Positions 1-64,000 of a stretch of DNA of 64,000 bases are shown one piece after another. Each line of letters starts with the position of its first letter. Within the stretch, counting starts at the first letter, position 1. The notes beneath the pieces are model-generated. The model saw nothing but the letters and a program-made list of their open reading frames with translations, made no database searches and was not told the origin of the DNA. Location: NCBI GenBank assembly GCA_019828595.1, contig JAHQRK010000005.1:248001-312000 (forward strand), in the 5' to 3' direction. The translations under genes were made by a program, and so were the position numbers. Source of the DNA: Aphanomyces cochlioides. Its lineage: Eukaryota; Oomycota; Saprolegniomycetes; Saprolegniales; Verrucalvaceae.

Positions 1-360
1 GTGGTCACTCAAACGATGGTTGCCAAGGATGAATGCTTCCCCATGGCCGATGGAGAATTTCGATTTCAAGGATTTGGAGGGTATGTCGTCGACTTTCTAC
101 CTTGCTCATGCCAACGTACTAGAATCATATTTGACCGCTTGGCTGACAACATGACACTCTATCGGCGGTCGATGCAATATGTGCCAGTCAACAACCAAGG
201 ATCGTTGTCCGTCGAAGACATGGGCCGCCTCTTTCGCCGTCAAGTCCGTGGCGTTCGCTACCGTCTCGCCCTCATTGAACAGCTTTCTGGCATGATGGAA
301 GCGATCCTCCAGAGTCAGTCGAATCATATTCGTGACACATACAAAGCAATAGAAGTCTGA
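1..360 (+). CDS. bZIP/START-like protein, 3' end only (partial)
   Basis: This is the last part of a gene whose 5' exons lie before the window. The first bases encode VTQTMVAKDECFPM, matching the start of the C-terminal START-like part of the paralogues at 934, 16055, 17885, 45017 and 46524. A 42-nt intron runs 81-122 (GTATGT...CTAG) in phase 2, exactly where the paralogues have theirs; it has no stop and a length divisible by three, so it can be mistaken for coding DNA. The last exon, 123-360, is 238 nt, the same length as in the genes at 934, 45017 and 46524. The conserved FGW before the intron is FGG here. Proteins of this shape (basic/coiled N-terminus, START-like C-terminus) are common in oomycetes; a regulatory role is inferred, not shown. 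Confidence 0.75.
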   Translation: MVTQTMVAKDECFPMADGEFRFQGFGGYVVDFLPCSCQRTRIIFDRLADNMTLYRRSMQYVPVNNQGSLSVEDMGRLFRRQVRGVRYRLALIEQLSGMMEAILQSQSNHIRDTYKAIEV

Positions 361-715
361 TTTCGTAACAAGATCAAGCCCAATTCGTATGGCTGTATGC
401 GTCCATCCGACCGAGTAATCCCCCCGCGCCTTATGATAAATCTATCTAGCGCTTCCTCTTCTATGCTCTGTGGAGAGGCCAACTCCTGTCCGTGGCTGTA
501 TCAACAGGAGGTGAAACATTGACCAGCAGGCAATGGAGCACCTCGTGACAAACATCTCACCATCGCAGGTACCCGTGATCTTCCTTGCAATCTGACATTC
601 TCTACAACGCAGTTGGACAGCGGAAAGCTGTAGATCGTGCGCTTTCCCGTGCAAAGTGCAATTTAGCCACGCGGGACATTACGTAATGACACATCTGCGC
701 ACGACGACCGTCGTC

Positions 716-780
716 AACTGCGTTTCTTCAACGTTCTGCAAAATCATACATATTTTGCAGATCGTTGAAGAAACGCAGTT
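716..780. repeat. Near-perfect hairpin, 29-nt arms
   Basis: Arms 716-744 and 752-780 pair over 28 of 29 positions around a 7-nt loop, and the right arm runs straight into a T-run. It lies about 150 bp before the gene at 934. It could be a tiny fold-back element, a small-RNA precursor or a 3'-end signal. The rest of 361-933 holds no gene I can support. Confidence 0.8.
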
Positions 781-933
781 TTTTGTATGGAGGGAATTGC
801 GTATCTCTCATTGAATATTGGATGTCACAAAATTATAATGTCTCACCACCAGTCGTGACAAATTGCCCATCATCCACGAGGAAGTGCCTGAGTGATGCAG
901 GCATCACTCCCACTTCCAGAGACCTGACGGAAG

Positions 934-2048
934 ATGGCTTCGCTACAGCGCCGTCGAAGTAAGCGCGTGGAGACCCGAGAGCTCCAGCGAGAGTTTAACT
1001 ACTTGCGCGAGAGATTGAGCAGCCTTGTGAAGAGAATTGACGACGCACAACAGGGGAATCCGTTCGCCCTCGTGGCTCAAGTGCTGAAGGAACACCAGTC
1101 GCCACTAATGGAGCATGAGAAGAGTCGCAACAAGCTCGCCCAAATGCTCTTCTTTCATCTGAATGGCATTGTTACAAGAGGTACGATACAAAGTGGATCG
1201 TCTGGCGTAAAGCGTGAAATTTAGTCCAAGATCCACAGCCCAAGGCAACTTGGATGGATTCCTCCTTGACTGGAAACTTGAACAGCAGACCTGATGGCTA
1301 CGCATGGCTCAGTCAAAAAGCTTATCACATGTCGGAAGCTGCATTTCCACCAACGCTGTCCATTAGCCCTGACGATATGATTCAAGTGAAGGCAAACCTT
1401 GGCGAAGACGATGGTGGAAATGTTGCTATCGATGCCCTCGAAGCAGTCTCACAATTGACTGTATACGCCAACTTTAAAGAGGTCGCTCGTGAATTCTGGG
1501 CGTCGCAAATTCAATCAAACAACTTCTCGACGTGTGAGGTTTGATCGCTGAATGAATTGATCCATCCAACGACTTGTAGGTTGTTGACCAAGTCAATGAC
1601 CACCTTATGTATTACAGTCAACTGAACCACTCGACAGGAACCAAGCAATTCTACGTGATGGGAATATTTGAGGATGGAAATCGCATTGTAGTTACTCAAA
1701 CAATGGTAGCCAAAGACGAATGCTACCCGCTCCAGGAGCGCGAGAGCCGATTTCAAGGCGTTGGCTGGTGCGTGATCGATTTTATGCCTGAACATCATTA
1801 TATGTGGTAGGATTGTACTCGAGCGCATGGAGGAAAATTTGACTGCGTACCGAAGACTCATGCATTACATTCCGGTCAATGTGAATGGAGCATTGTCGGT
1901 AGAAGAGATTGGTCAACTCTTTCGACGACAAGTAAGAGGAGTTGAGCACCGTTTGGCTCTCATCGAACAAGTTTGCTCGGAGATGGAAACTATCTTATTC
2001 ATGCAGTGCAATTACCTCCATGACGCCTACAAGAAACTCGAAGCTTAA
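934..2048 (+). CDS. bZIP-like/START-like protein, with one doubtful splice donor
   Basis: Four exons are inferred: 934-1180, 1225-1532, 1580-1767 and 1811-2048, giving about 326 residues. The start is the ATG before ASLQRRRSKR, a basic stretch leading into a short coiled coil (LQREFNYLRERLSSL). The START-like part begins in exon 2 (GYAWLSQKAYHM) and ends with the family tail (HYIPVNVNGALSVEEIG). Exon 3 is 188 nt and exon 4 is 238 nt, as in the paralogues. The second intron is odd. To keep frame as in the other genes, exon 2 must end at ACG (1532), but the next bases are TGTGAG, not GT; using the GT at 1534 gives a stop at once. So either the donor is mutated and the gene is dying, or splicing differs here. 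DNA or lipid binding is inferred from family shape only. Confidence 0.65.
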
Positions 2049-2434
2049 CTTTCAGACGACTTTACAAGTACAATAGTCTTGACTTCGAGAAAAGGAGCAA
2101 ACACTGTCGTTTCCATGGGATTCACTTACTTCCCCATCAACTCAGGCCCCTTGAAATTCATTTTGCTATCTTTCAAATGGACTCCGAGAAAATATCGCTG
2201 TTTTATAGAAAAAGCAAAATAGAGCTGGGAAATCAAAGCTGAAGCAAAATTATCAGTCAACTTGGATGCTGTTTAGTTTACGTGCGAGATGCCGAGGATG
2301 TCAAAGATGACTCCATCATTATAGCTATCAAACTTGCTATGATTCAGCTTGCTCCTCGGCATCCGTTGACTGTGCCTTAGCTCAATGCTTCGCTCAAGTT
2401 GAGTGAGGCATCTTCAGGAATTCATCATAATACC

Positions 2435-2700
2435 CACTTTGAGTATGCTATAGTAAATTTCATATATTGTCTGATTGATTCAAAATTTCCGAACTTGGCT
2501 GAAATCGATCAAACTTTGAATCAATCACCAAATCGAACCAGCCAATCAGCGTCCAGAGTTTCTTTAAAACACACACAAAACACACCAACACACACACATT
2601 AATTCATGTACCTTCCGATTATACTTGAATTCACTATTGCCAGATTGATCACACAAATTTCGTTGATACTGTAAATTTGGACGAAAAGGACAATATAACC
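2435..2700 (-). repeat. Dispersed repeat family Y (MITE-like), copy 1
   Basis: AT-rich sequence with a CA-rich core (ACACACCAACACACACAC) flanked by AATCGAT/CCAATCAG words. The reverse complement closely matches 19107-19345, including a shared GTACCTT-containing insert, and more loosely 36002-36340 and 4900-5190. There is no coding capacity beyond a chance frame. Boundaries are approximate. Confidence 0.6.
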
Positions 2701-2929
2701 AATAAAGCAGCTTTAATGTTTAAAAGCACCTCCTGAGACGCTTTAATTTTTTGAAGCGAATAAAGCGAGGTTTTCGTTATTTTATTACAGCATTAAAAGC
2801 GTCTGAAAAATTAAAGCCCAGAGCTTTGATCATCCCTATTATATTTAGGAATTGGCTGTTCCTATCCATATTGGATACAGCCCCCTAAAATTCATTTTGA
2901 TACATTTTTAGCAACAATTTCGACACGAC

Positions 2930-3030
2930 GAGAGAGCGGAAGTCTTGCGCGAATTGGACTGTATGGTGAGGTTGATTGTGTTGATGAATCCGTCCATGCC
3001 ATCTCGAGAAAGAAGTGACATTGATGTTGG
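2930..3030. repeat. Direct repeat of about 95 bp, partner at 13674-13775
   Basis: From GAGAGAGCGGAAGTC to AGAAGTGACATTGA this is nearly identical to 13674-13775. It sits just beyond the 3' end of the Merlin transposase relic, so it may be a terminal part of that element family. Read on the minus strand, both copies give a short open peptide (SRDGMDGFINTINLT), which I do not recognise. Confidence 0.75.
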
Positions 3031-3079
3031 GGATGCTCGGCACGAAAAAACAGAAATATAAATTAAACACTTATCTATT

Positions 3080-3310
3080 CTAAAGATTGTTTCGCTTGAT
3101 CGCAAGGACTAAGCCGCAAAGACATTGAGAATCTGATGCCCATGTGAATTCGTCAACGTACGAATCCAATCGTTTGATCGTCATTCCTCGCATCGATTTA
3201 ATATGCCTCTTGACATGAATTTCCCAGAGAACTTGAATGGAATTAGTATGCGCAACCTGTTTCGGGGTCCCCAAAGTGCATCGAGTGGTTGACCCACTAA
3301 TGTGCACACT
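3080..3310 (-). pseudogene. Merlin/ISXO2-like (IS1595-type) transposase, C-terminal relic
   Basis: On the minus strand one frame reads VNHSMHFGDPETG and the next reads AHTNSIQVLW, then IKRLDSYVDEFTW. Together these are the C-terminal hallmark of Merlin/ISXO2-type DDE transposases (VNH...DP.TG.HTN.IE..W...DEF.W). A single-base shift separates the two halves. The catalytic glutamate of the HTNxIE motif is replaced by Gln (codon CAA), so the copy is dead by two independent lesions. No N-terminal half was found upstream at 3311-3560. Confidence 0.7.
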
Positions 3311-4190
3311 TCATGCTTTTCAGGGAGCGGTTGTTGGCTAATGTGTATTGGTGATCACCTAGCTCCCAGACATAGGACAAAAACTTATTTGATATTATTA
3401 CTCAAAAATGGCGCAGATCGCGAATGTGGTGGACAAGAATGATCAGAGTCTTTCGTATACTTCCTGTGTTCAAGATGTGTTCAAAGATAGTAGTCCCGTA
3501 TTGAATCACGCTTGTGTAAGGTTGCGTCACTAGTTGCAATGCCGCCTCTCGCATCATTACCAGTAATTTTATGTTGGAATGCTTCCCCTTGGATGCTCGG
3601 GTTTTTATGGGGAAATGTCCCCCCCTTGTTTGCTCGGCTCATGCTTGCCTGTTGTATTATTTAAGCTTGGCGATATGCAAGACCATATCATACAATTTTT
3701 CTGGGTGAATGATCGTACTGAATTTGGAAACATAGAGAGAAATAAATATCAGATTTATTGTTTCCAAATTGGCTGTTTCTGAATAAATATTTGAGATATA
3801 TTTAACTCTGGTCATCATACTAATTTTAAGCTAATACAAACACTCGTTGTCATCACTCCTGCCGAGGTCAAGACTATTATGCTCCATGATGAGAGCCATC
3901 TCGACTGCCAGAGCGGTCATTACAAAGTTTACAGTCTTGTGATGCCTGATTTAAGCTTGAAAACAAGATTTTCGGTGTCCTATTGTGAAAGAAAAATGAA
4001 AAAAACAGAATATTTTATCCTGGTCATAAAACGACCAAAAATGAACTATGACCGCAGTCATGACCGAGAAAACTCCATATAGCTCCGAAAAATATATCTG
4101 CAAAATATATAGATTACTATGAAATGATGCGGCAGCCCACTTCAACACAAAATACGACATACCTGCGAAAACGTATGAGATGAAAGTCAT
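3311..4190. other. No gene recognised
   Basis: AT-rich stretch with short chance frames on both strands. It may hold decayed remains of the Merlin element, but nothing reads through. Confidence 0.5.
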
Positions 4191-4193
4191 TAT

Positions 4194-4570
4194 TTAGGGC
4201 CAGTCTGGATCAGACTTGCCGAAAATGATCAAGTCGAAGACATCTCGCACTTCTTGCATCGTTGTTCGCTCATTTTGGAGACCCTGTGTGACCTTTTCAA
4301 AGCGCTCCAAGGTAGTATATAGTTCAGATAGCTCCTTCTCTTGCTTGTTCGTCAAAAGAACCAAGTCAACATCCAGATCTAGCAAAGGACGCAGAAATTC
4401 GCGTATTTGAATGTAGCGTCGAACCATTTCGAAAGTTGAGCTCCATCGAGTTGAATTCCGAGTTTTTGACGCCAAACGAGTAAATTGTCGAAGTTTAGCA
4501 GCAGGAACAGAGTAAGATAGTCTTCGCATCAATTCATTTACAGCGTCCAAAAGCAGCTCGTGTCGTTTTA
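4194..4570 (-). pseudogene. hAT-type transposase fragment
   Basis: The minus-strand frame contains RLASKTRNSTRWSSTFEM followed by a Glu/Leu-rich helix region and ERFEKVTQGLQNE, a pattern typical of the middle of hAT-superfamily transposases (NTRWSS.FEM...F...T..LQ). The BED finger, DDE residues and C-terminal dimerisation region are missing. The frame runs on past 4570 into repeat family X, so its apparent N-terminus is not original. At the other end it meets a GGGCCAGTCTGGAT end of the Harbinger-MITE type at 4197. Confidence 0.6.
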
Positions 4571-4840
4571 ATAAAAAACTGGAGTCGTGCGGAATAAATT
4601 TTGACGCAAGCAAATTGACGCAACAATTGATGCATACAAATTTCAAGTGAAAAGAAATTGAATGTTTCGAACATGTTTTCAAACATTTAAAACGTTTGAA
4701 ATTACACTATTTAGTGTTCACGATCGAGGTCAATATAAGAAAATGTTTGATTAAAATTTAAATAGTGTATGCGTCAATTAATTGAATCATTTTCAAAACC
4801 TATCAAATTTCCAGTTTTTGACCAAAACGACAATACACCA
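4571..4840. repeat. Dispersed repeat family X, uninterrupted copy (empty site)
   Basis: The reverse complement matches 42203-42345 (for the part 4571-4709) and about 38830-38975 (for the part 4708-4840). Here the two parts are contiguous across a TA at 4708-4709; in the other locus a 3.2-kb element sits at that TA. A third, half-length relative lies at 59690-59810. No coding capacity of its own. Confidence 0.8.
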
Positions 4841-4899
4841 TCAAAAATATTTTTTCTGTGAAATAATTTTTCGGCAAGTCTGGTCTGGATACCACTAAT

Positions 4900-5190
4900 T
4901 ATCATGATAAATCGCAATAATTTGAGCATTATATTGTGCGTTTCAAACAAATTTGTGAGGAACGGCTTGAATCGGCCAAGGTTTGGAATCAATTTCGAAT
5001 CGAACGGGATTCTATGATTGGCTAAAACCCCAAATGGCAAATCCATTAACCAATCAGAATTACCTGACTCACGCAAAACACACCCTAACACACATGATTT
5101 CAATATTGTCAAATCGATTTGAAAATCAATTCAATTTTGATCAAAAATACAAATTTGGTTGAAAATGACAATACCACAGTTTTAAATATT
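4900..5190 (-). repeat. Dispersed repeat family Y, copy 2
   Basis: The reverse complement aligns with 36002-36340: GTCATTTTCAACCAAATTTG, then the GTGTGTT/TTGCGTGAGTCAGGT core, GATTGGCT words and the GAACGG...TTCCTCACAA end. Boundaries approximate. Confidence 0.65.
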
Positions 5191-6113
5191 GTATAATTCC
5201 CTGTCTGGTTGCACTTATTCAATGAATTTTATTGCAAAGAATCATTCCAAAATTGGTTGATTATCGCAATAAAAATTAAAGTACTCAAATTCGTACATTT
5301 TGACCAATATAGTATAATTCGGTCAAATTCTCTGACTTTACTTCATTTTCTTGGGATTCCAGACAGTGCAAAAATAAAATTATTGCGATAATATTATCCG
5401 TAGTTTGTATTCTTTTCCCAAAACGCAGAATACTCAATAACGAATTATCACAATATTTTTAATGTGTATCCAGACGAGCCCTCTGAAAAATATAGACTCA
5501 TACCGGGCTTCATAGCAAGACTGGATGTACGAACCATATTTTCAATACAGCACCCTCAACTACAAGAGACAGACCGTTAGTTTCGCAAAAGATATTACTT
5601 TGCAGGGCTGATGTACGAACCACAGGTCCGATAAATTGCACACAATTACATGGGACGTACCATTAGTTTCAGGTTATATATAGAACTCAATTCACAGCAT
5701 TCTGTATCTTGGATAAAGTTTGGTTTCTTGGCTCAATGACTCCAACACCTCAACGTGTACGATCTGCGCTCAAACAGATCTCTAAGGCAATGAAGACCAT
5801 GCCCGACACTGCTTTTTACTGGCGTGTTACGTGCATTCAAGAAGCCATGCAAAAGCAACTGCCATATCTTACAACTGCGCGCGACTTACTGATAGACATG
5901 AAGAATCTAAGCTACTAGAACATGAGTCGGTTGATTGCAAAATTCCAGCGTAAGTGTAGCTAATGCATAATACATATGTAATGCTACGCTTTGCGGACAA
6001 TCGTCTGTATAATTTTCAACTAGCATGTCATGCCGTAAGCAGGCTGTAAGGGCTACGATGTCGGGACGTAAAGAGTTGTCAAAGCAGCTTTTCTGGCTGC
6101 GTGTTGTTGTGTA
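5191..6113. other. No gene recognised
   Basis: AT-rich to 5480, where a word ATCCAGACGAGCCCT resembles a Harbinger-MITE end in inverse orientation to the one at 4197. Then come two loose copies of GATGTACGAACCA (about 5524 and 5610). A 69-residue plus-strand frame at 5709 resembles nothing I know. Confidence 0.4.
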
Positions 6114-7949
6114 CTACTCTGCTCCATAAAAATTGCTACGGTGTTTATATACTTGAATAAAGTGTACTCGTGTCTCCAGAAATAACTTGCTTTTTGTATT
6201 GACCCTCACAATATAATATAGTGCCTACAAAATATAATTGAAAGTGTCTTTTTATTAACTGTATTTATTCATGGGAATTTAAGTGATTCACGGCACTGGT
6301 GCAGAGTGCTGAAGAACATTCAACACGAAACGCCGACAGATCTTGAATGGTAGTATCCTTCTTCATGTGAGGAATCTTGAAATTATTATCGCCACATACT
6401 TCAATGGTGCATTCCATCACCTTCTGTAAGGTGACAAGCGTTTTCGCCGGAGTATTTGGAGGCAACTCAACAAAAGATCTTTCCATAGCACCAATGAGTT
6501 CGTCAATTGAACGAATTCTCTTTTATGCTGCAGACTTTGAATAGCATTAAAGAATCCTAAATCCAGAACATTCAAATCTGGACTGTTGGGGGCTGATTTT
6601 CCACGGTTACAGAGTGCACACAATTTGAGCGAAAAAATGCAGTTGAAAAACTCCTGTGCGGTCCAGCATCGTCTTGCTGAATAACCACACCGCCACGTAA
6701 GCAGGACCGAGGAAATTTGGTGACTATAGCAGGCACAACTTTCTTCAAAACGAATCCAAATACACCGCGGAATCAACATTTTGAGGGCTGGTAACAATTG
6801 TCCCTCTTGGACGATTTTTGCTGCTTCTTGCAGCAGCAACTTGCTGGACGAACGGCCAACTACCGAGCTTCCCGTCAAAAAAGCGCTTGGCATGCGCATC
6901 ACAGCGGGGACGCGCCACGGCGGCAAGGAACATCACCTTGGTGATGAAGGACTTCGAATTTGCCGTACGCAAAGCAATTTCTTCGTCATTGTACACGTAG
7001 TACGTGTTCTTCACCTTGGCCAACCAAAATCACTTTTCATCGACATGTACTCGATCGTACATGTTCGCAAAAAAGTGGATTTTGCTTGGCCCAGGACGAA
7101 GAAAGTCCACGACAAATCGCAAGCGTTGGATCTTGTTCGCATTCGTCAGCTCTGGTTTGACGTAGTTCGACCGCGCCTTCAACTTCTTCGTTTCCTTCAT
7201 ATGCCGCACAATTGTTGTCGACGGCACTTGGCACAAGGCAAAAAGTGAGCGCAAATTTTGGCGATCTTGTTGTTCTACTTGCTTGATCAAAGCTTCAATG
7301 GCCACTGGAGTGCGTTTTCGGGGTCGACCAGAATTTCCTAAGATGGAATGCCTATGAGAAATGATATATGTATGAATCAATATATATTTACTGAATATAG
7401 AATTCAAGAGGTTTACCTCGTTTTTTTGCAGCTATGTCGGTCTCGGTGTCGCCGCGAAGCAATGACCTCTGTGCACGCGACCACAAGCGAGAAATTGTCG
7501 TTCTTTGACAGTTAAACAAGCGAGCAACCTTAGAGACTGCTCCGTATGGGAGCCGTCCCCCCTGTAGGGCACTCAGAAGCATTTCAAAGGCTCTTTTTCT
7601 CTCGCTAAGCGAAAGGTTCTTCTTCAAGGGTGCCTGCTCCGCTGTAGGGTTTAAAGCCTCGAAAATAGTTGAGAACATGCGCAATTGCCGACGAAAAAGC
7701 AGAGTGGGCTTGGGAGTTGCGAAAATGGTTTATGATCCTTTGGCGAAAGGAAAAGACTGTGTGTTTCAGAACTCTGACTTTGGAGCCAAAAATCTCTTGA
7801 CACAGATCGAACTGGCGCGATCAAAATACAGCCAATCAATGACGAAAGATCGCGCTATCTCATCAACCAATAATTTGCTCAATACGAGTACTTTTAGAAA
7901 AATCCCGCCAATCCAACACACCCATAGCAATTATTTCGGAACAGAGTAG
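6114..7949 (-). mobile_element. Mariner-like element B (plant-type, DD39D group), 1,836 bp
   Basis: Terminal inverted repeats start CTACTCTGCTCCATAA (6114) and, inverted, CTACTCTGTTCCGAAATAA (ending 7949). Both continue into AATTGCTA and are flanked by TA (6112-6113 and 7950-7951), the mariner target duplication. The ends resemble Stowaway MITE/plant mariner ends. It carries one decayed transposase gene on the minus strand and ends only 21 bp from the next mariner, which points the other way. Confidence 0.85.
6265..7684 (-). pseudogene. Mariner-like (DD39D-type) transposase, decayed
   Basis: Parts in order on the minus strand: an HTH region (LSLSERKRAFEML...GRLPYGAVSKVARLF) from 7684; an intron near 7400-7350; QDRQNLRSL...STTIVRHMK; the first Asp in VHVDEKWF (about 7030); FITKVMFLAAVARPR; the second Asp in IQQDDAGPHRSF (near 6690); the third in PNSPDLNVLDLGFF (near 6570); and a C-terminal domain ending HLNSHE at 6265. 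QPPNSPDLNVLDLGFF-like wording is the signature of plant-type mariners. At least three frame breaks (near 7030, 6780 and 6490) disable it. The gene fills element B. Confidence 0.8.
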
Positions 7950-7970
7950 TAACAGTTACGCACGAATATA

Positions 7971-9761
7971 CTACTATGGTCCATAATTAAAGTACCATTT
8001 GACTTTTGATTGACGGGATTTTTCTAATTCACACGGAATCTAGGTGCTGATTGGCTTACCAAACAGCGCGAAATCTCGTCTTTGATTGGCTAGTTTTTGA
8101 TCATTCCAACTCCCAAGGACGGCAGAGCTATGGCCATTCAAAGTTCATGGTCCACAGCGTAAAGCAATAAAACTTTACGGTGGCAGTTCATTTCTCAACT
8201 TTGCCTCTCCTTTCCAAGTGCAAGACACTCTACTGCTCAAGTCAATGTCTCCCAAACCTTCGCTCGTCATGCAGGCGTCAGCCGGGTCCAAACAAGGCCA
8301 TCGAAAGCTCAACGCCGACGAGCGGCGAGCCATCTACGAGGCGCTCCTAGAGCGATCCGTCGACGGTCAACTCCCGCATGGTGCACTTTCCGACACTGCT
8401 CGTGTGTGGGTCCGCGCTCGGCGCTCGATTCTTCGCGGCGGTGCGCTCGCGGACATCTCCAACAAAATGGCAGGTATTACTTCTGAAATTCGATATTTTG
8501 ATTATAAATATTGTGTAAAAGAGAATTCAATTCTAACAGTTTTACTATTTTAGGCAATTGTGGACGCAAGAAAATCCGCTTGCCCGAGAAGATCACAAGA
8601 TGTGAAGGGGACAGAAATGCAAGATCGGCAGGCGCTTCGATCACTTGCAGAGCACTCAGGCGTTCCAAAAACAACTCTCATTCGCCACATGAAGGGAGGC
8701 AAACGCTTGAAGGGACGGTCAAGCTATTTGAAGCCAAGTTTGAGTGAAGTCCACACCGAAAGAAGGCTCCGCCATGCAATGTCATTTCTGCAACCTTCGA
8801 CGAGAGAAAACCACGCCTTCGTCAATATGCACTCGTACGTGCATATCGATGAGAAGTGGTTTTTCTTGACGAAGGTTAAAAGAAGGATTTACGCCTATGA
8901 CGACGAAGTTGTCCCGCGCCGCTCTGGAAAGTCAAGACGCTTTGTGACGAAAGTGATGTTTTTGGCCGCGGTTGCACGCCCTCGTTACGACTATACAAAG
9001 AAGAAGATTTTTGACGGGAAGATTGGCGTCTGGCCTTTTGTTGAGACTACTCTTGCCAAGCGTGGTAGCAAGAACCGTGCCAAGGGGGCCCCTGTTTTGT
9101 CGTTGCAACCAGTCAACTCTGACACGTACCAAGCCATGATTTTTGACAAGGTTATTCCCGCAATCAAGGCCAAATTTCCCGTCCGAGACCAAATGGGAAC
9201 GATATTTCTCCAGCAAGACAACGCGAGTCGCAGAAGTGTGTGACGACAAAGACGTTGAAGCTGCATGGCATTGAAGGGATCGAGGCGGCAAATCAGCCCC
9301 CACAGAGTCCAGACTTTAATGTTTTAGACTTAGGTTATTTTAATGCTATTCAAAGTCTTCAGTATCAAAAGTGTACTCGAACGATCGAGGAACTTGTTGA
9401 TGCTGTTGAAAGCTCCTTTAATGAGCTGCCTTGTGAGACTCTTTCGAAAAACTTCATATCACTGCAAAAAGTTATGGAGATGTCGATTGAAGTCAATGGT
9501 GGCAACGATTACAAGATCCCCCATTTGAGAAAAGATGCCACTGAGGATTTGACGACGTTCAATGTCAAGTGTGATCAATCAATCTTCAACCGCGGACTTG
9601 AACACTTGAATTCCCTTTCCCAGTAAAAGAATAATATTGCATTATATTTTCGTGTTGATATATTTGTTTTGAAGGTTGCATACAAACATTAAGTTACTTT
9701 TTAGACACAAGTATACTTTAATCAAGTCAAAATATGGGACTTTCTTTATGGACCAGAGTAG
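7971..9761 (+). mobile_element. Mariner-like element A (plant-type), 1,791 bp
   Basis: Terminal inverted repeats start CTACTATGGTCCATAA (7971) and, inverted, CTACTCTGGTCCATAA (ending 9761). Both continue into AAAGT.CC, with TA on each side (7969-7970 and 9762-9763). It contains the transposase pseudogene at 8218-9626 and lies head to head with element B. Confidence 0.87.
8218..9626 (+). pseudogene. Mariner-like (DD39D-type) transposase, nearly complete
   Basis: Exon 1 encodes an N-terminal HTH (LNADERRAIYEALLERS...LPHGALS). An intron of roughly 80 nt (GTATTACTTC...TTTTAG, about 8473-8554) leads to NCGRKK. The main frame then gives LAEHSGVPKTTLIRHMK, the first Asp in YVHIDEKWFF, FVTKVMFLAAVARPR, WPFV, and the second Asp in FLQQDNA. 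Just after this, near 9230-9275, two small frame changes occur before PPQSPDFNVLDLGYF, which holds the third Asp. The C-terminus ends RGLEHLNSLSQ at 9626. It is better preserved than the copy in element B; the frame changes near the catalytic core probably kill it. Confidence 0.82.
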
Positions 9762-9801
9762 TATGTTACAACATTGCGCCAAGTGAGTACTCTCTACGTT
9801 C

Positions 9802-11760
9802 ATGAAATATCTGGAACTCATAGAACTTCCTACTGATGAGATCGAAGCTTTTCTGTCGAATCTGCCATCGTTTTGTTCACCAATTAGTACAACGCCTTGC
9901 GCATCTCAACATCCAGATGTTTTCAATGACACATGCTTCGAAGCCCACAATATGCTAGTGAGATACACACGTTGTGTATCTCGTCGATGCCATCCCGGCG
10001 TCAATGGGTACAACAAAAGCCAAGTTGACAGACGTCAAGCGAGATACTGCATTACAACATGCCTCGCATCTGGATTATCTTTCGTTGTTGCTCGGGGCGT
10101 GCATAGATACCTTCTTTTTCCAGATCCTGGCAGCCGTTCACCTGTTCGTGTATGTGTAAATGCCTATGAAGAACTCACTTTGCGCTCATATGTTGGTCTA
10201 CGTACAGGTGCTATGAAAAACTCTATTTAAAGTTTGCTTGTGGATAATCTGGCTCGTAAACCAAAAGACCTATTCATCAAGCTTGAGGCAGCCCATGCGA
10301 GAAATGAATTCGGACAAATTCCAATGCCATCGCTGAAGCAAGTTCAGGATGCGATCAAATATATACGAGCTAAGGACATGCGGCACCAAAGCACAGTGGA
10401 AGTCACAGAGCAAGGACTGCGTCAAAGAGTTCCACGTCTGGGAATCGTAGATGAGGATGCGCCATTTGTTTTCGGTGTCCCTTTTATGGACAGCCGGCCA
10501 AAAGTAGGTGATGGTGGAATTGAGGCGTTCAGAGCTGGTAAATCATCCATCTTTTCCATTCTAACCCGTAGAAAGGTTTCACAACTATCGCAATCTTAAG
10601 AAAATATGTGACCATATGCGAAGAAAATCAAGAGTTCAGTTCTTACACATGTTGACACAACTTTCAAGACAAACAAGCCAGGTTACCCCATGTTTGTGCT
10701 GGGTTACTCAGATAATAGCAGTCGCTTTCATACGCTTTGCGTGTGCATAACATCCCAAAGACGAAGCAAAGATTTTCACTGGGTTTTACGATCTTTGTGT
10801 AGTGTGTTTCTTGAAAAGTTGAACCACACGTGGAAGCCCCGACTCTTCATGGATAATGCCTACCGAGTGCAATATCGTGGCCTGATCGACGTTGTTGCAC
10901 CCAACACGCCCAATCTACTTGATGCATATATCAACTTCCTATGAAGATTTTGTGGACAAAATGTCTCACTTGTACGAAGATTGGAGCTCAAGTCGCGCTC
11001 TGAGAAAATTTCGGAATACTTCTACGACACATGGCATCGAAATGATTTCCATTTTCGCAGTGGCAGATATACCACAGCGATAGTGGCAGTGCATTGACAA
11101 ATAATCCTAACAAACATTTCAGCGCTGAGCTGATAAGAGTGAGATGTCGATATTGTGTAGATTCTAACATGTGTTCTGTAGTTTGTGAACAATCAAAAAC
11201 TTAATGTAACACATCTGATTCAAGAAATATGTCATCTGCTGGGAAAGGAGTCAAGAGCTTGAGCTCCATAGGCAAGTGAAGCGACTGTGAGTGGTAGACT
11301 CAAGAGCCACTATCAAAATATGCAAGCAAAACATCTCTTACAAGTCTCAACCTTGGTCTCGGAAAACCCAATGACTGGAAAAGTCCGTCAGCTTACTCCC
11401 CAAAACTTTCCCCCAGATGATGAGCGTTTGGAATTTACAGCTGGCCGCAATCCTGAGATCAGTCCAAGAAACCCTATCAGAAGAAACTTGCAACGCCTTA
11501 AACTCTACATGCAACCAGCAACGGGGTGGTATGTAGACCAAGCAGATGACCATATACGTTGCAGCTGTCTAGTGTGGGTGCGGAATAGTATTTGTGTGCA
11601 TTCCATTGTCGTATGCTGTCGCAAAGACCAGATACCACCTGGTATGGAGGGCGGTCCAAGAAAATTGCAAAACAGATCACATCCTCCAAGACCACGCGAA
11701 AATTCTTGACGGCAACTTGCGTGGACGTTCTAGAATCAATCGAGGTGCAATGCACGCGGA
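9802..11760 (+). pseudogene. Mutator-like (MULE) transposase relic, SWIM type
   Basis: Readable blocks on the plus strand: IPMPSLKQVQDAIKYIR (10,320); THVDTTFKTNKPGYPMFV with the first catalytic Asp (about 10,650); LGYSDNSSRF; LFMDNA with a second Asp (about 10,850); FSEYFYDTWHRNDF and ALTNNPNKHF in other frames (10,995-11,110); and a SWIM zinc finger IRCSCLVWVRNSICVHSIVV (CxC...CxH, about 11,560). Block order is that of MULE transposases. The frame changes at least four times and stops interrupt it, so it is a dead copy. 9802-10,230 has only weakly convincing frames and may be its N-terminal part. Confidence 0.65.
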
Positions 11761-11879
11761 GTAGTCGGATTTCAAATACTTTGTTTACAGTTAACTAATT
11801 CATTTTTTGCATATTCACCTTGTCTAAGTTTATTGCGCAACACACACTTTCTCAGCAATCTTGCAGAGTTTGATGTAAC

Positions 11880-12560
11880 CTTGCTTTCCCCCAGTACGCT
11901 TGTGCTGCCTGTACTTGCCTAATGTCACCCTAGTTGATCGATTCTGGTACAGAAGATTCTATCGACTAGGTCGCTTGTGCTGATTGTTCTAGCCTAATGA
12001 TGCTATATGAGACGAATCCCAGCGACGTCGCCATCCTTGCCTTCCACCAGTGCGTAGCCTTGCTTGATCTATCCTAACGATGCCGTAGATGACCATACCC
12101 TACAATACGCCCTTGCTTTCTTCCTGTGCGCTTGCACTGCTTGATCTAACCAAACGTTATCTTAAATAGCTCGTACTAAAGATGCTATCCACAAGGTATG
12201 CTTCATTTGCATGCCCTAGCCTAACGTTGTCATAAATGACCATTCCCTACGATGTCGCGTCCATACTTTCCTCCTGTGCAGTTGCTCTGTCCATCCTGGA
12301 CTAATGCCGCCTTGCATGGTCGATTATCAATGATGCGTTCATGCTTCTCTACTGAACTCATTTCATGCTAATTCTAGCGTAACATTACTGTAGTTTGCTC
12401 GCACTGAAGATTCTATCGACAAGTTGCGCTCGCGCTGTATGCTCTAGCCTAACATTGCCATAGATGACCATTCCCTGCGATGTCGCGTCCTTGCTTTTCT
12501 CCGGTGTCGTTGCTATGTCCACTCCTGGCCGAATGCCGCCTTGCATGTCAACGAAAAAGC
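11880..12560. repeat. Degenerate repeat field
   Basis: Phrases recur with drift: CCTAGCCTAAC(G/A)(T/A)TG, then CATAGATGACCATTCCCT, then CGATGTCGCGTCC at about 12,241 and 12,470 (229 bp apart), with looser versions near 12,094 and 12,018. CTTGC...CTCCTGTGC...TTGC phrases alternate with them. It looks like an old tandem or higher-order repeat. No gene is seen here. Confidence 0.6.
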
Positions 12561-13449
12561 ATCCCACCTTGGTTACCGTGCTGAAGACATGATAAACTGA
12601 ACACATTCGTTCAGAGTCAAACCAGTGACTGGGGCGCAAGAAGGTGGAAGCTCAGATAAATTTAAGCCATGCGGGATATTATTCGATTGTAGACTGTCAG
12701 AACGGCCACGAAGTACATTCTTGTACCTTTTCTTGCGTTGTATGCGCCGCTCAGAACATCGATGTACACAGCTGATATTTAAAACGCTTTAACCGTCAGT
12801 ATGACCGCCGGTAACCCGGAGATTTTCTCGACATAGATGCAGTATCTATTTTGAAGTGAGGGATTTCCTTTGCAATAGACATGTAGTACTGTATCTGTTA
12901 TAGACATGTTTCAACATAGAAGGTTCATGTTGTGGTATAAAATTTGTGCCATCGGTCATAGAGCTCATCTACTAATAAAGAAGATCCTCACAGACTACCG
13001 ACATCGATCGTTCAAACGTCCGAGCGAGATCGTACATTTGTGTTGGAAATTTAAGTCGACCAAGGACAATGCATTCAGCTTCTTCACCGTATACACGTTA
13101 TTGACTTTTTGTTATAAACCCAGACAGACTTTTGGCTTGTTGATACCCATAATGTCAATCGGATTGTCCATAGCATTGGATTTGGTGGTTCTACCCAAGC
13201 AGAAGCGTATATTAGGGATTAAATGTTGCTCGATACACCACATAAAACATTAGGGGGAATCAGTTTAAAAGAATCCGGATTTTGATTTTGAGTTATTGCG
13301 TGAAACCAAAATCAAATATAATAAAGGTCCTTGACTTTTGCATTCCACAGTTCAAACGGGGAATCAAACTATTAATAGAAGAATTGATTTGAGTTCTGTG
13401 TGACACACGACCGGATACGCACAGACTCCCTAACACACTTCACGATGCC
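12561..13449. other. No gene recognised
   Basis: A 115-residue plus-strand frame (12,906-13,253) has no recognisable motif, and its composition does not differ from the surroundings. No repeat ends were identified. Confidence 0.4.
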
Positions 13450-13674
13450 TCAGAGCATCCCCAACGGTAATTTTATTTCTATTTCTAATCGAAGTTACGG
13501 ATAATATTTAGCAATTCATTGGGTTATCCGAAATATTTACGGTCGAAGTGGTTATTTTTCCCCAAAATAACAACTTGAAACATGAAATTGTTCGGATAAC
13601 CAACATAGTTGCTAAATTTTATCCGTAAAACCGAAGTTTTGATTGAAATAGAAATTACCGTTGGGATGCTCTGA
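13450..13674. repeat. Fold-back MITE, about 225 bp
   Basis: The ends are TCAGAGCATCCCCAACGG and its inverse CCGTTGGGATGCTCTGA. Pairing continues inward through TAATTT(T)(A)TTTCTATTTC, TTACGGATAA.ATTTAGCAA and GGTTATCCGAA, making arms of about 85-90 bp. It ends exactly where homology to the 2930 repeat begins, so it probably inserted at the edge of that element. Confidence 0.8.
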
Positions 13675-13775
13675 GAGAGCGGAAGTCTTGCGCGAAGTGG
13701 ACTGTATGGTGAGGTTGATTGTGTTGATGAATCCGTCCATGCCATCTCGAGAAAGAAGTGACATTGAGAGGTTGC
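13674..13775. repeat. Second copy of the 2930-3030 repeat
   Basis: Nearly identical to 2930-3030 over about 95 bp in the same orientation. A minus-strand frame runs through it to 13,968 (containing MSYPDVIWALSLCSVG), unrecognised; it may be a decayed part of the same element family as the Merlin relic. Confidence 0.7.
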
Positions 13776-15444
13776 TGCATATGCGTTTTATTCTTTCGTG
13801 TGCTCGATATAAGTATGAGAGATCAACCTTGACAAAATACTTGGACCACTTGTCTGTTCTACCCCTGTTGCCGGTGAGTGACTTGCCGACTGAACACAAC
13901 GACAAAGCCCAGATAACATCCGGATAGCTCATCTTATCTATGCAGCTGTTTCTGTTTATGCGTTTCATTTTACATTAATCGTAATTCGTCGAGAGAAATA
14001 CAAATTTTAAGTATGAGAAATGTGAATCGCTGAGAGAACTCTCAGTATTTTTGTGCATCGGCCATTAAATTGATCCGAAATATATGATATTTTGTATTGC
14101 CTCTTTATTGGAGATACCCTGTCGAATTTGCTGAGGATGGTCTCAGCAATAGGGTGGGCCAATAGAGTAACTAAAAATTCAAATAATGTACCCAATCATG
14201 CCCAAAACAAATCATAACGTTATCATTTATAGGATCGCATGCTCTACTATGCATACGGAGTAACCATTGGAGACAATGAAGCATTCACCATGTTCACTAG
14301 TAAGACGTATCTACAACACTAGGTAGCCTAGCCTATACATTGACTAGCTGCAATTTTGTGGATTTTATTTCGAAATTCCTCCTCGCTAAGCCAAGAAATC
14401 CTCCATCATGTTGTCCCATTGTAGCTGAAAAGGTGCAAATACTATGAGCGCTAACTCCAGTTTGAAGCCATAGTTTGGAATTTCATTTGTATCGTCTGTT
14501 CAAATGATAACAGGATGTAAAATGATGTCTATGTATGAAACTTCTATTGCTCTGCTGTGAAAACAAGGCACGCTTTGACAGAATCGCGCCACGACTGTCT
14601 CAAACTGTGTCTTGTACACGAGATTTCAAATCAGCATGATCATTCTATGTCCTGTTCAGAGGGAATAGTAGATTAGTGAGACATTAAACTTTTACTACGC
14701 ATTATGTATGTTCTAGGCAAAGCAAACGTTCATCTCTGTCGTTGTCATCACTTGAAAGTCTAGCTACATGATGATATTGAACGCCATACGTATTGCATGA
14801 GCGCTACGAACTCTTTTGCTATTTGCAGCTGGAGGTACAACTCTGAAAAGTCGATTACATTTGTCCAATCAAACGTATTCAATAAAATAATTGGTCAACA
14901 TTTACAAGCCGAGATTCCTCTCAGCCAATTCCGATAACAAGTAAAAAAATAAGCTCATCAGAGGTGCTTTTGCTTTTGCCAAAAAAACATTTGATTTGGA
15001 AATCAAAATCACGATTCTGAAAAGGGCTTTTTTTTCTAAACTGATTCCATCAATTATTGCAGGGTCAAAACGCGACGTCATTTGGCTGGCAGTGTATCGG
15101 CCTTGAACTCTGAATTGAAGACGTGCGATACCGCCCGCCTTGCGTCCTTCTTGAAGCCGCTGTTGGCGAGATCCCGCAGCTGTGTTACAGGAAGTATGTC
15201 TCCCTCCAAGTGTAAGCGTGCATGGTCAATCTTTTCGTCATTCTTTGGTAGCATTCAAGTCCTCTCATCTCCATCTCTGGACGTGTCAGGCTATGAAACG
15301 GATCAAATCGCCATTTTCTCGAAATACAATAATTTGAACTTGCGCTCTATGCCTGATTAGCGATTAATAAGGCTTTGTTTGCACTCTCATTAATTCTGCC
15401 GTATCTCGAAGTCTGAATACCAAAAAAACTTTTTTATTGTTTTA
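13776..15444. other. No gene recognised
   Basis: Mostly AT-rich. A plus-strand frame of 92 residues at 15,082-15,360 is preceded by an acceptor-like TTATTGCAGG and contains VTGS before GTATGT, so it could be an isolated exon of a decayed gene. I cannot name it. Confidence 0.35.
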
Positions 15445-15716
15445 GGGCCCGTCTGGCAACCGAAAATATTACAATAAATAGGCCCAAAATGCCATTTTGA
15501 GGCCAAATTCAATAATTGAGGTCAAAATATGAACTTGTTTATCACCAAGAGTTTTGCACCAAATCCTATATTTTTGGTTGGGATACTCGGTGGAGGCTCC
15601 CAAAATGCTATTTTATGAAATGGAGGTTTTACCTCCATTTTGAATATGCCATAAATAGTTGATCCCAAATTAGCTGAAAATGGCATATTGATTTTGAATT
15701 TTTGCCAGATGCACCC
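15445..15716. repeat. Tourist-type (PIF/Harbinger) MITE, 272 bp
   Basis: The ends GGGCCCGTCTGGCAA and inverse TTGCCAGATGCACCC are flanked by TTA on both sides (15442-15444 and 15717-15719), the usual PIF/Harbinger target duplication. The interior is AT-rich with repeated AAAATGCCATTTT and AAAATGGCATA words. It is non-coding. Confidence 0.75.
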
Positions 15717-16054
15717 TTACTACAGTTGTGCTGTGTGGATTGGGTTTCCAGAACCATATTTTTGCTTGCATATCGCCTGTAGCCGGACGAGAGGCCATGT
15801 ACTATACAATGCCTGCTTACAGCATCTTATCGAAGACGTGTCGTCATGATAGTGGTGGGATTTGTTCACTAAGCGTTTTGGTTCCATTCTAAGTCCATGA
15901 TACGAGCTCTGGCGTGCTGAGTGATCGGTTGCCGATGGATGCGACAACCCTGGACAGTGTAGAAGAAAATGTTGTACCTCGAGGATTCACTCGTTACTGC
16001 TCACTCACTCCAGTTCTCTCCGTCATTCCTACTTGATTACCGCAAAGTCTCATC

Positions 16055-17255
16055 ATGCCAAAGCAGCGCAAGCCAAAGCTCTCGAAAGAGGATATGAACG
16101 CTTTGCCGTATGAAGATCGTCGTCGTGAAGGCGCTCGAATGCGAAAGCAAGAGCAGCGTGAGAGAGAGCGACTGGAAAAGGAAAGATTGCTCAAGTTGAT
16201 TGCGAAGATGGAGAAAAAGATCGATACCCTGTTGGCATCTCGATATGTCGCTCCGATGGTCCTTTTGAACAGATTACCGCCTGAAGTCAAGGCTGCCGTA
16301 GTACAGAATCGAGAGCTGACTCGCAATGGCAATCTCTTGGCTAACCGCTTGGAAGAATTGTCCAAGGTGATTTCAATTCTATCCAAGTGGGTCTTCTCGC
16401 AGACTCCACACGAGGTAAGACATCCTCATCGTACGACAGACGTATATTAATCCAAGGGACTGAAGCCTAAACCAACGATGATGGAAAGCACACTGCTCGG
16501 GAATGAAGAGTGCCGGAAGTATGGATACCAATGGCTTTGTGAGAAAGTTTTGTACATGGCATTGGCAGCACACCCGTACTCGCCGTTTGGAGGACGAATC
16601 GACGACGATTTGATTGTCTCGATGCACCTTGGAGAAGATCATACAGGAACAAAGATCGAAGCTGCCCAAGGGCATTCTCAATTCACGGTCTTTGGCAATT
16701 ACTCGGATGTGGCACAAGCTTGCTGGGATACATTACTCCAAGAGCTCTCTTCCACGGTAGGCTTTGCTTCCCCCAGTAGTTTGTTCAAGTCTTCTTGTAG
16801 GTCATTGACAAAATCCACGACGATCTAGTCTACTTCTACATTGAGTATGGCCCGATGAAAACAAAGCTCCTCCGGCTGGCGGGCATGTTCCGACTGAAGA
16901 ACCGCATCGTGATCACCCAAACGACGATTGCATATGACGAGCGTTATCCCATGAAAGAACAAGAATCGCGTCTTCATGGCTTTGGATGGTAAGTCTATCC
17001 ATTGTTTACAGTCGTCATCAAGCACCTAGGACGATTTTGGATGAAATTGGAGAGGGCATAACGTTGTGGCGGCAGTCCAATTTGTTTTACACCCCGTGCG
17101 TAATATCTAGCGGCAAAAGGTCCAACGTGTTCCTTTGCAAAAAGGTCGCAGCAGTCCGTGGCAAGCCAAGTTTGGTTGCAAATATCGTCATTCAACGTCA
17201 ACTCGTACAGTACTTTGCTCCTCCACGAGGTTGTGACACTCTGGAGATGCACTGA
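16055..17255 (+). CDS. bZIP-like/START-like protein with divergent C-terminus
   Basis: Exons 16055-16414, 16457-16756, 16801-16988 and 17030-17255 give 357 residues. The N-terminus is strongly charged (RMRKQEQRERERLEKERL) and continues as a coiled coil, resembling a bZIP basic region plus zipper. The START-like part starts at KPTMMESTLLGNEECRKY and includes IEYGPMKTKLL and RIVITQTTIAYDERYPM. Exons 2 and 3 (300 and 188 nt) match the gene at 45017 exactly. After the fourth exon's WTILDEIGEGITLWRQSNLFYTP equivalent, the paralogues read VNKER, but this gene reads CVISSGK and loses all similarity, ending after 226 nt instead of 238. This suggests an old shift or replacement near 17,095. Function is inferred as regulatory or ligand-binding. 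Confidence 0.7.
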
Positions 17256-17670
17256 TTACGATACAAAGCACACTGCTAGCCTCGCGTTGACATCTCTCAT
17301 CCACGCCATGCGGAGGAGAACCACGTTGTGGCCATTTTGAAACGCCTTCTGGGCTTTTTTCTTCCCCCTGGACGATAGAGAGAACGCTGCAACTCTGCAA
17401 GACAGCCTCGCGACCACCACTGGTGGCGTTCAACTGTGATAACTTACCGTAGCCTCGTCGACAGATGGAGTGTTGGATCGTTGGAATGTCCACGCTGGTC
17501 GATTGCTTGCAAGTGTGGCACTCGGCCGTGTAATGTTGGCGTCGTTGCGGTGCACTACAGCCCAACACACACACATTGCCAGCTCCACCAGCGTCGAATT
17601 CCCATTCCCGCTCACCCTAGCAGCGGAGGAGCGCTCTCTAGGTAGAGCTAGGCGGTGTTGTCATCGCGGC

Positions 17671-17728
17671 GAGCTCGTCTGTCGTTGAAATATCGAAACG
17701 AGCTCGTCTGTCGTTGAAATATCGAAAC
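17671..17728. repeat. 29-bp perfect tandem duplication
   Basis: GAGCTCGTCTGTCGTTGAAA and nine further bases are repeated exactly at 17671-17699 and 17700-17728, about 155 bp before the next gene's start. It could be a promoter-proximal duplication or a simple slip. Confidence 0.9.
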
Positions 17729-17884
17729 GAGTCGGTGCTGCCACTAATCACGATATAGACAGCCTATCCATGTCCTGGTTTTGACACTCAATGTGCAACG
17801 CCAAAGTAGTCGGATCGCATTCGCCTTTCTAGCGCTGACCAGACACTCTGATGGGTGGCAGAAAAACTCACAATATCTTTTACG

Positions 17885-19077
17885 ATGGACTTGACAAGGA
17901 CGACCACGACAACGACAGCGGAGGCGTCTCTGAGTGGTCGCAAGACCAAGAAGCTCAAGGCGAATCCCAACGACGCGTGCAAGCGCATGCGAAAGCACCG
18001 ACTCGCAAGGCGCAACGAAATGGAAACACTGCGGCGCAAAGTTGTTACGCTCGGGAAAAAACTCGAAAAGCTCCAAACGGATCCAACCAGACCACTCGCA
18101 GCGTCGCCGTATGCGATAGCCACACAAGTGCTCATGAAGAACCACGACGCGTTGCGGAAAGAAACCCAAGAAGCGTATCGGATCGTTCGACGACTGCATC
18201 CGTGGGTCGTTTTCCAAGTCGCGACTGAGGTATGTTCTGGTAGACCGTGGCGCGCGGTTGACATTGTGTTTGTCTAGACGTCGCAAGCGTACATTCATGC
18301 GACTTTGGTCAGCGAAGCCGTCACAAGACGCTACAGCTTTGCATGGATCAGTGAACGCGTGCTAAACACGGCTCTCGCTGCAGTCCATCGCGCTGACATC
18401 GCTCAGTGGGAGGACGACTACGTCCAAGTTCGAGTCCGAGGAAGCAGCGACGACAGGAGGAGCATTGAAGCCATCGATGTCCAGTCCAAGTTCCTCGTCT
18501 TCGCCAACATTGAGACTGTCGTCGCGGCCTACTGGAACATGTTTTCAACGTCAAGTCCAACGCACACGTCGACGGTACGCTTGCTTGTTGTCCTGTGCTT
18601 GACATGACGCTGGCATTCCTGTAGGTGATCGAAGCAGTCGACGACGACTTGATGTACACTGCACAAGAGTACCATGTCTCCAAGTCCAAGCAGTTCTACA
18701 TCGCAAGGCGATTCCACTACGACGACCGTGTTATCATCACACAGACGGCCGTCCCGATGGACGAGAGGTTCCCGATGACGCATGACGAATGTCGAGCGAG
18801 TGGCTTTGGATGGGTTATCTTTGAGCCTGTGAGTGATTCGGTCACGCTCTGTCGACGGATATCGCATTTCACGGCACCACGAAGCATGGAAGGACCAGTG
18901 AGTCTGCCAGAGATGGCTGGATTGCTCTACCACCCACAGACTTCCCCAGAGTCCGTCATCACGAGATGCCAGCAAGTGTTTGAAAGTGTCTTGGTCGATC
19001 AGCGCAATTATATCCGACGGGCTTGTGAACTCTCGCTCCTTTCCAATGCGCCGACGACTGAAAGCGCCACCGCGTGA
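17885..19077 (+). CDS. bZIP-like/START-like protein, last intron lost
   Basis: Exons 17885-18229, 18278-18574 and 18625-19077 give 364 residues; an upstream in-frame ATG at 17855 would add 10. The N-terminus has a Thr run, then a clear basic region and zipper-like coil (KRMRKHRLARRNEMETLR, then VVTLGKKLEKL). The START-like part has SFAWISERVLNTAL, DDRVIITQTAVPMDERFPM and SGFGWVIFEP. Exons 3 and 4 of the paralogues are fused here: no intron follows FGW and the frame reads straight on, so the intron was lost cleanly. This gene is the most diverged and the most GC-rich of the family in the window. Confidence 0.75.
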
Positions 19078-19106
19078 TGTACAACTTGATCTAATCTATT
19101 CCTCGT

Positions 19107-19345
19107 ATTGTCCGCGAAGTATTTATACGACAAACATAGATTTTCTAAGATATTGTCCTTTTCACCCAAATTTGTATTTTTCTACCAAAATTGAATTCAT
19201 TTCCAAATCGATTCGATCATGCTGAAGTCAAGTATAAATGAAAGGTACAGTAAATTGGCCAAATAAATTTAACGTGTGTGTTGGTGTGTTTTGCTTGAAT
19301 TTGATAAATAATCGATTCTGATTGGCTGATCGATTTGAAAAATCG
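19107..19345 (+). repeat. Dispersed repeat family Y, copy 3, cut off by the satellite array
   Basis: It starts after a TA with TTGTCCGCGAAGTATTTATA (the last words also occur near Tc1-type ends at 38,694 and 42,374) and runs through CCCAAATTTGTATTTT, GTGTGTGTTGGTGTGTTTTG and GATTCTGATTGGCTGATCGAT. It stops where the first 925-bp unit begins. Its right half, present in the 36002 copy, is missing. Confidence 0.65.
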
Positions 19346-22300
19346 ATACATCTGCTGCATCTATGATAAAAACATGATCTTTTTGTATTAGAGTGTGATA
19401 GGAAATCTATCACAGTTGCCTGAAAAACATTTTCAAAACAAGTTTTTGACTTGATTTCAGTATACAGATATGAAATGTGCAAAATTCTGAGCAACTGTGA
19501 TAGAGATTCTATCACGGTTTCTCAACAAACAAATATTGGCAGATATGAAGCTTTTCATTTAGTCGCCAGCATGAAGTCTAACCGAGAAACAAAGATGCTC
19601 TGAATAAATTTAACGTCTAGCACGGATATAAGCTAGGCTAGCTGCAGCAGAACACGACACTTGTTGACGTTTTATGCGCTCACTCGCCTGCTTGTACTGT
19701 TAGCATATGTAAATGTCGAGCACAAAACACAAAGCATTGTGGATATCTTGAAAACTATACGAATAGTCAATTAAGGCATAAACAAAACTGTAGGAGTCAT
19801 AAATAATGATGACGGATGTGATCTCCACACCTTCGCCACTACCTCATAACCCTATAAACTTTTGACGTTGCCAAAGTCTAAAAGAAATCTCGCATCCCCC
19901 TCTACAAGTTGAACAGTAGGTAGTAGGGCAATAATCTATTGAATCAGCCCACGCACAATAAACACCCTCTACAAGGTACATGACTCATTCACTTAGATTG
20001 CAGCGCATGAGTTCGATGTGTCAATATTACATGTACTCTTGTATAGCCGGAGTGAGAAACGGCACAGAACAACGTGAGACAAAAAAGGAAAACTTTCGAT
20101 TACAATTAGCATGAAGGAGGACTAGGCATGATAGTACTGCTGGTATGTGCTTCTGGAATATCTTCAAGGGGTTCATGTTGTGTTTTCGTCAAGTCAATCT
20201 ATTATATTAACTTCCAATCATATTGCGTCATTCGGTGTGATAGGAATCATATCACAGTTGCAGTCATTATATACATCTGCTGCATCTATGATAAAAACAT
20301 GATCTTTCTGTATTAGAGTGTGATAGGAAATCTATCACAGTTGCCTGAAAAACATTTTCAAAACAAGTTTTTGACTTGATTTCAGTATACAGATATGAAA
20401 TGTGCAAAATTCTGAGCAACTGTGATAGAGATTCTATCACGGTTTCTCAACAAACAAATATTGGCAGATATGAAGCTTTTCATTTAGTCGCCAGCATGAA
20501 GTCTAACCGAGAAACAAAGATGCTCTGAATAAATTTAACGTCTAGCACGGATATAAGCTAGGCTAGCTGCAGCAGAACACGACACTTGTTGACGTTTTAT
20601 GCGCTCACTCGCCTGCTTGTACTGTTAGCATATGTAAATGTCGAGCACAAAACACAAAGCATTGTGGATATCTTGAAAACTATACGAATAGTCAATTAAG
20701 GCATAAACAAAACTGTAGGAGTCATAAATAATGATGACGGATGTGATCTCCACACCTTCGCCACTACCTCATAACCCTATAAACTTTTGACGTTGCCAAA
20801 GTCTAAAAGAAATCTCGCATCCCCCTCTACAAGTTGAACAGTAGGTAGTAGGGCAATAATCTATTGAATCAGCCCACGCACAATAAACACCCTCTACAAG
20901 GTACATGACTCATTCACTTAGATTGCAGCGCATGAGTTCGATGTGTCAATATTACATGTACTCTTGTATAGCCGGAGTGAGAAACGGCACAGAACAACGT
21001 GAGACAAAAAAGGAAAACTTTCGATTACAATTAGCATGAAGGAGGACTAGGCATGATAGTACTGCTGGTATGTGCTTCTGGAATATCTTCAAGGGGTTCA
21101 TGTTGTGTTTTCGTCAAGTCAATCTATTATATTAACTTCCAATCATATTGCGTCATTCGGTGTGATAGGAATCATATCACAGTTGCAGTCATTATATACA
21201 TCTGCTGCATCTATGATAAAAACATGATCTTTTTGTATTAGAGTGTGATAGGAAATCTATCACAGTTGCCTGAAAAACATTTTCAAAACAAGTTATTGAC
21301 TTGATTTCAGTATACAGATATGAAATGTGCAAAATTCTGAGCAACTGTGATAGAGATTCTATCACGGTTTCTCAACAAACAAATATTGGCAGATATGAAG
21401 CTTTTCATTTAGTCGCCAGCATGAAGTCTAACCGAGAAACAAAGATGCTCTGAATAAATTTAACGTCTAGCACGGATATAAGCTAGGCTAGCTGCAGCAG
21501 AACACGACACTTGTTGACGTTTTATGCGCTCACTCGCCTGCTTGTACTGTTAGCATATGTAAATGTCGAGCACAAAACACAAAGCATTGTGGATATCTTG
21601 AAAACTATACGAATAGTCAATTAAGGCATAAACAAAACTGTAGGAGTCATAAATAATGATGACGGATGTGATCTCCACACCTTCGCCACTACCTCATAAC
21701 CCTATAAACTTTTGACGTTGCCAAAGTCTAAAAGAAATCTCGCATCCCCCTCTACAAGTTGAACAGTAGGTAGTAGGGCAATAATCTATTGAATCAGCCC
21801 ACGCACAATAAACACCCTCTACAAGGTACATGACTCATTCACTTAGATTGCAGCGCATGAGTTCGATGTGTCAATATTACATGTACTCTTGTATAGCCGG
21901 AGTGAGAAACGGCACAGAACAACGTGAGACAAAAAAGGAAAACTTTCGATTACAATTAGCATGAAGGAGGACTAGGCATGATAGTACTGCTGGTATGTGC
22001 TTCTGGAATATCTTCAAGGGGTTCATGTTGTGTTTTCGTCAAGTCAATCTATTATATTAACTTCCAATCATATTGCGTCATTCGGTGTGATAGGAATCAT
22101 ATCACAGTTGCAGTCATTATATACATCTGCTGCATCTATGATAAAAACATGATCTTTTTGTATTAGAGTGTGATAGGAAATCTATCACAGTTGCCTGAAA
22201 AACATTTTCAAAACAAGTTTTTGACTTGATTTCAGTATACAGATATGAAATGTGCAAAATTCTGAGCAACTGTGATAGAGATTCTATCACGGTTTCTCAA

Positions 22301-25300
22301 CAAACAAATATTGGCAGATATGAAGCTTTTCATTTAGTCGCCAGCATGAAGTCTAACCGAGAAACAAAGATGCTCTGAATAAATTTAACGTCTAGCACGG
22401 ATATAAGCTAGGCTAGCTGCAGCAGAACACGACACTTGTTGACGTTTTATGCGCTCACTCGCCTGCTTGTACTGTTAGCATATGTAAATGTCGAGCACAA
22501 AACACAAAGCATTGTGGATATCTTGAAAACTATACGAATAGTCAATTAAGGCATAAACAAAACTGTAGGAGTCATAAATAATGATGACGGATGTGATCTC
22601 CACACCTTCGCCACTACCTCATAACCCTATAAACTTTTGACGTTGCCAAAGTCTAAAAGAAATCTCGCATCCCCCTCTACAAGTTGAACAGTAGGTAGTA
22701 GGGCAATAATCTATTGAATCAGCCCACGCACAATAAACACCCTCTACAAGGTACATGACTCATTCACTTAGATTGCAGCGCATGAGTTCGATGTGTCAAT
22801 ATTACATGTACTCTTGTATAGCCGGAGTGAGAAACGGCACAGAACAACGTGAGACAAAAAAGGAAAACTTTCGATTACAATTAGCATGAAGGAGGACTAG
22901 GCATGATAGTACTGCTGGTATGTGCTTCTGGAATATCTTCAAGGGGTTCATGTTGTGTTTTCGTCAAGTCAATCTATTATATTAACTTCCAATCATATTG
23001 CGTCATTCGGTGTGATAGGAATCATATCACAGTTGCAGTCATTATATACATCTGCTGCATCTATGATAAAAACATGATCTTTTTGTATTAGAGTGTGATA
23101 GGAAATCTATCACAGTTGCCTGAAAAACATTTTCAAAACAAGTTTTTGACTTGATTTCAGTATACAGATATGAAATGTGCAAAATTCTGAGCAACTGTGA
23201 TAGAGATTCTATCACGGTTTCTCAACAAACAAATATTGGCAGATATGAAGCTTTTCATTTAGTCGCCAGCATGAAGTCTAACCGAGAAACAAAGATGCTC
23301 TGAATAAATTTAACGTCTAGCACGGATATAAGCTAGGCTAGCTGCAGCAGAACACGACACTTGTTGACGTTTTATGCGCTCACTCGCCTGCTTGTACTGT
23401 TAGCATATGTAAATGTCGAGCACAAAACACAAAGCATTGTGGATATCTTGAAAACTATACGAATAGTCAATTAAGGCATAAACAAAACTGTAGGAGTCAT
23501 AAATAATGATGACGGATGTGATCTCCACACCTTCGCCACTACCTCATAACCCTATAAACTTTTGACGTTGCCAAAGTCTAAAAGAAATCTCGCATCCCCC
23601 TCTACAAGTTGAACAGTAGGTAGTAGGGCAATAATCTATTGAATCAGCCCACGCACAATAAACACCCTCTACAAGGTACATGACTCATTCACTTAGATTG
23701 CAGCGCATGAGTTCGATGTGTCAATATTACATGTACTCTTGTATAGCCGGAGTGAGAAACGGCACAGAACAACGTGAGACAAAAAAGGAAAACTTTCGAT
23801 TACAATTAGCATGAAGGAGGACTAGGCATGATAGTACTGCTGGTATGTGCTTCTGGAATATCTTCAAGGGGTTCATGTTGTGTTTTCGTCAAGTCAATCT
23901 ATTATATTAACTTCCAATCATATTGCGTCATTCGGTGTGATAGGAATCATATCACAGTTGCAGTCATTATATACATCTGCTGCATCTATGATAAAAACAT
24001 GATCTTTTTGTATTAGAGTGTGATAGGAAATCTATCACAGTTGCCTGAAAAACATTTTCAAAACAAGTTTTTGACTTGATTTCAGTATACAGATATGAAA
24101 TGTGCAAAATTCTGAGCAACTGTGATAGAGATTCTATCACGGTTTCTCAACAAACAAATATTGGCAGATATGAAGCTTTTCATTTAGTCGCCAGCATGAA
24201 GTCTAACCGAGAAACAAAGATGCTCTGAATAAATTTAACGTCTAGCACGGATATAAGCTAGGCTAGCTGCAGCAGAACACGACACTTGTTGACGTTTTAT
24301 GCGCTCACTCGCCTGCTTGTACTGTTAGCATATGTAAATGTCGAGCACAAAACACAAAGCATTGTGGATATCTTGAAAACTATACGAATAGTCAATTAAG
24401 GCATAAACAAAACTGTAGGAGTCATAAATAATGATGACGGATGTGATCTCCACACCTTCGCCACTACCTCATAACCCTATAAACTTTTGACGTTGCCAAA
24501 GTCTAAAAGAAATCTCGCATCCCCCTCTACAAGTTGAACAGTAGGTAGTAGGGCAATAATCTATTGAATCAGCCCACGCACAATAAACACCCTCTACAAG
24601 GTACATGACTCATTCACTTAGATTGCAGCGCATGAGTTCGATGTGTCAATATTACATGTACTCTTGTATAGCCGGAGTGAGAAACGGCACAGAACAACGT
24701 GAGACAAAAAAGGAAAACTTTCGATTACAATTAGCATGAAGGAGGACTAGGCATGATAGTACTGCTGGTATGTGCTTCTGGAATATCTTCAAGGGGTTCA
24801 TGTTGTGTTTTCGTCAAGTCAATCTATTATATTAACTTCCAATCATATTGCGTCATTCGGTGTGATAGGAATCATATCACAGTTGCAGTCATTATATACA
24901 TCTGCTGCATCTATGATAAAAACATGATCTTTTTGTATTAGAGTGTGATAGGAAATCTATCACAGTTGCCTGAAAAACATTTTCAAAACAAGTTTTTGAC
25001 TTGATTTCAGTATACAGATATGAAATGTGCAAAATTCTGAGCAACTGTGATAGAGATTCTATCACGGTTTCTCAACAAACAAATATTGGCAGATATGAAG
25101 CTTTTCATTTAGTCGCCAGCATGAAGTCTAACCGAGAAACAAAGATGCTCTGAATAAATTTAACGTCTAGCACGGATATAAGCTAGGCTAGCTGCAGCAG
25201 AACACGACACTTGTTGACGTTTTATGCGCTCACTCGCCTGCTTGTACTGTTAGCATATGTAAATGTCGAGCACAAAACACAAAGCATTGTGGATATCTTG

Positions 25301-28300
25301 AAAACTATACGAATAGTCAATTAAGGCATAAACAAAACTGTAGGAGTCATAAATAATGATGACGGATGTGATCTCCACACCTTCGCCACTACCTCATAAC
25401 CCTATAAACTTTTGACGTTGCCAAAGTCTAAAAGAAATCTCGCATCCCCCTCTACAAGTTGAACAGTAGGTAGTAGGGCAATAATCTATTGAATCAGCCC
25501 ACGCACAATAAACACCCTCTACAAGGTACATGACTCATTCACTTAGATTGCAGCGCATGAGTTCGATGTGTCAATATTACATGTACTCTTGTATAGCCGG
25601 AGTGAGAAACGGCACAGAACAACGTGAGACAAAAAAGGAAAACTTTCGATTACAATTAGCATGAAGGAGGACTAGGCATGATAGTACTGCTGGTATGTGC
25701 TTCTGGAATATCTTCAAGGGGTTCATGTTGTGTTTTCGTCAAGTCAATCTATTATATTAACTTCCAATCATATTGCGTCATTCGGTGTGATAGGAATCAT
25801 ATCACAGTTGCAGTCATTATATACATCTGCTGCATCTATGATAAAAACATGATCTTTTTGTATTAGAGTGTGATAGGAAATCTATCACAGTTGCCTGAAA
25901 AACATTTTCAAAACAAGTTTTTGACTTGATTTCAGTATACAGATATGAAATGTGCAAAATTCTGAGCAACTGTGATAGAGATTCTATCACGGTTTCTCAA
26001 CAAACAAATATTGGCAGATATGAAGCTTTTCATTTAGTCGCCAGCATGAAGTCTAACCGAGAAACAAAGATGCTCTGAATAAATTTAACGTCTAGCACGG
26101 ATATAAGCTAGGCTAGCTGCAGCAGAACACGACACTTGTTGACGTTTTATGCGCTCACTCGCCTGCTTGTACTGTTAGCATATGTAAATGTCGAGCACAA
26201 AACACAAAGCATTGTGGATATCTTGAAAACTATACGAATAGTCAATTAAGGCATAAACAAAACTGTAGGAGTCATAAATAATGATGACGGATGTGATCTC
26301 CACACCTTCGCCACTACCTCATAACCCTATAAACTTTTGACGTTGCCAAAGTCTAAAAGAAATCTCGCATCCCCCTCTACAAGTTGAACAGTAGGTAGTA
26401 GGGCAATAATCTATTGAATCAGCCCACGCACAATAAACACCCTCTACAAGGTACATGACTCATTCACTTAGATTGCAGCGCATGAGTTCGATGTGTCAAT
26501 ATTACATGTACTCTTGTATAGCCGGAGTGAGAAACGGCACAGAACAACGTGAGACAAAAAAGGAAAACTTTCGATTACAATTAGCATGAAGGAGGACTAG
26601 GCATGATAGTACTGCTGGTATGTGCTTCTGGAATATCTTCAAGGGGTTCATGTTGTGTTTTCGTCAAGTCAATCTATTATATTAACTTCCAATCATATTG
26701 CGTCATTCGGTGTGATAGGAATCATATCACAGTTGCAGTCATTATATACATCTGCTGCATCTATGATAAAAACATGATCTTTTTGTATTAGAGTGTGATA
26801 GGAAATCTATCACAGTTGCCTGAAAAACATTTTCAAAACAAGTTTTTGACTTGATTTCAGTATACAGATATGAAATGTGCAAAATTCTGAGCAACTGTGA
26901 TAGAGATTCTATCACGGTTTCTCAACAAACAAATATTGGCAGATATGAAGCTTTTCATTTAGTCGCCAGCATGAAGTCTAACCGAGAAACAAAGATGCTC
27001 TGAATAAATTTAACGTCTAGCACGGATATAAGCTAGGCTAGCTGCAGCAGAACACGACACTTGTTGACGTTTTATGCGCTCACTCGCCTGCTTGTACTGT
27101 TAGCATATGTAAATGTCGAGCACAAAACACAAAGCATTGTGGATATCTTGAAAACTATACGAATAGTCAATTAAGGCATAAACAAAACTGTAGGAGTCAT
27201 AAATAATGATGACGGATGTGATCTCCACACCTTCGCCACTACCTCATAACCCTATAAACTTTTGACGTTGCCAAAGTCTAAAAGAAATCTCGCATCCCCC
27301 TCTACAAGTTGAACAGTAGGTAGTAGGGCAATAATCTATTGAATCAGCCCACGCACAATAAACACCCTCTACAAGGTACATGACTCATTCACTTAGATTG
27401 CAGCGCATGAGTTCGATGTGTCAATATTACATGTACTCTTGTATAGCCGGAGTGAGAAACGGCACAGAACAACGTGAGACAAAAAAGGAAAACTTTCGAT
27501 TACAATTAGCATGAAGGAGGACTAGGCATGATAGTACTGCTGGTATGTGCTTCTGGAATATCTTCAAGGGGTTCATGTTGTGTTTTCGTCAAGTCAATCT
27601 ATTATATTAACTTCCAATCATATTGCGTCATTCGGTGTGATAGGAATCATATCACAGTTGCAGTCATTATATACATCTGCTGCATCTATGATAAAAACAT
27701 GATCTTTTTGTATTAGAGTGTGATAGGAAATCTATCACAGTTGCCTGAAAAACATTTTCAAAACAAGTTTTTGACTTGATTTCAGTATACAGATATGAAA
27801 TGTGCAAAATTCTGAGCAACTGTGATAGAGATTCTATCACGGTTTCTCAACAAACAAATATTGGCAGATATGAAGCTTTTCATTTAGTCGCCAGCATGAA
27901 GTCTAACCGAGAAACAAAGATGCTCTGAATAAATTTAACGTCTAGCACGGATATAAGCTAGGCTAGCTGCAGCAGAACACGACACTTGTTGACGTTTTAT
28001 GCGCTCACTCGCCTGCTTGTACTGTTAGCATATGTAAATGTCGAGCACAAAACACAAAGCATTGTGGATATCTTGAAAACTATACGAATAGTCAATTAAG
28101 GCATAAACAAAACTGTAGGAGTCATAAATAATGATGACGGATGTGATCTCCACACCTTCGCCACTACCTCATAACCCTATAAACTTTTGACGTTGCCAAA
28201 GTCTAAAAGAAATCTCGCATCCCCCTCTACAAGTTGAACAGTAGGTAGTAGGGCAATAATCTATTGAATCAGCCCACGCACAATAAACACCCTCTACAAG

Positions 28301-31300
28301 GTACATGACTCATTCACTTAGATTGCAGCGCATGAGTTCGATGTGTCAATATTACATGTACTCTTGTATAGCCGGAGTGAGAAACGGCACAGAACAACGT
28401 GAGACAAAAAAGGAAAACTTTCGATTACAATTAGCATGAAGGAGGACTAGGCATGATAGTACTGCTGGTATGTGCTTCTGGAATATCTTCAAGGGGTTCA
28501 TGTTGTGTTTTCGTCAAGTCAATCTATTATATTAACTTCCAATCATATTGCGTCATTCGGTGTGATAGGAATCATATCACAGTTGCAGTCATTATATACA
28601 TCTGCTGCATCTATGATAAAAACATGATCTTTTTGTATTAGAGTGTGATAGGAAATCTATCACAGTTGCCTGAAAAACATTTTCAAAACAAGTTTTTGAC
28701 TTGATTTCAGTATACAGATATGAAATGTGCAAAATTCTGAGCAACTGTGATAGAGATTCTATCACGGTTTCTCAACAAACAAATATTGGCAGATATGAAG
28801 CTTTTCATTTAGTCGCCAGCATGAAGTCTAACCGAGAAACAAAGATGCTCTGAATAAATTTAACGTCTAGCACGGATATAAGCTAGGCTAGCTGCAGCAG
28901 AACACGACACTTGTTGACGTTTTATGCGCTCACTCGCCTGCTTGTACTGTTAGCATATGTAAATGTCGAGCACAAAACACAAAGCATTGTGGATATCTTG
29001 AAAACTATACGAATAGTCAATTAAGGCATAAACAAAACTGTAGGAGTCATAAATAATGATGACGGATGTGATCTCCACACCTTCGCCACTACCTCATAAC
29101 CCTATAAACTTTTGACGTTGCCAAAGTCTAAAAGAAATCTCGCATCCCCCTCTACAAGTTGAACAGTAGGTAGTAGGGCAATAATCTATTGAATCAGCCC
29201 ACGCACAATAAACACCCTCTACAAGGTACATGACTCATTCACTTAGATTGCAGCGCATGAGTTCGATGTGTCAATATTACATGTACTCTTGTATAGCCGG
29301 AGTGAGAAACGGCACAGAACAACGTGAGACAAAAAAGGAAAACTTTCGATTACAATTAGCATGAAGGAGGACTAGGCATGATAGTACTGCTGGTATGTGC
29401 TTCTGGAATATCTTCAAGGGGTTCATGTTGTGTTTTCGTCAAGTCAATCTATTATATTAACTTCCAATCATATTGCGTCATTCGGTGTGATAGGAATCAT
29501 ATCACAGTTGCAGTCATTATATACATCTGCTGCATCTATGATAAAAACATGATCTTTTTGTATTAGAGTGTGATAGGAAATCTATCACAGTTGCCTGAAA
29601 AACATTTTCAAAACAAGTTTTTGACTTGATTTCAGTATACAGATATGAAATGTGCAAAATTCTGAGCAACTGTGATAGAGATTCTATCACGGTTTCTCAA
29701 CAAACAAATATTGGCAGATATGAAGCTTTTCATTTAGTCGCCAGCATGAAGTCTAACCGAGAAACAAAGATGCTCTGAATAAATTTAACGTCTAGCACGG
29801 ATATAAGCTAGGCTAGCTGCAGCAGAACACGACACTTGTTGACGTTTTATGCGCTCACTCGCCTGCTTGTACTGTTAGCATATGTAAATGTCGAGCACAA
29901 AACACAAAGCATTGTGGATATCTTGAAAACTATACGAATAGTCAATTAAGGCATAAACAAAACTGTAGGAGTCATAAATAATGATGACGGATGTGATCTC
30001 CACACCTTCGCCACTACCTCATAACCCTATAAACTTTTGACGTTGCCAAAGTCTAAAAGAAATCTCGCATCCCCCTCTACAAGTTGAACAGTAGGTAGTA
30101 GGGCAATAATCTATTGAATCAGCCCACGCACAATAAACACCCTCTACAAGGTACATGACTCATTCACTTAGATTGCAGCGCATGAGTTCGATGTGTCAAT
30201 ATTACATGTACTCTTGTATAGCCGGAGTGAGAAACGGCACAGAACAACGTGAGACAAAAAAGGAAAACTTTCGATTACAATTAGCATGAAGGAGGACTAG
30301 GCATGATAGTACTGCTGGTATGTGCTTCTGGAATATCTTCAAGGGGTTCATGTTGTGTTTTCGTCAAGTCAATCTATTATATTAACTTCCAATCATATTG
30401 CGTCATTCGGTGTGATAGGAATCATATCACAGTTGCAGTCATTATATACATCTGCTGCATCTATGATAAAAACATGATCTTTTTGTATTAGAGTGTGATA
30501 GGAAATCTATCACAGTTGCCTGAAAAACATTTTCAAAACAAGTTTTTGACTTGATTTCAGTATACAGATATGAAATGTGCAAAATTCTGAGCAACTGTGA
30601 TAGAGATTCTATCACGGTTTCTCAACAAACAAATATTGGCAGATATGAAGCTTTTCATTTAGTCGCCAGCATGAAGTCTAACCGAGAAACAAAGATGCTC
30701 TGAATAAATTTAACGTCTAGCACGGATATAAGCTAGGCTAGCTGCAGCAGAACACGACACTTGTTGACGTTTTATGCGCTCACTCGCCTGCTTGTACTGT
30801 TAGCATATGTAAATGTCGAGCACAAAACACAAAGCATTGTGGATATCTTGAAAACTATACGAATAGTCAATTAAGGCATAAACAAAACTGTAGGAGTCAT
30901 AAATAATGATGACGGATGTGATCTCCACACCTTCGCCACTACCTCATAACCCTATAAACTTTTGACGTTGCCAAAGTCTAAAAGAAATCTCGCATCCCCC
31001 TCTACAAGTTGAACAGTAGGTAGTAGGGCAATAATCTATTGAATCAGCCCACGCACAATAAACACCCTCTACAAGGTACATGACTCATTCACTTAGATTG
31101 CAGCGCATGAGTTCGATGTGTCAATATTACATGTACTCTTGTATAGCCGGAGTGAGAAACGGCACAGAACAACGTGAGACAAAAAAGGAAAACTTTCGAT
31201 TACAATTAGCATGAAGGAGGACTAGGCATGATAGTACTGCTGGTATGTGCTTCTGGAATATCTTCAAGGGGTTCATGTTGTGTTTTCGTCAAGTCAATCT

Positions 31301-34300
31301 ATTATATTAACTTCCAATCATATTGCGTCATTCGGTGTGATAGGAATCATATCACAGTTGCAGTCATTATATACATCTGCTGCATCTATGATAAAAACAT
31401 GATCTTTTTGTATTAGAGTGTGATAGGAAATCTATCACAGTTGCCTGAAAAACATTTTCAAAACAAGTTTTTGACTTGATTTCAGTATACAGATATGAAA
31501 TGTGCAAAATTCTGAGCAACTGTGATAGAGATTCTATCACGGTTTCTCAACAAACAAATATTGGCAGATATGAAGCTTTTCATTTAGTCGCCAGCATGAA
31601 GTCTAACCGAGAAACAAAGATGCTCTGAATAAATTTAACGTCTAGCACGGATATAAGCTAGGCTAGCTGCAGCAGAACACGACACTTGTTGACGTTTTAT
31701 GCGCTCACTCGCCTGCTTGTACTGTTAGCATATGTAAATGTCGAGCACAAAACACAAAGCATTGTGGATATCTTGAAAACTATACGAATAGTCAATTAAG
31801 GCATAAACAAAACTGTAGGAGTCATAAATAATGATGACGGATGTGATCTCCACACCTTCGCCACTACCTCATAACCCTATAAACTTTTGACGTTGCCAAA
31901 GTCTAAAAGAAATCTCGCATCCCCCTCTACAAGTTGAACAGTAGGTAGTAGGGCAATAATCTATTGAATCAGCCCACGCACAATAAACACCCTCTACAAG
32001 GTACATGACTCATTCACTTAGATTGCAGCGCATGAGTTCGATGTGTCAATATTACATGTACTCTTGTATAGCCGGAGTGAGAAACGGCACAGAACAACGT
32101 GAGACAAAAAAGGAAAACTTTCGATTACAATTAGCATGAAGGAGGACTAGGCATGATAGTACTGCTGGTATGTGCTTCTGGAATATCTTCAAGGGGTTCA
32201 TGTTGTGTTTTCGTCAAGTCAATCTATTATATTAACTTCCAATCATATTGCGTCATTCGGTGTGATAGGAATCATATCACAGTTGCAGTCATTATATACA
32301 TCTGCTGCATCTATGATAAAAACATGATCTTTTTGTATTAGAGTGTGATAGGAAATCTATCACAGTTGCCTGAAAAACATTTTCAAAACAAGTTTTTGAC
32401 TTGATTTCAGTATACAGATATGAAATGTGCAAAATTCTGAGCAACTGTGATAGAGATTCTATCACGGTTTCTCAACAAACAAATATTGGCAGATATGAAG
32501 CTTTTCATTTAGTCGCCAGCATGAAGTCTAACCGAGAAACAAAGATGCTCTGAATAAATTTAACGTCTAGCACGGATATAAGCTAGGCTAGCTGCAGCAG
32601 AACACGACACTTGTTGACGTTTTATGCGCTCACTCGCCTGCTTGTACTGTTAGCATATGTAAATGTCGAGCACAAAACACAAAGCATTGTGGATATCTTG
32701 AAAACTATACGAATAGTCAATTAAGGCATAAACAAAACTGTAGGAGTCATAAATAATGATGACGGATGTGATCTCCACACCTTCGCCACTACCTCATAAC
32801 CCTATAAACTTTTGACGTTGCCAAAGTCTAAAAGAAATCTCGCATCCCCCTCTACAAGTTGAACAGTAGGTAGTAGGGCAATAATCTATTGAATCAGCCC
32901 ACGCACAATAAACACCCTCTACAAGGTACATGACTCATTCACTTAGATTGCAGCGCATGAGTTCGATGTGTCAATATTACATGTACTCTTGTATAGCCGG
33001 AGTGAGAAACGGCACAGAACAACGTGAGACAAAAAAGGAAAACTTTCGATTACAATTAGCATGAAGGAGGACTAGGCATGATAGTACTGCTGGTATGTGC
33101 TTCTGGAATATCTTCAAGGGGTTCATGTTGTGTTTTCGTCAAGTCAATCTATTATATTAACTTCCAATCATATTGCGTCATTCGGTGTGATAGGAATCAT
33201 ATCACAGTTGCAGTCATTATATACATCTGCTGCATCTATGATAAAAACATGATCTTTTTGTATTAGAGTGTGATAGGAAATCTATCACAGTTGCCTGAAA
33301 AACATTTTCAAAACAAGTTTTTGACTTGATTTCAGTATACAGATATGAAATGTGCAAAATTCTGAGCAACTGTGATAGAGATTCTATCACGGTTTCTCAA
33401 CAAACAAATATTGGCAGATATGAAGCTTTTCATTTAGTCGCCAGCATGAAGTCTAACCGAGAAACAAAGATGCTCTGAATAAATTTAACGTCTAGCACGG
33501 ATATAAGCTAGGCTAGCTGCAGCAGAACACGACACTTGTTGACGTTTTATGCGCTCACTCGCCTGCTTGTACTGTTAGCATATGTAAATGTCGAGCACAA
33601 AACACAAAGCATTGTGGATATCTTGAAAACTATACGAATAGTCAATTAAGGCATAAACAAAACTGTAGGAGTCATAAATAATGATGACGGATGTGATCTC
33701 CACACCTTCGCCACTACCTCATAACCCTATAAACTTTTGACGTTGCCAAAGTCTAAAAGAAATCTCGCATCCCCCTCTACAAGTTGAACAGTAGGTAGTA
33801 GGGCAATAATCTATTGAATCAGCCCACGCACAATAAACACCCTCTACAAGGTACATGACTCATTCACTTAGATTGCAGCGCATGAGTTCGATGTGTCAAT
33901 ATTACATGTACTCTTGTATAGCCGGAGTGAGAAACGGCACAGAACAACGTGAGACAAAAAAGGAAAACTTTCGATTACAATTAGCATGAAGGAGGACTAG
34001 GCATGATAGTACTGCTGGTATGTGCTTCTGGAATATCTTCAAGGGGTTCATGTTGTGTTTTCGTCAAGTCAATCTATTATATTAACTTCCAATCATATTG
34101 CGTCATTCGGTGTGATAGGAATCATATCACAGTTGCAGTCATTATATACATCTGCTGCATCTATGATAAAAACATGATCTTTTTGTATTAGAGTGTGATA
34201 GGAAATCTATCACAGTTGCCTGAAAAACATTTTCAAAACAAGTTTTTGACTTGATTTCAGTATACAGATATGAAATGTGCAAAATTCTGAGCAACTGTGA

Positions 34301-36001
34301 TAGAGATTCTATCACGGTTTCTCAACAAACAAATATTGGCAGATATGAAGCTTTTCATTTAGTCGCCAGCATGAAGTCTAACCGAGAAACAAAGATGCTC
34401 TGAATAAATTTAACGTCTAGCACGGATATAAGCTAGGCTAGCTGCAGCAGAACACGACACTTGTTGACGTTTTATGCGCTCACTCGCCTGCTTGTACTGT
34501 TAGCATATGTAAATGTCGAGCACAAAACACAAAGCATTGTGGATATCTTGAAAACTATACGAATAGTCAATTAAGGCATAAACAAAACTGTAGGAGTCAT
34601 AAATAATGATGACGGATGTGATCTCCACACCTTCGCCACTACCTCATAACCCTATAAACTTTTGACGTTGCCAAAGTCTAAAAGAAATCTCGCATCCCCC
34701 TCTACAAGTTGAACAGTAGGTAGTAGGGCAATAATCTATTGAATCAGCCCACGCACAATAAACACCCTCTACAAGGTACATGACTCATTCACTTAGATTG
34801 CAGCGCATGAGTTCGATGTGTCAATATTACATGTACTCTTGTATAGCCGGAGTGAGAAACGGCACAGAACAACGTGAGACAAAAAAGGAAAACTTTCGAT
34901 TACAATTAGCATGAAGGAGGACTAGGCATGATAGTACTGCTGGTATGTGCTTCTGGAATATCTTCAAGGGGTTCATGTTGTGTTTTCGTCAAGTCAATCT
35001 ATTATATTAACTTCCAATCATATTGCGTCATTCGGTGTGATAGGAATCATATCACAGTTGCAGTCATTATATACATCTGCTGCATCTATGATAAAAACAT
35101 GATCTTTTTGTATTAGAGTGTGATAGGAAATCTATCACAGTTGCCTGAAAAACATTTTCAAAACAAGTTTTTGACTTGATTTCAGTATACAGATATGAAA
35201 TGTGCAAAATTCTGAGCAACTGTGATAGAGATTCTATCACGGTTTCTCAACAAACAAATATTGGCAGATATGAAGCTTTTCATTTAGTCGCCAGCATGAA
35301 GTCTAACCGAGAAACAAAGATGCTCTGAATAAATGTAACGTCTAGCACGGATATAAGCTAGGCTAGCTGCAGCAGAACACGACACTTGTTGACGTTTTAT
35401 GCGCTCACTCGCCTGCTTGTACTGTTAGCATATGTAAATGTCGAGCACAAAACACAAAGCATTGTGGATATCTTGAAAACTATACGAATAGTCAATTAAG
35501 GCATAAACAAAACTGTAGGAGTCATAAATAATGATGACGGATGTGATCTCCACACCTTCGCCACTACCTCATAACCCTATAAACTTTTGACGTTGCCAAA
35601 GTCTAAAAGAAATCTCGCATCCCCCTCTACAAGTTGAACAGTAGGTAGTAGGGCAATAATCTATTGAATCAGCCCACGCACAATAAACACCCTCTACAAG
35701 GTACATGACTCATTCACTTAGATTGCAGCGCATGAGTTCGATGTGTCAATATTACATGTACTCTTGTATAGCCGGAGTGAGAAACGGCACAGAACAACGT
35801 GAGACAAAAAAGGAAAACTTTCGATTACAATTAGCATGAAGGAGGACTAGGCATGATAGTACTGCTGGTATGTGCTTCTGGAATATCTTCAAGGGGTTCA
35901 TGTTGTGTTTTCGTCAAGTCAATCTATTATATTAACTTCCAATCATATTGCGTCATTCGGTGTGATAGGAATCATATCACAGTTGCAGTCATTATATACA
36001 T
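19346..36001. repeat. Macrosatellite: 18 tandem units of exactly 925 bp
   Basis: The unit begins ATACATCTGCTGCATC at 19,346, 20,271 and so on every 925 bp, and the last ends at about 35,995; (35,996-19,346)/925 is exactly 18. I noticed only three differences: C for T at 20,308, A for T at 21,295, and G for T at 35,335. Each unit has three imperfect palindromes built on GTGATAG...CTATCAC, a perfect AGCTAGGCTAGCT dyad, and no frame longer than about 62 codons. Copy-identical 62-codon frames starting at ATGATAGTACTG look like chance. No rRNA, snRNA or histone sequence is recognisable. Near-identity means very recent expansion or strong homogenisation. The true copy number may exceed the assembled 18. 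Confidence 0.97.
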
Positions 36002-36340
36002 TTCAGACCCCTCTCACAATTTCGAATGAAATCGACAATAACATTATTGTCATTTTCAACCAAATTTGTGGTTTTGACCAAAATGCGAATTCGTTTTCAA
36101 ATCGATTTCATAATACTGAAGTGGTGTGTGTCAGTGTGTGTTTTGCGTGAGTCAGGTGGCTGATCGATTCTGATTGGCTAACTAATTTTAATTTTTAATT
36201 CTAGCCAATCAGAGAAGCCCGTTCGATTCGGAATCGATTCGAAACCTCGGTCGATTCAAACCGTTCCTCACAATTTTGTATCAAAGGACAAATATTGCCG
36301 TTTGTATGCATCCACAGAAAATTTGTCCTGTATTATCCAA
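36002..36340 (+). repeat. Dispersed repeat family Y, copy 4
   Basis: It begins just after the array (TTTCAGACCCCTCTCAC) and contains GTCATTTTCAACCAAATTTG, the GTGTGTGTCAGTGTGTG core, TTGCGTGAGTCAGGTGG, two CCAATCAG/CTGATTGG words in inverse orientation, and GTTCCTCACAATTTTGTATC. The same family in the same orientation borders the other side of the array. Confidence 0.65.
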
Positions 36341-37539
36341 AATACTCAAAATTCTTTTCATGATTTAATTATTTGTAGTACTACGTTTTGTATGAAATAA
36401 AATAAAGTTTGAGCGGAATGCGAATGGAATGCAATCCACAGAAGGATTTTTCTGCGGGAAAATAAGCCAATCACATTTCGAGAAAATCCTAAAAATAGCA
36501 TCAAGAGAACCAGGGAGCAAAACACAGTCTGACCTTGACTGACGTTTGACGAGTCGTAGATAAGATGCAATATGATGAAGAATCTATTGCTAAGAAGTGC
36601 AGCACAACAAGCTAAGATAGTGAGAAGCGTTGAGCAGTTGAGGTGTTGTATTCCCTTTCCTTTCTGGCCACGCAACGCGATGTTTCATTTCAACTTATGG
36701 CTGGAATCTACTAGCGTGGTTTTATTACTCATCGTTATATTAGAGATATAACACCCTTAGAACAAACACTAAACTCTAAGGTAGTCTCAAGTATGCTGAT
36801 GATTGCCTGCCTTTTGAAGTCAATAAAGGCATTTTCGATTGCCATTTGAGACTTGCACGTAAGAGTCGCTGTCTCATGACTTGTGTTTTTGGCCAATTAA
36901 ACACCGCACAACTTTTAATAACTATTGATTGGCAGAAATATACATAGTAGGATTATTTTTCTGTGAATTCCGAAGACAAGTCAATAAATTTCTCGAATAA
37001 AAATGCGTTTTTGGCGATTTTTGCGAAATTGGGCCTTTGGACAGTGCTCTCTATCATACCTCGCAATAAGTCATCCATTTTCCCTATAGATATGGTAGAA
37101 TATGATCACTTTTCGGACAATATCTGAGAATGAATCCTCGGACATACTTGACGTTTGTATTGGACTTAACGGAAACTTATTTTGTCCGAACACTCGGACA
37201 ATATGCAATATGCTCGGACATACCTGTGGTTTGTAATGGCACAAGGTGGGTATATTCGTGTTGGGCCCGAGCGCCCGGGAGGCCGTCTGCGCAAGCGCGG
37301 CCGGACGAGAGCGCGGATCTAAGCCTCTCGTGTTAACCAAATGATCTTTATTTTATTCTCGTCGGGAAAAGCGGTAGGTAGGCCTTTAGGCCGTGCCGCT
37401 CCCTGGCGAGGCCTATGGAGAATGAATCACACTTTATCTGAAAATAGTACCCTATCCGTTTAAATGCTCTAAGTACGTTTCCGAAGCGTGTCGCATGTCC
37501 AAGTCGTGATGGTATGGGAGAGTATCGAAAACTGGGGAC
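36341..37539. other. No gene recognised; GC-rich island at 37255-37430
   Basis: AT-rich except for about 37255-37430, which is sharply GC-rich (TTGGGCCCGAGCGCCCGGG, GCGCAAGCGCGGCCGG, then GGCCTTTAGGCCGTGCCGC). A minus-strand frame there starts MVNTRGLDPRS, a start seen in some LTR-element gag proteins, but it decays at once. A solo LTR or gag remnant is possible but not established. Confidence 0.35.
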
Positions 37540-38720
37540 GGTGACCTGTGAGAAATAATTATATGCGCAGGGACTTTTTAAATTTTTAAAGTACCCAAAC
37601 TACATTTAAAATGGATTTTAAACTATGTGCTATTTATAGCCATACAAAACACACGAAATGGCGCGTATCTGGCATCGAAATTCAAATTTCTCATGCCACG
37701 GGAACCTGAACTGACGCAACTGGAGATAGGCAAGATCCTAGCATGAAAAGAGGAGAATCTATCCATGCGGGAGATTGCTAGCTCTGACTCGACCATACGA
37801 GCCTTTTTGAAGTCGCCCGACACCTACAAGACCAAGAAAAGGAGCGGAAGGAAGACAAGACTCCTCAAGAGGGACATTCGTCGCATTTTCCGGAATGCTA
37901 TAGTCCACAACTACTCGGCCGAGAAGAGCGCGAAGACTCTCTCAAGAAAGATCTCTGGACGTACTGTGCTCAACATCTTGAAGTCGTCCAAATTCGTCAA
38001 GAATGCCAAGAAAAAGCCTGCTCCGGCTTTGACCAAGCAGCACAAAATCAGGCGCAAGAAATTTGCCGCAAAGTTCTTGGCCAAAGTCAAGTTGTGGGAT
38101 AACGTCATCTTCTCTGATGAGAAAAAGTTCAATCTTGACGGTCCTGATGGATTTCGTTGCTACTGGCGAGACCTACGACGCGAAGAAGAAACCTTCTCAA
38201 AGCGCGTTTGCGGCGGCAGGAGTGTCATGGTGTTGGCTGCGGTCAATCGCCATGGAAAGTCCTCCTTGGTGTTTTTGGAAGACAAGCAAGACTCAAGGAA
38301 GTACTGCGACACGCTTCAAGAGCATCTGATGCCGTTCATTGATGAAGTCAAGCGCCAAAATGGAGGACAAGATGTTGTTTTCCAACAAGACAACGCATCA
38401 ATTCATGTGTCAAAGTTCACTGGTGAGTTTATTGATGAATCAGGGCTATTGCTGCTAGATTGGCCAAGCAAGAGCCCTGATTTGAACATCATCGAGAACG
38501 TTTGGGGCCATTTGGTACGTCTTGTTTACTCAAATGGACGCCAGTTCGACAATGTGTCTGATTTGAAGCGACAAATTGCGTTATCATGGTCTCAGATTAC
38601 TGTTGACTATTTGGCTAAGCTCGTGGAAAGTATGCCAACTCGTTTGGCTAACGTCTTGTTGAAAAACGGTTGTGCAATTGACTATTAGTCTAGTGCGCGT
38701 ATAAATACTTCGGGCAATGA
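37540..38720 (+). mobile_element. Tc1-like element
   Basis: The transposase frame 37693-38688 is followed by TGCGCGTATAAATACTTCG (about 38,694-38,712). A diverged inverse version, AGAAATAATTATATGCGCA, lies at 37,551-37,569. The same end word recurs at 42,374-42,392 and, inverted, at 19,115, each near a TA. Ends are approximate because the outermost bases have drifted. Confidence 0.65.
37693..38688 (+). pseudogene. Tc1-like transposase (DD34E), one early stop
   Basis: From ATG 37693 the frame reads MPREPELTQLEIGKILA, then TGA at 37744-37746, then runs open from KEENLSMREIA to the stop at 38688 (307 residues after the Met at 37765). The N-terminus is a helix-turn-helix (MREIASSDSTIRAFLK) with basic KKRSGRKTRLLKRD. 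Catalytic residues: Asp in IFSDEKKF, Asp in FQQDNASIHVS, and Glu in SPDLNIIENVWG. The last two are separated by 34 residues, the Tc1 spacing. The single nonsense codon in the DNA-binding region is the only lesion I see; a shorter product from 37765 would lack part of the first HTH. Confidence 0.88.
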
Positions 38721-38829
38721 AATTTGAATTTTTCATGCTTGAATAGTTAGCTAGATTTAGTCAGGTTGTTTGATGTTGATATCAATGAATCGTTCAATCA
38801 ATAATTGATGGAAAACGATCTTCATGAAT

Positions 38830-38975
38830 AAATTATTGTCTTCGTGTATTGTCGTTTGGGTCCAAAACTGGAATTTTGATATGTTTTGAAAATGTTTCAA
38901 TTAATTGACGCATACACTATTTAAAGTTTAGGCAAACATTTTTTAAAAATTGACCTCAACCGTGACCATTAAATA
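38830..38975 (-). repeat. Repeat family X, left part of interrupted copy
   Basis: The reverse complement of 4708-4840 (GACGCATACACTATTTAAA, TTGACCTCAACCGTGACC). It ends at the TA 38974-38975, where the 3.2-kb element begins; the remaining part resumes at 42203. Confidence 0.8.
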
Positions 38976-39192
38976 CACCATTTGCCGGTTTAGTTCGTTT
39001 AACTTGCGATATATTTACACATATTTGGGGGTTTGCGAAACTCAACGAAACCCTTGCAATTCGATATTTAGTTCTGCAGTCATTGTGTGATTTTGCAAAT
39101 CGTTGCTGATCAAGCGTGCAAGCAGGAAGAGAACGCATTGCGTATGAGTTGATCAATCGAGGTCATTCAAGGTATTTATCAACTACACTAAG

Positions 39193-41390
39193 CTAATGTT
39201 TAAGAAGATCATATAGAGTTGAGTAGCTCATTTCATCGAAACGCCGATTACATAGGCGTTTGGGGTCCAGCTTCAGGGACAGTGAATCAACCAGTCGCTG
39301 AAAACATTGCGAGTACAAAGCCATCAGATCTGGCAGCTCCATGCGTGCAACAGCAGCGGATGAAAGGTCAGTATTCTTCATGAGCTCCGAAATCACACGA
39401 GACAACTTAGAGAAATTGACACGATCCTTGCAATGAGGGAAGTCTTTGGTTCGCAAAAGTCGCAATGGTCCAATTTGTTTTGATGGAATTCCGATCCACC
39501 ATGACCGCCATGAATCACAGATCCTTCCTGTCGGGCATACTACATTTTGGCAATGCAATTGGCGAGAGTTAGACCACCATGTAGTCGTAGACACATCAGA
39601 ATTGACGCCTGTAGGGTTAGAAACGGTTCCGCGGTGACTCAATTCATTCACAACGGACGAGCATATGGACTTGACAAGCTCGTCGAGCGCATCTTTAGAT
39701 ATTGGCAGACTTGGAGGTAAAGATACATGTTGCAAGACACTTCTTGTAACATCACTGGGTAGATTTTTCAGCTGCGAGGATATGTTTTCATACCCTTTCT
39801 CTATCATATCCATTCTGTGAAGCATTGATATATGTGGTGGAATGCCTGATGCTGCCAAACCAGTGGTCAAATTTTTCATCGTGCCAAGATGAACTGACTT
39901 TGACAAGCGACTCACAAGCTGAGTCGACCAAAGATTTGAGAACCAAAGAGGATGTCTTTCATCCAAATTGAGTTGCAGCCATTTTGCATGATAAACAATT
40001 GACGCTAAAAGAAACGGGGCTGCAGATCGGAAAGAGCTTGGATACCAAGTGGAATAGCCAGGCAAAATACGAGTCCATTCGGCTTCATCAATAGTCATAC
40101 CATCAAAATGGGGTGGTAGCACCGCAAATCTAGATGAGTTGATTTCTAAACCTAGGAGGAGAGATAACGCTTCTCATGAGTTATAACTAGTACCAGCTGC
40201 TGTACGGCCAACGTATTGGTCACCACCAGCGCCCGAGAAGATGTATCGACCTTGAACTGGTCCAAGAGTCCATCCTGCCCGCAAATAAACAGAGACTGGA
40301 GTTGGTCCACCTGGTGTATTGGATATTTCTGACGCAACCCCTTTGCGAAACGAATGCGTGCCTACATCTTTGACTGAAATGCCTAGACTGAGAAGCTCTG
40401 CCTCGCATGAACCACAGATTTTTGTCAACCATGCACCAAATCTCTCTTTGGCATTCGGACCAAAGACCATCCTCGACCTCTTCTCACAGGGGGGCGCCTT
40501 TCGAGAACACAAGCACTGCTAGACTAGATATGGCTAAGTAAAGTATCGTATTTATTCCTTTACCTCAATATCGGGCAAATTTCGGGGTTATCGGGATTTG
40601 CAAATACATGACGTGGGCTGCAGTTCTCGCCCATTTGATCGTTCTTCATTCTTCCATACTTAATGACCGGTGCATCGCCTAGAAGATATGAATAGATGTA
40701 CTAGTATAGCCTAAGCTACCTTGCCAAGAGATGTGATCATACAAGATTGCTCCAACAGTAACTGAGCGTGCAATTAAGTTCCAGGACAGAAGTAAAAACA
40801 AATGAACGATTCTCGTGCATTTTCTATCCGACTCTGAAATCAGAGCCTTCCTTGCAAGAAAGCGATAACCTAAGAACGTCAGCCATGTCTCTAGAAAATC
40901 GACGAACCATCCATGAAAACGGGATCCTTCCCTTCTCCAACTGGTCTTCTTTCATTTTAGCCACTTTTCGCTTGTAGCCACATGTGAAGTCTAAACACTA
41001 CTTTTAGCCCTGATACAGTATCATAGATTGTGCACCTGAGAGCAAAGTAGAGAGGTCTTCTGGTATTTTGACCTTTGCCTCGCGATGCAAATGGACGATC
41101 GCGCTTCTGCATCCGTCAATTGTCGATGCTGATTTGTGCTGCGTTGTTTTGCTGCGTCGATTTCCATTTGTCGCCTCATGGGCAAGGAATCCTTTGTAAA
41201 CAAGAGGATCTAATGGGAGCACAATCGATCCGTCACGCACAAGATGTGGGTGCTCTTGAGAGAGCCAACTCACTAGGCGACGAATTACTACTGAATATTG
41301 ATATCGTGTCGACGAAGCGACTCTCATGCGCAGGACATGGTCGCCAAAGCCTGCTTCATCGGCCGCGTTCGAGTGACTTTCACAACTCAT
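39193..41390 (-). pseudogene. Crypton tyrosine recombinase with C-terminal GCR1-like region
   Basis: On the minus strand, in order: MSCESHSNAADEA start (41390); a core-binding domain (YQYSVVIRRLVSWL, VYKGFLAHEA, STIDGCRSAIVHLHREA); CGYKRKVAKMKEDQ (about 40,970); ARSVTVGAILYDHISW (about 40,740), which supplies the first catalytic Arg; HVFANPDNPEICPIL (about 40,600); the HxxR box in VGTHSFRKGVASEI; and LRAGWTLGPVQGRYIF with Trp and the Tyr nucleophile (about 40,250). A long tail follows (AVLPPHFDGM to the stop at 39193) with WWIGIPSKQIGPLRLL, like the GCR1_C-type DNA-binding region fused to many oomycete Cryptons. At least four stops or frame changes (41,004; 40,780; near 40,530; 40,170) disable it, although all catalytic residues survive. 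Confidence 0.8.
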
Positions 41391-41589
41391 GGTAATGTGC
41401 CCTGGAATCCACAGTTGTTTGAGTACGGATAATAAAGTTTCGTTTCTTTTCGTGAAAACCAATCAAAGTCTGCATTTAACATCTCTCATACAAATTTTCA
41501 TATGCATCAATGTTGATCAATGTCATCCCACGAATTTCGTGAAGTGGCTTCTTCAATGCATATCCGGCATGAAACATTTCGTTAAATAC

Positions 41590-42163
41590 AACTATTTCGT
41601 ATCATTTGCAATATATTTCGTATCAGTGCAATATATTTCGTATGACTTGCATTTAATTTCGTGGCCAGCAACGAAAATCGATTTATATTTCGCATGACTT
41701 GCATTATATTTCATACCTCTTGCATTTAATTTCATATTTTTTTGCTTATGTTTCGTATCACGTGCATTTTAATTCGTAGTAATGCAAAATATATTCAACG
41801 TCCTATGTGTTGCAGTGTTGGCTTGAGCTATGAATTTGCGACGGGCAAGCGCATATGAACTCTGCCGAGCTTGATTGATGCTCGCATTGACTTATATGGT
41901 GATTGAAGCGTCCCATCAATTTCTTATGAGGTCCATAACAATTTTTTGTTAAATTTTCTATGTACTTTTTCTCTTTTCTGCGAATTTAAATGCACGTGAT
42001 ACGAAATATAAGCAAAAAAATATGAAATTAAATGCAAGAGGTATGAAATATAATGCAAGTAATGCGAAATATAAATCGATTTTCGTCGCCGACCACGAAA
42101 TTAAATGCAAGTCATACGAAATATATTGCACTGATACGAAATATATTGCAAACGATACGATCT
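41590..42163. repeat. Long inverted repeat, arms of about 180 bp
   Basis: 41,597-41,779 and 41,982-42,160 are inverse copies around a loop of about 200 bp. Each arm is itself periodic: TTTCGTAT...TGCAATATA or TGCATTTAA words recur about every 20-30 bp. Non-coding. Confidence 0.85.
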
Positions 42164-42202
42164 ATATATCGCAAGTTAAACGAACTAAACCGGCACATGG
42201 TG

Positions 42203-42345
42203 TAGTGTAATTTCAAACGTTTTAAATGTTTGAAAACATGTTCGAAACATTCAATTTCTTTTCACTTGAAATTTGTATGTGTCAATTGTTGCGTCAATTT
42301 GCTTGCGTCAAAATTTATTCCGCACGACTCCAGGTTTTTATTAAA
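42203..42345 (-). repeat. Repeat family X, right part of interrupted copy
   Basis: Nearly identical to the reverse complement of 4571-4709 (TAATTTCAAACGTTTTAAAT, GCACGACTCCAGG). It continues the copy that stops at 38975. Confidence 0.85.
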
Positions 42346-43016
42346 ACCACAATATATACAGTGAATATCATTCTGCGCGTATAAATACTTCGAGGACTGT
42401 ATTCCAAGCTGCTTAATCTTTTCGATGACTCACGGCATCCAACGATGCACTGCACTTCAGTTGGACTTGGGACGCTCAAGGAGCGTGGGAAGATCGTCTT
42501 TGTCGTGGACTAGATCGGAGTCCAAGGATGACTCAGTGGTGAAATAGACACAAGAGTTGTGCATGCGTCCAAGGAATCTCATCGAGTGTCTGGCGCATCA
42601 CGCCTGTCGTTTATCGAGCTCGACAGCTATTACGCTATACAGCCTGTAGGCTACAGGGCGTTAGCGCCGCAGTTGCACTGTACGCACGCGCAATCTGGCA
42701 CGATGGCCCAACTGGTCGACCGCCTATTGAGTACTTGATGACAGATTGCGCCATCTCAATGTAGAGGAAAAAAGGTCATGAGCTCGATGACGCTTCTAGA
42801 CTTGTCTTTCGATCGGGTCAACGACTGCCTCCATGCCTGGCGCGATGGAAAAGATAGAAACAGGACGGGTGCATCCACGTCAGTGTGGGATGGCTCTCGC
42901 CTCGGGAAGAACATTAGCGATCATTGTCGTCCAACTTGCACTACAAGTGCGAATTTGATACGTAGATAGAGAGCGGGAAAGGACTTGGGTGCCTGAAACC
43001 AGCGTCATCAAAACAA
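42346..43016. other. Tc1-type end and unassigned DNA
   Basis: TGCGCGTATAAATACTTCG at 42,374-42,392 is the same end word as after the Tc1 transposase at 38,694, followed by a TA after AGGACTG. This is an orphan element end. The remainder, moderately GC-rich, has only short frames (for example 42,778-42,969), none recognised. Confidence 0.45.
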
Positions 43017-43657
43017 CTACTATGGTCCGAAATATTTGCCACACTGTTTTATCTTGATTTGAGTATGTCCGGATATGAGGATATATGGATTTTTGTATAA
43101 AACCTCAAAACATTATATAACATTTCACAGGATGTCCAATATTTTTATTCAAACAGCACCGATGTCCAGACGACACAGGTCTCTCTGTGTTCATCTTGAA
43201 CAGAAATAGCGAAGTCTAACGTCAGTATAATGTCAGTTATGTTATAGCGCATGTCAGGTGTGGCTATTGGCGGCTCTCATCGTGAGAGCGCTATGTTTGA
43301 CAGTCATCTCTAGGTTTGATAGGTTCCAGCCTTCTGACGACCTGCAACCGGGCTATACACCAAGAACCAGCAGTGTTGCTATGTTAACACCATCTATCTT
43401 TGATGCTGAATCTAGATATGTGATTAAATTGGGCTCAATTCCTACAGTGAACCCACAGCGAAAAAAATGTGATCTTTCCGCCTGGTCGGTCAACTTTAAC
43501 ACACCATTTCTCGCCAATTGTAGTTTCCACAAATTAACCAATCAAAGAGGAGATCCTAAGCTGTCTACTGAGCCAATCAGCGTTGAATATTTCGATTATT
43601 TTTGAAAAAAAATTCTGCAGAGAATGTAACTGTAGCAATTATTTCGGACCAGAGTAG
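43017..43657. repeat. Stowaway-like MITE, 641 bp, with mariner B-type ends
   Basis: The ends CTACTATGGTCCGAAATA (43017) and inverse CTACTCTGGTCCGAAATAA (ending 43657) continue into AATTGCTACAG-type sequence as in mariner element B. TA follows on the right (43658-43659); the left TA is mutated to AA. No transposase remains inside. Confidence 0.75.
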
Positions 43658-43659
43658 TA

Positions 43660-44990
43660 AGCATCAAAGGAAAGGAGCTCAGGGATACGACAGGCGTTGC
43701 ATTTCCAGCCATATCGAGACGAAAAGTCAGTTGAAAGGCGGCGAGGACGAAATAGATGTCTGTCGTCGAGAGATTGACCAGCGCAGCGCGGTGGAGAGTG
43801 TCTAGCGCAAGCGGCTTGGACAGCACTGGAGAGCTCGTTGCGAGAATGCGACCACCAGACTTCCATTGACAAGTGGCCGACCATTTGGGTTCAACTTGGG
43901 TGCATTTCAGCCTGTATGGATGATTGACATCCGTGCTGAACGCTACTGGGTGAGTCTTTCGCAACCATCCCCAGGCGGGAGAGTTCCCGACTGCAATTAT
44001 AGCAAACGCAGCTCCGCTTTGGTATGCTCTGAAGTGGCATTTAGATAGACGTGGTTCGAACTCTAGCATGTACGCAGTCAGGTGCACCGAGAGCGACCAC
44101 TTTGACGTGCATGGGACATCAACTGACTCATGCAGTCGTATGCAAAATACTGTACTTTGTCACGCCAGTCAGTGTGGCAGGAGCACCTTCTCGATGGGAA
44201 ATGCACTGGAGCCTCTGCGATGATGGACAACGCTGATGAATCAACCAAGTTGCAGTTCCCCAGCAGTGTAACCCACTTCGATCGGCGAAAGGGAGAGTCA
44301 ATATGCAAGCGATAACTTGATAACCTTGGCACCGTTGTCAACGTTTCGTCGCAACATGGCAGTCGACAGAGAAATGAAACCCACGTCGACATTGTTTTGA
44401 TCAACAATGAATATGGCTGCATCTTTCCAGTCTCGCATAGTTGCCGATGAGGACGCCTCTCCGTGGCGTGGACGAGTGCAAGACGCCGTCAGGTCTACAA
44501 GCTTCCCGAGATGTGTCCGAGAGGCCACGTCTCGTCGGAGAAACAGCTCTTTGTATCACAGACAGACTGGATCACACCTGAGTAAGATCCCATTGCCATC
44601 ATATTTCTCGACAATGTCAAGGAAACTGGTCCTCCATCTGGCAAAGTCTGCGCGACAAAGGCAGACAGACGCGTCCTAACTAGCTTAAACGAGTCAGTCC
44701 ATCGATAGTGAATCCTTTCCCCTTGTCTTGACTCGACGGCTCCTCTAGACGCGTTGGAAAATCGATGCGAGACGATCCCTCAACACTGCAGGCGCCGGTC
44801 GACTCGACAGGCGTGGGAGGTGGATGTCTCATGAGTAGGACAGGCCCAAGAGATGCCAATTATGCAGTATTGGGTGGCAAGTCTATACGTGCGTACTGAC
44901 GGCCGGTGTACCTTGCAAGGCCCAACCGAGTGAGTTCGAGCCATCACCAAACGATCACACTCATCTAGAGCTTGACGTTCATATTGGAAA
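43660..44990 (-). pseudogene. Unrecognised minus-strand gene or gene remains
   Basis: GC-richer than its surroundings, with several adjoining minus-strand frames: an open stretch about 44,785-44,510 (containing GERIHYRWTDSFKLVRTR and DGGPVSLTLSRNMMAMG) that ends near GTAGAC, then AIFIVDQNNVDVGFISLS, GNCNLVDSSALSII and, to 43,596, WSATCQWKSGG with LALDTLHRAALVNL. These look like exons with short introns, but I cannot assemble one clean model or name the family. It could be a host gene in decay or a poorly predicted intact gene. Codon-like composition is the main support. Confidence 0.3.
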
Positions 44991-45016
44991 AGACTCTCTA
45001 GCACGCCATTCGAGTC

Positions 45017-46264
45017 ATGGGCAAGCGTGTGGACGCGATTTCACCACAGAATTTGCCATTGCCGTCCGGAAAACGAACAGTCAAGCCGCCGAATCTGACC
45101 AAGGAAGAAGAAGAGGTGTGGAAACGAGAAGACGCATGCTATCGAAAGCAAAAGCAACGTGCACGTGAAAAAGCAGAGAGAGAATACATGCAAGCGACAG
45201 TCTCCAAGTTGGAAAAACACGTCCAGGACCTCAAGCGACGACAGCTTATTCCAAAAGTGCTACTGGACTCCTTGCCGTTTGAAATCAAAGCGGCCGTGCT
45301 GGAGAATCGAAAGCTTGTGCTGAAAGGAAGAAACTTAAAGAAACGCGTGGAAGAGCTTCATGAAGTGATCTCCATGCTATCGACGTGGGTGAACTCTCTC
45401 AAAGCCCATACGGTGAGCTGTCGTCGGCATCGTCGACGTATCTAACCTTTATGACTAGCTTCATCCTGGCATGGTCGAGACCACATTGCTTGGACACCCT
45501 GAGTGCAGGAAGTTCAGCCATACTTGGCTCTGTCAAAGGGCGTTGAATATGGCCTTGTCAGCGAGCCCGTACCCAGGATTTGTTGGCAAAGTTGAGGACA
45601 ATATGATCTCATGGCCCCATCTTGGAGAAGACAACTTTGGCACGAGCCTCGAGGCGATTCAACTTCATTCCCAATACAGCGTCATGGGCGATTACAAAGA
45701 TGTCGCGGCGGTACTTTGGGAGACGTACATTACTTCGAGCCCCCAGCACACTATCAAGGTATGCCTTTGTCGTACTGATAACGTGAAGCACCTCCGCAGG
45801 TCATTGACTCGATTCACGACGATCTCGTGTACATTTGTGTCGAGTACGGGCCGCTCAAGGCCAAAGTTCTCCATGTGGGTGCCAAATTTCACCTGGAACA
45901 TCGAATGGTTGTCACCTTGACCACGATTGCGTTCGATGAACGCTTTCCCATGGGGATCGGTGAATCGAGACTCCATGGCTTTGGCTGGTACGTGCAATCT
46001 GTAGAGTGTTCTTGACAGCGAGATAGGATGATTTTGGATGAAATGGGCGATGGAGTGACGCTGTGTCGACAATCTTGTTTGCAGTACACACCAGTCAACA
46101 AAGAGAGACCATTGACCTTAGAAGAAATTGGAGATCTCATCCACTATCCGCTAGGAGAGAACGAACCACGCGAAAATGTCATTTATAAATTCCAAGACAT
46201 GGTCGAAAGCTCCTTCATCATGCAGCGAGATCTGCTTATTCGAGCCAGATTTCCAATTTTGTAA
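45017..46264 (+). CDS. bZIP-like/START-like protein, intact
   Basis: Exons 45017-45412, 45459-45758, 45800-45987 and 46027-46264 (396, 300, 188, 238 nt) give 373 residues. The introns are 46, 41 and 39 nt and all start GT and end AG. The N-terminus (about 35-70) is a basic, Lys/Arg-rich segment followed by a coil (YRKQKQRAREKAEREYM, VSKLEKHVQDLKRRQ); a second helix pair lies at 80-125. The START-like region follows METTLLG-type HPECRKFSHTWLCQRAL and includes LVYICVEYGPLKAKVL, MVVTLTTIAFDERFPM and LHGFGWMILDEMGDGVT. This is the best reference copy of the family in the window. It faces its closest paralogue tail to tail, 259 bp away. A role as a DNA-associated, ligand-binding regulator is inferred only from architecture. 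Confidence 0.85.
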
Positions 46265-46523
46265 TGAGCCCCCTATGCCGACGGTAGCCATAATCCGCTC
46301 TAGTCTCGCTCAAGCTTCTAGTTTGCAGCCCTTTGTTAGCTATCTTATCGAATAAGATGTTCATGTTTCCATTGCATTGAGTTTCTGCGTGTTAGCCTCT
46401 CTGCTTTACTCCCTAGCGTCACATTTTTGAGAGGTTTCCATTTACAACGATATCGATAACGTAAAACTTAATGCACACTTGGAGTCTTCCATGCAAAATT
46501 TGAAGCGCATTGCTTCTCGTTGA

Positions 46524-47696
46524 TCAGTCCACTTGAAACTTGGCTCGAATGAGAAGATCTCGCTGCATGATAAACGAGGTTTCGACCATGTCTTGGAATT
46601 TGCCGATCACGATCTCACGAGGTTCGTTCTCTCGTAGCTCGTAGTGAATGAGTCGTCCAATTTCTTCAAGTGTGAGCGATCTCTCTTTGTTGACTGGCGT
46701 GTACTGCAAACAAGATTGACGACAAAGCGTCACTCCATCGCCCATGTTGTCTAAAACCATCCTAAATATGTGATGGTAAGTCCAAGCTTGGCCGAATACA
46801 TTCACGCACCAGCCAAATCCGTGAAGTCTTGATTCTTCATCGCGCATTGGAAAGCGTTCATCGTACGCAATCGTAGTCAAAGTTACGACCATTCGATTCT
46901 CTAGCTGAAATCTGGCACCGACGTGGAGAACCTTGGTCTTGAGCGGCCCATACTCGACACAAATGTACACGAGTTCGTTGTGAATATTGTCAATTACCTA
47001 GAGAACATCGTCAGTCGATCTGCGCGAAACAATCAACAAAGTCGTGCCTTGATAGTGTGTTGAGTACTTGAGCTCACATACGTTTCCCAAAGTACAGCTC
47101 CCACATCTTTGTAGTCGCCCTTGACTGTGTATTTGGAATGGAATTGAACAGCGTCCAGGCTCGTCCCAATATCATCTTCTCCCAAGTGTGGCCAAGAAAT
47201 AATTTTGTCTTCCTTGGAGCATCCAAGTGAATCATCCGGGTGAGCAATTATCGCCATGCGCATTGCCTTGTGGCAAAGCCATTGGTGGCCATACTGGCGG
47301 CATTCAGGGTTCCCCAGGAGGGTAGTCTCCATCTTGGAAGGGGGTTTTGGCATCAATCCCTTTGCGTCTTATCACCTCAATTGTGAGGCAAGTGACTCGT
47401 ACCTGATGGGCCTCTAGGGAATGTTTCCAAGCAGACAAGATCGATATGACTTGGGAGACTTGATGTAACATTTCCAGCGTGCTAGTTTCCTCTTGTCGCA
47501 ATTTCCACATTCGTGCGACTGCGGCCTTGATCGATGCCGGTAGGTTGTCAACTAACCTCTCGGCCTTAATTTGCATTTGAAAAAACAATAATTGGAGCAT
47601 TTCCTTGAGGTCTTGATCGCGTCCCTCGTGCTCGTGAGTTTCTGTTACTCCCTGAGGCCTCAAAGCTTTCGCACTCTCGTTGGACACCTTCTCCAT
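46524..47696 (-). CDS. START-like protein without clear basic region, one GC-AG intron
   Basis: On the minus strand the exons are 47696-47403, 47359-47048, 46997-46810 and 46761-46524 (294, 312, 188, 238 nt; 343 residues). The last two exons match the gene at 45017 in length and closely in sequence (LVYICVEYGPLKTKVL, LQYTPVNKERSLTLEEIG). I chose MEKVSNESAKALR as start; an in-frame Met at 47822 would add 42 unrelated residues. The basic region is missing; the N-terminus is acidic and helical. The second intron (47047-46998) begins GC instead of GT, where the paralogue has GT. GC-AG introns are a known minor class, so the gene may still be functional. Confidence 0.78.
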
Positions 47697-47964
47697 ACCC
47701 TGCGCTGCAAATCTCGTGGTATATACGTTCAGGAGATCAAAATGTGAAATGAATCGATTGCACAGTGGAGACTTGTGTCTTTCACAGCTCGATATCCAAT
47801 CTTGGTACAAATAGTACTTCACTCCATGTCACTGTGCTTATCTTGTGACGAAACGAGTCACATTTTGTTGTTACTGCCTCTTGCGTTGCATATACAAAAT
47901 TCTTCGTAAAGTCTATCCATCTTTATCACTTTGTCACACAACACAGAGCAAATCAGCGAGAATA

Positions 47965-49697
47965 CAGAGGCCTGGTAAATATAAGCGTATAGTGGTACAC
48001 TATTTTGATTGGACAAGTCGCCCCTATCAATGTTCGCAGTGTCCACTAAAACTTATACCCTTTTACAATAAATATTCTAAATATTTACTCAACTAGGAAA
48101 ACAGTAACATGATACATCTTCAAAGACAATCACCAACAGTAAGCAATAAATATAAATGATATTACATTTGACGATGTAGATGACTCACTTTCAAGGACAG
48201 ACAAATCAAACAAAAATAATTATATAGTGTGTATATGAAAACATATATTTAGTGTGGATATATCAACTAGACTTCTTGGGAATTGCTTTCTCGAAAGCTT
48301 TCTTGATCGTTTCAGGGGAGATTGACTCCCATGCCTTGATTGCCCGTTTGATACAGAACATGCGCTTCTCAACAGCGCTTGAAGGGTGATAGGTTTCTTG
48401 TAGCCACAAATTTCTCAATTTGGCCTTAAAAGGACCCATGACCCCGACATCTAAGGGCTGCAGAATAGACGTCGTATTGGGGGGAAGAGTGCACACAGTT
48501 GAGCTCAATTCCTCTTCAATATACTGAATGTTTTTGGGGTTCGATGAGCCTCGAAGTTGTCAATCAAGATAAACGAAGGTCTCACAATTTCAGGTCTAAC
48601 ATTAATTAATGAAATCAATAAAATATATTACCTTAAAATAGTGTCTAGATAGAAATTCCATCCTTCGCCGTCGATCCACGCATTCTTCTGGACGGCATAA
48701 AAATGGCCTTGAGGGTACGTGCGAAGCTCGTTCGCATCAATCACACCACCAGGCTTGCCTTTGACAACAAAAAGAATAGGTAATTTATCTCCTAAATAGA
48801 GTTAGTAAGAGCAATATTGGAAAAACTTACCGTTACGTTTCGCTGCTAAAACGGCGGTTAGACGACAGGACTTGTCCCCGTGGGTGATGCTGGCATCGCT
48901 GCCTCTTTGGGCAAGGATGTAGCGCGGAGGAGTATCGAAATAGATGCCAGTTTCGTCGCAATTAATGACGTCTCTGGCATCGAAATGGTCGTGTTCGTCC
49001 CAAAACTCGTCAAGGAATTTCGTTCGAACCTCCAGCATCTGCAATGTGGTCATTGCTTTTGCTGTTGAGGCTCTACGGCGCGAAAAACCGTGCCTGTAAA
49101 CAAAGTCCCTACATAAATTAAAGAGAGACTTGTATGGATCCTCTTTTGAGGCAGAATATTCATTTACCCACTCCTGGTGATGAGCTTTGACTTGCTGAAC
49201 TACATGGTAAGTCGTCAAGGGAAAGTTCTTTTCCCTCATTGCAACCATGTAGTCCAATAAATCCTAATATAACAATGAAATGAAGTTTATTATATTGACT
49301 TACATCGCCACCAGGAAGGATTTCCTTTCGGCCTGGAGCTCCTAGGTGTTGTCGTCTTTTGGCTAAGAGAGACTCTTGTATTGTCTTCTTTTCTCGTACG
49401 AAACCTTGTACTGTGCGAAGTGAAATGCCGCTAAGCTCTGAGACTTTTTTTTGCGTGAGCTCTGTCAGAGCACGCAAAACGTTTCGTTTAGTCTCGAGGC
49501 TGTACCGTCGCCGGGTCTTCACGATCTTGAGCTCATCATCCTCCATGTCGAAATATGAATAGACTTCTATCAGCCACTAATCTCTTTCCCTCCAAAATAC
49601 CATTCTTGTGAAAATTTATAACATAATATCTTAGAGGTCACTAGAATTGGTCCCAAAGTTCAAGTACCACTATACGCTTATATTTACCAGGCCTCTG
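47965..49697 (-). mobile_element. Pogo-like element, 1,733 bp, perfect long TIRs
   Basis: The ends CAGAGGCCTGGTAAATAT (47965) and the inverse (to 49697) match perfectly for at least 34 bp. TA flanks both sides (47963-47964 and 49698-49699). CAG-starting ends with TA duplication fit pogo/Tigger elements. The single gene inside is spliced and almost intact, so the element moved recently. Confidence 0.92.
48263..49546 (-). pseudogene. Pogo-like (DDE_1/CENP-B-like) transposase, single frameshift
   Basis: Exons on the minus strand: 49546-49304, 49263-48832 (to about 48831), 48791-48632 and 48595-48263, with introns of 35-40 nt. The N-terminus has an HTH (RRRYSLETKRNVLRAL, VSELSGISLRTVQGF). Then come HHQEWVNEYSASK, FSRRRASTAKAM and catalytic Asp 1 in INCDETGIYF; TAVLAAKRNG joins DKLPILFVVKGKPGG across intron 2. 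Asp 2 is in FILIDNFEAH and Asp 3 in SILQPLDVGVMGPFKAKL. Right after EAHRTPK one base is missing in an A-run (about 48,541), shifting the frame; with that exception everything reads through to IPKKSS. Spacing between Asp 2 and Asp 3 is about 36 residues. Confidence 0.85.
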
Positions 49698-49925
49698 TAT
49701 TGTTGTCATCAGTCTTATCTCGAAGCTTCGTTTGCCTGTGATCGATGTTATAGTTCACACACAATACTCATCGTGACAGTGAGAAAGGTTCTACAACATT
49801 TAATGTTCTGCAGTGCGAATGAACTGGGAAGTGAAGACCTTGCAGTAAACTTTATCGTAGCTACAACACTCATCGTGGTCATGTAGAGCACACCAATTAA
49901 GTCTGTCATTTCATTAAATGAAATG

Positions 49926-50559
49926 GAAGACCCGCCATTCAAAAAATGGCTTATCGACCATTTGAAGTTTTCGAGAAAATCAACGTCAAAGATCAGTGGT
50001 CAATTCACAGCTTGAAATTCTTGTTTCGAGAAAATACACTTTGCATAAAAAACACTTCATATAACACACACCATCCCATTGCCTTGCGATGGAGGGAGAT
50101 CAGTCTGACGAGCCTGTGACGGCGGTGGAGGGTAATTTGACTTGTCGTCTCGTTTGGGTAACTATTAATATCTTCATAGAGATTGAAAGTCATCCAGCGT
50201 TTGCACCAACAGAACAAGCGAAAGCGCTATTTTGACGTTGTGTTTTATTCAGATGTTTCAAACACTCGGAAGATTGTTTTTTACCTTTTCTATTGATTAG
50301 AGAATGAATTGTAAGAAACAAACAGTTCCATTCGATTCAGCGTGAAAAATACTTTTAGAACAAACCAATATCTCAAAATCGAGATTTTGGAGAAAAAAGG
50401 TCAGTCGCTCACTCCCAACCTCCATAACTTTGGCCTCGCTGCACTTCTAGGAGCGCTTGAGGTGTCAAAACGTAGCTAAAGGAGTCTAGTTTGACATGCA
50501 ATATGTAACTCAAACGTTGCACGATGGTCGATAAGCCATTTTTTGAATGGTGGGTCTTC
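49926..50559. repeat. Non-autonomous TIR element, 634 bp
   Basis: Arms 49926-49961 and 50524-50559 (GAAGACCC.CCATTCAAAA, ending GACCAT) are inverse with one difference in 36. The interior has no transposase. Flanking bases (AAATG left, ATTTG right) do not show a clear target duplication. The superfamily is not assigned. Confidence 0.8.
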
Positions 50560-50949
50560 ATTTGAGATCGAATGACGCCATAAATGAGACATTTGGACTT
50601 CCTGTAGTCAAACACATGGACTTACTGCACACGCACAGTTTGCAAGTCACCACCACGAGCAAGTGTCTCAACCAGATTTGGCGTCTTGTTCCCCAAAACA
50701 TACTAATATTCTTCCGAGTACTGTATTAAGAATCTATAACAATCACGTTAATAGAGAACTTTCGGTGGCCCAAACTTTGACTTTAGATAGACATTTTCCT
50801 GTATAAAATGATATACCTGTACAAATGCATAGTCGAGATTCAGCCCTAAGTCGAGATTAGATTGCCTTAGTGGCGTCCTAAGTCGAAGTCGTTTTTGACT
50901 TATACATAGAACATTTAGGATGTGAGCACTGCAGTCAGTTCAATTTTGA

Positions 50950-51281
50950 ATGGAGCAGCCTGTGACCACTCCATCTGAGAAAGCAGCGAGGCGATTGATG
51001 CGCCCCGTTGCGGCAAATTCTCATGCCACCACGACATTCAGCTTCTTCAACAAGTTTCTATTGTCCGACCGTGGGAAGCCGACCGTGGCAAGCTAACCAC
51101 CGCATGGGACGAGATAGCGGCCCAGTTGTGTCGACATCCAGGCTTTGGAATGAACAAGAAAGCTGTGGTCCTGAAGGCAAGGTTTGAATCGATTATGTCT
51201 AAGTTTATCAAAGGGGAGAAACTGTCCCTACGACAATCAGGGACGACCGAGGAGTATGAAGATATTCAATTGGTGTACTAG
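50950..51281 (+). pseudogene. Myb/SANT-like DNA-binding protein fragment
   Basis: ATG at 50950 starts a frame with FSFFNKFLLSDRGK. In the next frame it continues LTTAWDEIAAQLCRHPGFG, KKAVVLKARFESIMSKF, KGEKLSLRQSGTTEEY, a pattern of Myb/SANT-like proteins frequent in oomycetes, often beside DNA transposons. The frame change falls inside a near-duplicate of about 14 bases (CCGACCGTGG twice near 51,067-51,090), so a small slippage duplication caused it. The C-terminal part beyond QLVY is missing or spliced. Confidence 0.6.
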
Positions 51282-52137
51282 TATGGAACTTTGATTCTAT
51301 TGAAAATAGAGGACAATTCATTTTTTGTATTGTGATTGGAAATCGTAGGAACGGATTGCCTACATTTCGATTTTGACGAATCAAATTAATATCGCATCAT
51401 TATTGGCTGAATTTGAATTGAGTTGTGATCGTTCGATTCACCAAGTTGAAACTTTGTGAGCGACGTTGAAGTTAACATGGTCCCAACTCCAGCAGCTTGT
51501 GTCTAGCTCAGATGGCGCACATGCTATTTGAAGTTTTCTAATGCCGAACGAAGCGTTTTTTAAATGAATTTAATATATATTATCACGATTGTGTGTTGTG
51601 AAAACATGTTTCAGGGCTAGGGATGGCACTTTTGCGTCATCATCCAATGCGACAGCTAATGCGACATCCTCCAAAAGGTGATCCATATGGCATACGGATC
51701 ATTCGCATCATTTCTATTGGATAATATTTAATACCAAATTCATTATGGCATACAATAGTCAAGTTGATTATCTTGCAAGCATTCTGAATGCGTCAAGCAC
51801 CTCATTCAGGGAGGTAATCCGACATTATGCGCTTGCCTAGAGATATGCAATGCAGTCTGACGACGCAGTCTGCTTGATGCACATCATGAGGCAAATATGA
51901 GCAAAGTGAATCAGTGGTAAGATAATACACATACAACAAAGGGGGAGCTAGGACATTCTTTGTAACGCGAAGGTATTTATTTATTGAGTTATGTTTATGG
52001 TGGACGCGAGGCACGACATGAGCCATTTGGTCGAGGGCATCAAACACATAACAAGTATCAGTCGTCTAGTCACAGTCAAGTCTTCTCTCTATATCGAGCT
52101 TGAGTTGTCGCCTGAAGCTTCAGATGACTAAGCCTAA
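51282..52137. other. No gene recognised
   Basis: AT-rich, with only short frames and no repeat ends identified. Confidence 0.45.
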
Positions 52138-52296
52138 GGGCCTGGTCTCCACGTTCACATCCACACCTGAGAGGAGGAGACTCTGAGCCTCCTCCTACAA
52201 AGTGTGAATGAATTATTATCCGGATCCGGTATTTTAACCAATCACGCGCCAGTTAACCTCATCTCAGATGTGGATGTGAACGTAGAGACCAGGCCC
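52138..52296. repeat. Tourist-type (PIF/Harbinger) MITE, 159 bp
   Basis: Inverted arms of about 35 bp (GGGCCTGGTCTCCACGTTCA...) with two or three mismatches, flanked by TAA on both sides (52135-52137 and 52297-52299). The 3-bp TAA/TTA duplication and GGG start fit PIF/Harbinger MITEs. Confidence 0.88.
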
Positions 52297-52299
52297 TAA

Positions 52300-54117
52300 C
52301 ATGAGTAGAAGGTGCATATGCATTGCAGCTACTGACCGGCTCGTGAACTTAGGCCCATTCATACGCTCCAAACACAAGATCGATGGCATAAACATTATGA
52401 TTGGTCAATATAAATGGATGTATGATTGGTCAATGAATCGTAAGAATTTCGGTCCTATAATTTGTCGAAAATTTCAATCAAAATGAATTTCATACTTTAA
52501 TCAAATTAATGTGTGAGGTTTTTTATTCGAAAAAATGGAAAACATCGGAATATTGTTCTTACGATTCATCAAAATATCAAATATAGCTCCTACATTTTCC
52601 GACTTATGTAAAGGTTTTAAAGGACAATCATCGCTGCATATTCACCATTTTTTCTAAGACTGAACAGAGATATTTTGACGGTATTGTTGTACTGTAGCAT
52701 GAAATTACACTTAAATTTAGAGGGAGTGTCTATGTCGACGTTCAGCCATGCCTTCAATAAAATTAATAGATTTGATTGGCTAGCAATATCCGGATGATTT
52801 TGCTGCCACAACGACCATCCATTCTTGACTCGTGGTTTTGGAGACATTCACGGGCACTTATCCAGAGTCAACGCCATTCAAGGTTTGTGTTATACATATC
52901 TCGCATTTTCAAGTGACCTCTACAACGATTCCAAAATTAGCACACTACTCAAGACAACATTCCATAAACGAAATAGAATGTGAGAATTTAAGCAATTTCG
53001 TTTTTTGCAACAGAAAAGTTTTCGCTTATCTGTGATGCAGAAGAATTTAACAAATCCACACATAAAACAATGCTAATCGAAAGCTGTCTGTCTGGTACGA
53101 TGTACAGTTCGTCAAAGCATAACGTTGTATAAGTTGTATTAGTCTAGCCGCAGTAAGCACAGTAACAAATTTTACAAAGTATGTCTAAATAACTACCAAT
53201 AAAGACAGACTCCATCTCCATTCAAAATCTCGTGCTATCAGCATGCTAAGAGCATGACGAATAAAGAGCTAGAGGATGAGAGATAGAGGATGAGAGAGTG
53301 ATAGCATAAAAAATATGATTTAATTTCAGATTGATAATGCAAGCTCTTGAAGAGATATGAGATTAGAGCTTGCACAACAGTCTCTGAGCCCTTCTCTGAA
53401 ACTACAGTAACGTTTCTAATTACGGTGGATAATTTAAGGGAAAACACCCGAGAAGTCTCTGGTTTTGACTCTGAAACTGGTTCTCAGGACTCCGTGACAC
53501 TGAGTTTCGAGCGGTGCCACTGAGTTTTGGGTAAAAAAACAGTGTTTTGGGACCAATACTGAGTGCATATATAGATAGATATTCACACCCGCCATGGCAT
53601 GGCGGACGCAAAGCGAGCCTGCACTATGCCATCACCTCTTGATGACCTAGAATTATAAAATTACGCATATCTTCTTCATCTTATGACTCTGGAGGACGAG
53701 GGGCGCAAGAGCCCCGACAGCTGGGAACCCCAGCCAGCTGCTGGCTGTGTTCTGGCTGTAGTGTCTGGTGAACTTGTCATTGTATAAATTAATGTATTAT
53801 TTAAAATTAGAGGTATCAGAGCTGCTGTGAAAATATCGACACTGAAACTTAAACTAAGTTTTCTGTGTAACTTTTGCTTCTGGATCTCAGGTAAAATTCA
53901 GTGTCATATTCAGTGACTGTTGTGAATGCTCTTATTAGGGGGTTTCAAAGTTGAATCTGAAATCAGATCGGAAATGTGTCTCATGTTTTCCATGTTTGTG
54001 ACTGGCTAAAATTTAACGACTCTGATCTGACTTCTGCTCTGTCCTCTGAACCAATTTTGGCTAAGAGCCCAGAGCAGGACTCATTTCACGGTTGCGAAAA
54101 CTCCAAGCACAGCCAGT
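52300..54117. other. No gene recognised; short hairpins near 53,695-53,750
   Basis: Mostly AT-rich. At 53,697-53,750 a GC-rich patch can form small stems (GGGGCGCAAGAGCCCC, then CAGCTGGGAACCCCAGC and CAGCTGCTGGCTG). A GA-rich low-complexity patch lies at 53,270-53,300. No complete gene. Confidence 0.4.
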
Positions 54118-54498
54118 ATGGGGTTTGTGGTTCCCTGGGACGGCGACAACTGCAAGTGCTCGGAGTGTACGAAAGTGAGCATAGATGGACGAAGTTCCAT
54201 CGATATTCTCATTGCATGGATCACGTTTCAAGACAGACGTGGTGAATACTCGAACTGGATGAGATACAAGGGGGCCACAAAGACCAAAACAGGCTCAAAC
54301 CAACGAACCATTGCAAACTAAATATCACAACTACTTAAATGCCATGGACTAGTGAGAGAGGGTGCAGCCGTTGTCGACAAGATAGCACGAATTGTATCGT
54401 CTTTTACACGAGCAAAGGACTGGGAGCGCCAAACAGGACAGGGTGTGATGAACACAAATGCTAGTTTTGACGAAACTAACATGGATGACGATGAACTA
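54118..54498 (+). pseudogene. Harbinger-associated Myb/SANT-like protein, nonsense-mutated
   Basis: MGFVVPWDGDNCK, then SSIDILIAWITFQDRRGEYS, WMRYKGATKTKTGSNQ and RTIAN, a TAA stop, then in the same frame ISQLLKCHGLVREGAAVVD, IARIVSSFTRAKDWERQTG. This is the layout of the short Myb/SANT-like partner protein of PIF/Harbinger elements in oomycetes (S..ILI.WL...GNY..W.G...TK...AN.IS.....G..R....V..KI...E..FR.A.DW...TG). The stop stands where the family usually has an acidic residue. It converges on the transposase gene that starts at 55658. Confidence 0.6.
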
Positions 54499-55658
54499 TC
54501 AGCACAGAACGAGGTATATCTCCATGTCATTGGGCTCGTTACTTGTATCGTATTCATGCATTTCATCGTCCCAATCATCATCCCTATCGAACATATCAAC
54601 AAGTAAATTGTGCATGACTGTAGCACATCGAATGTACAGCACCATAATTTTTGCTGCAGACGGCTTTGATATATCCATTCGCATTCCCCGAAGAGATTGA
54701 AATCGCCCCTTTAAGATTCCAATGCAATGTTCATTCACACTTCTACTTTGGGCAACACAGGTGTTGAAGTACATTTGCTCTTGAGACAAGCGACGACCTC
54801 GTGATCGCTTGTAGGTTGTAGAATATGATCACAAAGCATGTAGCCTGAGTCAGCAAGCAGAAATTGTAGATGGTCAAAATATTGACAAGGATTTCTCGCC
54901 AGCTTACTATTAGACCACACTCGCATATCATGTACAGCACCAGGCCAACCAAAATCAATAAATCGGACTCTTTTTCTGTCATCGCAAACAAACAACCATG
55001 CCTGCCATACCATAGTAACCTTTCGACTATAAAAATCTTCACCATTTTGAGATGGACGGGCATACACAGGGAACAAAGTACCATCTACAAATCCAACACA
55101 GCCTTCAATGCCATGATTCAACTCAATTCTGCGCGCTATTGATTTTCGGCCTCGTTTAGATGGCCAATAAACAGTATATCGTTCCAAACTTATTATAGAA
55201 ATAAGGCAGCGCTTGCAATAAAGAGTCACAGCCCCCTCACTGATTCCAAAATGACGAGCCAAAATACCAACGGAGCTACCATTTTCAAATCGCCCCAATT
55301 TGGCAAGAAAAACAAGAAGTTGGTGGGGTACTGGACTTTGACATACGTGTGCTTGGTTTGAAAATACTGCATGTGACTGAATCATTTCAACAATTTGATG
55401 AAAACTTGATTTGCTCATTCGAGCTTCTTGTCGAAAGCGACAATCATCGAGACTCATTAGATAATCAAATGGAGGATCGCGCTTTGGAACCGGCAAACGT
55501 TGTTGTAAATATCGATGCGATAGAATTTCACAGTAAAGGTATAGAAGCAAGTTAAACGTCATTCCAAGTTGAGAGCTTATCATAGCGATGGCAACCAAGG
55601 GATTTCCACGCGATCCTAGACAATGCGCACCAAATTTACTCGTTTTACTCCTCGACAT
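54499..55658 (-). pseudogene. PIF/Harbinger transposase (DDE_Tnp_4), one frameshift
   Basis: The first frame (55658-54735) has a leading hydrophobic segment, then FRQEARMSKSSFHQIVEM, an HTH-like FENGSSVGILARHFGIS, catalytic Asp 1 in GCVGFVDGTLFPVY and Asp 2 in FLLADSGYML. Near 54,825 the frame slips by one base; the second frame resumes as TYKRSRGRRLSQEQMYFN, with the catalytic Glu in SVNEHCIGILKGRFQSLRG, and ends at 54499 with an acidic tail. With the Myb/SANT-like gene it forms the standard two-gene Harbinger set. I could not find the element's terminal repeats; the right side is abutted by a MULE. Confidence 0.82.
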
Positions 55659-56500
55659 TCAAATCTCGTCTGGCAAATACAGTCAGCTGAATGCGTGGAG
55701 GAGTACAACGTTGCAATGACAGCATTGGAAATTGAGGTTGGCTCCGAAGTTCATCAATATGTGAAGGGTATAGCTCCAATTCATTGGTGCCTGCATGCTA
55801 ACATTGGAGTGCAGTCTTTGTATGGCTGGCGTACAAGTAATTTTGTTGAAAGTCTGTTTGGAAGTCAGTTGGTTCAAGGATTGCGCGTCCTGGCATCTCT
55901 CCAATTTTTTTAAGCTATTTGCAGTAACTTGGTTGACTCAGCCTACCAACGATCCCAAGCAGCATCTCTCTGGGTAGACTTGGCACTGATTGTCACGCCG
56001 TCTGCTCGAAAAATGTATGATCGCCAGAGCTCCTCCATTGGACAATACGCTGTTCAGCATGCGTCAGATGAGTTTGCGTACGTCTGGAACAGTTCTGCAA
56101 GTACTAGATTGCGTCGTCGCGTGAACAAAATCAGTTTCAATTGCACGTGTCCATTCATGGACCAATATGGCATTCCTTGTCGACATCTCATTGCAGCTTT
56201 AAACTCAAGCAACGATTAGGATAAGGTCCATGACGCTTTTTCAAAGTGCTACCTCGTGGCAACATATGCAGCAGCTTTCCAAAACAAGGCTATTCTTCTA
56301 CCTTTAGAATCAGAAGTGGAGTTTGAGGCCAAGAGAGACAAAGACAGTCCCTACCTTCCTCCGGCTGTATGTCGTCAACCGGGACGACCCAAAACAAAAC
56401 CCATACGAAGTAATGGCGAAGTTGGTGAAATTTCGTCGTATCGATGCTCTAAATGCAACAAGTGTGGTCACAATAAGAGGCGATGCACATTAGGCCAGTA
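55620..56500 (+). pseudogene. MULE transposase, C-terminal part with SWIM finger and zinc knuckle
   Basis: Readable parts: VHQYVKGIAPIHWCLHAN, GWRTSNFVESLFGSQLV (the RTSN..ES motif of MULEs), a frame change near 55,910, then LWVDLALIVTPSARKMYD, a SWIM finger FNCTCPFMDQYGIPCRHLIA, a TAG stop near 56,218, and YRCSKCNKCGHNKRRC (CCHC zinc knuckle) at the C-terminus. The DDE core is missing, so this is a 5'-truncated relic. It is a different MULE type from the one at 9.8-11.8 kb. Confidence 0.7.
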
Positions 56501-56990
56501 AATGTCTATAAAAGTTGCTTGTATATTTGTTATGCAGAGATCCACACTAAGTTGACATCGCGTGGCAGCATTTCTTGGCGCCACATTGACATGTAAACCA
56601 CAAGTCATCTCCGTAGTTAACCGAAAGCTCCGTGTTCGGAGGGATGTTCTAACAACGACTGTAATATGTCGACGATTTTGGACTTCAAAGAATCCACAAT
56701 TGCATCACAAGAGTGATTTATGAACCGGGTGGTACTGCCGAAGTCTTTTGCATCGATGAACAATTTTCTTCCATTCTTCGACTTCGCTTTCAATGACATA
56801 ACCTACGAGTTTTCTTGTCCTTCATCAAGAGTAAAATCATGGGTGGTCAAAATCCCGGAATACTCCCCAACAACGGTTCCCTGTTCAATACGATTTCTTG
56901 TCATGACTGTGTAATCAAGTGGCCCAATCATCAGTTCCAGACCTTCACATCCTGCAAGCGGTTTCCACAATTTTGTAGGACGAAGTTATT

Positions 56991-58158
56991 AGAGACTTTT
57001 AGCAAGTCTGAAAATGAAGAGTTTGCAAACTTTTTTCTTCGTTCGATTTTCGTGAAGTATGAAGTGTGAAATCTTCAGAAATTAGGTTTAGGGCAGGTCT
57101 GGATGCCACCAAAAATGGCATAAAAATGCCAAAAAATGCCATAATTCGAAATATGCCATAATTTTCAATTTTGACTGTCTGGATGCCACCTTCTCAAAGA
57201 ATTTTGTGTCACAATTGTCTGGAGTTTTCGCCAAATTATGCCATAAAAGAAATGGACCAAATTGGTCTATTTTTTTATGACATATTTTCGTCATGAACGC
57301 ACTGATCGAGTCAAGCTTGAGATTCAGCTTGTCATCTCTACAAAAATACACGCACACACTATATATTATCACTGTTGCATGTTCTAACACTCTAAGAAGC
57401 GACAATGATCGAGCCTTGCTCATCTCTGACTCATTTCAAAGTTTCCGGTAGGAAGTGACTGACACAGCAGTATGACAACAATCGTCTGCACCGGTAATGT
57501 TGTCGGCCACAAGTTGTGGCATCCAGACAAATAACAAATTCTCCAACTATTCCATTTTAAATTGTGAATTTGGAACATTGGAAAATTTTTGCAAAATGTC
57601 ATTTCAGTTTTATGGAATAAAAAAAATGATGGGCATCCAGACCAGCCCTTAGCAAGTCCGAAAAGTATATTTCAATACATATGTTCTATTGTAGTCAATC
57701 CTGCCATTGTCGGATAACAGGCCGACACATGTGGTCTCGTCCACTGTCAGGACGTCGAGAAGGAGGCCATGCTATTGAGACCGACAGTTCTACAGAACCA
57801 TGTGTAGAAAGACATAGGGATAAATGTTCGCGAGGATTCCTCGCGAGAACGTTGCGTTCTTTCGAGGGTTCATTCTCATTGAGACGACAATTTCAAGTGT
57901 AAAACATCCACATCATGGAGCAGACCCCACAGCCGACCCTGCGTGCATTAGCTTATGACTTCGTGGAAAAATACAGTAAGTGAAGACGTATTTCATGGTA
58001 CAAAGTCTGAAGTCTGGAGCGACTTCGGACTTCAGGGCCAAAAGTTTGTAAACTTCCTCACTTTTCAGACTAGTTTTCAGACTTGGTGTCCAAAGTTCGA
58101 AATTCGAATCGAAGTTTAAGTCTGTGAAAACTAGATTTCAGACTTGCTAAAAGTCTCT
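56991..58158. mobile_element. Non-autonomous TIR element, 1,168 bp, inserted in the SET gene
   Basis: The ends AGAGACTTTTAGCAAGTCTG (56991) and the inverse (ending 58158) match over 23 bp. ATT is present on both sides (56988-56990 and 58159-58161). Removing the element and one ATT restores the SET reading frame, which independently fixes its borders. The interior has repeated AGTCTGAA/TTCAGACT words and holds a second MITE (57091-57648). No transposase. Confidence 0.85.
57091..57648. repeat. Tourist-type (PIF/Harbinger) MITE, 558 bp, nested
   Basis: The ends GGGCAGGTCTGGATGCC and inverse GGGCTGGTCTGGATGCCC are flanked by TTA (57088-57090 and 57649-57651). The subterminal phrase GTCTGGATGCCACC occurs twice (57096 and 57177) and inverted near 57,518, so the ends carry internal duplicates. 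The same end type as at 15445 and, in part, 4197. Confidence 0.82.
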
Positions 58159-58345
58159 ATTGTTTGCACAAAACATGTTTTCACAAGCATTGGGGCAAAA
58201 TCGATCAAGCACCTTGATGAACACACCACGACAACTTCTGGATATCTCGAATTGGGATGCCATTTCGGTTCAACGTTTGTTTGAATCTCGAAACATTAGC
58301 GGGCCATTCCGCTGGGGTTAATGCGGTTGCGACGACAGCCTTCAA

Positions 58346-58774
58346 CTAACTGGCTTGAGATTCATCGGTCTGGCTAGACTCATCCATCAAAGATATCAAA
58401 TTTTGGCTTGTTTCATCGTTGACGACGCTTTCTCCAATTTCGTCTTGCAAACTGATTACATGGTCTCTTTGCAAGACAACCAGATCAGTAAGAGAATCAA
58501 CTACGATGTTTGATCGTCGCAATTCGTTAGTGTCATGTCGAGGCTTGGGGGCACCCTTCATATCAGAGAAGTACAAGCATTTCATCACACCACCATGGTA
58601 GACGCGCTTTGAATCTCCCACGAGCACTCGTTTTCCCTTGTAGCATTTCTTTCTTGACTTTGGCTTGGTGTAACCAGCCTTCCCCACATGCTGCTTCTTG
58701 GACAGCCGCTTCTTCTGCTCATATGTTGGGACAGTCGTGATGCTATCTTCATTGAAGACGTCCCTCAGTCGCAA
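58346..58774 (-). CDS. Unrecognised basic/acidic protein, 142 residues or more
   Basis: An open minus-strand frame that extends upstream of its first Met (SEHNSVLEELRLRD). The N-terminal half is Lys/Arg-rich (EQKKRLSKKQHVGKAGY, KPKSRKKCYKGKRV), the C-terminal half acidic (DEIGESVVNDETSQN, DESSQTDESQAS), with a helix NIVVDSLTDLVVLQRDHVIS between. It ends 83 bp before the SET gene's ATG on the same strand, so it could be an upstream exon or partner of that gene. No family recognised. Confidence 0.4.
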   Translation of the reverse strand: MRLRDVFNEDSITTVPTYEQKKRLSKKQHVGKAGYTKPKSRKKCYKGKRVLVGDSKRVYHGGVMKCLYFSDMKGAPKPRHDTNELRRSNIVVDSLTDLVVLQRDHVISLQDEIGESVVNDETSQNLISLMDESSQTDESQAS

Positions 58775-59028
58775 TTCTTCCAGAACAGAATTATGCTCAC
58801 TGCATGTGATTCTACATAGCTTGATCTTTGATGTCCGTTGTCCGAAATTTTCTCAAAGTTCATTTGTTGTCTTGAAAGCAAATGTCAAAATGTGTAAATG
58901 GCTGCCAAATAGTGTATAATGAATGGTTGTCAGTAATTTCTTGAAGTTCAATGTTGCCCTAACCTCAATTTACACAAAAATGAAAAATTTCTAAATATTA
59001 TATTGTCGATTTGGTACAAATCTCCACT

Positions 59029-59307
59029 TCCTGTGCAATCGAATCACGCCATTCGAATCGCGCCGCCAATCGATAACGCATCTGATTGGATACAAATATA
59101 TTAGAAATTGATTTGATTGGTCAAGTATAAACAACATTTGGTACAAATCTCCACGACAAAGGAGCATGATCGATGATTGTTCAGGGGTGTCTCGACACTG
59201 TTGTTTATACTTGATCAATCAAATCAATTTCTAATATATTTTTTATCCAATCAGATGCATTATCGATTGGCGGCGCGATTCGAATGGCGTGATTCGATTG
59301 CACAGGA
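59029..59307. repeat. Fold-back element, 107-bp arms
   Basis: Arms 59029-59135 and 59200-59307 are inverse copies with about four differences (TCCTGTGCAATCGAATCACG at the outside, GTATAAACAAC at the inside). The 64-bp loop holds GGTACAAATCTCCAC, which also occurs just outside the left arm at about 59,012. Non-coding. Confidence 0.9.
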
Positions 59308-59689
59308 ACACGTTCGTCCACTCATGCAGACAAACGAGATGATCCAAACAACTCTTAAGGAAGCCGCGAGGAGCGTGTGATGCAAGATACGGCTGTTTTG
59401 ACTGAGCAAAATTCTCACTAACTTCTCAACATGTACGATTTTACAAATTCTGGATGAAATAGCGACAAAGCATTGGATTTTGCTCGTCACATCGATGAAT
59501 AATGCTTAAAATTGATGATAAGTAATAGTAGAGCTAGGAGGGACCCGCTTTAAAGAAGCTTATCGCCATATTTCCCTCTGACCCGGTTCAAGGAGTCATT
59601 GTGCTGAAATTGAGAAATCACGCAAAAAATAGAAATTTACAGCAAAAGCACAATACAGATTTTGACATTTTCCCTTAAAACAAAGTCGA

Positions 59690-59810
59690 AACATTCAATT
59701 CATTTCATTTGAAGTTTGTATTGCGTCAGTTTTGCGTCAAAATGGTTGCGTCGATATTTTCTTTGCAAGATTCCAGTTTTTTTCTGGAGACACAATATTT
59801 TTCATAGTAT
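59690..59810 (-). repeat. Repeat family X, partial third copy
   Basis: Contains ACATTCAATTCATTTCATTT, TTTGTATTGCGTCA, GCGTCAAAATGGTTGCGTC and AGATTCCAGTTTTTT, resembling 42,230-42,345 and the reverse complement of 4571-4680. It lies just before the pogo-like gene at 60027. Confidence 0.6.
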
Positions 59811-60026
59811 ACTTGCACGACAAATTCCGTGACACGACACATTCCGTGACATTTGTCATCTCGCGCTTTTGCCTCGCAAGGATTGGCTCATTTAATGATA
59901 ATAAAAAGACGCGATTCTGACCAATCACAGACACGACGTATTGCCGTTCGAAACAGAGAAATCGACGAAGTTTTGTGGGTGATACGTCATTTCTCCCCCT
60001 TCCAACAAGACCTTCAGGGTTCCGCT

Positions 60027-61642
60027 ATGGATGAAGATCTTCTCCAGAGGGTTGAAATGGCCCTTATTGATGTCCGAGATAACAACATGTCTTGCAGAGG
60101 CGCTGCTGCCAAACATGGCATTGGTCGCATGCTCCTCGATCGGCGTCTTAAAGGGACTGTCGAAGTGAATGCAACCAACGGACCAGTTTCAGTTCTTACC
60201 CAGGGCGAGGAGATGGGCTTGATAGACGCCATCAATCAGCGCGCCCAACACGGCCAATGCTTTACAAACAACGAGTTGGCTGGGTTCATCCGTCGCTGTA
60301 TTGACGAAAGCCCCCACGCACGCATGATTCCAAGTGGTTTCCATCCAAACGATTCGTTCAACGATTCGTCTAGCGCCACAAAGACAAGATATCACACCGA
60401 CAAGCGCAGTTTTTAGAGACCAATCGCGCAGTGCGAAGCACGGAGGAAGTCGTCACTAATCACTATTCTGCAATTGAGAAAGTTATTCGCGACAATGGCA
60501 TTACACCCGAACGGCTATGGAATTTGGACGAAACTGGCATGTGTGCCCAAGGTTCAAGAAACAAACGACGAGTCATTGCTCCAAAGGGACAAGCGGCTAA
60601 CGTTCAGACCTCACAATGCCGTCGAAACGTATCTGCATTGGTCTGTATGAATGCTGCAGGGGACTACTTGCCACATTTCTTTATATTCCCTGGAAAAAAT
60701 ATTGCACAACGGTGGACTCACGGTGCCATGGAAGGCTCAAACTTTGCTGCTTCCGAATCGTCATTCTTGACAACGAAGCTTTTTGTTCAATACTTTACTT
60801 GGTTTGTGGACCGAATTGCCCCCCAGTGACCTGTTTTGTTGTGCATGGATGGATACAAAGCCCATTGGTCGGCTCGAACACTTGCTTATGCAAAGGAGAA
60901 TGGTCTACTGCTGTATGCGCTTCCATCACACACATCACACATTTTGCAGCCACTTGACGAAACAGTTTTTTCCCATTTCAAACGCAATCTGGACAAAGAA
61001 ATTGTCAATTTCATATCGTTAAACAAAACAACGCCAGAGCTGGGTGACATGGTTGCCGTTGGATCTCGGGCTTTGGCCAAAAGCGTCTCAAGGTCAAACA
61101 TTGTATGTGGTTTTGAGAAGACCGGACTGTGGCCTTTGTGCTTGGATGTGATGTTATCAAAGATAGTTGGTGATCAGCCACACTCAATGCAACGAACAGT
61201 GCTTATCCAGCCAGCAATCTCCATTTCACCCGCGGCTGATGTCTTGCTTCGAGAGCTCAACATTGATCCCGATGCTGCTCGAGTCGTCCATCTGAACACA
61301 TCTCATTTGATTGAGATGAAGCAATGCTTGAAAGCCCCAAAGGCACAAGACACATGGGTTCACGGGGGCTGCTTGATGACTACAGAAGCAATTATAAAGG
61401 CCGTGAAGGAGAGAGAAGACGCGAACCTTGAAAAGCAACGCGTTATGGCCGAAAACAAGAAAGCACGCGACATACGACGCTCTGCTGCTGTCTTGAAGAA
61501 ACTGCAAGTTGCAATCAAGAACAAAGAAAAGATGGAAAGAAGAACTATGGCGATGGAGGACAAGCAAAAGCCCACGCGACGCAAGCGCAAACGCGCGGTC
61601 CACGACGAAACTGAGCACATGGTAGTTGCTGGCGTATTGTGA
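60027..61642 (+). pseudogene. Pogo/Tigger-like (DDE_1) transposase with three lesions
   Basis: The Met at 60027 (MDEDLLQRVEMALIDV) begins an HTH_Psq-like domain (SCRGAAAKHGIGRMLLDRR), then LIDAINQRAQHGQCF. Near 60,325 the frame shifts to KWFPSKRFVQRFV, TAG, RHKDKISHRQAQFLETNRA, which is the CENP-B-type second HTH. Asp 1 is in LWNLDETGMCAQG; RNVSALVCMNAAGDYLP follows. A TGA at 60827-60829 stands where Arg is usual (before PVLLCMDGYKAHW, Asp 2). Asp 3 is in HILQPLDETVFSHFKRNL. The C-terminus is a long coiled, Lys-rich region ending at 61642. Ends are unclear; ATTCCGTGACAT (about 59,843) and its inverse (about 61,662) may be subterminal. Confidence 0.8.
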
Positions 61643-62126
61643 GGTTTTCCGGATACGGATAGTGATGTCACGGAATATGCCATCAGGATTATTTGTGCCC
61701 ATCATAAGTCAAAAATTCATCACGTTTTTATCTTGGAACACCATGTTTTTTTTGCATCAACAAACTGCGTTTTTCTTCCTCTATCGAACCCACTATATAT
61801 TACTGTGTGCAGCAAATAGTAAGTCGCTCAATGTGTGCTGTTAAAACATGTCATGGAACCTGTCGTATGAGTATAGTTTTTGCGATTCAGGCTTTCGCGC
61901 CATGCTTCTCCTCATTTCGCTTAATACGACAGTATTTTCGGATAAAAATATGAATCATCTATTTTGACTGAAATAATATTTCAGTCAACTGTATACTAGT
62001 ACGAAGTTGTTGTCTTCAATTGTTGCACACTATTTAATTTTCAGGCAAGGCGTTGCCTTTTCTATACTTTGAGATTTGATTGGATGAAATCATGTTTGAC
62101 ACATCTTCACTTTTGAAGAAGCTGCG

Positions 62127-64000
62127 ATGCCGCCGTCGCCCAAAGCAGCATCCGTGTCCAAGCTCACTCTGCAGCGATGGTATCTCATCGGAGGCATAGC
62201 TTTCCTCTTCTGCTTTGCAGCTTTTGTGAATGTGAGTTTCTTTGTTACGAACTCTGCTTCCGATCTACCCCATATCCGAGCTGAACATCATGGATCCGTC
62301 GACCACTTTTTGCAACACGTTGTGTTCACAGCAACATGCTCTGAGCGAGACGTAATGCGAGCAAATGTATTGGCCTTTTCAGCCAGGGAGCAACGATTTA
62401 CGGGTGATCTGACTTACGTCGCGTACAATTGCGACAAGACTACTTTTACAGCGCTGGCGAGCAAAATTCCTGCTGCATACAATGTCTCGTTCTTTCATGC
62501 AGTGGACGTTCAAGGGAGTGGAGACAAGGAGTTGAATCCCCATGCTCTCCATGCTTGGTATGTTGCGTTACTCTAGATCGATCGTTACTTCTTATTGTAG
62601 GATTTCTACGTATGCGCCTCGTGTTAAACCCGAAGAGTTTGTCATGATTGTTGAGATCGATACAATTTTCACACGAACTTTGGACATTGTGGCAATGTTG
62701 AAAGTGGCAGACACGATGAAAAATCCAACGATGCTTGCTCAGGTCTTCACATCTCCCGATTACAATGGATTGAATGACTGTTTAACAGGATGCTGCGTGG
62801 TACGATAGCGACACACCAGACTATATTATGCCGCCAGAAATTCTCGAAAAAGCTTTGGGACCAACTTCGCGAGCATCCAAGGTAGAATTTTGGCGAGGGA
62901 ATGCAGTTCATGCTCCGTTTGTGATGCAATCACGTCATCTTGATGCTACGTTTGCCAAAACCAAGACGATATATTCCAAGTTAGATCAAAAGTACCAGCA
63001 CCTTGCCTACCCGCTTGCTTGTGCGGAACTGGGTCTTGAGCATGGCGTTGCTGGCAATTTTCGATTGAGTCGCTACAACTCCTTTGCAGAAAATTGGAAT
63101 GTGGTTGACATGATTCAATACAATCCGATCAACGAATCCATCACTACCGACAGTCCCGTATGTTGCTCGGTGTATTTAGCTCATTAAATTTACTCTTAGC
63201 TATATGGAGAATATCCATTCACGATGCGAACGAATACTTTAGAACTGACCAAATGGGTTGACGGCGCAAAATACGTCATGCGAGATTTGTGGATCCCCTT
63301 GGATTTCTTTCATTGCGATGCTTCCTTGCTAGAAGTTCCGCCACCATCTTTGTGGTACGTTTCAATTATTGAAGTAAGCTTGACGCCGCTAGGCATTACG
63401 CCAAGCATACTTACGGCTGGGAGCAATTATCGCCGATTTTAAGAACTCGTCACATCATGTCAATTTCACTTGCCCTTCGAGCGTACAATCGAGCTGCATT
63501 GGATATCAAGCAACGCAATTGTCCACATGGATTCAATGCCAATCAAGAAATTTTGCTACGAGAAAACCTCGCATCTGCTGTTTCATCGAATTTACCCCTA
63601 CATGGGCTCCCGACTGAGGTACAAAACCGCAAACACGAAGAGTATGAAGAGTACTGTATCATTTTTAGGCTCCTCAAGAAGAACCCTTTCATTTTGTTTT
63701 TACCAGCACGTGCTCCAATAGCGATCAGTGGCAAGCAGATATGTTGGTCGAATCGTTTATTCGTATAAACCAACCTGGTTCGCTCACTCGAATTGTCGTT
63801 GGATGTGAAAGCAAAGCTCAAATGGATCAAGTACTCAACTGAAACTGAACTTCACCTATACTTATGTCCCTATAGGTGATTCTTCGAACGCAAACCAATA
63901 CGCGACTGCATTTTGCCTCGGAGAAAGTAAAGTTCCAAACACATGCAATTCGCCACTGGTTGCAAGAAACGAATTTGCCTCATCTACCGTCGCGGTTGGT
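62127..64000 (+). CDS. Golgi-type glycosyltransferase with duplicated domain (peptidyl-Ser galactosyl / Hyp arabinosyltransferase-like), partial
   Basis: Seven exons fit in frame: 62127-62557, 62601-62742, 62789-63157, 63200-63354, 63393-63618, 63669-63830 and 63876 to beyond the window (at least 536 codons). A short cytoplasmic N-terminus is followed by one membrane span (WYLIGGIAFLFCFAAFVNV), giving type II topology typical of Golgi enzymes. Domain 1 starts HVVFTATCSERDVM (about residue 65) and has a DxD-like VEIDTIF; WVDGAKYVMRDLWIPLDFF closes its core. Domain 2 starts FHFVFTSTCSNSDQWQADM, SFIRINQPGSLTRIVVGC; the (Q)PG.LTR wording matches the plant/green-algal peptidyl serine galactosyltransferase and hydroxyproline arabinosyltransferase family. 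The second intron donor (GTCTTC) is weak. The substrate is not predictable from sequence. Confidence 0.6.

Follow-up and report, generated by a model that had tools for sequence, protein, structure and literature searches.

A tandem array in Aphanomyces cochlioides that appears to be a recently amplified, site-specific mobile element

The window analysed here is a 64-kb stretch of the Aphanomyces cochlioides genome (C45:248001-312000 of a 94-contig, 76.2-Mb assembly). It holds a tandem array of, as assembled, 18 head-to-tail units of 925 bp each, which lies 267 kb inside a 3.6-Mb contig and within a MITE, called T1 below. The features of the locus, in positions of the window, are as follows.

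19151..19347, + strand: left part of the host MITE T1, beginning TATTGTC (from flank reading)
19348..35997, + strand: tandem array of 18 x 925 bp, each unit ACAT followed by CTGCTGC...GTCATTATAT (from self-comparison, unit alignment and junction count)
19395..19413, + strand: palindrome GTGATAGGAAATCTATCAC, at +48 of unit 1 and recurring every 925 bp (from sequence and folding)
19497..19515, + strand: palindrome GTGATAGAGATTCTATCAC, at +150 of unit 1 and recurring every 925 bp (from sequence and folding)
20237..20255, + strand: palindrome GTGATAGGAATCATATCAC, 17 bp from the right end of unit 1 (at +890) and recurring every 925 bp (from sequence and folding)
35998..36001, + strand: closing ACAT core, N units carrying N+1 cores (from filled versus empty sites)
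35998..36040, + strand: right part of the host MITE T1, ACATTTCAGACC...GACAATA (from flank reading)

The first-pass annotation had described eighteen 925-bp units of constant length, and self-comparison of the window bears this out, with a single block at a period of 925 and none at 924 or 926. The interval 19346-36001 equals 18 x 925 bp plus 6 bp, with ATACAT at both ends and no change of length. The unit-unit junction, GTCATTATAT followed by ACATCTGC, occurs 17 times, the number required by 18 units, and a chance origin of this repeat pattern is out of the question. The three single-base differences reported earlier, at 20308 (unit 2), 21295 (unit 3) and 35335 (unit 18), are exactly those recovered; each is private to one unit, and 15 of the 18 units are identical. 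The array is absent from the list produced by Tandem Repeats Finder, which was run with a longest period of 500. ACAT alone is common to T1, to a second MITE (T2) and to both unit ends, so that each unit consists of ACAT and a further 921 bp, and 19 ACATs are present in the window array.

Instead of a locus-specific satellite, the unit proved to be a mobile element that is non-coding and dispersed through the genome. Its end patterns, searched through the 76.2 Mb with up to three mismatches, gave 367 left ends and 361 right ends, in both arrays and single copies on several contigs; a reversed control pattern gave no place in the same genome. A DNA search found at least three single copies of 98-99% identity (the best 3 of 100 candidates), which have the same left end as the window unit and, in two of the three, the same right end. 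Other arrays run from base 1 to about 36.5 kb of C7 (+ strand), from base 1 to about 27.5 kb of C19 (- strand), and on C25 from the contig start and, on the opposite strand, from 112 kb. The C19 array opens with the left half of T1 and the C7 array closes with the right half. These halves, together with the closeness of the one C19 unit compared to the C7 units, lead us to infer that C19 and C7 are two sides of a single array, at least about 64 kb long, and meet inside it. Unit length elsewhere is 903-928 bp, in 143 units from arrays and single copies with overlapping loci counted again. At L066 on C1 there is one unit-unit junction, with the outer parts of both units cut and another unit as its left flank.

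Nested insertions are present in this genome. A 3.5-kb copy on C12 was considered as an autonomous form and rejected: its extra 2.6 kb, which has a 418-aa ORF resembling a DDE transposase by eye, interrupts the unit at a TA and is read as a nested transposon. On C22, positions 1-223 of the unit precede ORFs that, judged by eye, resemble those of retroelements, and this too was set aside, as a nested or truncated copy.

Ends and flanks were read at 22 loci plus further copies among the matches listed, a part of the 367 places. The MITE family T1 has the ends TATTGTC...GACAATA. Without the array the window copy measures 240 bp, and T1 left parts at other loci are 76-96% identical to the left part of L001. 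The empty T1 site TTTGAAAAATCGATACATTTCGGACC (TCGAT-ACAT-TTCGG) is found at 131 places with up to three mismatches, and the empty T2 site AATTAATTGAAACATTTTCGAAACATCTCA (TTGAA-ACAT-TTTCG) at 41 places exactly. The filled sites read TCGAT-ACAT-CTGC...GTCATTATAT-ACAT-TTCGG in T1 and TTGAA-ACAT-CTGC...TATAT-ACAT-TTTCG in T2. ACAT is single in the empty sites and stands on both sides of the filled T1, T2, L090/L091 and L092/L093 sites; by comparison with the empty T1 and T2 sites, no target letters are lost on entry at ACAT. Across tandem copies the rule is that N units share N+1 ACATs, one per junction. The base that precedes ACAT at the insertion is T in T1, A in T2 and C at L093.

Among 21 left junctions of the window type, 11 lie in T1, all at one position, 3 in T2 and 7 elsewhere (L003, L065, L068, L071, L077, L089 and L090; the search that yielded L089 and L090 barred T before ACAT and therefore barred T1). 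This count is separate from L066, where another unit forms the left flank, from the array pieces L082 and L083, from L080, which represents just the right end of the joint C7/C19 array, and from the diverged subfamily L086-L088 and L092/L093. The genome holds about 765,000 ACATs, estimated from their density in the window, and for 14 of 21 junctions to fall in T1 or T2 goes far beyond what chance would give, even with 2000 such sites, by a rough test on loci not sampled at random. Right ends of the window type were read at 17 places, and ACAT adjoins the unit in 13. The other four are L003, L065 and L072, where ACAT was perhaps lost through later damage, and L075, where a 640-bp insert separates the unit end from the right half of T1.

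The unit begins with ACATCTGC on the left and ends with GTCATTATAT on the right. No terminal inverted repeats (TIRs) are present at these ends; in this the unit departs from a MITE, which is recognized by TIRs and the target-site duplication (TSD) of a DDE superfamily. A weak subterminal inverted pair lies at the junction, its 12-bp half-sites matching at 10 of 12 positions and standing 18 bp apart; it was equalled in 69 of 3000 shuffles. Palindromes of the GTGAT...ATCAC type, GTGATAG..CTATCAC, occur at +48 and +150 from the core and fold better than 200 of 200 shuffles (z -3.8 and -5.2), and the fold of the right palindrome at +890 is modestly better than that of shuffles (z -2.0; 8 of 200). 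There is no convincing ORF in the unit, the longest listed frame being 62 aa, and a protein-coding unit was rejected on this ground. The absence of any rDNA, snRNA or histone repeat, as claimed earlier, holds as far as tested, since the window contains no Rfam family at gathering score and no tRNA; on the same evidence the reading as an RNA gene was rejected. Long, head-to-tail and non-coding, the arrays are satellite DNA by the usual definition.

The history of the array was approached by a place-by-place comparison of 65 units: 18 from the window, 30 from C7, 1 from C19, 3 from C25, these last three being a subset of the units in their arrays, and 13 single copies including L093. Mean divergence within arrays was 0.04% in the window and 0.14% in C7, compared with about 1.2% between the window and the C7/C19 units compared, and 0.65% between the window unit and the nearest single copy compared, on C16. 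The C25 units differ by 0.66-0.98% from the window units and by 0.22-0.44% from one another, while the mean difference of the single C19 unit from those of C7 is 0.19%. With units near-identical within an array and divergent between groups, there are thus three array groups (window, C7/C19 and C25), each from its own founder. Random capture of circles from all copies would give mixed arrays, whereas the window array is one lineage, and the fact that all three of its variants are private fits one rapid burst. The recent amplification proposed in the first-pass annotation agrees with these figures. A single insertion, flanked only by a 4-6-bp repeat, could hardly start ordinary unequal exchange, so that a seed dimer would be needed; recombination of the element's own at ACAT would supply one.

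A diverged relative of 927 bp (L092/L093, on C56), 67% identical to the unit, is inserted at ATCGAC-ACAT-TTCTTTC. Its core, ends and palindromes (+48, +150 and +892) have been kept and its middle has drifted. Half-T1 patterns for other elements at the T1 ACAT gave five left places, of which three were read, and no right places. Two of the three, L094 and L095, are sister families that interrupt T1 at the same ACAT as the unit; the third, L096, looks like a rearranged T1. Both sisters have in common with the unit ACATC, TGATA at +17, GTGTGAT at +46 and TGTGAT at +148. L094 pairs at 7 of 9 positions in a palindrome at +48 and at 6 of 9 in another at +150; L095 has one at +48 (7 of 9 pairs), a stronger one at +63, and only the TGTGAT half-site at +148. 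In-register identity to the unit over 176 bp is 42% for L094 and 40% for L095, compared with maxima of 32% and 35%, respectively, in a control of 30 slid registers, and was equalled by none of 5000 mononucleotide shuffles. That the spacing of the sites stayed fixed while the families diverged suggests that L094, L095 and the unit may be served by a shared recombinase with several putative binding sites.

The reading that we favor, with roughly even confidence, is that the unit, non-autonomous and site-specific, is mobilized in trans through circles, probably by a tyrosine recombinase of the Crypton type, and that a resident copy was amplified in tandem. The recombinase, supplied in trans and most likely Crypton-like, would bind the palindromic sites; the element would be excised as a circle, and the ACAT of the circle would be joined to a chromosomal ACAT. 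A circle that entered the ACAT next to a resident copy, or that was first replicated into a multimer, would produce a head-to-tail seed with one ACAT per junction. This seed could then grow rapidly to 18 units by further circles, rolling-circle multimers or unequal exchange. A Crypton-like enzyme is proposed because TIRs are missing, the direct repeats are short and such genes are abundant. Cryptons have no TIRs, have terminal direct repeats of 4 or 6 bp, and have a proposed circular intermediate (PMC3212892).

The window itself contains a tyrosine-recombinase-like ORF at 39193-40173, which has at least 129 matches in the genome (123 of 456 candidates scored) and two named homologues in Aphanomyces euteiches, at 36-38% identity. 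A search with the protein encoded in the flank, at 62127-62576, had no result. HxxR...Y motifs, in one homologue in the form THSFRKG...RYIF, occur in the homologues and are what we take to be the tyrosine-recombinase motif. The window ORFs gave one weak SAM-like Pfam match, at an E of 0.0025 that falls below the cut-off. Searches of Pfam and PDB by sequence added no support, and two predicted structures of a homologue, one made alone and one with nine sequences, had a mean pLDDT of 32 and 39, too poor for use. No coding element with the ends of the unit was found. One of 12 sister left ends lies within about 3 kb of a same-strand recombinase-like match (123 of 456 match candidates scored), namely C78:363120 (-), with the match 1.8-2.7 kb downstream; given 129 matches in 76 Mb, we put the probability of one such neighbor by chance at about 3-6%. 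In the 461 bp at and beyond that match there is no ACAT accompanied by a GTGAT palindrome, and none of the recombinase-like matches (123 of 456 candidates scored) falls within 5 kb of the L094 and L095 insertions in T1. A tyrosine recombinase typically has 6-8 bp between inverted arms of 11-13 bp (PMC3212892). The 4 bp shared here, together with the weakness and the 18-bp separation of the inverted half-sites, count against the Crypton reading, as do the missing coding partner, the TATGG ends of most oomycete CryptonS and the four right ends without ACAT. It is possible, though we hold the idea only tentatively, that the unit represents a new group of eukaryotic site-specific elements, perhaps outside the known Crypton groups, with an ACAT core, recombinase sites at constant distances (+48, +150) despite divergence elsewhere, one position of MITEs as landing pad, and satellites formed by recurrent use of its own core.

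A rolling-circle element with an HUH Rep protein, Helitron-, Helentron- or Replitron-like, would peel off a strand, miss the terminator and insert a multimer next to ACAT. The absence of TIRs, the near-identity of units within the array and the palindrome 17 bp from the right end, a possible hairpin of modest strength (z -2.0, 8 of 200), are in keeping with such an origin. The end rule of Helitrons is 5' TC and 3' CTRR, neither of which the unit has, and Helentrons insert between T and T. Helitron insertion is between A and T (PMC10741241); the unit enters before ACAT after T, A or C, which is neither A/T nor T/T. In Helentrons and HINEs the subterminal inverted repeats lie 2-4 nt from the 5' end (PMC4067079), whereas the palindromes of the unit start at +48 and +150. 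A Helitron would not be expected to have a fixed repeat of 4 bp at each end. Tandem Helitron arrays are known, however (PMC4067079, PMC12628747), and we count in favor the traits of Replitrons, which have no TIRs, direct terminal repeats of 5-11 bp, TSDs of 2-8 bp and lengths of 0.9-4 kb (PMC10741241). Taken together, we consider a rolling-circle origin unlikely, though it deserves to be kept in mind. The 4-bp direct repeats that flank the copies would also suit a derivative of a DDE-type transposon with a fixed ACAT TSD, its arrays formed by insertion beside an older copy and then unequal crossing-over, and nested insertions do occur in this genome. This is rather improbable: the unit is without TIRs, a DDE enzyme with a single non-palindromic 4-bp target would, to our knowledge, be unusual, and repeated insertion of different copies should have led to a mixed array instead of one lineage.

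Could the unit be a plain satellite, spread by unequal exchange and microhomology-driven reinsertion of circles with no enzyme of its own? It is non-coding and nearly uniform within the array, and the transposon origin of satellites is well known (PMC12628747). We think this very unlikely, since the precise ends of single copies, the 14 of 21 junctions in two MITE positions and the spacing of sites in the sister families suggest a specific enzyme, and the 4-6-bp repeat at a single insertion would be too short to start unequal homologous exchange. On contigs C7, C19 and C25, arrays of this element extend to the very first bases, so the assembler evidently struggled with them, and the near-identity of the units hampers counting. 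Nevertheless, that one insertion was inflated to 18 units by the assembly is scarcely credible: units 2, 3 and 18 have private variants and both halves of one T1 MITE stand at the two ends of the array, which argues against mechanical duplication, and other arrays were resolved with variants of their own.

On present evidence the array looks real; it appears to be a recent tandem amplification of a mobile element, non-autonomous and site-specific, and not a centromere or an RNA repeat. The first-pass annotation had suggested a centromeric, heterochromatic or amplified ncRNA locus, which is not supported because the array lies well inside a contig, within a MITE, and the unit is dispersed over several contigs, site-specific, and single or arrayed. 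Apparently the array is a transposon on its way to satellite DNA. Many satellites are thought to be transposon-born, but their beginning is seldom seen, since it is difficult to connect single insertions with old arrays. One genome here shows empty sites, single insertions, a truncated unit-unit junction, near-pure arrays and base-exact ends, and the sharing of N+1 ACATs by N units suggests that the array was seeded by the recombination site of the element itself. The outcome is a concrete, testable model of satellite birth, in which the passage from a single insertion to an array can be traced with unusual clarity, and the landing-pad target could lead to the missing recombinase.

In the portions of the open-access literature consulted, on Cryptons, Helitrons, Replitrons, circle-linked arrays and oomycete satellites, there is no account of such an element, which does not imply its absence from print. 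In Aphanomyces euteiches, another oomycete with a long-read genome, 41 AeSat families have been described, ten of the satellites being transposon-like; that survey kept only monomers of 100-500 bp, so a 925-bp unit would not be counted there (PMC8780586). Non-autonomous Cryptons (e.g., CryptonI-1N1_RPro), which outnumber autonomous ones, and the oomycete CryptonF and CryptonS resemble the unit in their lack of TIRs and their short terminal direct repeats, thought in CryptonF and CryptonS to be the recombination substrate (PMC3212892); recombinase-like genes are, moreover, plentiful in this genome. The oomycete Crypton groups have 5-6-bp repeats and most CryptonS end in TATGG (PMC3212892), whereas the core of the unit is the 4-bp ACAT, not TATGG or 6 bp, and the unit differs further in its strong use of one MITE position, its long arrays, and ends that are not matched with a coding element. 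Tandem (centromeric) Helitron arrays (Xiong et al., 2016, via PMC12628747) are likewise head-to-tail arrays formed from a transposon with a palindrome near its right end. The unit lacks the Helitron termini and does not follow the Helitron insertion rule, and many Helitron arrays have multiple 5' ends and a single 3' end, whereas both ends are kept here in 18 of 18 units. KolobokP multimers have long terminal direct repeats, TIRs and a DDD/E transposase, in contrast to the 4-bp shared repeat of the unit, but there too neighbors share one terminal repeat, and circle insertion or unequal exchange has been proposed for their formation (PMC9587614).

A G precedes the left end of the 925-bp unit (GACATCTG) at C55:23, C55:46496, C16:17769, C39:221014 and C74:23501; the sequence was read at the first three of these, and only the places were noted for C39:221014 and C74:23501. 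The three that were read all belong to the diverged subfamily of the unit and have one common flank, and therefore look like duplicated segments.

At L089 (C67:924560-924800) the initial part of a copy, judged by eye, reverses direction at the +48 palindrome and runs back over itself, much as a processed hairpin would. Near 2211-2856 of L075, an inverted-repeat element of roughly 640 bp separates the right end of the unit from the right half of T1, a target MITE. The flank past the C7 array (L080, C7:36532 to about 37.75 kb) recurs as an inverted copy terminating in unit positions 779-925, a fold-back that is either real or an assembly fault.

The surroundings of the array in the window are transposon-rich, since ORFs at 37747-38688, 54735-55658 and 60830-61642 match the DDE transposase families DDE_3, DDE_Tnp_4 and DDE_1. 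From 38847 to about 42350, a T2-like MITE is split by a second element with the following features:

38974-39014 and 42164-42204, 41-bp inverted repeats
39193-40173, - strand, Crypton-like ORF
41004-41462, - strand, Crypton-like ORF

Inside it, ATATTTCGTAT-type sites also form an inverted repeat of 193 bp. The interrupting element is perhaps a TIR element with tyrosine recombinase cargo, as in the published MarCry composite.
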